From: Chaenocephalus aceratus
Taxonomy: Eukaryota > Chordata > Actinopteri > Perciformes > Channichthyidae
Direction: 5' to 3'
Assembly (NCBI GenBank): GCA_023974075.1
Contig: JAMFTG010000488.1
Span: forward strand, 496,001 to 560,000
Length of the DNA stretch: 64,000 bases
Below, one piece after another: positions 1-64,000 of this stretch. The stretch's first letter is position 1, and each line of letters starts with the position of its first letter. The notes under the pieces are model-generated. The model worked only from the letters and a program-made list of their open reading frames with translations. It was not told where the DNA came from and did not search any database. The position numbers and the translations under genes are program-made.

Positions 1-258
1 ACAATAAAAAAAACGGAAACATAGGTAACATTTGACTCCAACTGGGGCAGATTTATTTCAAACATTTTACCAACACACTATAGGCATGTAAAAACAAACA
101 TTTTACCAACGTACTATACAATAAAACCACACTGTAGGTTTGTAAAAACTACAAATATTTTACCAACACACTATACAATAAAATCACACTAAAAACAACA
201 AGTATTTTTTTTTTAAATAAAACACTCGCAAAACGGTATACCTACCTGAACTTTATAC

Positions 259-585
259 CTACCTGAATATTCCAGTATTTAGGTCGTGCCACTCCCTGAA
301 ACAGTTCTTTTTGACAGTGAAGCACAGAGGGACCTGGCACTTCCTGCAGTACACAGGTGTCTTCACCCTTTTGAGTCCAGCATCTAGGCACCTCCTGCAG
401 TTCTTCCTGACCTTGGTGGCATCTTCCCCATAATACTCGGGCATGCATGTGAGTGGTGGAGGAGGGGGTGGTGGAGGTGCAGGGCCTTCAGCAGGGCCTT
501 CAGCAAACTCCAACAATTCTGCAGCAAGCTGCTCCTTGAAAGTCTTCTGGGTGTGTGGCTTTGTCCTGCTGGGGTCACACCTCAT
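259..585 (-). pseudogene. piggyBac transposase C-terminal cysteine-rich domain, copy 1
   Basis: This open stretch of 108 codons has a proline run (residues 38-45) followed by a Cys-rich module: CMPEYYGEDATKV, then NCRRC, CRKC, and a final CF...NCF..WH. That spacing is the C-terminal zinc-binding domain of piggyBac-type transposases, which in active elements helps bind the transposon ends. The domain is intact but the DDE catalytic region that should precede it is missing: only about 180 bp separates it from the N-terminal piece. The second copy at 42031-42357 differs by only a few residues. It may be a passive deletion remnant, or an expressed DNA-binding fragment; the sequence alone cannot decide. 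Confidence 0.75.
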
Positions 586-766
586 CTAACAAATGTGGAA
601 AAACAAAGAGATTAGATTAATTCACTGGCTTATACTTATAGGATAATATTGGACTATAAATGTAAACACATGTATATTCATTTACTGGCCATTCATTTAG
701 AAATGTAACTCCAAAAAGACAAGTAACACTATTTAGCATTTTGGCTAATCATTCCTGTTGGCTAAG

Positions 767-1066
767 CTAACACTGTGATGCAGTTCCACCAAACACATAA
801 GTAATATATAAAAACAGAGAGATTACATACCTTTCCCGTGGTGGAAGTTCAACATCCGAGTCACTACTGTCTGGATCCAGGTCTGGCTGGAGGAGATCTT
901 CATCATCCGACGAAGAGTCATCTGGTAGGATCATAGCCCCGCTATTGTCAGCTACCATCTCTAGCACCTGCTCGGTGGTGAAGCTCTCCCTTCTGGCTGC
1001 GTAATGCGTAATGGAGCCGGAGCGGGCGTAGTTTATACTACGCAGGATCATATCTTTTGAACCCAT
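767..1066 (-). pseudogene. piggyBac transposase N-terminal acidic region, copy 1
   Basis: The frame begins with Met at 1066 and contains the acidic stretch DDSSSDDEDLLQPDLDPDSS, typical of the N-terminus of fish piggyBac-derived transposases. It lies upstream (minus strand) of the Cys-rich domain with a short spacer that could be an intron, so a small spliced N+C protein without the catalytic core is conceivable. The frame continues past the probable exon end near 840 into non-transposase sequence. The matching region of copy 2 (about 42820-43040) has acquired small deletions. Confidence 0.6.
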
Positions 1067-1770
1067 TGGTCGATTTGGGTGATTGACACCTTTTCTGAAC
1101 CGTTAGAGCCAATATAATCGAGTGACAGTTAGTAAGTCCCGCTAAACACTTACGTCAAGTAGAGAGAGGTTTGCGTAAACAGCACGTGAGACAGCATTAG
1201 CTCGGGACTGCGAAACTTTATATCTACTCTGCTGCCATGAATGTAATGATAGATTATCAGAAACAATTCTACAGTGACTAAGAGACATTGGATTAACCTT
1301 GAGCAGCGTTTTTATTCCCTTGAACACGATCACAACGTGATCACTTTTGATAACAAAAAAGCAACGGTAAGACAATAATTATTGTTATGGTTTTGAAAAC
1401 TGTTGTTTTTTTTCTTCTCTGTTCTGGCTGATAGCTCAGTGAGTGTGTGTCCTACAGTGATGATACTTATAACAAAATAATCTGTGGAGTATCAACTTTC
1501 AGATGATATGTAGTTTGTGCAGAAAATATTAAGTTTTAACAATTGTTATTGCTAGTTAGCACCGGAAGTAGCATCTGCCCGTGTTAGCTAAGGGCTAATG
1601 CTAACGCTTCTTGTGAGACTTGTGTTTTGTTTCTGTAAAAATGGTTCATATCGTCAGTTAGCTGAGATTATTCTCGTTAATCTGGTATAACACATGAATA
1701 GGTTTTTAAATAATAAGATGCTGAGACACAGTGTCGTGAAAAAAAAGAAACAGGCTTAACAGGTTAATAC

Positions 1771-2100
1771 GGTCTTGAAACATCCTTAATATTTTCTTTC
1801 ATACAGCATGATGTTGATGAAGCAGGGATATTTCTTCCATCATACCACATTTGAGTTTTCTGTCCTGGCTGCAATCCTTTGAAAAACTATAAACCAAATA
1901 ACATTCAAATGTACAGCTGATCCCAATGTCAGACAACAATATGTCTAAACGAGCAATCACAGGTCAGGGTGCTCTGCTGTTTCACGAGTTATCCTCCAGG
2001 TGTCAGTATTGGGTCCACTCTTGTTGATCATCTTCCTCCTTCACCATGATGTCCACTTTCACTGCTATGCCAACCTCTCCATGCCACAAACCTTCCCTCC
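1771..2100. other. Unassigned non-coding sequence
   Basis: No convincing coding frame, repeat boundary or RNA gene was seen here. It separates the piggyBac copy from the hAT element. Confidence 0.4.
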
Positions 2101-2108
2101 TCCTAACC

Positions 2109-2555
2109 CAGTGTTTCTCAAAGTGGGGGGCGCAGAGGCATGACAGGGGGGGGGGTGCAAGAGACCAGGAGGAAACATTGTTATGAAAAAACAAAAAAAA
2201 AGATCATAATTTGTATTTAATTTGAAAAATTATTAATTTGAAAATAATATGCTACAGTACAAGTACGTCTGGGTCTCTGTGTTTATAACAAAGTATTATA
2301 ACGTATTGTTCTAGCAAAGGAATTGCACAATTGTATTAAGTATTTATTTTTTTGAGCACGCAGACTTATGGAGCATTTTTTTATTATCACTGTTCTAGCA
2401 AAGTGATTTTTTTTTTTTTTAAAGGAATGCTCACGCTCATATTTATGTATTTTAATAATATTAACTTGGCCCATCACGTGACTATTTGTGTAGGGGGGGC
2501 CGAATTTTTTTTTTCCCCAAAAGGGGGGCCTGAAAGAAAAGTTTAAGAACCACTG
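2109..2555. mobile_element. hAT non-autonomous element with 8-bp target duplication
   Basis: The left end reads CAGTGTTTCTCAAAGTGGGG and the right end reads GTTTAAGAACCACTG, an imperfect inverted terminal pair of hAT type. The flanks tcctaacc (2101-2108) and ccctaacc (2556-2563) are a 7/8-matching 8-bp duplication. The interior is AT-rich and no transposase is visible. Confidence 0.85.
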
Positions 2556-2734
2556 CCCTAACCTAATCATTGATTGCTTCTCTGTACCTTTCTCCAGTCA
2601 AGTCAAAAGCCTTGTTGTCACCATACCACCCTCTCTTATGCACCTAACATAAGAAACATCACCCAAACTTAATTCTTCCACCTACGCAACATTTCCAGAC
2701 TCCCTCCATCCCTCTCTAGATGAAGTCTTAATCC

Positions 2735-3000
2735 ATGCATTTGTCACATCCTGTATTGACTATTGCAAGGGTTCCCTCTCCGGTCTGTCCACTAATCTCT
2801 TCCACAAGCTCCAAATCTTTCAGAACTGGGATAATTACCCGCACAGAATCCTCTGACCACATCATTCCCCTTCTCAAGCAGCTACACTGGCTCCCTCTTC
2901 AATACCAACATTGACTAATACAACCTTCTGCTCACCTCCAAAGCCCTCCACAACCTCCCCACCAACCATCTCACTGACCTCTTTCACATGAGTATACCCC
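2735..3000 (+). mobile_element. L2/CR1-type LINE fragment, decayed
   Basis: Conceptual translation in shifting frames gives a remnant of the reverse-transcriptase 3' region common to L2/CR1 LINEs: FVTSCIDYCKGSLSGL, then a KLQIFQN segment and an HHSP..LKQLHWLPL-like segment. Several indels break the frame. The family is better preserved at 33706-35240. Confidence 0.6.
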
Positions 3001-3362
3001 CTCTTGCTCCTTCCACTCATCCTCAGTTGATTATCTAACCATCCCCACTTCACACCAACCATTATTTATGCTGTGATGCTACTGACCCTGTCCCCCTTAT
3101 GTTTGGTTCAGGATTTGCTGTTTTTCTTTTTCGATAATTTGTTTTATCCATTGAAAGGTGTCCTTGGGTGTCCTACAAGGCACCTCCAAATAAAAAGTAT
3201 TATTTTTTTTATTTTCTAGTATGCCACCGTCCACTTTTCCAACAACCGAGCGAATCCTCTTTCCTTCAACATGAGAGCAGCTCAACAACTCGGACACACG
3301 GAGCCACAGTGAGTCCCGGAGTACGCTGCCATCAAGTTCAGCAGTGCTGCCCCGAGGTGAGC

Positions 3363-6300
3363 CAACCCAGTCTCATAAAAAAACGTGTAATAATTACGTT
3401 GGTCCACAACGTAGGACGTAGTATTTCTACGATAACGCCTCTGAAATTGTAAAATGCCTACGTTTTTTGTCACCATTCATTCCAATGGCTGTCGTCTATG
3501 TCACGTGATCTTCACATTTCTCCCTGCAGAAAAAAAAAAACATGGCCGACATTTGTTTTATTCTCGGTGTTAAATGCCTATTTTAAGGTTAGTTTGGCGA
3601 TTAAAATGCCCTTTGATGTCATTTGATGCGAGAAATATGAGTTGTTATTTCAGATTATGTGTACAGTGGATGTACATGATCTTTAGTTTGCTAGTTATTA
3701 TGAAGATTACTTCAAGAAATGGTGTCTATACAAACGTTTTCATTGTTACCAAGGTGGTTGCTAGGGACGCTGCTATCGATATTATTTTTGTTATGTTTGG
3801 TAAAATGGTGTTATCTTTATTGCTACACCTTCCCCGTCAATATATAGTGTTGGTCCATAGTGCAAATGTATTAGTTTAACAAAATCCGCATCTAAAATTG
3901 TGGCATAGTGTGGTGCCGAGAGATGGGAGTCGGAGGCGGGGTATCAAAGGTACAAGCTAGACTTTTATTTAGCATCTCAAAACACATGTAAACAACTTCA
4001 TGCCCCGGAAGCGAAGACCGGCGGAGACAGGAAGTCCGGCTCACTAAAATGTCCGTGCAGAACAATACCCTAACCCATAGATCCGTGGGTGAATAATGTC
4101 AATCACCACAATAGATACGTTATTTTCCCCTGTGCAATTCTCCATTTACTCAACAATAACACATAATTATCCTTGTGTTTATTTATTTGTTTGATTAATA
4201 AACACAAGTTGGAGTCCGTCAGGACCGAGGGTCGGAGCAGCTCATTTGCTTTACAGAATATTACACCCGGAAGTAAGTATTCTCTCCGCTTCGCTTGACA
4301 AACCCCGTGATAGTCCTCAAGCTCTGTGATTGGAGAGTGTGCAGAGCCTCGAACAGCACTTGAAATGGGATGGAACCACGGCAGACTGTCCAAAACTGGA
4401 TTTGAACGGGTCCACCGCGTCCCCAGAACTACACATGCTGGCTATTGTGTGTTTCGCAACATGTTCTCTATCTATGGCACGTCTCTACTGGGAGTTGTAG
4501 TTTTAAAAGACGTTTTCATATTTCCCATAATAAGAAGTTGCCAGTATTAAACTGTGTACATCCCTGGAGGTTTAGGGGATAGGAAACACTCAAATGTAAA
4601 ACATATAATTAATAAATGGGTGAAAATTGCTTGTGCCCATAATGGGCAGCATTAATATATATACCCACATGCCAGCTAAGGTCAGAAGAGCTTTATTTAA
4701 CAGCTGGTCTTATGTTTGTGACCCCTGTTGCATAATAACATTACATTAATTGTGACCCCTCCTGTTGTTCATTGATGAGCCTGAAACATGCACTTGTCAA
4801 GGTTCAGAGGCACATTGTGCAAATATGGCAGTAGCCATCGATCATCTTAAGATAAGATATACTTTATTGATCCCAAGTTGGAAACATTTGCGTTACATCA
4901 GCATGTGTAACAGTTGTAAATATGCAGTGGTGTTTATTTGTAAATCATTTAGTATAATCACACAAATTCTGTGTTTTATATTCAACAATTCTGTGTTCTT
5001 TATTTATTGATTGTTCAATACCTGACAAGGCTGGAGATGAAAAACTTTGGTCACAGGTTCCTCAACAGTGAATCACAAGACATCTTTCAATATGTGTACC
5101 GCCACCATTAAATTGTCATATTCTGCACATTTCTTATACTATCTACATACATCTTATAAGAGTATAATACATATGTATAATATCAGTTCAAATAAGTGCT
5201 TCAACATAGTTAACATTGCTGGAGGTATGCACAAATATTGATAGATGTCTTGTAATGCACTGTTGAGGAACCTGCGATCCAAGTTTTTCATTCAATGCAT
5301 AACTACACCATAGGCCTATATGATATGTCAATAAACCTTAGAAAATCTTGAAATATTGAAAGGGATGTGCAAAATAGTCATTATATACAGACTTTACTTA
5401 ACTATTAGTAGAGAATAACGAGTAATGAACATACTTTATAGGGATTCTATTAATATCTAATAATAAAAATAATGAAATTCAATAACATGCTTTAACCACC
5501 AGGTGTCCCTTTATATCAGCTGTGCACCTTTATGGTGTAAATACAGCCTATCTACCAATTGGATCAAATATAAAAGTCCGCCGAATTAGTGTTGATACTG
5601 CAAGGAGACGCATTGTGTGAAAATAAATGTAAGATGTTGTTTAATTGTTGATATATTTATGATCCACGTCACGTTTCCAGTGTTGGCGGCAGTTCCTCAT
5701 GTTTGTCTAGAGGTCTTCTCATCAGGGCTCTATAAATACAGAACTACGGCAGATATGTAACATTTAATGCAGCCGAACCGTGTATTACAATGCCGTTATG
5801 TGATGACTTTCAAAGAGAAAAACAAGTACACTCGGAATAAAGTGTTTTCGGTCTGTTTCCGGTATTTGTTAATGACGATGTGCTGTGAGATGTGAGACTG
5901 GAATTGTACAGGGGAAAATAATGTTTCTGCACCATTTTAGATGCGGATTTTGTTAAACTAATACGTTTGCGCTGTGGACCAACACTATACTTTGACGGGG
6001 AAGGGGGGTAGCAATAAAGATAACACCATTAAACAGTTACACAACATAACAGAAATAATATCGATAGCAGCGTCCCTAGCAACCACCTTGGTAACAATGA
6101 AAACGTTGTATAGACACCATTTCCTGAAGAAATCTTCGTAATAACTAGCAAACTAAAGATCATGTACATCCACTGCACACATAATCTGAAATAACAACTC
6201 ATATTTCTCGCATCAAATGACATCAAAGGGCATTTTAATGGCCAAACTAACCTTAAAATAGGCATTTTACACCGAGAATAAAACGAAGTTCGGCCATGTT

Positions 6301-6475
6301 TTTTTTTCTGCAGGGAGAAAATGTGAAGATCACGTGACATAGACGCCAGCCATTGGAATGCATGGTGAAAAAAAACGTAGGGATCTTACAATTTCAGAGG
6401 CGTTATCGTTTAAATACTACGTCCTACGTTGTGGACCAACGTAGTTATTACACGTTTTTTTGTGAGACTGGGTTG
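3363..6475. mobile_element. Long-armed foldback DNA element A with 7-bp target duplication
   Basis: The ends read CAACCCAGTCTCA and TGAGACTGGGTTG. The outer 530-550 bp on each side are inverted copies of each other (3363-3900 against 5935-6475). The flanks are identical 7-mers ggtgagc (3356-3362 and 6476-6482). The interior has no transposase. It includes a LINE-type tail near 4846-4890 and sequence shared with the element at 58700-61405. No superfamily is assigned: the 7-bp duplication and CAAC...GTTG ends are the diagnostic features. Confidence 0.85.
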
Positions 6476-6482
6476 GGTGAGC

Positions 6483-7186
6483 AGATCCTCACACGGGAAC
6501 ATTACCCTCATTACAAGATTACAATGATATTACTTTGAAATATATGAATTGCTTTTGTATGCCTATTGTCACTGAGAGATATTATCATGTATTTCTCAGG
6601 ACCAGACCAGAGGACCCAGCTGAATTGTACAGTGTGATCACCAAAGCCCACTGAACACAGCAGGCTGTGCATTGAAGTCTGATACTTCTGTTTTATGACA
6701 ATGAGTAAATTACGCAGGTTAATATTGATCTTTAAAATATATTTCACAGGATGGGCCTCTCCAAAAATGTGCCATGAGACAATTATGTATCATAAAAACA
6801 CATAACATGTATTAATTCAAAAGAGTTCGGCTTAGCTTTTTTTACTCTTAGTTGGACATCTGTAGTAGCAAATGTATTCAATGCATCAACATTTGAATTT
6901 AACTTGGTTAGCATTACTTTTTCCCAATAAAAAAGTAGTAGCTTTCGGTACAACAAAGGATGTGATCCCTAACTGGCTTCCCACTGCCAGCATTTTTTTA
7001 TTGGGAAATTCTAGATATTAGCATTAGATTTTAATGATAAAAGACAATTACCTTTTTACATTTCTCTAATTACAACATTTAATTACTTCATATAACATTT
7101 ATCATCCAAAGGATAAATCAAAATGATGTTGAGGCTTACTTGACCTTATATCAGAAATGTCCCAACTACTATTGGATTAAATGCCT
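6483..7186. other. Unassigned AT-rich sequence
   Basis: Only short random frames are present. No repeat edge or RNA gene was recognised between the foldback element and the TTAA-flanked element. Confidence 0.4.
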
Positions 7187-7190
7187 TTAA

Positions 7191-8207
7191 GGTCCCCTAT
7201 TATACTGTTTTTCATCAATATATCACAGGTCTCAGATATATCCAGAGCCTGTCTCTGATTGGCTGAAACACCAAACAGATCATTGCAGCATTACCCATAA
7301 TCCCCTCTGTTTCAGCCCTGTTTCCAAAGTGCTGATTCTCTGTCTGTTACTTTAGATGAAAATAAGGAGCCCCTCCCCACGCCCCTCTGAGAGACATTTG
7401 GTTACAAAGAACTCAATGGAGCTCTAGGAGGAGATTCAGGTGATAAGGGGGCGGGGTTACCTTGGTTTCTGATTGGCTAATGGTTACACAAGACAACACA
7501 TCATTATGACATCATAAAGTGGCCAAAATCTGATCAGCTCATTTTCAGACAGGTTTTTATAGAAATGGATCAGGACAAAAAGAGAGAGAATCTTTTTTTC
7601 CTTAAACTTTCAGAGTATCTTTCCACAGAGGGGACACATGTTGATGTAGAAGAGACATGAAGAAGAGGGGACACATGTTGATGAAGAAGAGACATGAAGA
7701 AGAGGGGACACATGTTGATGAAGAAGAGACATGAAGAAGAGGGGACACATGTTGATGTAGAAGAGACATGAAGAAGAGGGGACACATGTTGATATAGAAG
7801 AGACATGAAGAAGAGGGGACACATGTTGATGTAGAAGAGATATGAAGAAGAGGGGACACATGTTGATGAAGAAGAGACATGAAGAAGAGGGGACACATGT
7901 TGATGTAGAAGGGACATGAAGAAGAGGGGACACATGTTGATGTAGAAGAGACATGAAGAAGAGGGGACACATGTTGATGTAGAAGGGACATGAAGAAGAG
8001 GGGACACATGTTGATGTAGGAGAGACATGAAGAAGAGGGGACACATGTTGATGTAGAAGAGATATGAAGAAGAGGGGACACATGTTGATGAAGAAGAGAC
8101 ATGAAGAAGAGGGGACACATGTTGATGTAGAAGGGACATGAAGAAGAGGGGACACATGTTGATGTAGAAAATAAATGAAAAAGTGAATTTTGCATATTAG
8201 GTGACCT
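7191..8207. mobile_element. TTAA-flanked non-autonomous DNA element
   Basis: The left end reads TTAA then GGTCCCCTATTATACTG. The right end, reversed, reads TTAA then AGGTCACCTAATATGC, so the termini are inverted and sit in TTAA sites (7187-7190 and 8208-8211). Elements with TTAA duplications belong to piggyBac-like or Kolobok-like groups; the sequence does not show which. More than half of it is a 37-bp tandem array. Confidence 0.65.
7630..8170. repeat. 37-bp minisatellite, about 14-15 units
   Basis: The core ggggacacatgttgatg recurs every 37 bp with variants (gtagaag, gaagaag, atagaag) between cores. As 37 is not a multiple of three and the minus strand lacks stops in the unit, all three minus frames stay open with the same peptide motif. 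These apparent proteins are artefacts of the repeat. Confidence 0.9.
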
Positions 8208-8213
8208 TTAAAA

Positions 8214-8875
8214 TGTCACATATTCATATCTTTCAAAAGGTAAAATAAAAGTTATTCTGCTAAAAGTAACACATTGAACATGATGGATGAATGGATTAAA
8301 ACCCACCCGATAAAACCTTTTGTTATTGGAAAGCACATTGGGTATTGGAGTGGAATATGCATTAGCTGATCTTGGTGCAGTTTCATACGGCTGCCACTAG
8401 CTTTTAGTAAAGAGATGTATGTTTCACCAATAGAAAAACCATTTAATAGAAACTGGTGGGTATATAACTATCTTTGTGTACAGTATTTTAACACACATGC
8501 TTTGTTGGCCATCACGTTTTATTAACCAGCTCCATTATCAACATGTTATGTGATATTATGTTTTTGTAGTTTTAAGGTTTTTATCATCAGAGCTCATTAT
8601 AATTGTGTATCTCACTTTGCTGTTAATTCCTGTTCTGGTTGGCTCTGTAAGCATGTTTCTTTTTCTCTTCTGTATTGATTTGGTTTGATTGGTATAAATA
8701 TAATTATCTGTTTGAAATGTTAACCGCCCATATCTAATGCAATAAATGTTGATGTTAAAATATCAAAGTGCATTTGTTTGATTGTAAAAACAGTGGAAAC
8801 AGTAAAAACAAATTAAGCTGCAGTGATGAAAGTGCAGTGTTTGTCAGGATACATTAGAAGGTGAACACAGTGAAG
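8214..8875. other. Unassigned AT-rich sequence
   Basis: No coding frame or repeat boundary is supported here. Confidence 0.4.
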
Positions 8876-8889
8876 GCAGACTGTCACAC

Positions 8890-9440
8890 TGAGTGAGAGA
8901 AGTGTGTGAGAGAAGTGTGTGAGTGAATGAAGTGTGTGAGTGAGAGAAGTGTGTGAGAGAAGTGTGTGAGTGAATGAAGTGTGTGAGTGAGAGAAGTGTG
9001 TGAGTGAGAGAAGTGTGTGAGAGAAGTGTGTGAGTGAATGAAGTGTGTGAGTGAGGAAGTGTGTGAGTGAGTGAAGTGGTGAGTGATGAGTGAGTGAGTG
9101 AAGTGTGTGATGAGTGAAGTGTGCGTGAGTGAGTGAAGTGTGTGAGTGAAGTGTGTGAATGAGTGAAGGTGTGAGTGAGTGAAGTGTGTGAGTGAGTGAA
9201 GTCTGTGAGTGAGTGAAGTGTGTGTGAGTGAGTGAGTGTGTGAGTGAGTGAAGTGTGCGTGAGTGAAGTGTGTGAGTGAGTGAAGTCTGTGAGTGAGTGC
9301 GTTGTGAGTGAGTGAAGTGTGTGAGTGAGTGAAGTGTGTGAGTGAAGTGTGTGAGTGAGTGAATTGTGTGAGTGAAGTGTGAGTGACGTGTGTGAGTGAA
9401 GTGTGTGAGTGAGCGACGTGTGTGAGTGAGTGAAGTGTGT
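8890..9440. repeat. Irregular gtgtgtgagtgagtgaa minisatellite
   Basis: Short units built from gtgtgtgagtgag(t)gaa repeat over about 550 bp with many length variants. The long minus-strand frames are made only of Thr/His/Ser/Leu repeats and are not genes. Confidence 0.9.
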
Positions 9441-10175
9441 GGCCACAGCACAGCCACTGTCCTGCTCTTCCCTTGCGGACATACTTGTGGCTAAGCTTCA
9501 GTTTGGGCTGCAGGTTGTTTGTCGTCTGATTTTACACATGGATTTCTGAAATATTGACAATTGAAATGTAAAACCTCAGATAAGCACTAATGAAATAATT
9601 TTATTAATTAGGTTAATAATTAGGCAGTTAATAATTGTAACTGTAAAATGTCTTCAAAGTAATACAGACCAAATCTAAACACCCAGAAGTAAGAAATAAT
9701 CAACATTTATCAATTATGATAAACATATATTGCGCTTGTTTGTTGCATGAAGTAACCTCAAATATATTCCTCATGCTGTTGAGTATATTGTTTATTCCCA
9801 CTGGTCACTCCTCACCCTGTGAAAACATGTTGCACTGTTTATTCTTAAAACTAGCCAGCTCGTTTTGAAGATATAATCTTCTCTTATTGATCTTCACCAA
9901 ACCCTGCCAGTTCCTTCTCTTGGAACGCTCAGCTTTGATCGTATCTGACTGTTTATCACTCAGAGACTGCTCACACCTCAGGGTTCTGCCTTTATTTGTA
10001 TTGTTCACACCTAGCTCAGCAGCAACCTGACCGCAGAGGGAACAGAGAGGAAACTGACAAGCACACACTCTTATTATCAATACTGTCCCTACTCATTTAT
10101 GTATGTTAAGGATTCATCAGAGACATGTAGACCTCCGACAATTGGGGAACTTGAAGCTTGACCTCGGTACAATTC
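9441..10175. other. Unassigned sequence with one modest open frame (9805-10080, minus)
   Basis: A 91-codon minus-strand frame contains a basic stretch (KAERSKRRNW, INKRRLYLQNELASF). I do not recognise it, and no splice or promoter context supports it. The remainder shows nothing identifiable. Confidence 0.25.
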
Positions 10176-10183
10176 CTCTAAAT

Positions 10184-10687
10184 CAGGAGTTCTCAAAGTG
10201 CGGCCCTCGGAAATGTTTCTGGCGGCCCGCGATAGTTAATGTGACACGCTGAAATGCATGCGTTATATTTTAATCCTCCATGGTTCGTATCTAGTAAGAA
10301 TTAGAATGGAATTTAAGAATGGTAAAACTGCGCCCCCTGGGTTGTTATTCCTAAATTATGAATGACAGCTTGTGGAAAGTTTGCTAGACTACTGGTTGCA
10401 TGGCAACTAGGCATCTCGTGAGTTGCGGTTAAGCGGAAAATCTGTTGTAAATTATCAGAATCAGAAACGGGAGTTAGCTAGCGATTTTAGCTAGTCACTG
10501 TCTGTAGATAACCCAACTTTGTGTCCTCTGCAAGTTCTTAATGTATACTGTATGTATAATTGGTTAGTACAATAAAGAAAGGATTTGTTTTGGAATTATT
10601 TTGTGTTACGTTTTTTGTTGGGCGGCCCTCAATCCAATATTGGGTACCTAAATTGGCCCTCACTCATCAAAACGTTGAGAACCCCTG
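10184..10687. mobile_element. hAT non-autonomous element with perfect 8-bp target duplication
   Basis: The termini CAGGAGTTCTCAAAG and CGTTGAGAACCCCTG are inverted. The flanks are identical 8-mers ctctaaat (10176-10183 and 10688-10695). It lies just upstream of the Ig V-like exon, within what would be its gene's intron. Subterminal gcggccctc/ggcggccc blocks are also inverted. Confidence 0.9.
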
Positions 10688-10777
10688 CTCTAAATAATAT
10701 TAGTAGTATGATCCACTTTTTCTCATTAACTTATTGTTATGGTCTTATTATAGTTTCTGGTGTGTTCTGTGTTTCAG

Positions 10778-11118
10778 TGGTTCAGGGTCAGGGTGGCTGG
10801 GCAGTGACTTGCTATTCTACTAAGATCTGTGCAGTGAACGGATCAACAGTGGAGATAAATTCCAGCTACACATACCCATATACATGTGTTGTTAACACAG
10901 TAGGAAAAACATACTGGTTTACTAAACAGAATGATGGTCAACCTGTAGATCTGACCACAGACTGTATGCAGGTTGTGTAGAGGATCTCTGTGAAAACAAC
11001 ATCTGCACTCTGAGAATCAGAAACCTGAGAGAGAGCGACTCAGCTGAGTACATGTTCAATATCAAAACAAACAACGAGGCATACGCGGGTTATCCTGGAA
11101 CCACTCTGTCTGTTTAAG
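10778..11118 (+). pseudogene. CD22-like immunoglobulin V-type exon, broken
   Basis: A good acceptor (tctgtgtttcag) precedes VVQGQGGWAVTC, a start typical of fish CD22-like/siglec-like V domains. The next segments are CAVNGSTVEI, YTYPYTCVV, KTYWFTKQNDGQPVDL and, in another frame, CTLRIRNLRESDSAEYMF. The Cys expected just after VEI is replaced (EINSS). A stop follows MQVV and a frameshift separates the N and C halves. A stop also sits at the 3' end before the GTAACA donor. In intact relatives this domain forms the membrane-distal part of a lymphocyte surface receptor. Here the lesions make a functional product unlikely. Confidence 0.75.
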
Positions 11119-11468
11119 GTAACATTTACACTGGACATTACGCCCTCTGGTGCATCTGGTGCGGGGAAAGTTCGTCCGTCTCCGGTTCTTTTTCCACGTG
11201 GAAGGCCCCTGCACTGGCTATCCATGTAGCACCTCAGCTTATTTTTATTTTGCTCTGGGGCCGAACTGCATGTCTGTACACCAGTGTTTGGAAAGTTCAC
11301 TTTCTACATGAACTAGTTTAATTCACAGTTCACACATTTTAAAATGAACTAGTTCAGTTCATAGTTCATAATTCAAAATTATGAACTAAAGTTCATGGTT
11401 TCAAAAGTGAACTAATTTCTAGTTTATAGTTATTTTTTCAATACGTTGCTGCGAGCTATTATTTGTCT

Positions 11469-11476
11469 CCTGTACG
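11469..11476. repeat. Outer 8-bp target duplication cctgtacg (partner 22458-22465)
   Basis: This 8-mer lies immediately left of the left hAT copy. The identical 8-mer lies immediately right of the right hAT copy, 11 kb away. It marks insertion of the whole hAT-insert-hAT block, or recombination into a resident hAT copy, as one event. Confidence 0.9.
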
Positions 11477-12957
11477 CAAGCCAGCCTTAACCTGCCATCA
11501 GGCCCTGGGGCAGGTTCCTCCTCCAGATGAGTGACGTATCGGGCCTCCCTCATGTATTTGTAAGGTTTGCCGATGGCTCCCCTTCACGTAGCAAGTCTTG
11601 GTCATCCTCTCCATCTCCTCCAACAGATAATGTCCCTCCTGTCTGTTTTTCCTCTCCCGCTACTCCAACGCTATCAGAACCAGACGGCCTACTTGGCTCC
11701 GAGGCCGGCACCGCTGGTGCTCGGTACAGAACTAATCTGTCCTTCCTCCTCATCCTGGCCTACAGGTTTACAATAACGTGTAAGCTTGCGCATTTTTTGT
11801 AATAGCTGCTTGTCTCGAAATCCTTTTCCCTCAACAATTTCCTTTTCCGAGCGCCACTCTCAAAGTTTTTATTTTCTTCTCAAACTTTTTCTCCTAAACA
11901 ACCTTCATCTGTTACTCAATCACTCGCAATTGGAATAAGTCACATGTGAAACATATTCTCATTCTGATTGGCTGTTAAGTGGTGCCCACTGACTGTTTCG
12001 GAGTCATAATTTTTTTTTGAAAAATCTCTGGAATCCATCGATCTGATTGATTAGCGGAGCAAATGATCAAAATACTACGGAGGGAAGATATTTTCGTTTG
12101 GATTACTGGAAGCTTACGAGTGTGTGAGAGTGTGTATACGTGTGTGTGTTTGTGTATTTTTGCATTTGTGTGTATTATGTTTGTTTCCCAGGGAAAACCC
12201 TCACGAGAAACACCGGCTGTTGTTATGCCTGCTGTGACGTCAAGTTACTCCGTTCTCCGCTTGTAATTATGCCGTCACAAGCTACAAGTTGTATTTATCA
12301 TCTGAATTTGCCGAAACAAGTTAAATATTCTGAAAGCCAAGACTTTATTTGAAAACAGATGAAAACAAACTTTAACGTAACCTGTCGTCTAATCTATGAT
12401 TACTATACGCTTTGCATTAATAATTTCAGCGGAGGCGGCGCTTTGGAACAGCAGAGTGGCAGGGGAGAGCTGTCATCTTCCCTTTACAAGCTTAAAAAAT
12501 GTATTTATCGTGTGATTTTGGAAATAAAAGCTAACTTTGTTTATTTAAAATGTAAAAAAAAACATCCGAAATAAAACTTATTTTTTGATTGGCTCATGTG
12601 ACGACCCCTGCCTCACTATCTCTGGTGGTGGGTGTGTGTGTGGCCCTTTAATGACTCTCCCTCTGTGTGTGCTCACGGGAATTGAGGACACCTGGCGGAT
12701 GGAGCTAGCCGGATAAAGGACTGGACCGGATCTCGCTCACTCTCTGGCAGGAGGAAGGGCAGCCACGACCAGCTGACCTCTTGTTTTGCCTGTTTGTGTC
12801 CTTCAGCAGCAGCCAAATAAACTATTTTCTATTCACGCCCTCGTTTGTCGCGTGTTTGTTGTGGCTGAGAGCTAAGCCATGACACTCATGATAGGCCCCG
12901 ATCTCCGTAGGCCCCTGGGCTTCAGTCCAGGTCAGCCCGTGCATTAAGGCGGCCCTG
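11477..12957 (-). mobile_element. hAT element E, left copy (with solo LTR inside)
   Basis: It starts CAAGCCAGCCTTAACC and ends GCATTAAGGCGGCCCTG, so reversing the right end gives CAGGGCCGCCTTAA as the inverted partner. It is a direct duplicate of 21155-22457. The minus strand near 11527-11890 encodes a decayed hAT transposase N-terminus (basic RKRKLL-like segment, then PVGQDEEE and SEPSRPSGSD). The catalytic region is deleted. The 288-bp LTR at 12597 accounts for most of the length difference from the right copy. Its flanks do not match each other: cctgtacg on the left, cctccacc on the right. Confidence 0.85.
12597..12884 (+). mobile_element. Solo LTR
   Basis: The segment begins TGTGACGACC and ends CCATGACA (TG...CA). 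It contains an AATAAA near 12816 and is flanked by ctca on both sides. The right hAT copy has the uninterrupted site ggctcatgatagg near 22382, so the insertion is directly visible by comparison. The internal coding part has been lost by LTR-LTR recombination, the usual origin of solo LTRs. Confidence 0.75.
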
Positions 12958-13313
12958 CCTCCACCAAAATCCCCCCGGAGGTACTTTATCTCTCCGCGGT
13001 TGTTGTAAGCAGTGGCCAAATGACTGGCTTTACAATCCCTGTGGAAATATGACAGCTTTGAATACATGTAATGAAATGACAAAGTGACAGAACACGATGG
13101 ACGTTAGCTTTAACCGGGGACACAGATGTTGACGGGTAGCAGAATAAGTTGCAACACTAGTAGCCTACAGACATCGACAATTGAACAAAGAGTACCTGGA
13201 CTGTAAGTAGGAAGAGATAAACTTTGTATACAGTTGTTCTGCACATTTGAAGTTCTATAGTTTTTAAACTCAGAGTGAGCATTTTCAAGTATTTGAGGGT
13301 TGTCTTGCTCCAT
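12958..13313 (-). pseudogene. ttc32: TTC32 5' part: exon 1 and the first half of exon 2
   Basis: Exon 1 (13196-13313) starts with an ATG giving MEQDNPQILENAHSEFKN. After a 1-nt frameshift it reads NFKCAEQLYTKFISS and ends at a GTACTC donor. Exon 2 starts at 13038 after ttccacag and reads CKASHLATAYNNRGEIKYLR, then GDFG. This is the signature of TTC32, a small tetratricopeptide-repeat protein of about 150 residues whose function is poorly known. The exon stops at the hAT boundary at 12957. Its continuation lies 8 kb away at 21069-21154, at the other end of the segment. The frameshift in exon 1 and the cut make it a pseudogene here. Confidence 0.8.
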
Positions 13314-13660
13314 TGGCCCTGAATTCTGTTAAGGTTCGTTGTGTTTCCTAAAGGCGGAAGTGACAACACACAACAAAAGCGCCCAATCATGTTTTAGTGC
13401 GTCTCAAGTAGGCGGGGCAATAACAACTTCAAAACGTCTTTCATTTAGCGCCTAAATCAACTTATCATTTTGAGTTGATTATATAGGATATCATTTCTAC
13501 ATATGTTGATGCTTCTCTGCATTTGCTTGGAGTTATTAGGGTACTGGTTGACACAGAACCTGCTTTTATTAATATGTCACTTAAAATTGACCACAGAAGA
13601 TGCAAAACATTGATAAAAACGACAAAATAAATAAATGTGGCCATTTTTTTTTTTTTTTAG

Positions 13661-13666
13661 TTTATT
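13661..13666 (-). promoter_or_regulatory. Polyadenylation signal of the zona pellucida gene
   Basis: AATAAA on the minus strand lies about 150 bp past the predicted stop codon at 13813-13815, a normal distance for a 3' UTR. Confidence 0.5.
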
Positions 13667-13812
13667 TTTTTTAAAATACACGACTCGTTATTGTCATCCA
13701 TCAATATAAAAGGCAGTACAGTACATTCATTGATACAACTGTTCCCAAACAAAACAATGAACAAAATGACATAAGGTGCAAATGACAACATGTAAACACT
13801 TGTAGAAAAGAT

Positions 13813-16800
13813 TCAAAGGTTAGACAGAATAATTGCCCCAGAGGAGATCTGCCTTTGGCGTGTTGAGTCGGTGCTTCTTCGCTCTGCAAAACAAGTAAAG
13901 ATTACCAACTGCACATCCAGATCGACTACATTTGTTCAGACTCGGTCACTTACCCTTTTTTACACCTGCAGGTCTTGAGTAGCTCTGACCTGGAGGATGC
14001 ACACACTGGCCTCTGCAGGAACCATCTGCCTGGCTGCTTGTGTCACAAATCACTGCATCACAGTGGACATAGATCTGTGGACAGACAGGATGATTTATTA
14101 CACATGGCTACATGCAGCAGTGGCCAAAAGACTCCAGATTTGGATTTACAAGTCTTACCTGGTCTTTCAGAACCTCGTCATCTTTAGTGAAAGTGAACAT
14201 CTTTACAGAGAAGCGCTTGATGTGGGACGGGACTAAAACTCTGGAGTCACTCACAACGGGATGGAAAATGGTTGCATAGCTGTCATTGCGATTCTCACAG
14301 CTAGTGAAGGAATTCGAAAGTTAAAATAAAGCAGCAGTTAAACAAATGAAATGAGTAGTTAGTAGTTAGTTTTAAACAACATTACCTGTCCACAATGATG
14401 TCCCAGCTTGGCAGAGATGTCCTATCTTCATAAAGGGTTGCCCAACAGTTCTCAGCAATGAGTTCCAAGCTCGGGTCGGTAGAATGCATCAGCTCCACCT
14501 CAAAATACAGAGGCTGCTGCAGATATTTCACCACTGGATAATCCTCTGCTTGGTAGAAGAGCTCGTAGGATGGATCTGCAGGAGAGAAGTCCCGTTAGAG
14601 ACAGGAGGCCTGGACATTTACAGTTTCAAACCTTTATTTAATCTGATCGGTCCATTGAGATCATAGATCTCTTTTTCAAAGGAGACCTGCAAACAGTGTT
14701 TTGTATGCATGAACAAGTTGTAAAATTCCACCATGCCTTGGGAAAGCCTCATCTGCACCATCAGCTGCCCGGTGCCGATCTCTGCAGCGGGCTCATAGGT
14801 TCTTGGTTTAGCGCTGAAGGCAACAGTCTGAGTCTCATTGACCACATAGAAGCAGGAAATAGTTTGCCTATTGGGGGAAAAAAAAATATATAAATGCATA
14901 CATTGAAGGTGTTCATCTCCAATTAGACATAATCAAATATTTTACCTGTAATCAGGATCAACTGGTGATGTGTTTGCTGCTCCTTTGGCGTTGTTGTAAG
15001 ACAGGCGGATCTCATTTTCATACATCATGTAGTTGTCAAAGAACTATTTAACAACAAAAACGCATTAACATGTGACAAAAAAACCCTTTTGATATTTAAA
15101 TGCGATTCACACTCACCGTTCTGGTGGTTCCACAGGTATCCACCCTGAAGGAGAAATATGCAACGCGATCGTCGCTGAACTGTGGTGTGCAGGACTGGTC
15201 CTTTAGCGTCAGCTGACTTGGCTTCAGATCACGAGTCAATTCAACCTTCACAGCCACAGCGGTCATTGTGCCATTGGGGTGGCACTCTGGAGGAAGAAGC
15301 AGACAATGTGTAAAGCAACACAAATCCATCAATTAAAGCAGCAAATATACTTACATGTTCCATCTTACCTGTTGGTTTTAAGGGGAAGTAGCAAGCCAGA
15401 TAGAGATCAGCAAGCACCCAGTCGTTTGCACGATCCAACAGAAGCAGGTCAATTCTGGATTTGACTGATTCTGCAGTGAGCAGCTGTGGAAAAGAAAGTA
15501 AAGTTAGCCAATGCAGAAGATCTATGGTGGGATTTTGTAGTTTTGACATACCTCGAAAACAGCGTCCTTGGCAGTGTATGGCAGAATGAGGCTGAGGTGT
15601 GTGCCGTTCTCATATAAATTGTAGTCTTCAGCCATCTCAGCCGTCAGCTCTCGAGGTCCAACGATAGCCTTTAAATTAGAGCCGTGACTCCCGAACTTCA
15701 CGCTGATGTAAAACTGGTTCTGGTCACAGGTGCCAGCCATGATGGGTAGCACTAGAGCAGCAAAACAGGCATTATCCATTTGATTGTGTTGCTTTTACTC
15801 TTATATAAGTTTCATTTAATTTTAGAAAACATAATTTTCATGAAGATATGGTCAAAAGCAAATTCAATATGATCTCACCAATATCCTGCAGAGAGGCCTG
15901 CAGGTCGACCGGGAGACCAAAAGGAGTTTCTTCAGGCAGGACGATCAACCCAAAGATCAGAGGGAGGAAGTAGGATGTAACCAAGCGCTCAGGATTCTGC
16001 AACAAATGAAATAAAAGCTCAGCAACACTGAAAATATGCTGGTAAAAAGTGATATTTTTAACCTATAATGTCATACATGTTTTAAGACAACATCGGCATC
16101 AAAGGGCACTTGAAGAGAGAAGCTCTTGGAGCCATTAGCCAAGCTGTGTTCCTGGACTGTGAAGCCTTTGGCATTGCTCTCCTCAACAGTGAGGACCCCG
16201 GTGGAGAAGGTGATGTTCCTCAGCTCAACGTCATGGAGGAAGGTTCCCAAGAGAACGCTGAATACCCGAGTCTCTGGGACAGTGTCTGAGGAACAGAAAA
16301 GTGGCAGGTTTACAACTTCTAAACCAGCCTCAACATTGATAGAGAAACTTTGAGTAGTTGGATTGAGTGCTATTTAAAAAACTAAAAAGTGCCCTTTGTA
16401 AGCAAAAGTAGATGTTGTACTTGGCTTCAAATCCCATCCAAACACACCATTTTGCAAAAACTGAAGACTTTATTTAATGGGTTTAGCAGTCTTTAGGATA
16501 TATCCGAGCAAGCCCGAGTTCAAATGTAATGTTGTTCATACCTACTAGAACATTTGACTTACCATCCAGGATTTGGGGAGATTGAGGCATCAGAGGGGTC
16601 ATGATGGGGAACAAAACCTTGTATCTGGTATCATCTTGGGTGTCATCTTCCCTCCACAGTACCTCGAGCATGGGCTCCACAAAGTAGGTGATGTGGTACT
16701 GGTAATCTGGGGCATGGCTCTGCAATAATTCATGACATTTCAATAAAACATGCAAATGCACTAGTGACTCTTGCATTTCTAATCTAGAGATTTCCCCAAC

Positions 16801-18797
16801 CTTGTAGTAACCATCAGGCGAGCCCACTGGGATCTCGACGACGATGTGGAAGTCTGTGGTGCTCAGTGTGTACCCCCGTGCGGCCATCTGAGATCTATCA
16901 AGCCTCTGCCCGTTGATTCCCATGTGCATTTCTGAGACTGTAATTCTGCCGTCCAACAGAGGAGTCACACGGCGAGGTACGTGCCAAGAGACCATATCCT
17001 CGGTGAAGAGGACGCCACCTGTTAATGACAAATGGAGCTGTTGAGTTTAACTGTGCAACAATTAAGCTCACTGTGAAGGCAATATGTTGCTCAGGACTCA
17101 CCTTTGGGACAAGCAGCTGCCAAGTTCACTACATTCAGACCCTGTGGTGCCATGTAGTAGGCGCTCACCCTGAAAACTTCCATGGAGACTCCAGCCACCT
17201 AAAGAGAGGAGAGGTTTACTATAATTGACATGGAGGGAAAGAAACACTGTATAGGAGTGTGTTGCTTACATCCTCTGAATAAGTCTCTGCTGTATTGTAC
17301 GGGCTTCGCATAACCAGGCGACTAGTGGTAGTTTTGGCAGCGTAGCCGGCTTGTTCAGCCTCTTGCAACACCATGGCCACTGGTTCTGGGGTGTAAAACG
17401 TCATCTTCCAGATACCTTGTGATGCACCAGAGGCCTACAGGAAAGAACAAATAATAATTAAATCCTCATTGGTGTAGGGAGGAACTAAACTGTAGTATCT
17501 GAACGGTTTAATTCAACATACTTCAAGCTTGGCGTTGAGCTTCTCGTCTTTACCATCCCGAGTCTGACCCTTAGCTTCAGCATCAAGGTTAGCCATGTGG
17601 TGCGAAACCTAAAACAGAAGATGGTGGTTTTAGCATTCGTTTCCATACACACAAGATGGTGGACTCGTCAATGTAAAGATGACCTACTTCCATGTAGTTC
17701 CTGTCGCAGAGGATCTCCCTGGAGGCCCAGCGAGTGTAGCTGCAAGTCTGAGACACATCATGACTGACCACGTCTGATGGATTCTCGCCGTACATCTGGA
17801 GTCTCAAGCCAACGTTAAATGTAGCATCATCCTATAAATATAAAAAAAAAACTAAATTAAGTGAAACTCCAATATTCTTTGGTTCCAGCTTCTTTGTCAT
17901 TGAAAATGTAATATCCTTGCCTTCAGGGACACATTTGAAGTCTAAATGGATATTTGTGAATGTAACAAACAAGTCCAGAAAGTACCCAGTAGATTCATTG
18001 AGGAATACAGTTTTGAGTGGAGCAGTGCTAATATTTTAGGGATGTGCCAAACAAAAAAGGGAAATGCACTTTGGGTCTTTTAACGGTAAGGGGTTACAAA
18101 TAAATTCAGGGAAACACAAAAATGGGAGCAACCATGTGTTTGTTGAGCCATTAATTCAGTCACTTGAGACAGAATTAGCACAGCTACACTTGGTAGAAAA
18201 TTACATTGAATGCTGTTAAAAACACTTTATCTCAAACAAACCTTGTTGTCCACAAAGCAGCCCATGAGGGAGGTGTAGATTATTGTGTTTCCCCACGGGT
18301 CAGACTCCATGCTGTATCCACACTGAGCAGCCATGCTAGGTGTTAACAAAATGTGCTTGGTGCCATCTGAGGGGAGACAATAAGCTTTGTCAGGGTCCCC
18401 TTTCCTCAGTGATGAACCAATCAGCTGCATTATTAGCAATTAATACTTACTGATAGCCTCCACCTCAAGCTGGTTTCCCACTGCTAAAGCCTTGTCCAAC
18501 GACAGTCTCATTACATTTGCGGCACAGTCAGACCTTAACCCACTGCCTGTTAAAAGAAAAGGCTTGTGAGGAGAATGTGAACCGACTTAATATGCTGTGT
18601 AAAATGACTTCATGAGAATTGAAGCTTACTTGACAGCGAATTTAGCTTCACATTAGGCCTGGCTTGACACAAGATGATAGCTGCAGCCATCCATAACAAA
18701 CTTGAACACATAAAACACATCATTTAGAGACAATTAAGTACACACATAGAAAGAAATCTACAAGAAATGTAACTTACATGTTCCCAAGCCTCAGCAT
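13813..18797 (-). CDS. Zona pellucida (ZPAX/ZP2-like) egg-coat glycoprotein, about 20 exons
   Basis: This spliced gene encodes a secreted egg-envelope protein. Exon 1 (18778-18797, MLRLGN) and exon 2 (18630-18700) give a hydrophobic signal peptide (LLWMAAAIILCQA). An alternative start without exon 1 is ATG at 18723. Later exons include 18451-18546, 18242-18366, about 17691-17833, 17523-17609, 16802-17019, 16563-16721, 15552-15752, 15118-15287, 14159-14300, 13954-14074 and the last at 13813-13883. The exon at 15118-15287 carries a ZP-N signature: ECHPNGTMTAVAVKV, DQSC, then YFSFRVDTCGT. The C-terminal part ends IYVHCDAVICDTSS, a KKERRS basic site and ILSNL-stop, with no membrane anchor. Most exons are open with GT/AG borders, so the gene may be functional. 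ZPAX is the best guess; ZP2-like is the alternative. It lies wholly between the two hAT copies. Confidence 0.75.
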
Positions 18798-18983
18798 GTT
18801 GCAGTTTGTAAGCAGTAAAACCAAAAAGAATACAGTCAGTATCAGAGCTTGGCAATGTCCAGCACACCTTCCAACAAAAACACAAGTCTAAAAGGAAGGG
18901 CACTGGATGATTAACTGAGACATCAGCAGCTGCTTTATATTCCACTTAACGACAAAGCACAGGTGAGGCTTGTTAAGAATTCT

Positions 18984-18998
18984 ACACACACACACGCA

Positions 18999-19048
<50 letters not shown>
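18984..19048. repeat. (CA)n microsatellite
   Basis: A run of about 30 CA units with a few CG variants lies just upstream of the zona pellucida gene. Confidence 0.95.
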
Positions 19049-19049
<1 letters not shown>

Positions 19050-19449
19050 GGTGAGCTGATGTATGCCTAGTTTATTAAGAACATATTGTAAAAACATATG
19101 TATGGAAAGGAAAAACACACATTTTTCAGTAGTGTAAAAAAAGTATGTATTGTTCAGCAAAAGTAGATTTGTATTTGATATATATTACTTTTATATATTT
19201 GAAGAAGCAACTAAATAATCCACAGTTAATAATGAATTAAACTTTTCCTTAAAATCACATGTGCTTTTGATTTTTCCTTTGAGCCTCCTTATAATGACTG
19301 TAATCTAACACTTGATTATTGTTTGTATATATTCTCAAACCACTAAGGATGCACTAACATTTATTACAGACAGTAAAACCCGAGCTTATCGTTTCACCCG
19401 GGTCGATTTTTCTGCTCTGTCCAATTATGCAATGATATATGTTAATTTA

Positions 19450-20093
19450 CAACCCAGTCTCACGGCATTTCGTGTTCACCAACACGATTTGCTCCTTTTT
19501 TTCGTGTTGCACAGCACGATTTTAAAAGCAATGTATGTCTACTGGTAATGTGTTTCGTGCCTGCAGGCTGCAGCACGTCTTTTTCTCCGGTCGGGTCGTG
19601 GAAGACCGGAAGCTGTGTGGTTCATAAAAACATGTTCTTACTCAATATCAAGCCACAATTATTGCTTTTATTTTAAATCGTATAATTTCGGACTTTGGTT
19701 GCCGTCTGTGAGGAAAATAAATGGGGCTCAGAGCCTCAGGATACTGAAATCTGTATTTTAAAATATTTGTTCCTTCTAATTTGTTATTCTTTTCAAAATA
19801 ACACACTGTTATTTACTCACCAATAACACACAATTATCCTTGCTTTTATTTATTGGTTTAATTCCATAATCTCGGGCTTTTTTGGTGTCCGTCAGGAACT
19901 GAATTTCAAAATAAAAATAACCGGAAACAGACGTAGGCCTATAAGGGACATTTCGAGCATCATTGCGATTGTCAACATTTCTGAGTTTAGGATGGCCGAA
20001 GACACTACACTACCCATAATCCGCAGCTATCGTTTAGGACTACAGTCTCCGTAAGGTTACGCAGAGCGTCAAACAGCTCTGCCCCCCCAAAGC
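19450..20093. mobile_element. Foldback-family remnant (left end only)
   Basis: It begins CAACCCAGTCTCA, identical to the terminus of the element at 3363. The interior (about 19800-20050) matches the arm modules at 43690-44000 and 3990-4330. No opposite TGAGACTGGGTTG end follows, so the element is truncated near 20094. That makes this edge a candidate for the joining point of the mobilised segment. Confidence 0.65.
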
Positions 20094-21060
20094 AAACCAG
20101 AGGCCTGTACTACGAAGCTGGTTCAACCTGACCTGGATATGTTTGAGTTAGCCGGTTGGCCTAATCCAAAACATACGCGCTCTCGCTAAACTGTACTACG
20201 AAGCGAGTTATCAAGTGGATCGCTCAAGCCAGCCGTGTCCTATCAAGTTAGGTGCGCGTTCACATGAAAGGAGTGGTATTTGGAGCATTCGAGTGTTTGA
20301 ATGCGTACATTAACAGGTTTATGAAATCACTGCCCCGTCTAAAACACGAGTGGATCTGACTTTAATTACATTTGTCTCGAGTGTTTCATCAAATTAATGT
20401 GTTGCTGAAAATAATACTTCTGCATACAGTATGTGACACTGTGAGTGTTGCACGGATACGGCTCAGCTGACTCAGATAAGGAAATATATGATACATTATG
20501 AAGTGATATGCCGCGGACTGTTCTGTTACTTTGATCCGGTTACTTATGTTGTGGCAGATATTTAATTAAGCTTTCTTAACGCTAATGTTATAATAGTCAG
20601 ATTGCTCTGAAGATGGGAGGTGATATTCTATGAATGTTCACGTTCACACAGATTCAGTTGTCATGACAATATTCATATCAAATAGAAAAAGCCATTTAAA
20701 TGTACAAAGAGGTGTATCCTTCTCGTCTAGTTATGTTGTACAATGCTGCATTTATTTGGGGTCAATAGGTCACATTATATGGAAGCTATTGTAAAAAAAA
20801 ACCGTTTTTATTTATTTTTAGTTTTATAATAATCTAAAAAGAAAAAATTGACTAAAATCCACAAGAAAAGAGGTTCTGACAGTTAGTGAAGCAGACCTAG
20901 AAAACACAAGTGAATATCAATCCAATATCCAACCTATATATACAATTATTTTGACATTTATTTTGAAGCAAAGCGGAAGTGAATTTGTTTTACTCTGTCA
21001 GGCTTGAAAATAACAGATAACTCTATCTCCTGTGAACTTTGGACTAAAAGGGGTCTCTGT
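20094..21060. other. Harbinger-MITE-like sequence and unassigned flank
   Basis: aggcctgtactacgaagctgg near 20101 resembles the start of fish Harbinger-type MITEs, and a second tgtactacgaagc lies near 20193. A clear opposite terminus was not found. The remainder to 21060 is AT-rich and probably TTC32 intron. The third TTC32 exon was not detected. Confidence 0.3.
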
Positions 21061-21068
21061 ACCCTTAC

Positions 21069-21154
21069 CTAGTCTATAGTGGATGAGTCCTCTGTAGTAG
21101 AAAGGTGTCTCATAGCGGCTGTCACTCTGTATTGCTAAAGAGAAGTCCTCCACC
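21069..21154 (-). pseudogene. ttc32: TTC32 exon 2, second half
   Basis: Reading away from the hAT copy on the minus strand gives VEDFSLAIQSDSRYETPF then YYRGLIHYRL and a GTAAGG donor at 21063-21068. This is the tetratricopeptide segment that follows ...YNNRGEIKYLRGDF in TTC32. Joined across the hAT site with one copy of cctccacc, the two halves form a single exon, but about 8 nt short of the family spacing, so the frame is offset. The following exon is not found in the segment. Confidence 0.8.
21147..21154. repeat. Inner 8-bp target duplication cctccacc (partner 12958-12965)
   Basis: This 8-mer abuts the inner side of the right hAT copy and the identical 8-mer abuts the inner side of the left copy. 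It is the original insertion site of a hAT copy inside the TTC32 exon, since TTC32 coding sequence continues on both sides. Confidence 0.9.
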
Positions 21155-21879
21155 CAAGCCCGCCTTAACCTGCCATCAGGACCTGATAGGTTTTGTAGGC
21201 CCCCTATTTAAACAACAAATCAAAGTCATTTATAGCCTCGGCAGGCTCTGTGATCGCACTTCTCCACTCTGCTCTACGCGCGCCTGGTCCTCTCCTCCAG
21301 ATGAGTGACGTATCGGGCCTCCCTCATGTATTTGTCCGGTTTGCCGATGGCTCCCCTCCACGTAGCAAGTCCTCGTCGTCCTCTCCATCTCCTCCAACAG
21401 ATAATGTCCCTCATGTCTGTTTTTCCTCTCCCGCTACTCCATCGCTATCAGAACCAGACGGCCTACTTGGCTCCGAGGCGCCGCTGGCGCTCGGTACAGA
21501 ACTAATCTGTCCTTCCTCCTCATCCTGGCCTACAGGTTTACAATAACCTGTAAGCTTCGGCATTTTTTGTAATAGCTGTTTGTCTCGAAACTCCTTTTCC
21601 CTCAACAATTTCCTTTTCCGAGCGCCACTCTCAAACTTTTTCTTCTCAACTTTTCTCCTAAACAACCTTCATCTGTCACTCAATCACTCACAATTGGAAT
21701 AAGTCACATGTGAAACATACTCTCATTCTGATTGGCTGTTAAGTGGTGCCCACTGACTGTTTCGGAGTCATCATTTTTGAGAAAAATCTCTGGAATCCAT
21801 CGATCTGATTGATTAGCGGAGCAAATGATCAAAATACTACGGAGGGAAGATATTTTCGTTTGGATTACTGGAAGCTCAC

Positions 21880-21922
<43 letters not shown>

Positions 21923-22457
21923 TGTATTTTTGCATTTGTGTGTATTATGTTTGTTTCCCAGGGAAAACCCTCACGAGAAACACCGGCTGTTGTTATGCCT
22001 GCTGTGACGTCAAGTTACTCCGTTCTCCGCTTGTAATTATGCCGTCACAAGCTACAAGTTGTATTTATCATCTGAATTTGCCGAAACAAGTTTAATATTC
22101 TGAAAGCCAAGACTTATTTGAAAACAGATGAAAACAAACTTTAACGGACCCCGCCGTGTTATCTATGATTACTATACGCTTTGCATTAATAATTTCAGCG
22201 GAGACGGCGCTTTAGAACAGCAGAGTCGCAGGGGAGAGCTGTCATCTTCCCTTTACAAGCTTTAAAAATCTATATATCGTGTGATTTTGGAAATAAAAGT
22301 GTCATATTCTGAAAGCCAAGACTTTGTTTATTTAAAATGTAAAAAAAAACATCCGAAATAAAACTTTTTATTTTTTTTATTGGCTCATGATAGGCCCCCG
22401 ATCTCCATAGGCCCCTGGGCTTCAGTCCAGGTCAGCCCGCGCATTAAGGCGGCCCTG
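21155..22457 (-). mobile_element. hAT element E, right copy
   Basis: It starts CAAGCCCGCCTTAACCTG and ends AAGGCGGCCCTG, and is a close direct duplicate of 11477-12957 without the solo LTR. A (TG)n run of about 17 units lies at 21886-21920, longer than in the left copy. The minus frame 21411-21665 (MFRRKVEKKKFESGARKRK, then KLTGY and PVGQDEEEGQ) is the N-terminus of a hAT transposase. The catalytic and dimerisation regions are absent, so mobility would need enzyme from elsewhere. Confidence 0.85.
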
Positions 22458-22465
22458 CCTGTACG

Positions 22466-22672
22466 ATGTTAATGGGATTTGGGTTGTAGTGGATCTGTTT
22501 TGGCTCTCTTTTTTATTCGCCACTCGCACATACCGTGAAAGGCTAGTCGTGTGCTTATTCTCAATGTGCCGTTTAAGGTTTGCTGTCGACGTCGTCGATG
22601 TACGGACTTGCTTTTTCAAACCGGGCGGACACAGTTTACAGGCAAACGTTAGATTTTTTCCGTCTGAGTCAG
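22466..22672 (-). pseudogene. BED-type zinc finger of the outer hAT transposase (fragment)
   Basis: Minus-strand translation gives [17 protein letters not shown] followed by [14 protein letters not shown], that is C-x2-C ... H-x4-H as in the BED fingers at the N-terminus of hAT transposases. The frame then runs into the inserted composite at 22465, so the rest of the transposase is missing. This confirms that the 22466-22955 arm belongs to a hAT-type element transcribed on the minus strand. Confidence 0.7.
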
Positions 22673-22965
22673 TAGGCTACTGACTTTAATGTAAAACTCT
22701 TTTAAATGCTCATACGCCGACACCGTATAGTCTGACTCTGAGCGAGTGCTGCTGCAGCTGCTCTCGGCTTCGTCCATACTAATTCATCCATGTCGTTTTA
22801 ATACAGTGCTGAGAATGAACGCACTTTTGAACGCCGTTATACAGCGCTGAAAATGAACGCGTTCTCAATTATGTTCATCTAGCGGAAATACAGTACGTTC
22901 AGTTCACGTTCGCCCAAAATATGAACGCATTCATGAACGATCGTTCATTGAAGTGCTGTACACTT

Positions 22966-24866
22966 GGCGTACCACGAGCGGTAGTTAATGTCCACACAGT
23001 GTACACACAAGACCCTACGGTATGTAAGGAAATGGCATCAAATGGACACAATTAACATTGAAACTGACGACGAAATGGGCTATATATTATTTGGGCTATA
23101 AAAGTGACATTTCTGGGTGACTTTGTCAGTTTATGGAGCTTAGCTCACAAATCCTGGAGGTTCCAGGCTGAATTTGGGAGCTCATAGGCGGCCTGCCATG
23201 CGCCCCCATCCGTGGAAAAACGGTCAATTATATCTTAAAATAATCAAAAATGAAGTTTTAAAAAATTCTCGAGAAAATGACTGAGTGCCAACAGAGGAGG
23301 GGCTCCACAAAGCTCAAGTCTTCGGCGCTACGGGCGGAAGCCCCGGACACTTTTCCACTCCCCCGTTGCAACTTACAACGGAGAGGGGAAACCAAGCCTC
23401 CCCTTCTCCGACAAAAAAATGCATTCATCTTTTTCTACTTCGACTACTGTCCGCATGATTTCAGAAACCTGGTTTTTGAGAGGACTCAGAAAAAAAACGG
23501 GTGTGTGATTTCATGGAGGAATGTGTCCGCTCGGATGAATTTGTTGCCTGGAGACCCCCCAGCATGATTCTTACCAAACTTTAAGTTTTTGAACTGGTCT
23601 CTGGAGGAATGTAAGGGCAAATGGCGTCAAATGGACACAATTAACATTGAAACTGACGACGAAATGGCTTAACGCATCTCAATGGAAAAGATACTCCAAT
23701 TGCCGTTCAGTTTAGTGTACCAGCATTGACAAGAAAAGTATTAATTTGGACACAAGTGTAATAAACCGTTTAATGCACTTTTAACACTGTCCTTATTGTT
23801 TTATGTTTCATGTGGAACCTATATGCTGCAGGTCTCCCTTGAAAAAGAGATCTATGATCTCAATGGGACCAATCTGGATAAATAAAGGTTTGAAATGAAA
23901 TGAAATGAACACTCATGTCCCCACAATTCAAGCTTCTTTCCTGGGTTACAAAGTGCTGTGAAGTGCCCTGGAAGTGTCACACTATTTAAACATTGTTCAC
24001 CCACGATTGCAGCTGCTTCATTGGGTTACATCAGTGCTGTGAAGCAGCCTGTCCTCTGGGTGCGCTCTGTGGCTCTCACAGCCCGCTTCTCTCTGGCTGC
24101 TCTCTCCATGGCTGCTCTCTCCCTATATTCACAGCACTTCTCCCCGCTTTTCACACACTTATTCCTGGCTAGGAAAGCTATGTGCATCACTCTGGATCTC
24201 TGCCTAGGTGCCTTTGAGTGTGAGACCCTGCTTACAGCAGTGAACCTGCTGCCAGCATTACAAGCATATTAATCAGGTGTTTTAACACTTTTTTCCATGA
24301 AAATGATTTGTATTCACTATCATGGCGCTATATAAATCAAATTCCGGGTAATTAGGAGCACAATTGTACCTTTTACTACTATTACTTTTACTACTATTTA
24401 AATGTATTTGTTATTATATATTATTGGGCTATAAAAGTGACATTTCTGGGTGACTTTCTCAGTTTATGGAGCTTCGCTCACAAATCCTGGAGGTTCCAGG
24501 CAGAATTTGGGAGCTCATAGCCATGCGCCCCCACCCATGGAAAGAAGAAAAAAGTAAAGAAAACGGTCAATTATATCTTAAAATAATCAATAATCAAGAG
24601 TGCCAACAGAGAAGGGGCTCCAAACAGCTCAAGTCTTCGGCGCTTCGGGCGGAAGCCCCTGACACTTTTCCACTCCCCCGTTGCATTTTACAACGGAGAG
24701 GGGAATCGAGACCTCCCCTCCTCCGTCAAAAAAATTCATTCATGTTTTCCAAGCTAACTTCTGCACGAAATGGGAAACCCGTTTTTGAGTGCTTTGGCTC
24801 GGATACAATTGTTGCATGGAGACCCCCCAGTATGGTTGTTACAAAACTTTAAGTTTTTGAACTGGT
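22966..24866. repeat. Probable ribosomal-spacer-derived repeats
   Basis: A block of several hundred bp recurs: ctataaaagtgacatttctgggtgact, then ggcgct.cgggcggaagcccc and caacggagaggggaa (about 23098-23410 and 24430-24725). Another unit (tcaaatggacacaattaacattgaaactgac) occurs near 23038 and 23628. No gene is supported. Position next to ETS-like and rRNA pieces suggests intergenic spacer of the 45S array, but the repeats themselves are not diagnostic. Confidence 0.4.
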
Positions 24867-25250
24867 CTCTGGAGGAATGCAAGGAGAGTTGTCAGGGGAC
24901 TCTACCCGCCTTAAAAGACACTATTTTGGGATACAATTTCCCAATTGTCACCCCTTTCCTCTGGTTCTCCCAAAAGATAACAGAGTTTTTCCTGACTCTG
25001 GAGGAATGTAAGGAGAGTTGTCAGGGGACTCTACCCGCCTTAAGAGACACTATTTTGGGATACAATTTCTCAATTTTCACCCCTTTTCTCTGGTTCTCCC
25101 AAAAGATAACAGAGTTTTCCTGACTCTGGAGGAATGTAAGGAGAGTTGTCAGGGGACTCTACCCGCCTTAAGAGACACTATCTTGGGATACAATTTCTCC
25201 ATTTTCACCCCTTTTCTCTGGTTCTCCCAAAAGATAACATCGTTTTTCCC
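24867..25250. repeat. About 128-bp tandem repeat, three units
   Basis: Units beginning ctctggaggaatg start at 24867, 24996 and 25124 and share ggggactctacccgccttaa and ggttctcccaaaagataac. Such arrays are typical of the spacer upstream of a 45S promoter. Here this is inferred from the GC-rich, ETS-like sequence that follows. Confidence 0.8.
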
Positions 25251-25700
25251 TGATTTCTCACTGATTGAATGGCAAACGCGACCCGCCATCGGAGGGCCTC
25301 CGCCGGCCCGGCCTCGTGCCGGTGCTCTGGTGGTCGGTTCCTCCGAACTGCGGGTTCGACTCTGATGGGCCGCCCGATATGAAGCGTGACCAAGACGAAC
25401 CGACTCAGGGGTCCCACTACGGGACTCAGGGGTCCCACTACGGGTCCCACTACGGGTCCCACCACGGGTCCCGCATCGGGACGGAGGTTCCGGGTTGGAA
25501 CCTCCCCACCTCCGCCGTGGTGCGCCCGGCAAACACTGTTGTTTCTCGAACCCTCCACTGTTGCAAAGCGGCCTTCGTCGGCTGCGGCATTCAGCAATCG
25601 GCCTTGCTCCAGGCACCGGTTCCCCCCCCCGGGGACCAGTGTTCGGTGGCTTCACATGATATAGGGTCGACCCTACTTCATCACAGGCTACCCATTTGAT
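25251..25700 (+). other. GC-rich external-transcribed-spacer-like sequence
   Basis: The composition changes abruptly to GC-rich with ccgccggcccggcctcg and a run of ctacgggtcccac repeats (about 25410-25470). It resembles a 45S transcribed spacer rather than a protein gene. The long frames on both strands are composition artefacts. Confidence 0.4.
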
Positions 25701-25734
25701 CCTCCGTGACCACATATGCATGTCTATGAAAAGG

Positions 25735-25770
25735 GTGGTGGATCACTCGGCCCGTGCGTCGATGAAAAAC
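25735..25770 (+). rRNA. 5.8S rRNA fragment (non-functional)
   Basis: ggtggatcactcggcccgtg followed by cgtcgatgaaaaac matches the conserved 5' part of eukaryotic 5.8S rRNA with a few changes. The match stops after about 35 bp and runs into spacer-like sequence, so this is a remnant. Confidence 0.7.
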
Positions 25771-26004
25771 ATCAACGCTTGCCCGGTGTCGCTCGGGGGC
25801 CTGAGTCCTTCTGATCGAGTCTCATCCCATGGACGGACGTCTCACACCCTGGTGCTCTCTCCCTCTGTTCACAGCACTTTCCCCCGCCTTTCAAACACGT
25901 ATTCCTGGGTAGGAAAGCCATGTGCATCACACTTGTGTCTAAAAGGATTAACGGCCTGGTCCAGCCCGGGTGTTTCTCAACAGCTTGAATATCAAGAAAG
26001 CAAC

Positions 26005-26110
26005 CTGCAACTTAAAGGAATTGACGGAAGCGCACCACAAGGAGTGGAGCCTGCGGCTTAATTTGACTCAGGCAACCTCACCCAGCCCGGAGACGGAAAT
26101 GATTGACAGA
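26005..26110 (+). rRNA. 18S rRNA fragment (non-functional)
   Basis: cttaaaggaattgacggaag, then ggagtggagcctgcggctta and atttgactca, followed by acctcacccagcccgg and gattgacaga, matches the conserved 3' region of 18S rRNA. Substitutions and a short deletion (the acacggga segment) show decay. It lies downstream of a 5.8S piece, the reverse of normal rDNA order. Confidence 0.85.
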
Positions 26111-26269
26111 CCATCTTCTAAATGACACTGCATCTAATAATACTTTATGATGTGCCAGTCCACCACACAATAAACAAAAGTGGGAATCAGGAGGAAATCA
26201 GCGACAGCACGTCAAACAGGCAGAAGCAATCCAGTCGCAACAGGCAGATATACCCCTGGATTGCTCGAA

Positions 26270-28168
<1,899 letters not shown>

Positions 28169-28211
28169 AGTTCTAGGCTGGGTTGCTGGAGCGGGCGAAT
28201 AAAGGGGGAGA

Positions 28212-29400
28212 AAGAACCGAATGAGACTCTCCTCCATTCTGCTGACGATGACAGTGACAGTCCCTTAGAGTCTACTTGCTTATCGAGGAATCTCCAGAAG
28301 CAAAGTCGCTAAAAACTCGCTGTAAATATGCATATATGTATACATTTATTGTTATAATTTAATACTGTTTTCTTCTTTTCAAAATTCACCGAAACACTCA
28401 TATATTAAATTAAAGTCAGCACCGGATGATCAGAGCGGGAGGCTTGTGGTAAAAACTCTATTTTAGCCCAATGTATGGTTCCCAGGGGCACCAGCATGGA
28501 TGCTTTCCATCAGGCACCGGTGAAGCACTTTTACCCACTTTTGAAACACTTATTCATGGGTGGAAGTAAAGTCAAAGTGCTTGCATCTCCATGGGCCCGG
28601 GGACCCATACTTAAGCACACTGCCTCGGACAAAAACCCCAAGTGAATGACTTCCATACAAGCGTGCCCCTGGTGATCTAACACTCTGAAAAGTGTCTGAA
28701 TGTCTGGTAGTCACGTGTCCGCTGTAGAATGCTTAAGGGCGGATGATAAAGCACCGCAAAATCCACCCCCCATTTAAGGTTCCCAGGGGCATGAGGTTCT
28801 GGAGGGTGTGAACATCTGGGTTTAGTCCGTGGGGGAGTGCTTAACTCCGGGGACCCGGGGACCCACGGTGGGCAAGGTTACGGAAGTATGCATGTCAGGG
28901 AGACATGCTGGAGCTGCTTAGTCCGTCCTTTGGGGCTCTGTGAGGGGCTACAAATAGGTGGTTTAACCGGTGTATTTCATGGAAGTCTGAAATAGCCTGT
29001 TTGCCCATATCAGGGAAAAATGCTGGAGCTCCTTAGTCCGTCCTTTGGGGCTCTGTGAAGGGCCAGAAATAGGTTGGCTGATGCGCCCTCCTGTGGGGAC
29101 ACATGAGAACTGCGCTCAAATCACATTGTGCTTTTTAAACGGTTTTAAAATCGTTTTTTTACTTTAAAAACAGCTTTCTGCCCTGGAAATGATCTCTAAT
29201 CATTATTAACGTTATGGGGGGGGGGTGGGGGGGGGGCTGCAGGAACACTTTCCCCAGCTTTCACACATTTATTCCTGGGTGAAACAGCCTGTCCTCTGGG
29301 TGCGCTCTGTGGCTCTCACAGGCCGCTAACTCTCTGGCTGCTCTATCCCTCTGTTCACATCACTTTTACCCAGCTTTCAAACACTTGGGTATAATGTTGT
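28212..29400. repeat. Spacer-like repeats downstream of the recombinase
   Basis: gctggagctgcttagtccgtc plus ctttggggctctgtgag recurs near 28910 and 29023. Segments with cagcactt...cccagctttcaaacactt.ttcctgggt match 23995-24175 and 25850-25925, so the same repeat family flanks the recombinase on both sides. A G-rich run lies at 29216-29237. No gene is supported. Confidence 0.5.
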
Positions 29401-30520
29401 CAACGTGACAGACACTGACAGACACATTGGATTAACCTATGGATTAACTTTCAGCCGCGTGTTTAATCGTTTTTATCGACTTTTGATCAGAATAACAGCT
29501 AAGGTGAGACGATGTTCCGTTTTTGCTCCGTAATGCTACGTATTGTGATGTCTGTGTTTGAAAAAAACACCCCGCAGCCCCCGACTGAGGGGGCTCTCGG
29601 TTTAACAGGTTAATTAAATAATCTAAACAGTTTGTTTGGCATTGTGGTAAGCATAATGCAGATTGCATCATGACATGTACTACAACGATACATATTTTCC
29701 AACGTCACATATTTTCCGGAAAAATTTACTCAAAAACCTGCTGTATACTATTTGATACATACATTTTCAACACGATTTCTCTATTAAATAAGCTACAAAA
29801 TATAAACTGATTATAAGTTGCTTCAATACAGTAAATATTCATAGTGAAATATCAGAAACAATATAAAAGTCATTCTTACCGTAATTTATTCAATATTGGC
29901 AAATATGACGCTTCCAAAAGCGTCTGAACCGTTACATGACGGTAGCCATTTTGGATTTGGTCAGTAAAAGCAATCTACAGCCGGCAATTCCCGAATGATC
30001 CACCAGAGGGCAGAAGACATGTATCACATTGTATACAACAGGTCTTTTAGAAACGTACTAGTCATTTGGATGACGTAGAGGTCTCAGAAACTCATAAAAT
30101 ATGATATATACACAAAAGTAATTGCACGAGTTAAAAAAAATGGATGGTTAAATAAATACAATATATATGCATTGGTTTTGTAAATCAAGGTCAAACTGCA
30201 AAGCTGAGAATAACTAGAGTTACAGAAGATTGAGGTGGAGAAAGCTAAAGCAACAACTTCAAGGTATTGTGGAGAAGATCATGGCTCTAACAATTTGGTA
30301 GTGAACAATTATTTGTGATACTGTATCTTAAACCAGGAAAAAAACCTGTTTTAGCAGACCATAATAATGTTAGAAAAAATATATAAGGATGCAACAGAAA
30401 TGTATTATATATAAATAAAAAGAAGTTCCATAGGTAATGCTAACCTTGATAATGCGAGCGATGATGAAATACTTGTAACTATCAAGCAATTATTTATTTC
30501 AGACACACAAATGTAGGGAA
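29401..30520. other. piggyBac end-like fragment and unassigned sequence
   Basis: cattggattaacc...gttttat and ggtttaacaggttaatta (about 29425-29615) resemble part of the piggyBac copy at 1285-1765, so a shortened relative may be present. The remainder to 30520 shows no gene. Confidence 0.35.
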
Positions 30521-30524
30521 ATAA

Positions 30525-30602
30525 ATGTCTCTCTCTCTCTCTCCTCTCCTCTCTCTCTCTCTCTCTACTCTCGCTCTCTCCTCTTCTGCTCTCTCTCTCT
30601 GT

Positions 30603-30632
<30 letters not shown>
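30525..30632. repeat. (CT)n microsatellite
   Basis: An imperfect CT-rich run of about 105 bp directly precedes the C1q exon acceptor. Confidence 0.9.
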
Positions 30633-30633
<1 letters not shown>

Positions 30634-30642
30634 GTCAAACAG

Positions 30643-31170
30643 GTAGCTTTCTCAGCATCTCTGTTGGCTTCAGGCTCCGGAACTATCGGACCAGTTAAGA
30701 CTGAAACTAATCTGGTCTTCAGATACGTCTTCTCAAACATTGGGAATGCCTACAACCCAAACACAGGTACTCAAATCTCCACACTCTAGTCACAGAAATC
30801 TCACGTTTTTGGCTATGCACATTCAAATACATGATCAACAAACACATCTCAAGTTACCTGCACTGACTAAAAATGTCCCACAGGTTATTTCATTGCACCA
30901 GTGAGAGGAGCCTAACCACTTTGAGCTCTACATTGGTGCTGACGGACATCCTTCACATCCTTCATGTGCTGTGTTGTTCAAGAACGGAGAGAGAGTTTGT
31001 CGTGCACTTCAACATCAGATGTCTCTTTTTGGGTCATCTGCAAATGGTGCAACGCTGTTTCTAGAGATGTTGTGTTTTTTGCGTTTGTGTGAAAACTCAA
31101 GGATATATGACAGTTTACAGTCATTATAGCACCTTGAGTGGTCATCTGCTTTTCAACCGTGTGAAAGGGA
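30643..31170 (+). pseudogene. C1q-domain protein, two exons, frameshifted
   Basis: Exon A (30643-30766) follows an aacag acceptor and reads VAFSASLLASGSGTIGPVKT, then NLVFRYVFSNIGNAYNPNTG, the start of a C1q globular domain. Exon B (from 30884 after cccacag) continues YFIAPVRGA. One extra base there shifts the frame. In the restored phase FELYIGADGHPSHPSCAVLF, NGERV, ANGATLFLE and NSRIYDS are visible, ending near HLLFN. C1q-domain proteins are secreted trimers with roles in immunity or synapse organisation. The upstream signal and collagen-like exons were not found, and the insertion makes this a pseudogene. Confidence 0.8.
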
Positions 31171-31189
31171 AATACAATTTTCAGATATA

Positions 31190-32060
31190 AGAGTGTATCA
31201 GTAATTATTTTTGCTGCTTTTCATCTGCTATTCATCATGTGAAAAGTCAGTACTGAAAAGTTAAATTCATTGTTAAACTGTTAGGGTTAGTTTCGTTGCT
31301 GAATTTTTCATGAAATACACAGTGATACACCAGTGTATGAACACTTGTACCAGACTTTTCTCAACATTAAATAATGAAATGCAATAATAAGAAATTGTGT
31401 CAATATTAAAAGTTCATTTAATTTACCTCACAATTTTTTGAAAAATACTGAGGATAAATCCTGTTTCTTTTTGCCTCGATCAAGATGACAAGGCCAAGAT
31501 ACCGATATGTTTGGTTAGAGCTCAGCATCAAAAAACAACTTTGCTTTTCCCGTCTGATCTTTCTGTGTTTTTTTACTTTGTTTTATAGAAATGTGAATCA
31601 TTTAGTTTCTGTTGATGTGACCGAGGGGAAATTCAATTTCTTCTTTCAAATGCATCTTACATAGCTGTGCTTCATTTGTTTTTAAGTATCTCGACATATA
31701 CAAGAACTGTATTTGTAAAATGTACCCCTCCCTCATCAACCTTGAAGTTTAGCCTCAGTTGTAGCACCGTGGCTGCTGGTGTGGCAGCCCAGCTCGATGA
31801 GGGAGGGGTACATGTTGTCAGATTGAGAAAACAAATTCACCAGGAGAGTTCTCTTGACTAATAGAATGAATTCTGGGGGTTGGACCTTAGACTTTCCGAC
31901 TTTCAATTTTAAGGACCACCCTACTGAGGCTAAACGTCAAGGTTGATGACGGAGGGGTAAATGCTGTTGGAATTTGAATAAAGTTCACCAGGAGAGTTTA
32001 CTAGACTATCATTACGAATTTCGGTGGTTGGAGCTTAAAATAAATGAATTCGAAAATGTA
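31190..32060. other. Unassigned; contains a short inverted and partly tandem repeat
   Basis: tcatcaaccttgaagtttagcctcag (about 31732-31757) is inverted at about 31925-31950. A segment with ttcaccaggagagtt recurs near 31836 and 31987. No gene is supported. Confidence 0.4.
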
Positions 32061-32075
32061 CATTGCACTAAGGAC

Positions 32076-32751
32076 CAGAGATGGGGTCATTACTAAAAAA
32101 ATGTAATATATTACATATCACTTTAAAAAAAGTAATATATTACACTACTCGTTACTTTACTCGTTACTTTACTCGCCGAGCACGTACGAACTGCGCATGC
32201 ATGAGTGGCAATAACTCTCCATACCAGCAGGCGGTAGTGTGTATTCGTCATTCAAAACAGGCAGCAACCGGAAGACAGAGAAGAAGAACAGACTACGTGA
32301 TATAAACAAACAACAAATAGCGTGTGCGTTAGCTTCACCTTAGCATGTGTTTTTGCAGGCACTTGTTGAGGTTTGACGTGGTGTTTGCAGCAGTGGATAA
32401 CAGCTTCTGGCCTGGACACAGTTTAACCTCACCGTCACATTCCTGTCTATTCTTCGGACGAACTCAAAATAATGGGCATACCTCCACCCCTCGAAAGTTA
32501 TCGCTGACTCAGCCATGTTTATGCAGCACTGCACGTGGAGATGTGGACCCGCAGATTACGTACATATAAACCTGCGGCGGAAATCCCTCTTGTCCGTCAG
32601 TGTGATTATGGCTGATATTTAGTAAGTAACGAAGTAACGCGTGTCGGGGCAATGTTAGTAACTGTAGTGTGATTATTGAATTATAAAAGTAGTGAGTTAC
32701 ACTACTACGTTACCCACAAAAGTAATATTATTACAGTAACACCCAACTCTC
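32076..32751. mobile_element. hAT-type element with perfect 8-bp target duplication
   Basis: The termini CAGAGATGGGGTCATTACT and AGTAACACCCAACTCTC are inverted. The subterminal regions are rich in gttact/agtaac. The flanks are identical 8-mers ctaaggac (32068-32075 and 32752-32759). No transposase is seen in the interior. Confidence 0.8.
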
Positions 32752-32759
32752 CTAAGGAC

Positions 32760-33700
32760 CACCCTATTTTCCAATAGTACAAATGTATAAAAAAAGATTT
32801 CAGGCATCAGGAGTCACACCAGCTCATTCAAAGCTCATCTGGGTTAAACTGAAGTGCTATTTCATAATGAATATCAGACTGAAAGAACAACAATATGACA
32901 TTCATGACAAAACTGTTGAAGTAAACAAAAAAATGTACTTTCAATATTGATCGAGCTCTAATGATTTGTCAATGCAACTACATCAAATTCTATTCAAATC
33001 CTTTTCTTCTACTAAAGCTTAGCAGAGTACAGCATACTGGGTTCTCCCTTTAAGCTTTCTTCAGAAACTGATACGATAATATTAAATGTCCATTCCTCCA
33101 ACACATCTTTGAGAAATGGCAGGGAGCCACTGCAGTCACGGAATAAATATGTTTCTATTGTTCCATTCTGAATGAACTAAAGGCAAAGCATCCCTAACAT
33201 AAAGTTTCTCTGTTGTTAGCATGTATGTCTACGACCCCCATTTCAATACATTCAAATTGGATGCTTTGAAGACAACATATTAATCTGACACACTGACATT
33301 ATGGTGATTATATGTGTATTTTAAATTGGTGAAGATATAATTAATAGACATTGTACATGAACACTGTGAATACAGTTAACGAAGAGCAGCACATCGCTTT
33401 ACAGAAGAGGAAAGACTGACACACAAATCACACATTAACAGGGGGAAGAAAAGCAATTGAGATTTATAAAACATTTGAACACATTCAATAAGTATCAGTT
33501 AAAAACAGAGAGAGTGGCATTTGGCAAAGTGACATACAAATAAATAAGCTGGATCAACAAGTGCAGACAGTTTGATCAAACATGTAAAAAGTTGACTTAT
33601 ACATCTGTAAAAAAATGCAACAAAAACATTTGATATCCGGATAAAAGAAAAGCGTGTATTTATATAAGAAGTTGTCACTCCATTATGACAATACTTGCAT
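32760..33700. other. Unassigned AT-rich sequence
   Basis: No gene or repeat edge recognised. It may be the ancestral 3' flank of the GT6 gene, now separated from it by a LINE. Confidence 0.35.
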
Positions 33701-33705
33701 TACAT

Positions 33706-35240
33706 TACATTACATTACATTGCATTTAGCTGACGCTTTTATCCAAAGCGACTTACAATAAGTACATTCGACCAGGAAGACACAACCTTGAAGAAAACAG
33801 AATCATATAAGAACATCAGGTTTCAAAGAGCCAATCGTTTCAAGTGCTGCTCAACTGGCTTTAGATAAGCCAGTCCTTTATTAGTATATAAGTGCTCTGT
33901 TAGCAGTTCTTTGTTAGTCATTCTATCGCTCGAAGTGGAGTCGAAAGAGATGAGTTTTCAGTCTGCGCCGGAAGGTGTGTAAGCTTTCTGCGGTCCTGAT
34001 TTCATGGGGAGCTCATTCCACCATTTTGGAGCCAGGATAGCAAACCCACGTGTTTTTGCTGATGGGAACTTGGGTCCCCTCGCAGCGAGGGTGCAGCGAG
34101 TCGTTTGGCTGATGCAGAGCGAAGTGCACGTGCTGGGGTGTACGGTTTAACCATGTCCTGGATGTAGGAAGGGCCAGATCCATTCGCAGCATGGTACGCA
34201 AGTACCAGTGTCTTGAAGTGGATTCTAGCAGTTACTGGAAGCCAGTGAAGGGAGCGGAGGAGCGGCGTGGTGTGGGAGAATTTTGGAAGGTTGAAGACCA
34301 GACGAGCCGCTGCATTCTGGATGAGCTGCAGAGGTCGGGTGGCACATGCAGGTAGACCAGCCAGGAGGGAGTTGCAGTAGTCTAGGCGTGAGGTGACGAG
34401 AGCCTGGACCAGAACCTGCGTCGCTTTCTGGTCAGCTGGGGACGTATCTTCCTGATGTTGTAGAGCGTGTATCTGCAGCAACGGGTTGTAGCAGCGATAT
34501 TTGCAGTGAAGGACAGGTTGTTATCTAGGGTCACACCCAGATTCCTTGCAGTCTGAGTCGGGGAAACAACAGAGGTGCCGATGTTGATAGTCAGGTCAAG
34601 AGAGGGACAATCTTTTCCCGGAAGGAAAAGCACTTCAGTTTTGTCAAGGTTGAGCTTGAGATGATGAGCGGACATCCACTGAGAGATGTCAGCTAAACAA
34701 GCAAAGATGCGTGCGACGACCTGGGTCTCTGAGCGGGGAAAGGACAGAATTAGTTGGGTGTCGTCAGCGTAGCAGTGGTATGAAAAACCATGCGGGCTAA
34801 TGACAGATCCGAGCGAGTTTGTGTACAGGGAGAAGAGGAGGGGACCAAGAACAGAGCCCTGAGGGACCCCTGTAGTTAATTGACAAGGGTCGGATTCGGA
34901 CCCTCTCCATGTTACCCTGTAGGTGCGGTCTTTGAGGTATGAGGTGAGGAGGGAAAGTGCAGAGCCTGAGACTCCAAGTTCTTGGAGAGTGCGAAGGAGG
35001 ATCTGATGATTCACCGTGTCGAATGCAGCAGACAGGTCCAACAGGATGAGGACAGAGGAGAGGGAGGCTGCTTTAGCAGTGTGCAGTTCCTCAGTGACAG
35101 CAATGAGGGCAGTTTCTGTGGATTGACCCGCCTTGAAACCAGACTGGTGCGGATAACTTGCAGATCTGCAAAGTAATTCCTGAGATAATACAATGAGCCA
35201 GGGAGCACGAGAACCTGAGACTTTACTTTTGTTAGCATTG
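33706..35240 (-). mobile_element. L2-type LINE, 5'-truncated
   Basis: The minus strand encodes a reverse transcriptase with the [34 protein letters not shown] and YADDTQL motifs (catalytic YADD). It continues to a C-terminus with SRLDYCNSLLAGLP and TPLLRSLHWLPV. The 3' end at 33706 is an ACATT microsatellite tail (tacattacattacattacat). The body contains tagctgacgcttttatccaa, also found as fragments at 44.65 and 48.5 kb. Frameshifts near 34.4 kb split the frame. The truncated 5' end stops within about 10 bp of the GT6 stop codon. Confidence 0.85.
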
Positions 35241-35248
35241 TCAAGTCT

Positions 35249-37112
35249 TTAAGGTGTGCGAAGTGTGTCATAATATTTTGGTGCCCACAGTAACCGGGTG
35301 ACTTGTATGTCGCGCCTGAAACCGATGCTGGTATCCCAGCAGTACTCTGGAGAGAGAACCCTGCTGGGTTTGTGGAGCAGCATGTACTTGTTCAGATGGC
35401 TCTCATCGTGCCACAGAGCCTCCACATTGTTCTGTTTGTCCTCCATGATGCCCTGATAGCAGGCCTCGGTCAACGCTTTCACATTCTTCCACGAGCCTCC
35501 GAAGAGGGCAGCGTGGTAGTAAAAATCCCCAGTTTCCATGTACGCTTTGGAGTTTGGGTTGCGGTCGTAGGTGTAAAAATACTTTGGAAGGTGGTAGTAG
35601 TGGGCGTGGAGCAGAGCCACTGAATCCCCAAGAGCCTCTGATCCAAATCTCCCGGTAAATACCTGATCCACATCAAAGCAGAAGACGTGCGTGCAGTGGT
35701 GGCGAATATCAGACTCTATCACATCTGATATGCTCTTCATTCGCATCATAGAGACATCCTGCCACCTGGAGTTCTTCTCCACTTTGATCACCTTCATGCT
35801 TCTCAGAGGAGACAACTTGATGTTAGGCACCTTCTCTGGCATGTCCGTAAACACGTAGTAGGTCACGGGCAAACCCACCATAAAGTGTTGCTCGGCTGAG
35901 TTCAGGAATGTGTGTAGGTAAGCATCAAGGTATCTTTTGAGGAAAAGAAAACAAGTCACTTTTCTGTTAGACTCTTATCACTCTACCTCCAGAGGAAACT
36001 GAGGTCCATTGATTCGTGCAACAAAATGTTGCAAATCTTCTTTAGTCTGCTTCTGCAAGTAAAAACGGTTTGCTGCCACCAGGTCTTTTTTTTTTACAGT
36101 CTGTCCAACCTAGTTAAACATTAATGCACTAAACATACAGTTGGCTGAGCAGGAGGTATTTAGGTTTGACGACAGATTATCTTTAGAGTTATTACTTTAT
36201 AATGTGAAAACCAACCTGCCCACAGCAAAGACTGTTAGAGCCACAGAGGATCCTTTCATCTTGTGCATCTCGTCGTAGAGGCGGGGGTCAAACATCCCTT
36301 CCCAGATGATGGCAGCTTTCCAATATGTACAGGTTAGCACGTCAGGTCTGGACCTGAAATATAAAACAAATGCATTTATTTAGACTGAATTCCCTTTTAT
36401 AATTCTCTTCTTTACCAACCTGAAGTTTACTACAGGTACATTGTGACTTAAACATGTCATATGCATCTAAATATTTTAGTAGTATTATTTTATATTTACA
36501 CTCAACTTAGATTTAGTTAAATTCTGTTGCACCAAAACTAAACTTTCACTGCAATGTCAGGTTAAACGTATAAAATAGCTACTCTTCTAATATAGATTAA
36601 GCAAAAATAGTTGTATGTGGCTCCATAATTGAGCCAACATTTATTTATAAAACCTTCTTCTAGGAATTATTTAAAAGGTGAAATACAAAAACCACCACTT
36701 ATTTGTTGTTGCTGCTTTATGTCCAATCAGATGAAACCTGCGGCTTCTCAACATGATAGATACATGTCTGTGTTGGTCTCAGCACTATCTGTTCAGCCAC
36801 ATTGTAAACGTCTTCTGGTCTTACTGGAGATTGAGGCTGGCGTCCACACTGCTGTCCAGATTCAGCATCTTTGCACTTTCCAAATGGCATTTCTCCATAG
36901 GTATGAAGCCATTAAAAGTCTAAAACAAAATAAAAACAACGTGTTCATTAAGTAATGTTAGGCATTTAGGTTTACAGTAATTGTTCTTGTATGTAGTGTC
37001 CCGTACATTTATCACAGACTCACTTTACAGATGGAGATATTAAGTAGATAGCACAGAGTGCGATGGGAACAAAGAGCACACTTTGAAAACACTCCTCATC
37101 CTCTGAAGATGT
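35249..37112 (-). CDS. GT6-family alpha-1,3-Gal/GalNAc transferase (ABO/GBGT1-like)
   Basis: This is a type II Golgi membrane enzyme that transfers galactose or N-acetylgalactosamine in alpha-1,3 linkage to glycans. The large last exon (35249-35933) contains HFMVGLPVTYYVFTDMPEKV, RWQDVSMMRMKSISD, the metal-binding FDVDQVF, GDFYYHAALFGG and WHDESHLNKYMLLHKP, ending YYDTLRTP-stop. Exon 36216-36353 gives RPDVLTCTYWKAAIIWEGMF and ALTVFAVGR. A putative membrane-anchor exon at 37024-37112 encodes QSVLFVPIALCAIYLISPSV. A stem exon near 36820-36926 (TFNGFIPMEKCHLES) is likely but its borders are uncertain. The start exon is not resolved. Key motifs are intact, so it may be active. A LINE abuts the 3' end. 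ABO, GBGT1 and alpha-Gal transferase assignments cannot be separated here. Confidence 0.85.
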
Positions 37113-37329
37113 CTGCGAAAAAAGAGCCAAAGATGTCAGATTAGTCAGATTACACAGAAACCTCTGTGTGTGGCACCGTAGCTTAAACAATAAGTAGTAT
37201 TTATTTTGTTTGTTTTTTATTTTAAAGATGTGAAATACCCCATTGTTGAGAAACGCTGTGGTCAAGGCTCAGTGTAAGGTGATCTCTCTTGTGAAAGAAC
37301 GAGGCAGCAGCTGATGTTTCATGAATGAA

Positions 37330-40300
37330 ACGGCACCTGAGAAAAGAAGAGCAAGTATTTTACTTATTGAAACAATTCTCATTGAATCTCATTGGTTCAA
37401 ATTCACCCATCTAGGTATGGCAGTGCTTTTCTTTTAACTTTCGAGATAGTGGAGGTGATAGGGTAGCTTAATATTGGTGTTGATTCCAAAATGATATTTT
37501 ACAATATAAGATCTAAAAGTACAAGCTATTGAATATTAACACAAGCAGCCATTCAAGAAGTTTGTCAAAATAAAATACACTTACAAATTTGGTAACATTT
37601 AGATTTTATATATATGTTTTATTCTCCTATTCTCTGGAAGAGTTTAGTTAGAAAAGACACAAACAGTGCTAGTTATGTTGCGTTTTTCCGGGAATTGCCG
37701 GTGTAAATAAAAAACATATAGCATCCAACAATTAGACAAAAACCTTCATAAATTCTTGTCAATGTTCGAAAATCTCACTCATAGTATGGAAACACCTTTA
37801 AACTGAATTCAGACTAAGAAATACATTGTTGACCGGACCAACTGTGCAAACAGGATAACATAATTGAATTGACATACAAAGGTAACTCAACCGAGAGTCA
37901 CCCGCATTCATCCATAATTCATCAAATACTAGTTTTACCAGGTAAATACCCCACCCTTGATGTTTTCTTAAGACACGATTCGTCCCTGCGGTTCAGCTTT
38001 GTGTTTTGGGTCAAAATGCAGAGGGGGGCTTCTTGTTCAAAGGTCTTCTCTGACGTAACAGGAAAACTACCTGCCCCTCTGTTTTTTAGGTGTGTTACCG
38101 ACGGATACCGCTCCTATACACTTACTATGTCACACTGTTATGTAACACCTAACTGTCGCCCATAGTTCGACGCATGACTTACAAGCTGTGAGCTCATGAG
38201 GACTCAGGGACGCTGGCAACCCTTCTGGACAGATGTATACATCTTTTTTTATCACACTCGATTATTGAGAAATACCACTCCATGTGACCTGATTTCCACA
38301 TTCACAACATACATGATGGACACGCCAGTTAATGATGAAGGGAAAAAGTGAAAAAGTACAGAAGAGGATTAGGGCCTTATTAGGACAATGTTTTGGGATG
38401 TGACTGAAAGTAAAAAAAACACTTTGATTCTGAGAAGAAAAAACAGAATTCTGACTTAAAGATGATTTTACTTTTGGTCTGATGCCAAACATGTTTTCCC
38501 ATGTGGCCCTAATCCTCTTCAATAAAATAAATAAAAATAAGCTAAACTTATATATTTTCGTTGTTTTATTAGTGGGTTTAGTTTGTGTGAGAAGGTGTGG
38601 CACTGCACAATCATACCTTAATGATGACGAGCATTTTTACAAAGCTCCATTAAATGGACCTGTCATGCAAAATGCACTTTTGTACGTCTTTTATACATGA
38701 ATATGTGTCCCCGGTGTGTCAGGGAACTCACCAAGTGTGAGAAAACACAACCCTCTATCTAACCTGTTAGATAAATGCACGTTTTGTTCAGCCGGATAAT
38801 ATCCACATGTCGACCCTACTTTTATTATTTTCGAATCATAAATCTAATCGATAGATTTATGATCGATAGATTTATGATTAGCATAAGTTTTGTTCATGAT
38901 GGCTCAGGGGGGGTCAGATGGCCTAGCTATAAAAGTGACGGCTCGCCACTGCACTGTAGTACATATGCCAGGCCTTGCCCCTGGGCCGTCCGCCCGAGTC
39001 CCCGTTCTCGGCTTCTGCCTGCCCCTGGGCCGTCCGCACGAGATCCCTTCCGGAGATTCAGAGAGACCTGTGTCATTCACATCACAAAGCTCTAAATGTT
39101 AATGTGACTTTCTCAAATGTTGCTTTTGGATAAATTGATCAATTTGGATTAATCGATATATTGTTTGGTAATATTTTCATACATGTCCTTTAAAAAAAGG
39201 ACATGTTGAACCAGGTGGAACAGAAGTCTACACAAAAAGTGTATGGTCAGTTTTACAGTCAGGGCAAAGGAAGATTGGAAATGCCTTCATATAAATGAAC
39301 AGTGATTGGAAAATGCCTTCATATAATGAACAGTGAATGATTAGTGATCACATTAATTAGAATAGTGTGAGACTCTCTGAACAGTTCCCTCTCTGTTCGC
39401 TCTGTGGTCAGGCTGCTGCTGAGGTAAGTGTGAAAATAACAATGAATGCAGAGCACTGATGAGGTGAGAGCAGCTTCTGTCTGATATACAGATAAGAAAA
39501 AGAAGAAGACTGCTTTAAACTCAAAGTGTGGAAATATAAACTGAGGTCAGAGAGGAGAGAGGAGAGGAACTAGAAGGGTTTGGTACAGAGTTATGGCGAC
39601 ATGAGAGAAGTTGAGAAACAAAAACACAAGAAAACAAAACCCAAAGAAAAGTGCAGCAGCCAGAGAGATTATAGCAGAGTTCAATTCAGTGACAAGAGTC
39701 AAACTAAGACAACTGAAGATCACCTTACATTAATAAACATGAATAAGAAGAATGACTATGACGGGGTCATAAACTAAGGTCCAGTTGTAAATAAGGAACA
39801 AGATGAAGGCACAAGCTAATAAAAATGTATAATAATCTAGATGAAATCAAAGTTTTTTGTTTGCAAAGAACAAGGTGGTTCAATAAAAGATCAGTATGTA
39901 TGTGACGAAGGTAAGCAAGAGTGTAGAGTACCTGGCAGAGAAAGATTTTATGTTTCAATTACTTGTATTGCTTCACGGAGTTAACCGTTTACACAAATCC
40001 ATTCCACTTATTTCCACCTCCTCTCCTCTCGGTGAGACTATAAAACATGTCAGATTAAATAATGTTCACAGGAGGTATACATAATCATTACATCAATAAA
40101 CTGTTTCTACTCACAGTGAAGGAGGAACCATGTGTTCAAAGATGCCTTTCGTCTGTCGTCAATGAGCAGAAGACGGATATCAGGCTGTTAAAAGATTTAC
40201 TTCCTCATTAGATTATTGATATGCATGATGAGCCAAACCCCAGTAACACCCACTACACAGTAAAGTGTTGTTGTTTAACAAACAATACACTTTTCTTAAA

Positions 40301-40860
40301 CTAAATAAACTATGGGTAAAGACCCGTTTAGCTGCCTATACTGACTCCTGAAAAAAGCATTAGAAGGGATTTAAAATGATAAGGGTGAAACAGTTGATCT
40401 CTCTGAGCACTGAGGACGTCACACAGTCTGCAGGTGGAGGAAGGAACAGGAATGCATTAACCTGTTGTTACAACCTTCCAAAGGCTGGAACAAACAGGGA
40501 GGCCACACAGAGTTTAATGCCAAATATATATTTATTTAACAGATTGTTGAAGAACACCTCTGATGTATAATGTGGTAAGAATCAGCCTGTCAGTAGTGTG
40601 AGCAGTGTGTGAGTGTGTGGAAGGGTGTTGTAGCATGTTGGAGGGTGCATCAAACCTAACACAGGCTGTAGGCTGAGGTTGCTCCAGCATGCCAGGATCT
40701 GAATCAGAGACCTTGATCCTTGCAGCTGGGAAACCTTTATACTTTCTGGTGGCTCCGCCTCTAGATGGGCGGGCACAAACAGGACGACACTCCCAGTACC
40801 TGCCAGAGGACAGCAAGGCAGGGAGCACAGCCAGGCAGAAGGGGGGAGGGGTCGTCACAC
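37330..40860. other. Unassigned region
   Basis: No gene is recognised. The frame 37869-38165 has no known motif. Near 38835-38885 atcgatagatttatgat is repeated and partly inverted. A gctctgtggtcaggctgctgctgag/GTAAGT segment near 39398-39425 resembles a similar stretch at 46876-46900 and could be old 5' UTR exons of the CD22-like family, but this is weak. Confidence 0.3.
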
Positions 40861-41452
40861 TGTTAAACCCGAGCCTGTTTTTCAGGTTTCAGGCTCGAAA
40901 ATGACATTCCCAGAACAAATCACTATAACTTCACTTTAAAAGGTTTATATGAATAATTGTTGTTGTCAAAGCAAGGTTACATATGTGAGTTGGATGTAGA
41001 AGTGTCAGAATCAATATAGATGTTTCTGTGTCAGAGTAAATTCAGATGGAACATAGCAAAAAAATGTAAATTCCTGTCTCCGCTTAAAGAAAACCCATTA
41101 CTTATAGTGAAGACCAACCTTGAATGATGGGTTAGTAGCCTAAAAGCTTTATGAATCCACAGTATAACATATAATAAGTACCCTGTATCAAGACTGAGGA
41201 CAAAACAAGTGACATTTGACCTTTTTAGAGAGGTTTATGTAAATAAAGTCCAGGCGGAATAAGCTTTGGGCACATTTGGGCACATTTGGTTCCATCAGTG
41301 CCATTTACCTTTTTCAGGTACCAGACTAAAAATGATTGCATTATATTGAATCATCACTATAGCTATTCATTCCACCCAAAAAAAACAAACAAAAAAAAAA
41401 ATTCTTAAAAAAAAGATTTCTTAACAAAATAAAAAACATTTCAAAATATTTT

Positions 41453-41760
41453 GTGAGTGTGTGTAGGTGTGTGTAAGTGTAGGTGTGTATATGTAAGTGT
41501 AGCTGTGTGGGTACGTGTAGCTGTGTGGGTATGTAAGTGTAGCTGTGTGGGTACGTGTAGGTGTGTGTGTGTGTGTGGTGTGTGTGGTGTGTGTGTGTGT
41601 GTGTGTGTGTGTGTAGTGTGTGTAAGTGTAGTGTGTGTGGGTATGTAAGTGTAGCTGTGTGGGTATGTGTAGGTGTGTATGTGTAAGTGTAGCTGTGTGT
41701 GTATGTAACTGTACCAACGCGCTATACAATAAAACTACACTGTAGGTCAGTGTGTGTAAG
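41453..41760. repeat. GT-rich microsatellite
   Basis: Variable gtgtgtaagtgtagctgtgtgg units and pure GT runs. The frames on both strands are repeat artefacts. Confidence 0.9.
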
Positions 41761-42030
41761 TGTACTTGCACAATAAAAAAAATCAGAAACATAGGTAACA
41801 TTTGACTCCAACTGGGGCAGATTTATTTCAAACATTTTACCAACACACTATAGGCATGTAAAAACAAACATTTTACCAACGTACTATACAATAAACCACA
41901 CTGTAGGTTTGTAAAAACAACAAATATGTTGCCAACACACTACAATAAAATCACACTAGGTATATAAAAACAAGTATTTTTTTTTTTAAATAAACACTCG
42001 CAAAACGTTATACCTACCTGAACTTTATAC

Positions 42031-42357
42031 CTACCTGAATGTTCCAGTATTTAGGTCGTGCCACTCCCTGAAACAGTTCTTTTTGACAGTGAAGCACAGA
42101 GGGACCTGGCACTTCCTGCAGTACACAGGTGTCTTCACCCTTTTGAGTCCAGCATCTAGGCACCTCCTGCAGTTCTTCCTGACCTTGGTGGCATCTTCCC
42201 CATAATACTCGGGCATGCATGTGGGTGGTGGAGGAGGGGGTGGTGGAGGTGCAGGGCCTTCAGCAGGGCCTTCAGCAAACTCGAACAATTCTGCAGCAAG
42301 CTGCTCCCTGAAAGTCTTCTGGGTGTGAGGCTTTGTCCTGCTGGGGTCACACCTCAT
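42031..42357 (-). pseudogene. piggyBac transposase C-terminal cysteine-rich domain, copy 2
   Basis: This 108-codon frame has the same length as copy 1 and differs by a few residues (FREQLAAELF against FKEQLAAELL, TGTFR against TGIFR). The Cys pattern NCRRC...CRKC...CF...NCF is unchanged. The near-identity and full openness of both copies point to recent spread, or to selection on the fragment. The adjacent N-terminal region (about 42820-43040) has small deletions and a lost start context, so this copy alone could not make the N+C protein. Confidence 0.7.
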
Positions 42358-44627
42358 CTAACAAATGTGGAAAAACAAAGAGATTATATTAATTCACTGG
42401 TTTATACTTATAGGATAATATTGGACTATAAATGAATAATATTACACATGTATACATGTATATTTATTCACTGGCCATTCATTTAGAAAATGTAACAAAA
42501 AGTAACACTATTTAGTATTTTGGCTAATCATTCCTGTTGGCTAAGCTAACACTGTGATGCAGTTCCACCAACACAAAAGTAATATATAAAAAGGATAATA
42601 TTGGACAATAAATGAATAATATTACACCAAATAAATAAGTAAACACATATAAATATTAATTCACTGGCCATTCATTTAGAAAATGTAACTCCAAAAAGAC
42701 AAGTAACACTATTTAGCATTTTGCCTAATCATTCCTGTAGCTTCTTGGCTAAGCTAGCACTGTGACGCAGTTTCACCAACCACATAATATAAAAACAGAG
42801 AGATTACATACCTTTCCCGTGGTGGAAGTTCAACATCCGAGTCACTACTGTCCGGATCCAGGTCTGGCTGGAGGAGATCTTCATCATCCGACGAAGAGTC
42901 ATCTGGTATGATCATAGCTATCGTCAGCTAGCATCTCTAGCTCCTGCTCGGTGGTGAAGCTCTCCCTTCTGGATGCGTAATGTGTAATGGAGCCGGAGCG
43001 GGCTTAGTTTATACTACGCAGGATCATATCTTTGGAACCCATTGGTCGATTTGGGTGATTGACACCTTTTCTGAACCGTTAGAGCCAATAGAATCGAGTG
43101 ACAGTTAGTAAGTCCCGCTAAACACTTACGTCAAGTAGAGAGAGGTTTGCGTAAACAGCACGTGGGACTGCAAAACTTTAAACCTACTCTGCTGCCATGA
43201 ATGTAATGATAGATTATCAGGAACAATTCTAAACAACCTGATCTCACCAGAATGCGTGACTCCACCACGACTCCTTAACACCGCATTGCGTGGTGGTGTC
43301 ACGAACTTTGTTACATTTACGTGTCTGCACCACGCAAACAACCCCAATGTAAAGTGAATGAGGCTCTTTTGTCGTGGTGCACACACGCATTTCTACCACA
43401 TCCTGCAGTGAGCTTTTATTCTATAAAACGTTTTTAAAATCTACTTTATAGCTTTAGTAACTCACGGGAGGCTTCTTTTATTTTATTTGTATTCATAATC
43501 ATTTTAATTTTTCGTCAGAATGTATTAGTTACGAATTGTTGGTCTCAAAAAAACAGTGCATTGTGTGTAATACAACTGTGATTTGTATTACATTCGTTTG
43601 TTTTTAAGGAAGGCCAGAGCTTCAGCTGTGTCCAATAGATTGTTCCCTTTAGTTAACATTTTTTAAAAGAACATTATATTCCGATTTGATCATGTCCCCT
43701 TTATTGTATTACGGAGAGCATCCATTCCCATTGGATAACGCAGGATTTTACACCCGGAAGTAAGTATTCCCCTTACTGTCGATTGATTTTACAGTGATAT
43801 CTGCACTACTCATCAACTCAAAAACACCAGATTATCCTTGTTGATTACACAACATTGATTGGTTTAAATTGTGTACAATGCTTTTGTAATTTTCCCCTTC
43901 GATTCGGAGAAACAAATATTTGTTCAGTTTAGGATGGCCGAAGACACTACACTACCCAGAATCCTCAGCTATTGTCTGCGTTGCCTCAAGCTCTGTGATT
44001 GGTTGACTGCATTCCATATAAAAAAAACGTTTCGTAAAAGATAAATCATACTTTATTCAGCAGTGCTTGCTTTACTCTTTGAAAGTCATCACATAAATGC
44101 ATTGTAATAAATGGTTTGGCTGCATTAAATATTACACATCTGTCGTAGTTCTGTATTTGTATTTATCTACAGAGATCTGGCTCAGAATAGACCGGAAACT
44201 ATTCTTTTACCGTTCTGTTTTAATTTCACAATAAAGTTAGTAGTAATAATTTGTTTTGATATTATTGTTTTTTATTAACTACTCATGTGAAAACTATCTT
44301 TTCTGTGTTGCTGTGGGGTTTTTCCATCGCTTTTGTGTTACAAATATCAAAACAATAACTAAATATATCCGTCGTAAACTAAACCAGAAACAGCAGTATA
44401 TTTTATTGTGTTAACCCTGTAAACTTGACAGCTTTTTAACCCAAACCACCTACTGGTTAAAGCACGTTATTACACGTTTAGAGTAATATTGAAATCTTGA
44501 AAAGGGATGTCCAAAATAGCAATTATATACAGTTTTTAATTAACTATTTGTAGAGAATAACGAGTAGTGTATATACTTTATAGGGATCTGCAGAAACATA
44601 TTTAGTCTTCTCAAGCACCAACAATCA

Positions 44628-44794
44628 TTACATTACATTGCATTTAGCTGACGCTTTTATCCAAAGCGACTTACAATAAGTACATTCGACCAACAAAATA
44701 CAAGCTTGAAGAAAACAGAATCATAAAGTACATCAGGTTTCATAGAGCCAAAACATTTCAAGTGCTACTCAACTGGCTTTAGATAAGCCTGTAC
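44628..44794 (-). mobile_element. L2 LINE 3' tail fragment
   Basis: Shares tagctgacgcttttatccaa, gcgacttacaataagtacat and aactggctttagataagcc with the 33706 LINE. Only the terminal about 165 bp is present. Confidence 0.8.
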
Positions 44795-44940
44795 TCCAAT
44801 CAAATATCTCTCCTGATTGTTGGCACTTGACAATCACCTTCCCTGAATTTTACTCAGGTGTAACTAAAGTCTGCTTTAAGGGTTGTTTATATTTCACATC
44901 ATTAATCAGAATTTGTAAAGTAACTAAAATAAATGTGGTG

Positions 44941-46170
44941 CAGTAAAAATACCAGGTTAACCTTAAAGAAAGCCCTCAGGATTATAAAAGACCCCCATCA
45001 CCCCAGCCACAAACTGTTCTGTCTGCTGCCGTCTGGCACAACAGCTACATTCTAGGAGAGGATGTGGCTGTTGTGGAGGACTACAGTACCTGCGAGTGCA
45101 CTTATGGGCTGAACTGGAGGATCAACACTGACGCTGTGTACAAGAAGGGGATGAGCAGACTCTATTTTCTGAGGAAGCTGAGATCCTTCCACGTGTGCAG
45201 CAAGATGCTGGAGATCTTCTAGTCTGTTGTGGCCAGTGCACTCTTCTTTGCTGCGGTCTGCTGGGGGGGGCAGCATCAGAGCCGGTGACACCAGCAGGAT
45301 CAATAAACTGATCAGGAAAGCTGGGTCTGTCATCGGCATCAAGCTGGACCCCTTTGAAGCTGTGGTGGAGAGGAGGACACTGAACAGGCTGTTGTCCATG
45401 ATGGATAACCCACCCATCCTCTCCACCTGCAGCTGGAGGGTCAACGGAGCTCCTTCTCCAACAGACTGCTGCAGCTCCGCTGTCACAAGGACCGATACAG
45501 GAACACATTCCTGCCCACTGCCATAACTCTGTCCAATAAATCACCTCTGGCTGGAAGAGAACTCTCTGCTCCATAGTTTCTCTAATACAACCTCACTGTA
45601 CATTGTACACATATATAATCTGTTCAATATTTGATATTCCATATTCCATTGTCATATATTTTTGAATATGTATATTTGCATATATAATATCTACATGTAT
45701 ATTTTCTATTTCAACCCGTATATTTTCTATTTTCTTTTCTTTTCTTTCTATTATTGTTTATTTGTGGTTTTGTTTTATTGTAAAATGCCTTGTCTTTTAT
45801 GCTACTGCAACAAAAACAATTTCCCAAATTGGGATCAATAAAGTACCATCTTATCTTATCTTATCTTACATCCGGACCAACACCACCAGACTCAGGGACA
45901 GTTTCATCCCACAGGCCATAAGACTATTAAACACCTGAACTTTGAAATAACATCCATAACATTCATCTGGCTGCTACTTAGAAATGATTTGTCTAATATA
46001 TCATATATTCTAATCACTTGTATAGACTCTTATTGCACTATTTCACTTTTTACTATTTTTCTTTTTGTATTGACTTGCACTATTTTTTCTGTTTATCTGT
46101 TTTATTGTGTTGCACTGTTGGAGGAGCCTGTGACCTAGGGGGGGGGGGGGGGGTAGGAGACGTTCGATTC
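44941..46170 (+). mobile_element. LINE fragment interrupted by a second LINE
   Basis: 44941-45045 reads ALRIIKDPHHPSHKLFCLLP and the text resumes at 45867 with IRTNTTRLRDSFIPQAIRLL, two adjacent segments of one LINE C-terminus. Between them (45046-45866) is a second LINE tail ending in a (TTATC)n microsatellite. The outer LINE belongs to a non-LTR family whose clade I do not assign. Confidence 0.65.
45046..45866 (+). mobile_element. 5'-truncated LINE with TTATC tail, inserted in another LINE
   Basis: Translation shows YKKGMSRLYFLRKLRSFHVC, SVVASALFFAAVCWGG, SRINKLIRKAGSVIGIKLDP and HKDRYRNTFLPTAITLSN, the 3' region of a non-LTR reverse-transcriptase ORF, with a stop and a frameshift. The tail is gggatcaataaagtacc followed by four ttatc units. 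Confidence 0.75.
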
Positions 46171-46771
46171 CTGTTTTGAATAGTGTGCCGTCGATGGGTT
46201 TCATTCCATTTCAAAATGCTGTTTGTCGCTCAGCATAAACTTCAACATTGTCAAGCAAAGCACATGGTGTAGTCCCAAACGATAGCTGAGGATTCTGGGT
46301 AGTGTAGTGTCTTCGGCCATCCTAAACTGAACAAATGTTTGTTCTCCGAATCGAAGGGGGAAAATTACAAAAGCATTGTACACAATTTAAACCAATCAAT
46401 GTTGTGTAATCAACAAGGATAATCTGGTGTTTTTTAGTTGATGAGTAGTGCAGATATCACTGTAAAATCAATCGACAGTAAAGAGTATACTTACTTCCGG
46501 GTGTAAAATCCTCCGTTGTCCAATGGGAATGGATGCTCACATTGCTCTCCGTAATACAATAAAGGGGACATGATCAGTTTTAGCTAAGGGCTAAGGGCTA
46601 ATTCTAACGCTTCTTGTGAGACTTGTGTTTTGTTTCTGTAAAAATGGTTCGTATTGTCAGTTAGCTGAGATTCTTCTCGTTAATCTGGTATAACACATTA
46701 ATAGGTTTTTAAATATTAAGATGCCCACAGTGTTGTGAAAACACAACAGGGACCTTCGGGCTTAACAGGTT

Positions 46772-47195
46772 AAAAAACCACGAGGCAGTTTGACTGAACA
46801 GGATGAAGAGAACCAAATTAATTATAAGAGAGGATGTAAAATGTCATTTCATTTATCTTGGTTTGTTTCGTCTCTGCTCTCTCTGCGGTCAGGTTGCTTC
46901 TGTTTCAGAGAAATGCAGAACTCTGAGGCGTGATAAACTCACATGCCTGTTAGTGTGAACCCAACATGAACACACACACACACATTATCAAGTGGACTGG
47001 AAAAACACATGTTCAATGACTTTGGATGTTTAGGTGGATCAGTTCAATTAACTGTAAACATATTTCCAATGTTTACATTTATTAAAACACTTTAACATTT
47101 GAAAAACAACCTCACAGCATGCAGCAAACTTATTATGAATGATTTGCATGTTTAGGAGGTAAGAGAGGACATCAGTACTTTAGTAGTTTGGGTGA
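46772..47195. other. Unassigned sequence
   Basis: Contains a short CA run near 46975. No gene is supported. Confidence 0.35.
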
Positions 47196-47428
47196 CTGTT
47201 CGTCGTTATCTCAATGTAGCAGGATAAACTGTTCAGCCCTATCAACATTAAAAAAAATTACATTACATTGCATTTAGCTGACGCTTTTATCCAAAGCGAC
47301 TTACAATAAGTACAACACGGGGAAACCTTTCTAAAGAGGGGGTCAGTGTCGCTCTTGCTCCCTCTTGCTCTTTGGCACGAAGACCACTTCCGGGTTCCGT
47401 TTAGGTGCTTTCTCCGCTGGCACCGGTG
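47196..47428. repeat. Duplicated unit, left half (continues at 50302; intact copy at 57310-57590)
   Basis: gttcgtcgttatctcaatgt and tgctctttggcacgaagacc followed by ccgctggcaccggtg are shared with 57325-57483. Here the unit holds a short L2 tail (47257-47312) and is cut at caccggtg by the element at 47429. It resumes at 50302 with caccggtgagtttgcgg. The nature of the unit is unknown. Confidence 0.7.
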
Positions 47429-48383
47429 TTCCGGTTTAACTGGTTCCCCGATCAACTGGTTGACAGATGTGGAGGCGTGGCCTTCGACTGAAATACACAT
47501 TTCGATCGCTTCTTCTGTCGTTTACATACATCTTTGGTATATTTGGCTGGATAGGAACACTTTGATGCACATTCAGTACCAGTGTGTGAGGTTGTGGTTA
47601 CGATGGCGATATCCGGACGCGAACAGCGAGGACTACAAAAAGAAAAACGAGTTGACTGGGGATGTCTGTTCAAAACATTGCGAGCTCCAATAAATCATTT
47701 AAACCAGCTATTGTTGGCAGACTTATTACTGAATATCGTTCTTAATGTGATACCAAGTCCATCTGAGACATGTGTACACCTTCAGACAGCCTCCAAGTGA
47801 AGCACACGTTCTTTACTCACAGTTTTGAAAGCAGCGTGGAGAAGTCTTCAGCTGTGTTAAGCTGTGATCCGCTCGAATAAATCCTTAAAACCAGCTATTG
47901 TTGCCCGAATTATAACTGAATATTGTTCCTAATGTGATACCAAGTCCATCTGAGACATTTTTACACCTTCAGACAGCCTCCCAGTGAAGCACACGTTGTT
48001 TACTCAGAGTTTGAAAGCACGTGGAGAAGTCTTCATCTGTGTTAAACTGTGATCCTCTCAGGTAAACTGTGATTCGCCCAGGGAAAATGGGATCCGCCCA
48101 GATTAAACTGTGTTACATGTGCCACGGATCAACACTACGTATCGAACCACCACACTACAATATTTTACATTAACCTTGTTAAAAAGTTCCAGAAAAATGC
48201 AACCCGACCATCATTTATAATGTGAGCGACTGTATGTACACTTTAAGCCATATAATATACATATTCAAATGGGACTCGACATCATATTAATAACGATATA
48301 TGATACAAATGTAAGACTGACAACAAGAATAGTTTGTAAAGGATTTAATGACGTTAGACTTATTAACAAAACACTTATTACTA

Positions 48384-48560
48384 ATAAAGGGCTGGCTTAT
48401 CTAAAGCCAGTTGAGTAGCACTTTAAATGTTTTGGCTCTATGAAACCTGATGTACTTTATGATTCTGTTTTCTTCAAGTTTGTATCTTCTTGGTCTTATG
48501 CACTTATTGTAAGTCGCTTTAGATAAACGTGTCAGGTAAATGCAATGTCATGTAATGTAA
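48384..48560 (+). mobile_element. L2 LINE 3' tail fragment
   Basis: Reads ggcttatctaaagccagttg through cttattgtaagtcgcttt to tgtcatgtaatgtaatt, the plus-strand form of the L2 tail seen at 33706 and 44628. Confidence 0.75.
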
Positions 48561-49164
48561 TTGACGTGAGTGTTTTGAACACTGTTATTTTATTTTTAAT
48601 TCTCTGGGAGGTATCGTGTTGATCCGTGGCGCACTCATTGTGCAGGGCTCGAGTGACTTTTGCTGTTGGGACTCGGGTTTGAGTCCAGCATGAACTTTTT
48701 TGTTATTTTCATGTCGATGGACACTGAATATTATGTAGTTTGAATAGAGGATTCCTAATATTGTTTGCCGAGACCAAGATTAATGACCCATCAGCATTTT
48801 AAAGTCTAAATATCCCTGCACATGCAGCAATGACATTTCTGCTGCTATCTTTGCAAAACGAGTTAACAGTCGCATCTGATCTGGATGAGTGCTGCAGAAT
48901 GCCGTTTCTATAGGGATGTATGTGTGTGTCTTTCATATTAAACTGATCGCTGGTAGATAGCCACAGAAGATGTAACGGAGCGTCCACACTACAGCTCCAA
49001 AAATAGCTTGGAGCTGGGCGTGTCTGGAGCTTGGGGATTTTATTCAAGCAACACGACCAACAACCAATCACATGAATCTCCCGCCCCCGACATACAAAGC
49101 AAAAACCCCCGGGGATTTAATGCGAGCAATATATATATATAAACTCCCCAAACAGGCGAAAACC

Positions 49165-49300
49165 TACCAGTTTCCCCCACTGTCTCTGCCACCTCCCTCC
49201 ATGCCTGGTTCCTCCGGTTTGTATCCCGGTAGGTGAAGAGGGTCTGGTCATACAAAACCGGGTGATTCGCTACGGCAATAGTTAGTTTCTCCTCCGACTT
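49165..49300 (-). pseudogene. MADF-domain fragment of the Harbinger accessory protein
   Basis: Residues SEEKLTIAVANHPVLYDQTL and then YRDTNRRNQAWREVAETVG match the MADF/Myb-like DNA-binding domain (conserved VxxHPxLYD and W-REVA). Harbinger elements normally encode such a DNA-binding partner besides the transposase. Only this domain remains, and the frame upstream is low-complexity. Confidence 0.75.
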
Positions 49301-49425
49301 TTTTGAAATATAGAAATGAACGGCGGGATATCTCTCCAGCTTAGACGCGGTTTGATTGGCTGGCGCTTCAGCTGTCAGATTTTGGGAAACGGGATTTGAT
49401 TGGCTGGCGCTGGCTACTCCGGCGT

Positions 49426-49470
49426 CCAGGCGACCAGAAGTTGAACAATGTTCAACTTCTGGTCGCCTGG
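49426..49470. repeat. Perfect hairpin, 21-bp stem with AAT loop
   Basis: ccaggcgaccagaagttgaa(c) pairs exactly with (g)ttcaacttctggtcgcctgg across an aat loop. It lies inside the Harbinger MITE, near the N-terminus of the MADF frame. Confidence 0.9.
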
Positions 49471-50301
49471 GTCGCCTGAGACGCCTCGCTCTGCTACCCA
49501 CAATTCAGTTCGGCGAAAAAGCGCGGCTACGTGACGTCACCCCATTGAAAGTGAATGGGCAGCTTGGAGCTGCTTGGAGCTTTCGACGCTCTCGACGCTG
49601 TAGTGTAGACGGGCCGTAACACAGTTTAATCTGGGCGGATCCCATTTTCCCTGGGCGAATCAGTTTACCTGAGAGGATCACAGTTTAACACAGCTGAACA
49701 CTTCTCCACGCTGCTTTCAAACTCTGAGTAAACAACGTGCGCTTCACTGGGAGGCTGTCTGAAGGTGTAAACATGTCTCAGATGGACTTGGTATCACATT
49801 AGGAACAATATTCAGTTATAATTCGGGCAACAATAGCTGGTTTTAAGGATTTATTCGAGCGGATCACAGCTTAACACAGCTGAAGACTTCTCCACGCTGC
49901 TTTCAAACTGTGAGTAAAAACGTGTGCTTCACTTGGAGGCTGTCTGAAGGTGTACACAGGTCTCAGATGGACTTGGTATCACATTAAGAACGATATTCAG
50001 TAATAAGTCTGCCAACAATAGCTGGTTTAAATGATTTATTGGAGCTCGCAATGTTTTGAACAGACATCCCCAGTCAACTCGTTTTTCTTTTTGTAGTCCT
50101 CGCTGTTCGCGTCCGGATATCGCCATCGTAACCACAACCTCACACACTGGTACTGAATGTGCATCAAAGTGTTCCTATCCAGCCAAATATACCAAAAGAT
50201 GTATGTAAACGACAGAAGAAGCGATCGAAATGTGTATTTCAGTCGAAGGCCACGCCTCCACATCTGTCAACCAGTTGATCGGGGAACCAGTTAAACCGGA
50301 A

Positions 50302-50420
50302 CACCGGTGAGTTTGCGGTGGCTGCCGTTTGTTGTATGCTTAGCATGACAAGTAGCATACTAAATGTGTATTGCTGGTTGTAGACCCTTGCAGGGATCCT
50401 GCAGCCCATGTCTGCTGCCG
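50302..50420. repeat. Duplicated unit, right half (continues from 47428)
   Basis: caccggtgagtttgcggtgg and tatgcttagcatgacaagta match 57476-57560 and complete the unit interrupted by the foldback element. Confidence 0.8.
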
Positions 50421-50773
50421 CTGTTGAACGAAGCTCTCTGTCACTGTGCATTACACTACATTACCACATTTTAAACATTGTTATCGTGGACTGTTCGATT
50501 AATTTCTGTTTATGATTAGTTCTTTCATTGACCCTGTTGAGTTAAGCTTGTTTTGTTTATTTAATTCAATATTAAGTAGATTGTTGGGTTAATTTCCGTT
50601 TCTTTCTGTTGTCTCTTTGTATTTTCTCCAAATTAATTTAATTGCATCTTGTTATTTTACTAATATATACCTGTGTATTTTTTCTATACTTGTATGGAAT
50701 GTTTTGTAAAGTGTCAAAGTGTTTAGAAAAGCTAAATATAATGTGGATACAAAAATATGTGGATTTACATTAC

Positions 50774-50822
50774 CTGGCATAGAGAGAAGGACGACAACAA
50801 ATCCACTCGCTGTTAAACTCAT
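50774..50822 (-). pseudogene. CD22-like signal-peptide exon (orphan)
   Basis: ATG at 50820-50822 opens MSLTASGFVVVLLSMP and reaches a GTAATG donor, the length and hydrophobic pattern of the first coding exon of fish CD22-like receptors. It would splice to a VQGQ-type V exon on the minus strand, but none was found downstream. The V exon at 10778 is on the other strand. It is probably a remnant of a disrupted family member. Confidence 0.55.
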
Positions 50823-51064
50823 AGCTGCTCCTCTCGTCTCGTGCGGCTTCAGTGACAATAAAATAAATAAGAAGATTGATGTCCACAAGTAAAACCTTCT
50901 ATACATTAAAAGAAAGGGAGTTCTCACAAAACTTAACGTCCCTCTGTGGGCTTGAAGGTAGAAAGGAGACAGAAAGCAGGGGGTTTAAAACACCACTTCC
51001 TTCCTCTTCACATTATTGCTTTACATGGTTTTTTGTTCTGCAGAGAGAGACCAATTTGTGGTAA

Positions 51065-52940
51065 ACAGGGCAAGGCAAGGCAAGGCAAGTTTATTTATAG
51101 AGCACTTTCAACGCAAGGCAATTCAAAGTGCTTTACAAAAAAAAAAAATGAAAGACATTAAGCATTAAAAAAGAAAAGCTAATCAAAGCATTAAAAAGAA
51201 AAGCTAATCAAATAAACATTAAGGAAAAATACATGGATACAAGTTACAGTGCAGTCTAAATATAAATAGTTCAATTAAACATTACAAGAAAAAGTACATG
51301 GATAAAAGTTACAGTGCAGTTTAAGATATGAATAGTTCAATTAAAAGCAGCGACAAAAAGAAAAGTCTTCAGCCTGGATTTAAAAGTAGTAAGAGTTGCA
51401 GCGGACCTGCAGGTTTCTGGGAGTTTATTCCAGATATTTGGAGCATAATAACTGAACGCTGCTTCTCCATGTTTAGTTCTGACTCTGGGGACAGAAAGCT
51501 GACCAGTCCCTGAAGACCTGAGAGATCTGGATGGTTCATAGTTTAGCAGGAGGTCAGACATGTATTTTGGGCCTAAACCATTCAGTGCTTTATAAACCAG
51601 CAGCAATATTTTGAAATATATTCTTTGACACATAGGAAGCCAGTGTAAAGACTTCAGAACAGGAGTGATGTGATCCACTTTCTTAGTGTTAGTGAGGACT
51701 CGAGCAGCGGCGTTCTGAATCAGCTGCAGCTTTCTAATAGATTTTTTAGTGAGACCTGTGAAGACACCATTGCAGTAGTCGAGTCTACTGAAGATAAAGG
51801 CATGGACAAGTTTTTCCAAATCCTGCTGTGACATTAGTCTTTTAATCCTAGATATGTTCTTTAGGTGATAGTAGGCTGATTTAGTAACTGTTTTAATGTG
51901 ACTGTTGAAACTCAGGTCAGAGTCCATGACTACACCTAGATTTCTGGCTTTATCTGTTGGTTTGAACATTGCAGACTGAAGCTCAGCGCTAACTTTTAAA
52001 CGTTCTGCCTTGGCTCCAAAACCATTACCTCAGGTTTATCTTTGTTTAATTGGAGAAAGTTCTGACACATCCAGTCATTGATTTGTTCAATGCACTTACT
52101 CAGTGTTTGAATTGGAGCATAGTCTCCTGGTGAAATTGTTACGTACATTTGTGTGTCATCTGCATAGCTATGGTAACTTATTTTGTTGTTCTTCATTATC
52201 TGAGCCAGTGGTAGCATGTAGATGTTAAAGAGAAGAGGCCCCAAGATGGAGCCTTGAGGAACCCCACATGTCATATTTGTCAACTCAGATGTGTATTTAC
52301 CTATAGAAACAAAGTTGTTTCTATCCTTTAAGTAGGATTTAAACCAATTTAGAACTGTTTCCGAAAGTCCCACCCAGTTTTCCAGTCGGTCCAGTAATAT
52401 GCTGTGGTCAACAGTGTCAAACGCAGCACTGAGATCTAATAATACTAACACTGAAGTTCTGCCACTGTCTGTGTTTAAGTGGATGTCGTTAAAGACCTTT
52501 ACAAGAGCAGTCTCAGTGCTGTGGTTTGGACGAATGCCTGACTGGAACACATCGAAACAACTATTTAAATGCAAGAAATTACTCAACTGTTGAAAAAACT
52601 TTTTCAATGATTTTACCTAGAAATGGCAGGTTTGATATGGGCCTGTAATTGTTCATTACTGAAGCATCTAGATTATTCTTTTTTAAGAGGGTTTAATGAC
52701 TGCAGTTTTCAGGGCCTGTGGAAAAATACCTCAGTGAAGAGATTTGTTTACTATATGAAGTAGTTCTGAGGCCATGCAAGGCAAAACATCTTTGAAAAAT
52801 CCTGTTGGAATAATATCAAGGCAGCAGGAGGAGGATTCAGAAGTTGTATAATGTCCTCTAGGTTTTTATCATTAGAAGCACCTCTCCTCACTGACAAGAG
52901 AAGACACATCCTAATATCTTCCTTTATAAAAGCAGCCACA
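51065..52940 (-). mobile_element. CR1/L2-superfamily LINE, 5'-truncated
   Basis: The minus strand encodes the reverse-transcriptase motifs [38 protein letters not shown] and [10 protein letters not shown] (YADD). After a frame change come NLGVVMDSDLSFNSHI, SRLDYCNGVFTGL and ITPVLKSLHWLPMCQRIYF. The 3' end carries ggcaaggcaagtttatttatag and gcaattcaaagtgctttac, a widespread fish LINE tail. Two long frames (51337-51969 and 51996-52607) are separated by a frameshift near 51.98 kb. Confidence 0.85.
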
Positions 52941-53211
52941 CTTCAAGATTTAAAACCATGTTCTGTGAATAAAATGCAAAATACACAAACTACTAATGCA
53001 AATTAACATCACTTGATATTATTATGAAGCTGCCTGGACAGTTTCATAATGTGTACAGAAAGTCACATCTCAACATTTGTTCATTGAGGTATAGCTTGGG
53101 TTTTACATTTTATAATATTCATTCAAGCCAAACTGCAACAAGCAGCACGAGCTGAAGGTTAGCTATCAGTATTTCTGTCTGTGAAGAGCAGGACTGTGGC
53201 TGTGCTGTGGT

Positions 53212-55400
53212 CAGGGGCGCCGTAAGGGGTGAAAAGTTAGGACGATTCTAAGGGCCCGTGACTGACAGGGCCCCAAAAAATGTTAGAACATTAAGAAAAA
53301 ATGTTTAAGTAACCTTTCACCAATCCTCAATAATTAACATTAATAGAACGTTAAATTGATAATGTACTCACTAAACGTACGATTCATTTCACTTGTTTTC
53401 TTCCAAAAGTTAATTATCCAAAGCATCGAGCACCCCCCTCTATTTAAATGTAATGGTTTGGTCCTGCCTCCAAACGCTGTGCGGGGCCCTTTCTAGCAGC
53501 AGAGAGGGAGAGCATGTGAGGAGGCTAGTACTTACGTGTAGGGTTGGGTATTGTTTGAATTTCCACGATTCCGATTCTACTTTTCGATTCCGGTTCTTAA
53601 CGGTTCTCAATTCCGATTATTTGAGGGGCAGGGTAGAAAAATGATACATGCTTCTTCCACCAAAAAAATTACATTTATTCGAGAAACTTTTACACAGGTT
53701 AGTTTAAAGTAATATTCACATTAATCAGTCTGGTTTATATTCACTGCTATGTAACTTTAACCTGAGAACCACTGAAGCTACAACAGTGCAACAGTCCAAC
53801 TTTTAAAGAACAGTTCTTGTTGAGAAAAACCAGCATATCTGCCTCTCAGGCATACCGGGAAGACATGTTTTCATTTTGAAGTAAAATGCTTCAATCTGGT
53901 GCACTTTAAGCAGAATTCTAAACAACTCTAAACACCCATATGAAAAAGATCGGTTTACATTTTAATAATTAAATAAGTATGTGAGCATAACCAGTAACCT
54001 ACCATAGCCAATAACAAATACATGTAACGTATTTTATTTTGTTGTTCATTCATATCTTATTTTACTATTTTATTTATGCATATTTTTTGTATCTCTCCAG
54101 TTTAAAACGATATGTCTGGTTTACTGTCCTATAGTATACATTGGAATGATTTCAAACCTGTTTTATCCCAATAATTACAAAAGAGTGCCTTGTGTTTACA
54201 TAAATTGTGATCAAAACGTTTGAGACCCACTGAGATAACTTAGACTAAAGTGAACTATCTAAACACTCAGCGTCCTTACCTCACTGAGCTGTAGTTATTA
54301 GCCTCTCAGTCTGACTGGAGAGGACTCTCCCTCCACATCATTGTAGAAAAATCTTCTTCTTCCGTTAGAGCAGCTAGCACCAGATGCTAATAACAACAGC
54401 GCCCTCCCTTTCTCCTTCGCTCACTCGCACTTTGGCTGTGAGCTGCAGGCGCCAGATAAGCCAACATCCCCCATTTTCATCACTTACAGCGCCCATCGTA
54501 CAGGGCAAATGACAATTATAACCGGGATGAAAAGGGTGTTACATTTACTTAATTATGAATCTTGTTACATCAAGGCCGACAATTAGGATGAGCACCAACG
54601 GTCAAACACATTTTTTTTCCTCCCAGGGCTGTCAGCGCAGCGCCTCCACAGATCTGGCGCCCTTGACATCTGGTCTCAGGTTACGCTGTAGGAAGTGTAG
54701 GTACAACGCTACATTTCCCGCCCCGCTGCAGTCATGCAGTAGGCTACGGAGAGCGGCGAGAAACATTTCCTCAGGCATCGAAAAGCGGAACCGAAATTCA
54801 CATTTCTAAATGATGCCGTTGGAATCTAAATGTTGGAACCGGTTCCGAACCTGAACCGGTTCTCGGTACCCAACCCTACTTACGTGTATACAATGTCTCA
54901 ACGACTAACAAAGTCAGGCTTTCAAAAAGAAAATAATGGAGAAAAAGAGAAGAGAGAGGGACTAAAGGGCAACAGTATGTCACCCAGTTTTTCAAAAGAA
55001 AAGGTGGGTGTGGTCTATGAGTAGTGGCCATTAGTCTGTTAGCTAAGCATAGTCCATTGTAAATAATATTTGTAATATTTTGCTGAGATTAAGTACTGTT
55101 ACTATCTTCACAGAAAATGCAGAGGTTTTTCATTTCACTGCTCTTTTAGCTGACATTTAATAAATGCAGGTACATTTTTAGCAGATATTCATACTAAATC
55201 AGTTGTCCCTCCCCTGGTGCCAGGACCAACAGTTCCATCTTTAGGCTCCGCAGCCCTGACCCCCCATAAGGCTTTGCAGTCTTGCCATGCTGTCCATTGA
55301 AAGCCAGTTGGCTAGAAAGCTGGACTTCAAGGACTTGATCAGTGACTTTGCCTGTAAGAAGGCTAGGCGCTGGGCTCTTGGTGAGTAAGGCTGAGCCAGG
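53212..55400 (+). mobile_element. hAT element with transposase termini, interrupted by another element
   Basis: The left end CAGGGGCGCCGTAAGGGG is hAT-like. Plus-strand pieces are an N-terminus (MSQRLTKSGFQKENNGEKEK, from 54893) and a C-terminal hAT dimerisation segment (LAMLSIESQLARKLDFKDLI, then SDFACKKARR, 55282-55388). The middle of the transposase is missing. No matching right terminus was identified. Confidence 0.65.
53539..54878. mobile_element. hAT-type element with perfect 8-bp duplication, nested
   Basis: The ends TAGGGTTGGGTATTG and CGGTACCCAACCCTA are inverted. Subterminal accggttc/gaaccgg motifs repeat. The flanks are identical cttacgtg (53531-53538 and 54879-54886). It sits in the 5' untranslated part of the surrounding hAT transposase. 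No transposase is recognised inside. Confidence 0.9.
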
Positions 55401-55660
55401 GCTCGTAATAACTGTTAAAGGTCAAGGCTATGGTAATGTTCCATTCAAAAATGTTATTAAAAAGGCATTTACACCATAAAAGATGACTATTGAGGTATAT
55501 TGTCAGGAATGTTAGTGTTATATCAAATAGTGAATTCTACTGCAGCAGAATGTTGCACGTCTGCACAGTGTTATATGTTCACCGCTATGTGTCAGTAAAT
55601 ATTGTGCAGTTAGTATTGGACTACAAGATAGATGCAAGCCTGTACAGGTAGAGTTATTTA

Positions 55661-56615
55661 ACCTCTTAAGCCCCAAGCCTGTTTTTCAGGTTTCAGGCTC
55701 GAAAATGACATGCCCAAAACAAAGGACTATAACTTAACTTCTAAAAAGGGTTATATGAATAATTTCTTTTATCAAAGCAAGGTCACATCTGTGAGTTGGA
55801 TGTATAAGTGTCAGAATCAATAAATATGTTTCAGTGTTAGAGTAAATCCAGATGGATCATAGTCAAAAAGTGTAAATTCTTGTCTCCGCCCAAATAAAAC
55901 CCATTACTTCTAGTGAAAACCACCCTCGAATGATGGGTTAGTAGCCCTAAAGCTTTAGGAATCCAAAGTATGACATATAATAAGTACCCTGTATCAAGAT
56001 TGAGGCAAAACAAGTGAGAATTGACCTTTTTAGAGAGGTTTAGCAAAAAAAGGTCCAAGCGGACTAAGCTTTGGGCACATTTGGGTACATTTGGTTCCAT
56101 CAGTGCCATTTAATCTTTTTCAGGTACCAGACTGTAAACAATCATTGTATAACATTTAATTATCACTATAGGTATTCATTCCATAAAAAATAAATAAATA
56201 ATAATAATTGTAAAAAAAAAAGAAATTAAGTGTGTGTGTCTGTGCGGTGTGTGTGTGTGTGTGTGTGTGGGAAGTTCCCTCTTTGCATGAGATGCATGTT
56301 ACTTGCACAATACAAATTAGGAAACTTAGGAAAGATTTGAATCCAACTGGAGCAGATTTATTTAAAAAAAATTAGCAACACATTATACCAGAAGCATTTT
56401 TTGGGTAAAAAAAAAAAACTTTATACAAACCCTGAATGTTACAGTATTACTCCAGTAAGTCATAACAGTTCTTTTTGGAAGTAAAGCACAGAGGGACCTG
56501 CCACTTCCTGCAGTACACAGGTGTCTTCACCCTTCTGTTGCCAGCATCAGGGCACCTCCTGCAGTACCTCCTGACCTTGGTGGCATCCGGAAAGGTACAT
56601 TTGAACATGCAGTCC
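55661..56615 (-). mobile_element. piggyBac-derived element, copy 3, truncated
   Basis: It begins TTAACCTCTTAAGCCCCAAG with a subterminal palindrome (gcctgtttttcaggtttcag) and aligns with 40863-41440. The Cys-rich domain fragment at about 56460-56600 (DATKVRRYCRRCPDAG, RRVKTPVYCRKWQV) has lost one Cys (CRKW) and is older or faster decaying than copies 1 and 2. It stops abruptly beside the Ig exon at 56700. Confidence 0.7.
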
Positions 56616-56699
56616 TTTTTCAGCCTCCTACCCAGACAATGTGACTGAAAACAAACAAGCTGATAAGTGTGTGGTTGTAGATGAATGCATAAAACGTAC

Positions 56700-56960
56700 C
56701 TGCCACAACCCTCAGATGATAGGTGGAGTTACTACGTCCTAACTTGTTCTGGGCTCCACAGGAATAACTCCCACTGTGTTCAGCTCTGAAGTCAGTGATG
56801 GTGAAGATCTGTCCTGAAGCTTTTGGAGAGTCTTCATCCTCCTTGTACCAGGTGTAGTTAGCTGCTGGGTTAGCATCACTGCTACAGGTCAGAGTCACTG
56901 AACTGCCCTCCTCTATCTCAGCAGAGGGACTCACTGACACAGAGGGGAGCTTTGGAGCAT
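56700..56960 (-). pseudogene. CD22-like immunoglobulin C2-type exon (isolated, open)
   Basis: The exon is bounded by a tttcccag acceptor and a GTACGT donor and is open throughout. It reads DAPKLPSVSVSPSAEIEEGS, SVTLTCSSDANPAANYTWYK, then ITDFRAEHSGSYSCGAQN, with the two Ig cysteines, the central Trp and the SGSYSC strand-F motif. Such C2 domains repeat in fish CD22-like adhesion receptors of B cells. Neighbouring remnants at about 57107-57132 and 57622-57648 start with the same DAPK-type sequence but are cut short by inserted repeats. With no complete gene around it, it is scored as a remnant, though it could belong to a gene extending outside the window. Confidence 0.75.
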
Positions 56961-57309
56961 CTGGGAAAGAACACATTAATACATTTAATATTACATTTGA
57001 AGATGAGTTTTTACATTGGAAGTTCATTTGAACTGATAAAAGTTCATAAAAAGAAAATTAATCAATCAATGTATATGTATATAGCAATACCAGAGGGACT
57101 AACTAACACAGAGGGACGCTTTGGAGCATCTAGAGGAAATACAATAAATCAACAAAATATTACAAATACATCATGGGAGCTCTCTGAGTGAAGAAGCCTG
57201 AATGTGTCTCACTTAAGATCCCCCAGTAGAGGACAGGGAAACCTCAGAAACTGAATCAGGACCTGGAAACAATGTACAGTTTAATATTTAACACTGATTG
57301 TTTTTGCAC

Positions 57310-57590
57310 ATTTAAATGTACTTGTTCGTCGTTATCTCAATGTAGCAGGATTAGCTGTTCAACCCTATCAACACGGGGCAACCTTTCTAAAGAGGGGTCA
57401 GTGTCGCTCTTGCTCCCTCTTGCTCTTTGGCACGAAGACCACTTCCAGGTTCCGTTTACGTGCTTTCTCCGCTGGCACCGGTGAGTTTGCGGTGGCTGCC
57501 GTTGGTTGTATGCTTAGCATGACAAGTAGCATACATACTAAATGTGTATTGCTGGTTGGAGACCAAATGTCCAGAGGCACAAAGTCGGAA
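57310..57590. repeat. Intact copy of the duplicated unit; empty site of foldback element B
   Basis: It contains ccgctggcaccggtgagttt without interruption (57470-57489), whereas the relative at 47.2-50.4 kb has 2.9 kb inserted at caccggtg. Confidence 0.85.
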
Positions 57591-57712
57591 CAGTTTTTCA
57601 CAAACACAATGCAAAACATGTTAAAGCTTTGGAGCATCTGGAGGAGATAACATGAACACATTTCACATTTTAATTTGACAGTGGAAGATATTTTAAATGA
57701 GAAATAGTTTAA

Positions 57713-58132
57713 CCCTTAGATGCACGAGTGACTGGACCCTACACTCTTCCATAAGTGGGTCAAAAAGGACCCGTATTAGAATAATGTGTTTTTATGCCAT
57801 TTTGGTTAAGAAAAATCACTTGTATAATATTTAGTATTATATTTGGGTTCACATTAGAAATATTTTATATTTAATTTGTCACTATTTATAATTTTAGAAA
57901 CTTTTTACATTTTGAAAAAAAAAAACGAAATTCCATAGCTTGTGGTAGTAATACAAAAACTACAATTTCTTTAAATGTATAACATTTACATTTTCAATTT
58001 CCATGTCCTGATATCCAAAACATGTTTTTTGAGGAATAGCTGGAATATGAAATTATATAAAATGTAATTACAAAGATACTTCACGAAAACCACCTCACCG
58101 GGTCAAAAAAGACCCACTTATGCATCTAAGGG
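57713..58132. mobile_element. piggyBac-type MITE with TTAA duplication
   Basis: The termini CCCTTAGATGCAcgag and ttaTGCATCTAAGGG are inverted and flanked by TTAA (57709-57712 and 58133-58136). Subterminal gggtcaaaaaggaccc/gggtcaaaaaagaccc motifs are also mirrored. About 420 bp, non-coding. Confidence 0.9.
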
Positions 58133-58139
58133 TTAATAA

Positions 58140-58690
58140 AACACAGAGTGGGTGGTTAACTTGATTCCATCCTTTATCAGAAATCTAAACACTTTGAGGC
58201 AAAGAGTTAATCTTTATGTCATGGAAGAAGTTTCCTTCATAATTCTCCTTTATTCTTCTTTCTAGTAGCATCCCTCGTAGCAAGACTTTATTATATCTAT
58301 TTTCAAATCAAACAGAAAACCTAGAGCCCTGGTTCAGTGTCTTTGGACACTGCCATGTCTGCTGGCGACCTATGGTGGGTAAATAGATAAATGAGTGCAA
58401 TGATGATATAGTTATACTGTATGTTAATGTTATTATGTTAGTGGAAGACTTTGAGTAAACTCACACACTGCAGGAGAGGGGAAGTCCTCATATTACATGA
58501 CATTGACATTACACACAAACATACTATACATATATATATATCTATATAAATTATGTGCATAATTGGAGTCATGGCTAATGTTGAGTTAGATATTACATCT
58601 CTAGCCATAGCTGCTCTTCCTCTTTCCCACATCCCACCCCCCTCTTCCCCCAATGGACTCTGTAGCTCTCCAGGCCCATGCTGGGCATGG
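58140..58690. other. Unassigned sequence
   Basis: No gene or repeat boundary supported. Confidence 0.35.
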
Positions 58691-58699
58691 CTGTTTGTC

Positions 58700-61405
58700 C
58701 AACACATCCTCACTCCCAGGTCGGCCTATGTTGACGTTATGTCAAGTCCCCTGCCGGCTTTTTCCAACGCAAGGGGGGGGCCTTAGCGTCCATTTTCAAC
58801 GCAAGGGGGGGGCCTTAGCGTCCATTTTCAGCTTTCCGGGATGTCCATGTGCTTCTATGGACGCTCATGGAAGCACGCATTCGTTTGTGTCAACTGCCCT
58901 TAAAGGCAATGAAGACACTACACTACCCAGAATCCCCAGCTATCGTTTGGACTACGCCATGTGCTCTGTTTGACAAACCCCGTGATAGTCCTCAAGCTCT
59001 GTGATTGGAGAGTGTGCTCCGAGGGTTACCGAGCCTCGAACAGCACTTGAAATGGGATGGAACCACGGCAGACTGTTCAAAACTGGATTTGAACGGGTCC
59101 ACCGTCGTCCCCCCTCCCCCACCCCGTCCCCAGAACTACACATGCTGGCTATTCTGTTTCGCAACATGTTCTCTATGGCACGTCTCTACTGGGAGTTGTA
59201 GTTTTAAAAGACGTTTTCGTATTTCCCATAATAAGAAGTTGCCAGTATTAAACTGTGTACATCCCTGGAGGTTTAGGGGACAGGAAACACTCACATTTAA
59301 AACATATAATTAATAAATGGGTGAAAATTGCTGGTGCCCATAATGGGCAGTATTAATATATATACCCACATGCCAGCTAAGGTCAGAAGAGCTTTATTTA
59401 ACAGCTGGTCTTATGTTTGTGACCCCTCCTGTTGTTAATTGATAACATTACATTAATTGATAAGCCTGAAACATGCACGTGTCAAGGTTCAGAGGCACAT
59501 TTTGCAAATATGGCAGTAGCCATCGATCAGCTTAAGATAAGATATACTTTATTGATCCCAAGTTGGAACATTTGCGTTACATCAGCATGTGTAACAGTTA
59601 AATATGCAGTTGTGTTTATTTGAAAATCATTTAGTATAATCACACAAATTCTGTGTTTTATATTTAACAATTCTGTGTTCTTTATTTATTGATTGTTCAA
59701 TACCTGACAAGGCCGGAGATGAAATATCTGCATACATCATAAGAGTATAATACATTATGTATAATATCAGTTAAAATAAGTGCTTCAACATAGTTAACAT
59801 TGCTGGAGGTATGCACACATATTGATAGATGTCTTGTAATGCACTGTTGAGGAACCTGCGACCCAAGTTTTTTCATTCAGTGCAGAACTACACCACAGTT
59901 GTGTAGGCCTATATATGATATGTCAATAAACCTTAGAACATCTTGAAATCTTGAACGGGATGTGCAAAATAGTCATTATATACAGTCTTTAATTAACTAT
60001 TAGTAGAGAATAACGAGTAATGAATATACTTTATAGGGATCCTATTAATATCTAATAATAAAAATAATGAAATTCAATAACATGCTTTAACCACCAGGTG
60101 TCTCTTTATATCATCTGTGCACCTTTATGGTGTAAATACAGCCTATCTACCAATTGGATCAAATATAAAAGTGAGCCGAATTAGTGTTGATACTGCAAGG
60201 AGACGCATTGTGTGAAAATAAATGTAAGATGTTGTTTAATGGCTGATATATTTATGATCCACGTCACGTTTTCAGTTCCTCATGTTTGTCTTCTCATCAG
60301 GGCTATAAATACAGAACTACGGCAGATATGTAATATTTAATGCAGCCGAACCGTGTATTACAATGCCGTTATGTGATGACTTTCAAAGAGAAAAGCAAGT
60401 ACACTCGGAATAAGGTATTATTTTTTTTTTTTTAATGTTTTCGGTCTGTTTCCGGTATTTGTTAATGACGATGTGCTGTGAGATGTGAGACTGGAATTGC
60501 ACAGGGGAAAATAACGTAGGCTATCTTTAGATGCGGATTTTGTTAAACTAATATGTTTGCGCTGTGGACCAACACTATACATTGACGGGAAAGGGGGTAG
60601 CAATAAAGATAACACCATTAAACAGTTACACAACATAACAGAAATAATATCGATAGCAGCGTCCCTAGCAACCACCTTGGTAACAATGAAAACGTGGGAC
60701 GCAATTTCTTCGTAATAACTAGCAAACTAAAGATCATGTACATCTACTGCACACATAATCTGAAATAACAACTCATATTTCTCGCATCAAATGACATCAA
60801 AACGCATTTTAATGGCCAAACTAACTTTAAAATAGGCATTTTACACCCAGAATAAAACGAAGTTCGGCCATGTTTTCTTTTTCTGCAGGGAGAAATGACA
60901 GCTGGGGATTCTGGGTAGTGTAGTGTCTTCTGCCCTCCTTTACTCCGAAAAAAGATTTGTTTCTCCGAATCGAAGGGGGAAAATACAAAAGCATTGCACA
61001 CAATTTAAACCAATCAATGTTGTGTAATTAACAAGGATAATCTGGTGTTTTTTAGTCGATGAGTAGTGCAGATATCTCTGTAAAATCAATCGTCAGTAAG
61101 GGGAATATTTACTTCCGGGTGTACAATTCTCCGCTATCCAATGAGAATGGACGCTCACATTGCCTTTAAGGGCAGTCGACACAAACGAATGCCGTGCTTC
61201 CATGAGCGTCCATAGAAGCACATGGACATCCCGGAAAGCTGAAAATGGACGCTAAGGCCCCCCCCCTTGCGTTGAAAATGGACGCTAAGGCCCCCCCCCT
61301 TGCGTTGAAAATGGACGCTAAGGCCCCCCCCCTTGCGTTGGAAAAAGCCGGCAGGGGACTTGACATAACGTCAACATAGGCCGACCTGGGAGTGAGGATG
61401 TGTTG
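58700..61405. mobile_element. Foldback-family element C with 7-bp target duplication
   Basis: The ends CAACACATCCTCACTCCCAG and CTGGGAGTGAGGATGTGTTG are perfect inverted repeats. The flanks are identical gtttgtc (58693-58699 and 61406-61412). The arms carry a repeated ggacgctaaggcccccccc module, two units on the left and three on the right. The interior 58960-60890 aligns with 4280-6330 of element A, and 60900-61165 aligns with the 46250-46576 arm. No transposase is present. Confidence 0.9.
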
Positions 61406-61412
61406 GTTTGTC

Positions 61413-62790
61413 AAACCTTTTATTTTGTATTTGTTATGATGTTTTATTTGTTAACATAATTCTGTATTTATGTAAATATTGAAAATAAATTACATTCATA
61501 TTTTCACTTCTTTTGTCTCCTGCTTACTGAAAATGTTAGCTATCACATCCAAATCTGACTATCAAATGAAAGGATAAGCTTACCATACAATACAGAAAAC
61601 ATTACACATTAAGGCTCAAATCTTTTCCCAAGCCGTAGCACGTCTTCACGTCTCCCAGCATGGTAAACCGTCACATGTTCACGTCTTGCCGTGATACCGG
61701 GTTGGTTAAATATGCAGATAATTCATAAAACAATTATTGTTGCAATTAATATAATAATACAAAGTAAAATAAGCTTATTGAAGCTTACTATTTTAACATG
61801 TATGTGGGGAAATGTTCCATCTATGATAAAGACTTTATGGATTAATTGCAGACAAATGTGATAGGTTGCTTTAAAAAAAAGATTTTCATGTTGCTATACT
61901 GGCAAAATCGTCATTTGGCCTTTCGTCGATTAAAAACAAATGGTCTATACACATGAGTCAGTGCTGTAGTGATGACACCCAAAGTGATCACTGCAGAGGC
62001 GAGAAGAAACCGTAGGGGTCCAGCACAGTCTTCCGATGTTCAGTACCCACTGGTCCAACCTTTCTGGATCACCTAAAGGAAACCTTTACACAAAGATATT
62101 ATATGAAAAGTAATATGTTTAGTTCATATTATTTCATGCAAACAATACAACTGAAATTGGTGAAATTGGTGATGTAATGCTGGAATGTAATAATGGAATG
62201 TAATAATATGGTAGTTAAAATGCTATTTTAACTCTATATTAATTTATGTAAAAATCCATTAACAATATATACAAAAGTTTTCAAAAAGTCTATATTGGTA
62301 AATGTTATCTAAATTGCAAAATTCTAACTGAAATGGATGCATGCTATTTGTGGTTATTGAATAGTATTACAGTCTATGTAATATAAATGTCACTAATTAA
62401 CATACCTTCATAAGTGAATGAAACAATCAGCGAGAGAATTAGCTTATATAGTTCATATTAATGCGTGTCTGGAGCGGTTCACAATTGTAAATCCTTAATT
62501 CCTCCCACCTCGGGAAATGTAACGTTGTCACAGAAGAGAGTCCGTGCAGACAAAAGGAGCAAATACAATAAATAAGGATAATATACAGCAAGGCGGTCAT
62601 TAATGAAGGAAAAAGCCGAAGCTACGAGAAGCTAGCGTCGGGCTTGCACCCGTAAATAATATCTAATTAGTACACAAACATATAAGAACAATTGTGGCGT
62701 ACATAATTCCTTTGGCTGCCACTACCACCTTGCCTCCCTGCGAACAGCCCACTGCTGTTAAAGCTCCGAAGACCTATAGCTGTCCCGGCC
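61413..62790. other. Unassigned AT-rich sequence
   Basis: No gene, RNA or clear repeat edge recognised. Confidence 0.35.
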
Positions 62791-62794
62791 GGAG

Positions 62795-63256
62795 CTCTGT
62801 CCAACCCGTTAGCATGATTAGCAGGTGTATGTATTAGCTTAGCTCGTTAAACAGCAAATTGATTTGATTTGATATACTTTATTAATCCCCTTGGGGACAT
62901 TTTTTCTCTGCATTTGACCCATCCTAGTGTTAGGAGCAGTGGGCTGCCATTTTGAATGGCGCCCGGGGAGCAGTGTGGGGAACGGTGCCTTGCTCAGGGA
63001 CACCTCGGTAGCACTTGGTCTTGCCGGGACTTGAACTGGTGACCTTCCAGTTGCCAAGCCAAGTCCCTATCGACTTCGCCACCACCACCCGAATTAGCCG
63101 CGGTTGGTAGACCGACCGACCGGAGCTATAACGGCCGCCGGAGCCATAGCTCTACCGACTGCCGGAGCCATAGCTCTACCAACCGCGGCTAATTCGCTGT
63201 TTAGCGAGCTAAGCTAGACAAATACACCTGCTAATCAATGCTAACGGGTTGGACAT
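62795..63256. repeat. Inverted repeat (snap-back) with SINE in its left arm
   Basis: gtccaacccgttagcatgat on the left pairs with atcaatgctaacgggttgga on the right. The inner arms cgaattagccgcggttggta (63090-63109) and its exact complement (63177-63196) flank a short spacer with a ccggagccatagctctacc direct repeat. The SINE separates the outer and inner parts of the left arm, while the right arm is continuous. Confidence 0.8.
62858..63089 (-). mobile_element. tRNA-derived SINE
   Basis: Read on the minus strand it begins ggtggcgaagtcgataggga and contains a box-B-like ggtcaccagttcaagtcccg, as in tRNA-related SINE heads. The body has gagcaaggcaccgttcccca and ggatgggtcaaatgcagaga. The 3' tail shows ccaaggggattaataaagta and a (atcaa)n run. 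It lies inside the left arm of a hairpin structure. Confidence 0.75.
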
Positions 63257-63259
63257 ATT

Positions 63260-63700
63260 TATATATATATAAAATATTACAATTATACTCACCAAAAAAA
63301 GTGCAAAAGAGACTTCTTGGAATGTCGGTTAGTACAATCAACCCCACAACAGACATTTTAATTGTCTTATACTTAACAAAAGACACGAAATCCACGGACA
63401 CGTCCGTTGGGTCAAGTTCGGTAAATACAACTAGCAAAGCCTAGCCTATGAGCCTACAGAGCTGACAAATTGCTGTTAGCCGACAGTGAGGCTCGTACCT
63501 GTCACTCAAAGTGACCACGCCCTAATTTATGCATCACTTTAAGACTGACTATTAATTAAACAGATGAGTTGAGAAAAAATTCACTCTAGGATCCATAGAC
63601 AGGAAGGGGGAATCTAACTATACTGAGAATAAAATGTTTTGAAACCACGATGTAAACATGTTTATTTCTGCTGTAAAGTTGGGCATTTTAACATTGGGGT
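63260..63700. other. Unassigned sequence
   Basis: No gene or repeat edge supported. Confidence 0.3.
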
Positions 63701-63814
63701 CTATGGAAATTGCTCCCTTCTGCAGACTGCTCCTACTGGCCACTAGATGAACTGCAGTTTGAGGCACTTCCTGATTCACATCCCGGAAGTGGACCAGAGT
63801 TTGAAGACTTGAAG

Positions 63815-64000
63815 TGGTCGCCTGTTATAAATACCTTGGTATCTGGCTTGATGATTGTCTCACTTTTAAACTTCATGTCAATAACCTGCTTAAAAAGCTG
63901 AGGGTTAGACTAGGTTTCTTTTTCAGAAACAAGTCCTGTTTCTCGCTTGAGGCCAGGAAAAGGCTAGTCACTGTGACCTTTTGACCTGTGCTGGACTATG
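63815..64000 (+). mobile_element. LINE reverse-transcriptase fragment, cut by window end
   Basis: The plus strand reads YKYLGIWLDDCLTFKLHVNN, LLKKLRVRLGFFFRN and KSCFSLEARKRLVTVTF-stop-PVLDYG, the region after the polymerase core in many fish LINEs. A stop shows decay. It continues beyond the window. Confidence 0.7.

Follow-up and report, generated by a model that had tools for sequence, protein, structure and literature searches.

Positions 11469-22465 of the window, as we call the 64-kb stretch of the Chaenocephalus aceratus assembly analysed here, contain two direct copies of one hAT-like element on either side of a segment with an egg-coat gene, and the 8-bp flanks of the two copies are swapped: the order is A-E1-B-segment-B-E2-A, where A (CCTGTACG) and B (CCTCCACC) are both 8-bp target duplications. 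On balance, we favor the view that this arrangement is a natural macrotransposon, in which a block of E-B-unit-B-E moved out of a tandem array via its outermost ends. An earlier note on this DNA had claimed this order, with the outer flanks alike and the inner flanks alike, and a direct check of the sequence agrees with it. A lies at 11469-11476 and 22458-22465, B at 12958-12965 and 21147-21154 (all on the plus strand), E1 at 11477-12957 (1481 bp) and E2 at 21155-22457 (1303 bp), both elements in plus orientation. A has no further plus-strand match in the 64 kb and one reverse-strand match, at 54497; B has three more plus-strand and five reverse-strand matches. Two random 8-mers of the window are identical by chance with a probability of 3.9e-5, and both swapped pairs with 1.5e-9. 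Rfam gave no matches within 11201-23100.

The flanks of the element E are identical over 8 bp in 21 of 28 other genomic copies, the target duplication of a hAT element (five copies have unlike flanks, and for two no 3' end was found); swapped flanks are thus unusual for this family. The terminal inverted repeats of E are imperfect and start with CA, with CAAGCC or CAGGCC at the 5' end and the 3' complement CAGGGCCGCCTTAATGC; short terminal inverted repeats beginning with CA are typical of hAT ends. For an 85-aa minus-strand frame of E2, Pfam returned no family match. That E1 and E2 are copies of one element, as had been proposed, is supported by an anchored alignment, in which they differ by 45 substitutions over 1099 core columns (4.1%). 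E1, a non-autonomous copy, lacks about 96 bp close to its 5' end (this region has 42 bases, vs 138 in E2) and has a nested insert of 286 bp between CTCATG repeats (12599-12884, plus strand), which is also found in a further E copy (copy 2) and in the E on contig C1, and is absent from E2. A stretch of about 270 E1/E2 columns is free of substitutions (0/270, vs 25/487 and 20/342 in the remaining columns; permutation P = 0.00025, rising to about 0.02 when a microsatellite is treated as a break), a sign of exchange or conversion.

In trees of 31 E copies, E1, copy 2 and E2 form one clade against the 28 others, with support of 99/95 for the left half and 100/100 for the right half, bootstrap values that are not fully settled. 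The three have 49 derived columns in common, 17 of which occur in none of the 28 others, and some of which are clustered where the alignment may be poor. Since E1 and E2 group together for either half, they probably go back to a single insertion at B, copied later along with its unit. The scored copies were 40 of 3271 candidates and the copy on C1 lay outside these, so that closer kin may have been missed; with the C1 copy included, all four E form one clade (100/100, all columns). C1 and E1 alone have 10 derived sites in common (seven in no other copy), E1 and E2 have 11 that are absent from C1 (five in no other copy), and none was found common to C1 and E2 alone. Support for grouping C1 with E1 is 87/81 (left half) and 83/63 (all columns), a grouping of C1 with E2 survives the AU test (p-AU 0.20 for the left half, 0.145 for all columns), and the right half is uninformative on the placement of C1. 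The shared sites conflict on the position of C1 relative to E1 and E2, and on whether the E1/E2 split preceded the move.

The composite interrupts a host element H (11282-22955; left part 11282-11468, right part 22466-22955), a hAT-like deletion derivative with poor inverted repeats at its ends and with CTGTACAC as an 8-bp match, read from the sequence, on both sides (11274-11281 and 22956-22963). On its minus strand, H has a frame with a BED finger that scores below its curated cut-off in Pfam. Genomic matches to the right part of H number at least 77 (scored: 40 of 304 candidates), and a paralogue of H on contig C4 (locus L069) is the empty site, with a single A. Two direct copies thus lie inside one outer target duplication, at a site that was empty before, as in a macrotransposon, and the inner flanks were brought from the donor, B being part of exon 2 of TTC32.

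The segment corresponds to a single period of a psi-TTC32/ZPAX1 unit, and the egg-coat gene and the TTC32 identity of B that the earlier note had put forward were both recovered. The gene is ZPAX1, which has an open reading frame and is modelled with 21 exons and 949 residues on the minus strand (13813-18797); at exon 17 the usual donor reads GC. The model contains ZP-N and ZP-C domains (Pfam PF23344 and PF00100) and is identical to the ZP-domain protein P0054 at 891 of 913 residues, and many of its fish relatives are annotated as zona pellucida protein AX 1. TTC32 is the upstream neighbor of ZPAX1; fused gene models of the two exist (P0086, P0092), and they lie on equal-sized contigs in 20 of the 21 species with named contigs in both tables. 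The TTC32-to-ZPAX1 order is, judging from these sequences, ancestral. In the window, the interval 13314-13812 holds the unit junction J, where the 3' end of ZPAX1 stands beside the 5' side of TTC32; this junction recurs in 26 of the 30 loci that were extracted from the genome, several of them spaced along contig C24. Our literature search returned no paper pairing zpax with ttc32.

The two halves of TTC32 are permuted in the segment. By sequence match, the first part of psi-TTC32 exon 2 lies at 12966-13042 and the second at 21067-21146, with exon 1, which has a frameshift, at about 13170-13313 (all on the minus strand); exon 3 has no match within the window. Exon 2 is unoccupied at B in four loci (L044, L045, L049 and L061), the last two being one base off B. 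These unoccupied copies read CCTCCACC-GCTTCACC-AAAA, and the window lacks the 8 bp (GCTTCACC) beside the left copy of B, a loss that would fit a deletion between CACC repeats. We considered whether B might not be a target duplication at all, given that two copies of B keep the TTC32 frame and one does not; the unoccupied exon copies and the missing 8 bp rule this out. Locus L036 on C1 has E followed by the full exon continuation and retains the 8 bases lost in the window; another repeat interrupts its E, and on the side of exon 2b both B and the first bases of E have been lost. Remains of E (3' ends) are found at B in five loci on other contigs.

Based on this, we propose the following course. 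ZPAX1 and the upstream TTC32 were initially duplicated as head-to-tail units, as the recurrent junction shows. A single E would then have entered exon 2 of TTC32 in one of these units and duplicated B, a step supported by the copies of the exon that are unoccupied and by the shared descent of E1, E2 and the C1 element. The E-bearing unit may next have multiplied, so that neighboring units each carried E, in line with the remains at B in five loci elsewhere. Transposase acting in trans would have brought together the 5' end of one E and the 3' end of the E following it, and the resulting E-B-unit-B-E block (10,981 bp) would have entered H, duplicating A; here the target duplication is seen directly, and the reaction is our proposal. 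Finally, about 20 kb that include the left end of the composite were duplicated, and the inverted copy lies on the same contig at a distance of 148 kb. A donor with two successive E-bearing units, which this route requires, was on no contig seen, and the part of contig C342 that was read holds no second E junction.

The earlier note had offered block transposition and a circle as routes to the order, and a symbolic check of both yields what is observed. A circle of one unit, or an array template copied in break repair, carrying B-E-B and recombining, via E, with an A-E-A already resident in H, has the substitution-free stretch of about 270 columns as a fitting exchange point, and the AU test does not reject C1 with E2 on the left. 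Crossover was for a time the preferred reading because of this stretch, and was displaced by the E trees: a circle meeting an independent resident E predicts unrelated E copies, whereas among the 31 copies E1 and E2 group together in the left and in the right half, so that the resident itself would need to have hopped recently out of the array. The circle route with an unrelated resident does not agree with the trees; a resident that had itself hopped from the array is possible. Crossover also predicts derived sites common to the C1 element and E2 alone on the left, and there are none. We thus consider crossover unlikely and favor transposition of a block from a tandem duplication, because of the common clade in both halves and because E-bearing units exist elsewhere in the genome.

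Still less probable, in our view, is alternative transposition in which E ends at A on sister chromatids jointly enter an E-less circle opened at B. This yields the same order and both duplications, and agrees with the 11 derived sites common to E1 and E2 and absent from C1. However, this model makes E1 and E2 identical when the event takes place, and C1 has 10 derived sites and the nested insert in common with E1 only; moreover, C1 is the copy that still holds the 8 bases that the window lacks next to B, and 3' ends of E occur at B on other contigs. An assembly artefact, in which the assembler joined a loop of the array into an A-E-A path, is about as improbable, if anything slightly more so. 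The contig of the window is 1.06 Mb, E is repetitive and contains a long identical stretch, and the right boundary B-E2-A is found at one place only; the left boundary A-E-B, and it is this boundary that the point concerns, nonetheless recurs in the inverted copy 148 kb away, which has diverged at 61/7060 segment sites and 48/3142 left-flank sites. In addition, the window contains no N, and E1 and E2 differ by 4.1% and by large indels. Two independent E insertions with flanks matching by chance we regard as practically negligible and reject, as the earlier note did, given the chance of about 1.5e-9, the single clade of E1 and E2, and the permuted TTC32 halves.

Macrotransposons and Composite Insertions of maize Ac/Ds are reportedly treated by Huang and Dooner (2008) and Wang (2022). 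In the available text of one study, hAT ends enclose a stretch of the genome and behave as a single transposon, with examples of 10.3 kb and 28 kb (PMC9910405), and Composite Insertions are described for the maize hAT superfamily in a second (PMC4270019). The present case resembles these in that hAT ends bound a segment with an 8-bp duplication at the outer ends; it differs in being a natural copy in a vertebrate, with non-autonomous ends and a whole ZPAX1 gene from an array, and in being known from its sequence alone. The translocation behind colour-sidedness at cattle KIT, reportedly described by Durkin (2012), shows a permuted order. Serial translocation by circular intermediates is reported for KIT in cattle and yak in the text available to us (PMC10509194). 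There too a segment was placed elsewhere in a vertebrate genome; here, unlike at KIT, the segment lies between transposon ends and target duplications, and its permutation reflects the period of an array. Our literature search found no paper on a vertebrate hAT composite transposon with gene capture and target site duplication.

ZPAX1 is among the expanded ZP types of Antarctic notothenioids, in which tandem ZP copies are described, as far as the accessible text of these papers goes (PMC5059455, PMC7307600, PMC9560024). These papers treat copy numbers, tandem contigs and timing; a transposon-bounded copy is not described in the portions available. Macrotransposition by hAT ends has been described for maize in the literature, as represented by the available text. 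A natural vertebrate case, with unoccupied paralogues at both target sites and a complete coding gene carried along, would be evidence that the reaction moves animal genes too. We can only speculate, and consider it rather doubtful, that recurrent hAT macrotransposition of psi-TTC32/ZPAX1 units took a freeze-protective egg-coat gene from its home array to other chromosomes of Antarctic fishes; if so, transposon pairs would have turned a tandem gene array into mobile genes under selection. The case shows one way in which egg-coat genes may spread, and since the copy number of the ZP family is reported, in the text available, to follow freezing conditions in Antarctic fishes (PMC5059455), it makes testable how copies reached other chromosomes.

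The earlier note had read the order A-E1-B-segment-B-E2-A in the window, where E1 (11477-12957) and E2 (21155-22457) are direct, non-autonomous hAT-like copies and A and B are their outer and inner 8-bp target duplications; the window sequence bears this order out at those coordinates. A search of the genome (1.06 Gb, 3032 contigs; the window is C488:496001-560000) likewise upheld A and B as genuine target duplications, since there is an empty paralogue of the host element with one A, and there are copies of TTC32 exon 2 without E at B. An assembly artefact would be an alternative source of the order, and the right boundary, B-E2-A, was seen at one place only. The left boundary, however, is found again, inverted, at C488:356-360 kb, within a broken inverted counterpart of window 689-20078 (copy 2, at C488:338-368 kb, about 148 kb away). 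Copy 2 spans about 20 kb of the window, taking in flanking DNA together with the composite's left part; its pieces are each 96-99% identical to their window counterparts, and it differs from the window at 61 of 7060 segment sites and 48 of 3142 left-flank sites; it ends before TTC32 exon 2b, so that B-E2-A is supported at one place only.

The outer site lies within a repeated hAT-like element, H; a genome search matched its right part 77 times, with scores for 40 of 304 candidates. Two H paralogues were compared at A. The copy on contig C4 reads ...GCTATTATTTGTCT-CCTGTACG-ATGTTAATGGG, so that the window's outer flanks meet there across a single A, while that on C13 continues into a longer frame and parts from the window sequence three bases to the left of A; the window and C4 copies thus look like one deletion derivative. 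At the inner site, eleven TTC32 loci have a match reaching B. Exon 2 is unbroken in four of them (L044, L045, L049 and L061, the last two being one base off B), and the 3' end of E is present in seven: the window and copy 2, a locus on C1, and L037-L040, which are psi-TTC32/ZPAX1 loci on C2063, C1496, C342 and C558 that retain no more of E at B than its final 17 bp. GCTTCACC beside B is missing in the window, copy 2 and L037-L040, and present in C1; this 8-bp loss is common to L037-L040 and the window, and in C342 a tandem repeat adjoins.

On its minus strand the segment carries TTC32 exon 2b, ZPAX1, a junction J, TTC32 exon 1 and exon 2a; exon 3 has no match in the 64-kb window. In other fishes TTC32 precedes ZPAX1, as read from fused gene models in Liparis (P0086) and Caranx (P0092), which makes J, the interval joining the ZPAX1 3' end to the TTC32 5' side, a new junction. 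Among species with a contig in both protein tables, the two genes lie on equal-sized contigs, matched by eye, in 20 of 21, the exception being Pseudochaenichthys, with ZPAX1 listed on a 46.8-kb contig. Of 30 loci excised from the genome sequence, 26 have J; some of the loci may be near-copies of each other, and four extend no further than the stretch before the start of TTC32. Such recurrence makes J the join of a tandem unit. A genome search yielded 42 matches (some being pieces of one locus), which include C24 at 25.16-25.49 Mb, where two pairs share one orientation at spacings of 14.65 and 7.8 kb, and others on C1, C12, C17, C19, C22 and smaller contigs. The segment is thus a single period of this psi-TTC32/ZPAX1 unit, opened at B.

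E1, E2 and the E of copy 2 were set against 28 further copies from the genome, which ranked highest among the 40 that were scored out of 3271 candidates. The three form a single clade (99/95 in the left half and 100/100 in the right, with bootstraps not fully settled) and have 49 derived columns in common, 17 of them in none of the 28. The C1 locus has E pieces at both unit ends, in the order E-B-unit-E, with another repeat interrupting at CCAACAGATAATG, and all four copies are again one clade (100/100, all columns). Within it the signal is mixed. C1 has the nested insert of E1 and, in common with E1 alone, ten derived sites (5 left, 4 mid, 1 right; 7 of them in no other copy), and E1 and E2 have eleven that are absent from C1 (4 left, 5 mid, 2 right; 5 in no other copy); none is common to C1 and E2 alone in the four-copy comparison. 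The tree pairs C1 with E1 (87/81 left, 83/63 all), grouping C1 with E2 is rejected in neither data set (p-AU 0.20 left, 0.145 all), and the right-half tree is uninformative, the alignment of the C1 row being poor there. Such a pattern would be accounted for by exchange among E copies. Two points stand: E1 and E2 descend from a single insertion, and units carrying E multiplied, because the 3' end of E sits at B in five loci on contigs other than C488.

A symbolic check reproduced the observed order under three models that differ in E1/E2 ancestry: a block E-B-unit-B-E moving out of an array, a circle or template recombining with a resident E, and sister-chromatid alternative transposition into an E-less circle. 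The simplest reading, towards which we lean slightly, is that two E-bearing units stood side by side in an array and that the block E-B-unit-B-E transposed into H, although none of the contigs seen carried two E-bearing units in succession, which counts against it. Also against it, E1 and E2 run for 270 columns without substitution, which is evidence of exchange or conversion at one time or another. As the two have the same orientation and are separated by 8 kb, conversion after the move would be enough to account for the stretch, but a crossover may have taken place during the move. A block move would resemble the hAT macrotransposons of maize, where, in the available text of PMC9910405 and PMC4270019, hAT ends move a segment as one unit, the window segment likewise lying between hAT-like E ends; circular translocation is described, in the text available, for cattle and yak (PMC10509194). 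Among the matches listed from the open-licence literature, no title concerns a gene-carrying hAT macrotransposon from a vertebrate.

Elsewhere the window holds a glycosyltransferase family 6 exon (35249-35974, minus strand), two reverse-transcriptase frames (34382-35248 and 51996-52616, both minus), a tandem array of a 37-bp unit (7516-8292), an inverted pair of ~700 bp at 98.4% identity (47421-48116 and 49616-50309) and direct duplicates diverged to about 89-94% (4295-6320 with 58970-60895; 1-1271 with 41770-43231). An immunoglobulin-type exon (56620-57057, minus) matches Pfam Ig_3; 10576-10980 (plus) has, on our own reading, the look of an immune receptor, with no Pfam match.

By its protein neighbours the window belongs with the notothenioid fishes: its TTC32 reading shares 86% identity with Dissostichus and Pseudochaenichthys proteins, and ZPAX1 agrees with a Pogonophryne protein at 891 of 913 residues. 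ZP expansion in notothenioids is described in the available portions of PMC5059455, PMC7307600 and PMC9560024; that of PMC13131655 does not mention zona pellucida. The ZPAX1 model has 21 exons, is open through 949 aa and contains both ZP-N and ZP-C domains; in copy 2, exon 4 contains a shift of 1 nt. In both, the usual donor of exon 17 (near 14738) reads GC rather than GT, and because of this the model has 35 residues after exon 17 that are absent from all seven relatives compared; splicing at the GC donor would give a ZPAX1 of about 914 aa. The window protein deviates at 9 of 293 sites conserved in other fishes, and in seven annotated notothenioid copies the departures number 3 to 14, over 250 to 293 such sites. 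Seven residues are common to the window ZPAX1 and P0058 of Champsocephalus gunnari and absent from six other notothenioid copies; of two shorter copies, P0093 has 2/7 and P0165 1/7. P0058 lies on a 48.6-Mb contig, and two other C. gunnari copies lie together on one of 37.5 Mb. The shared residues and the separate contig suggest that the C. gunnari assembly also holds a copy of the window ZPAX1 lineage outside the main cluster.
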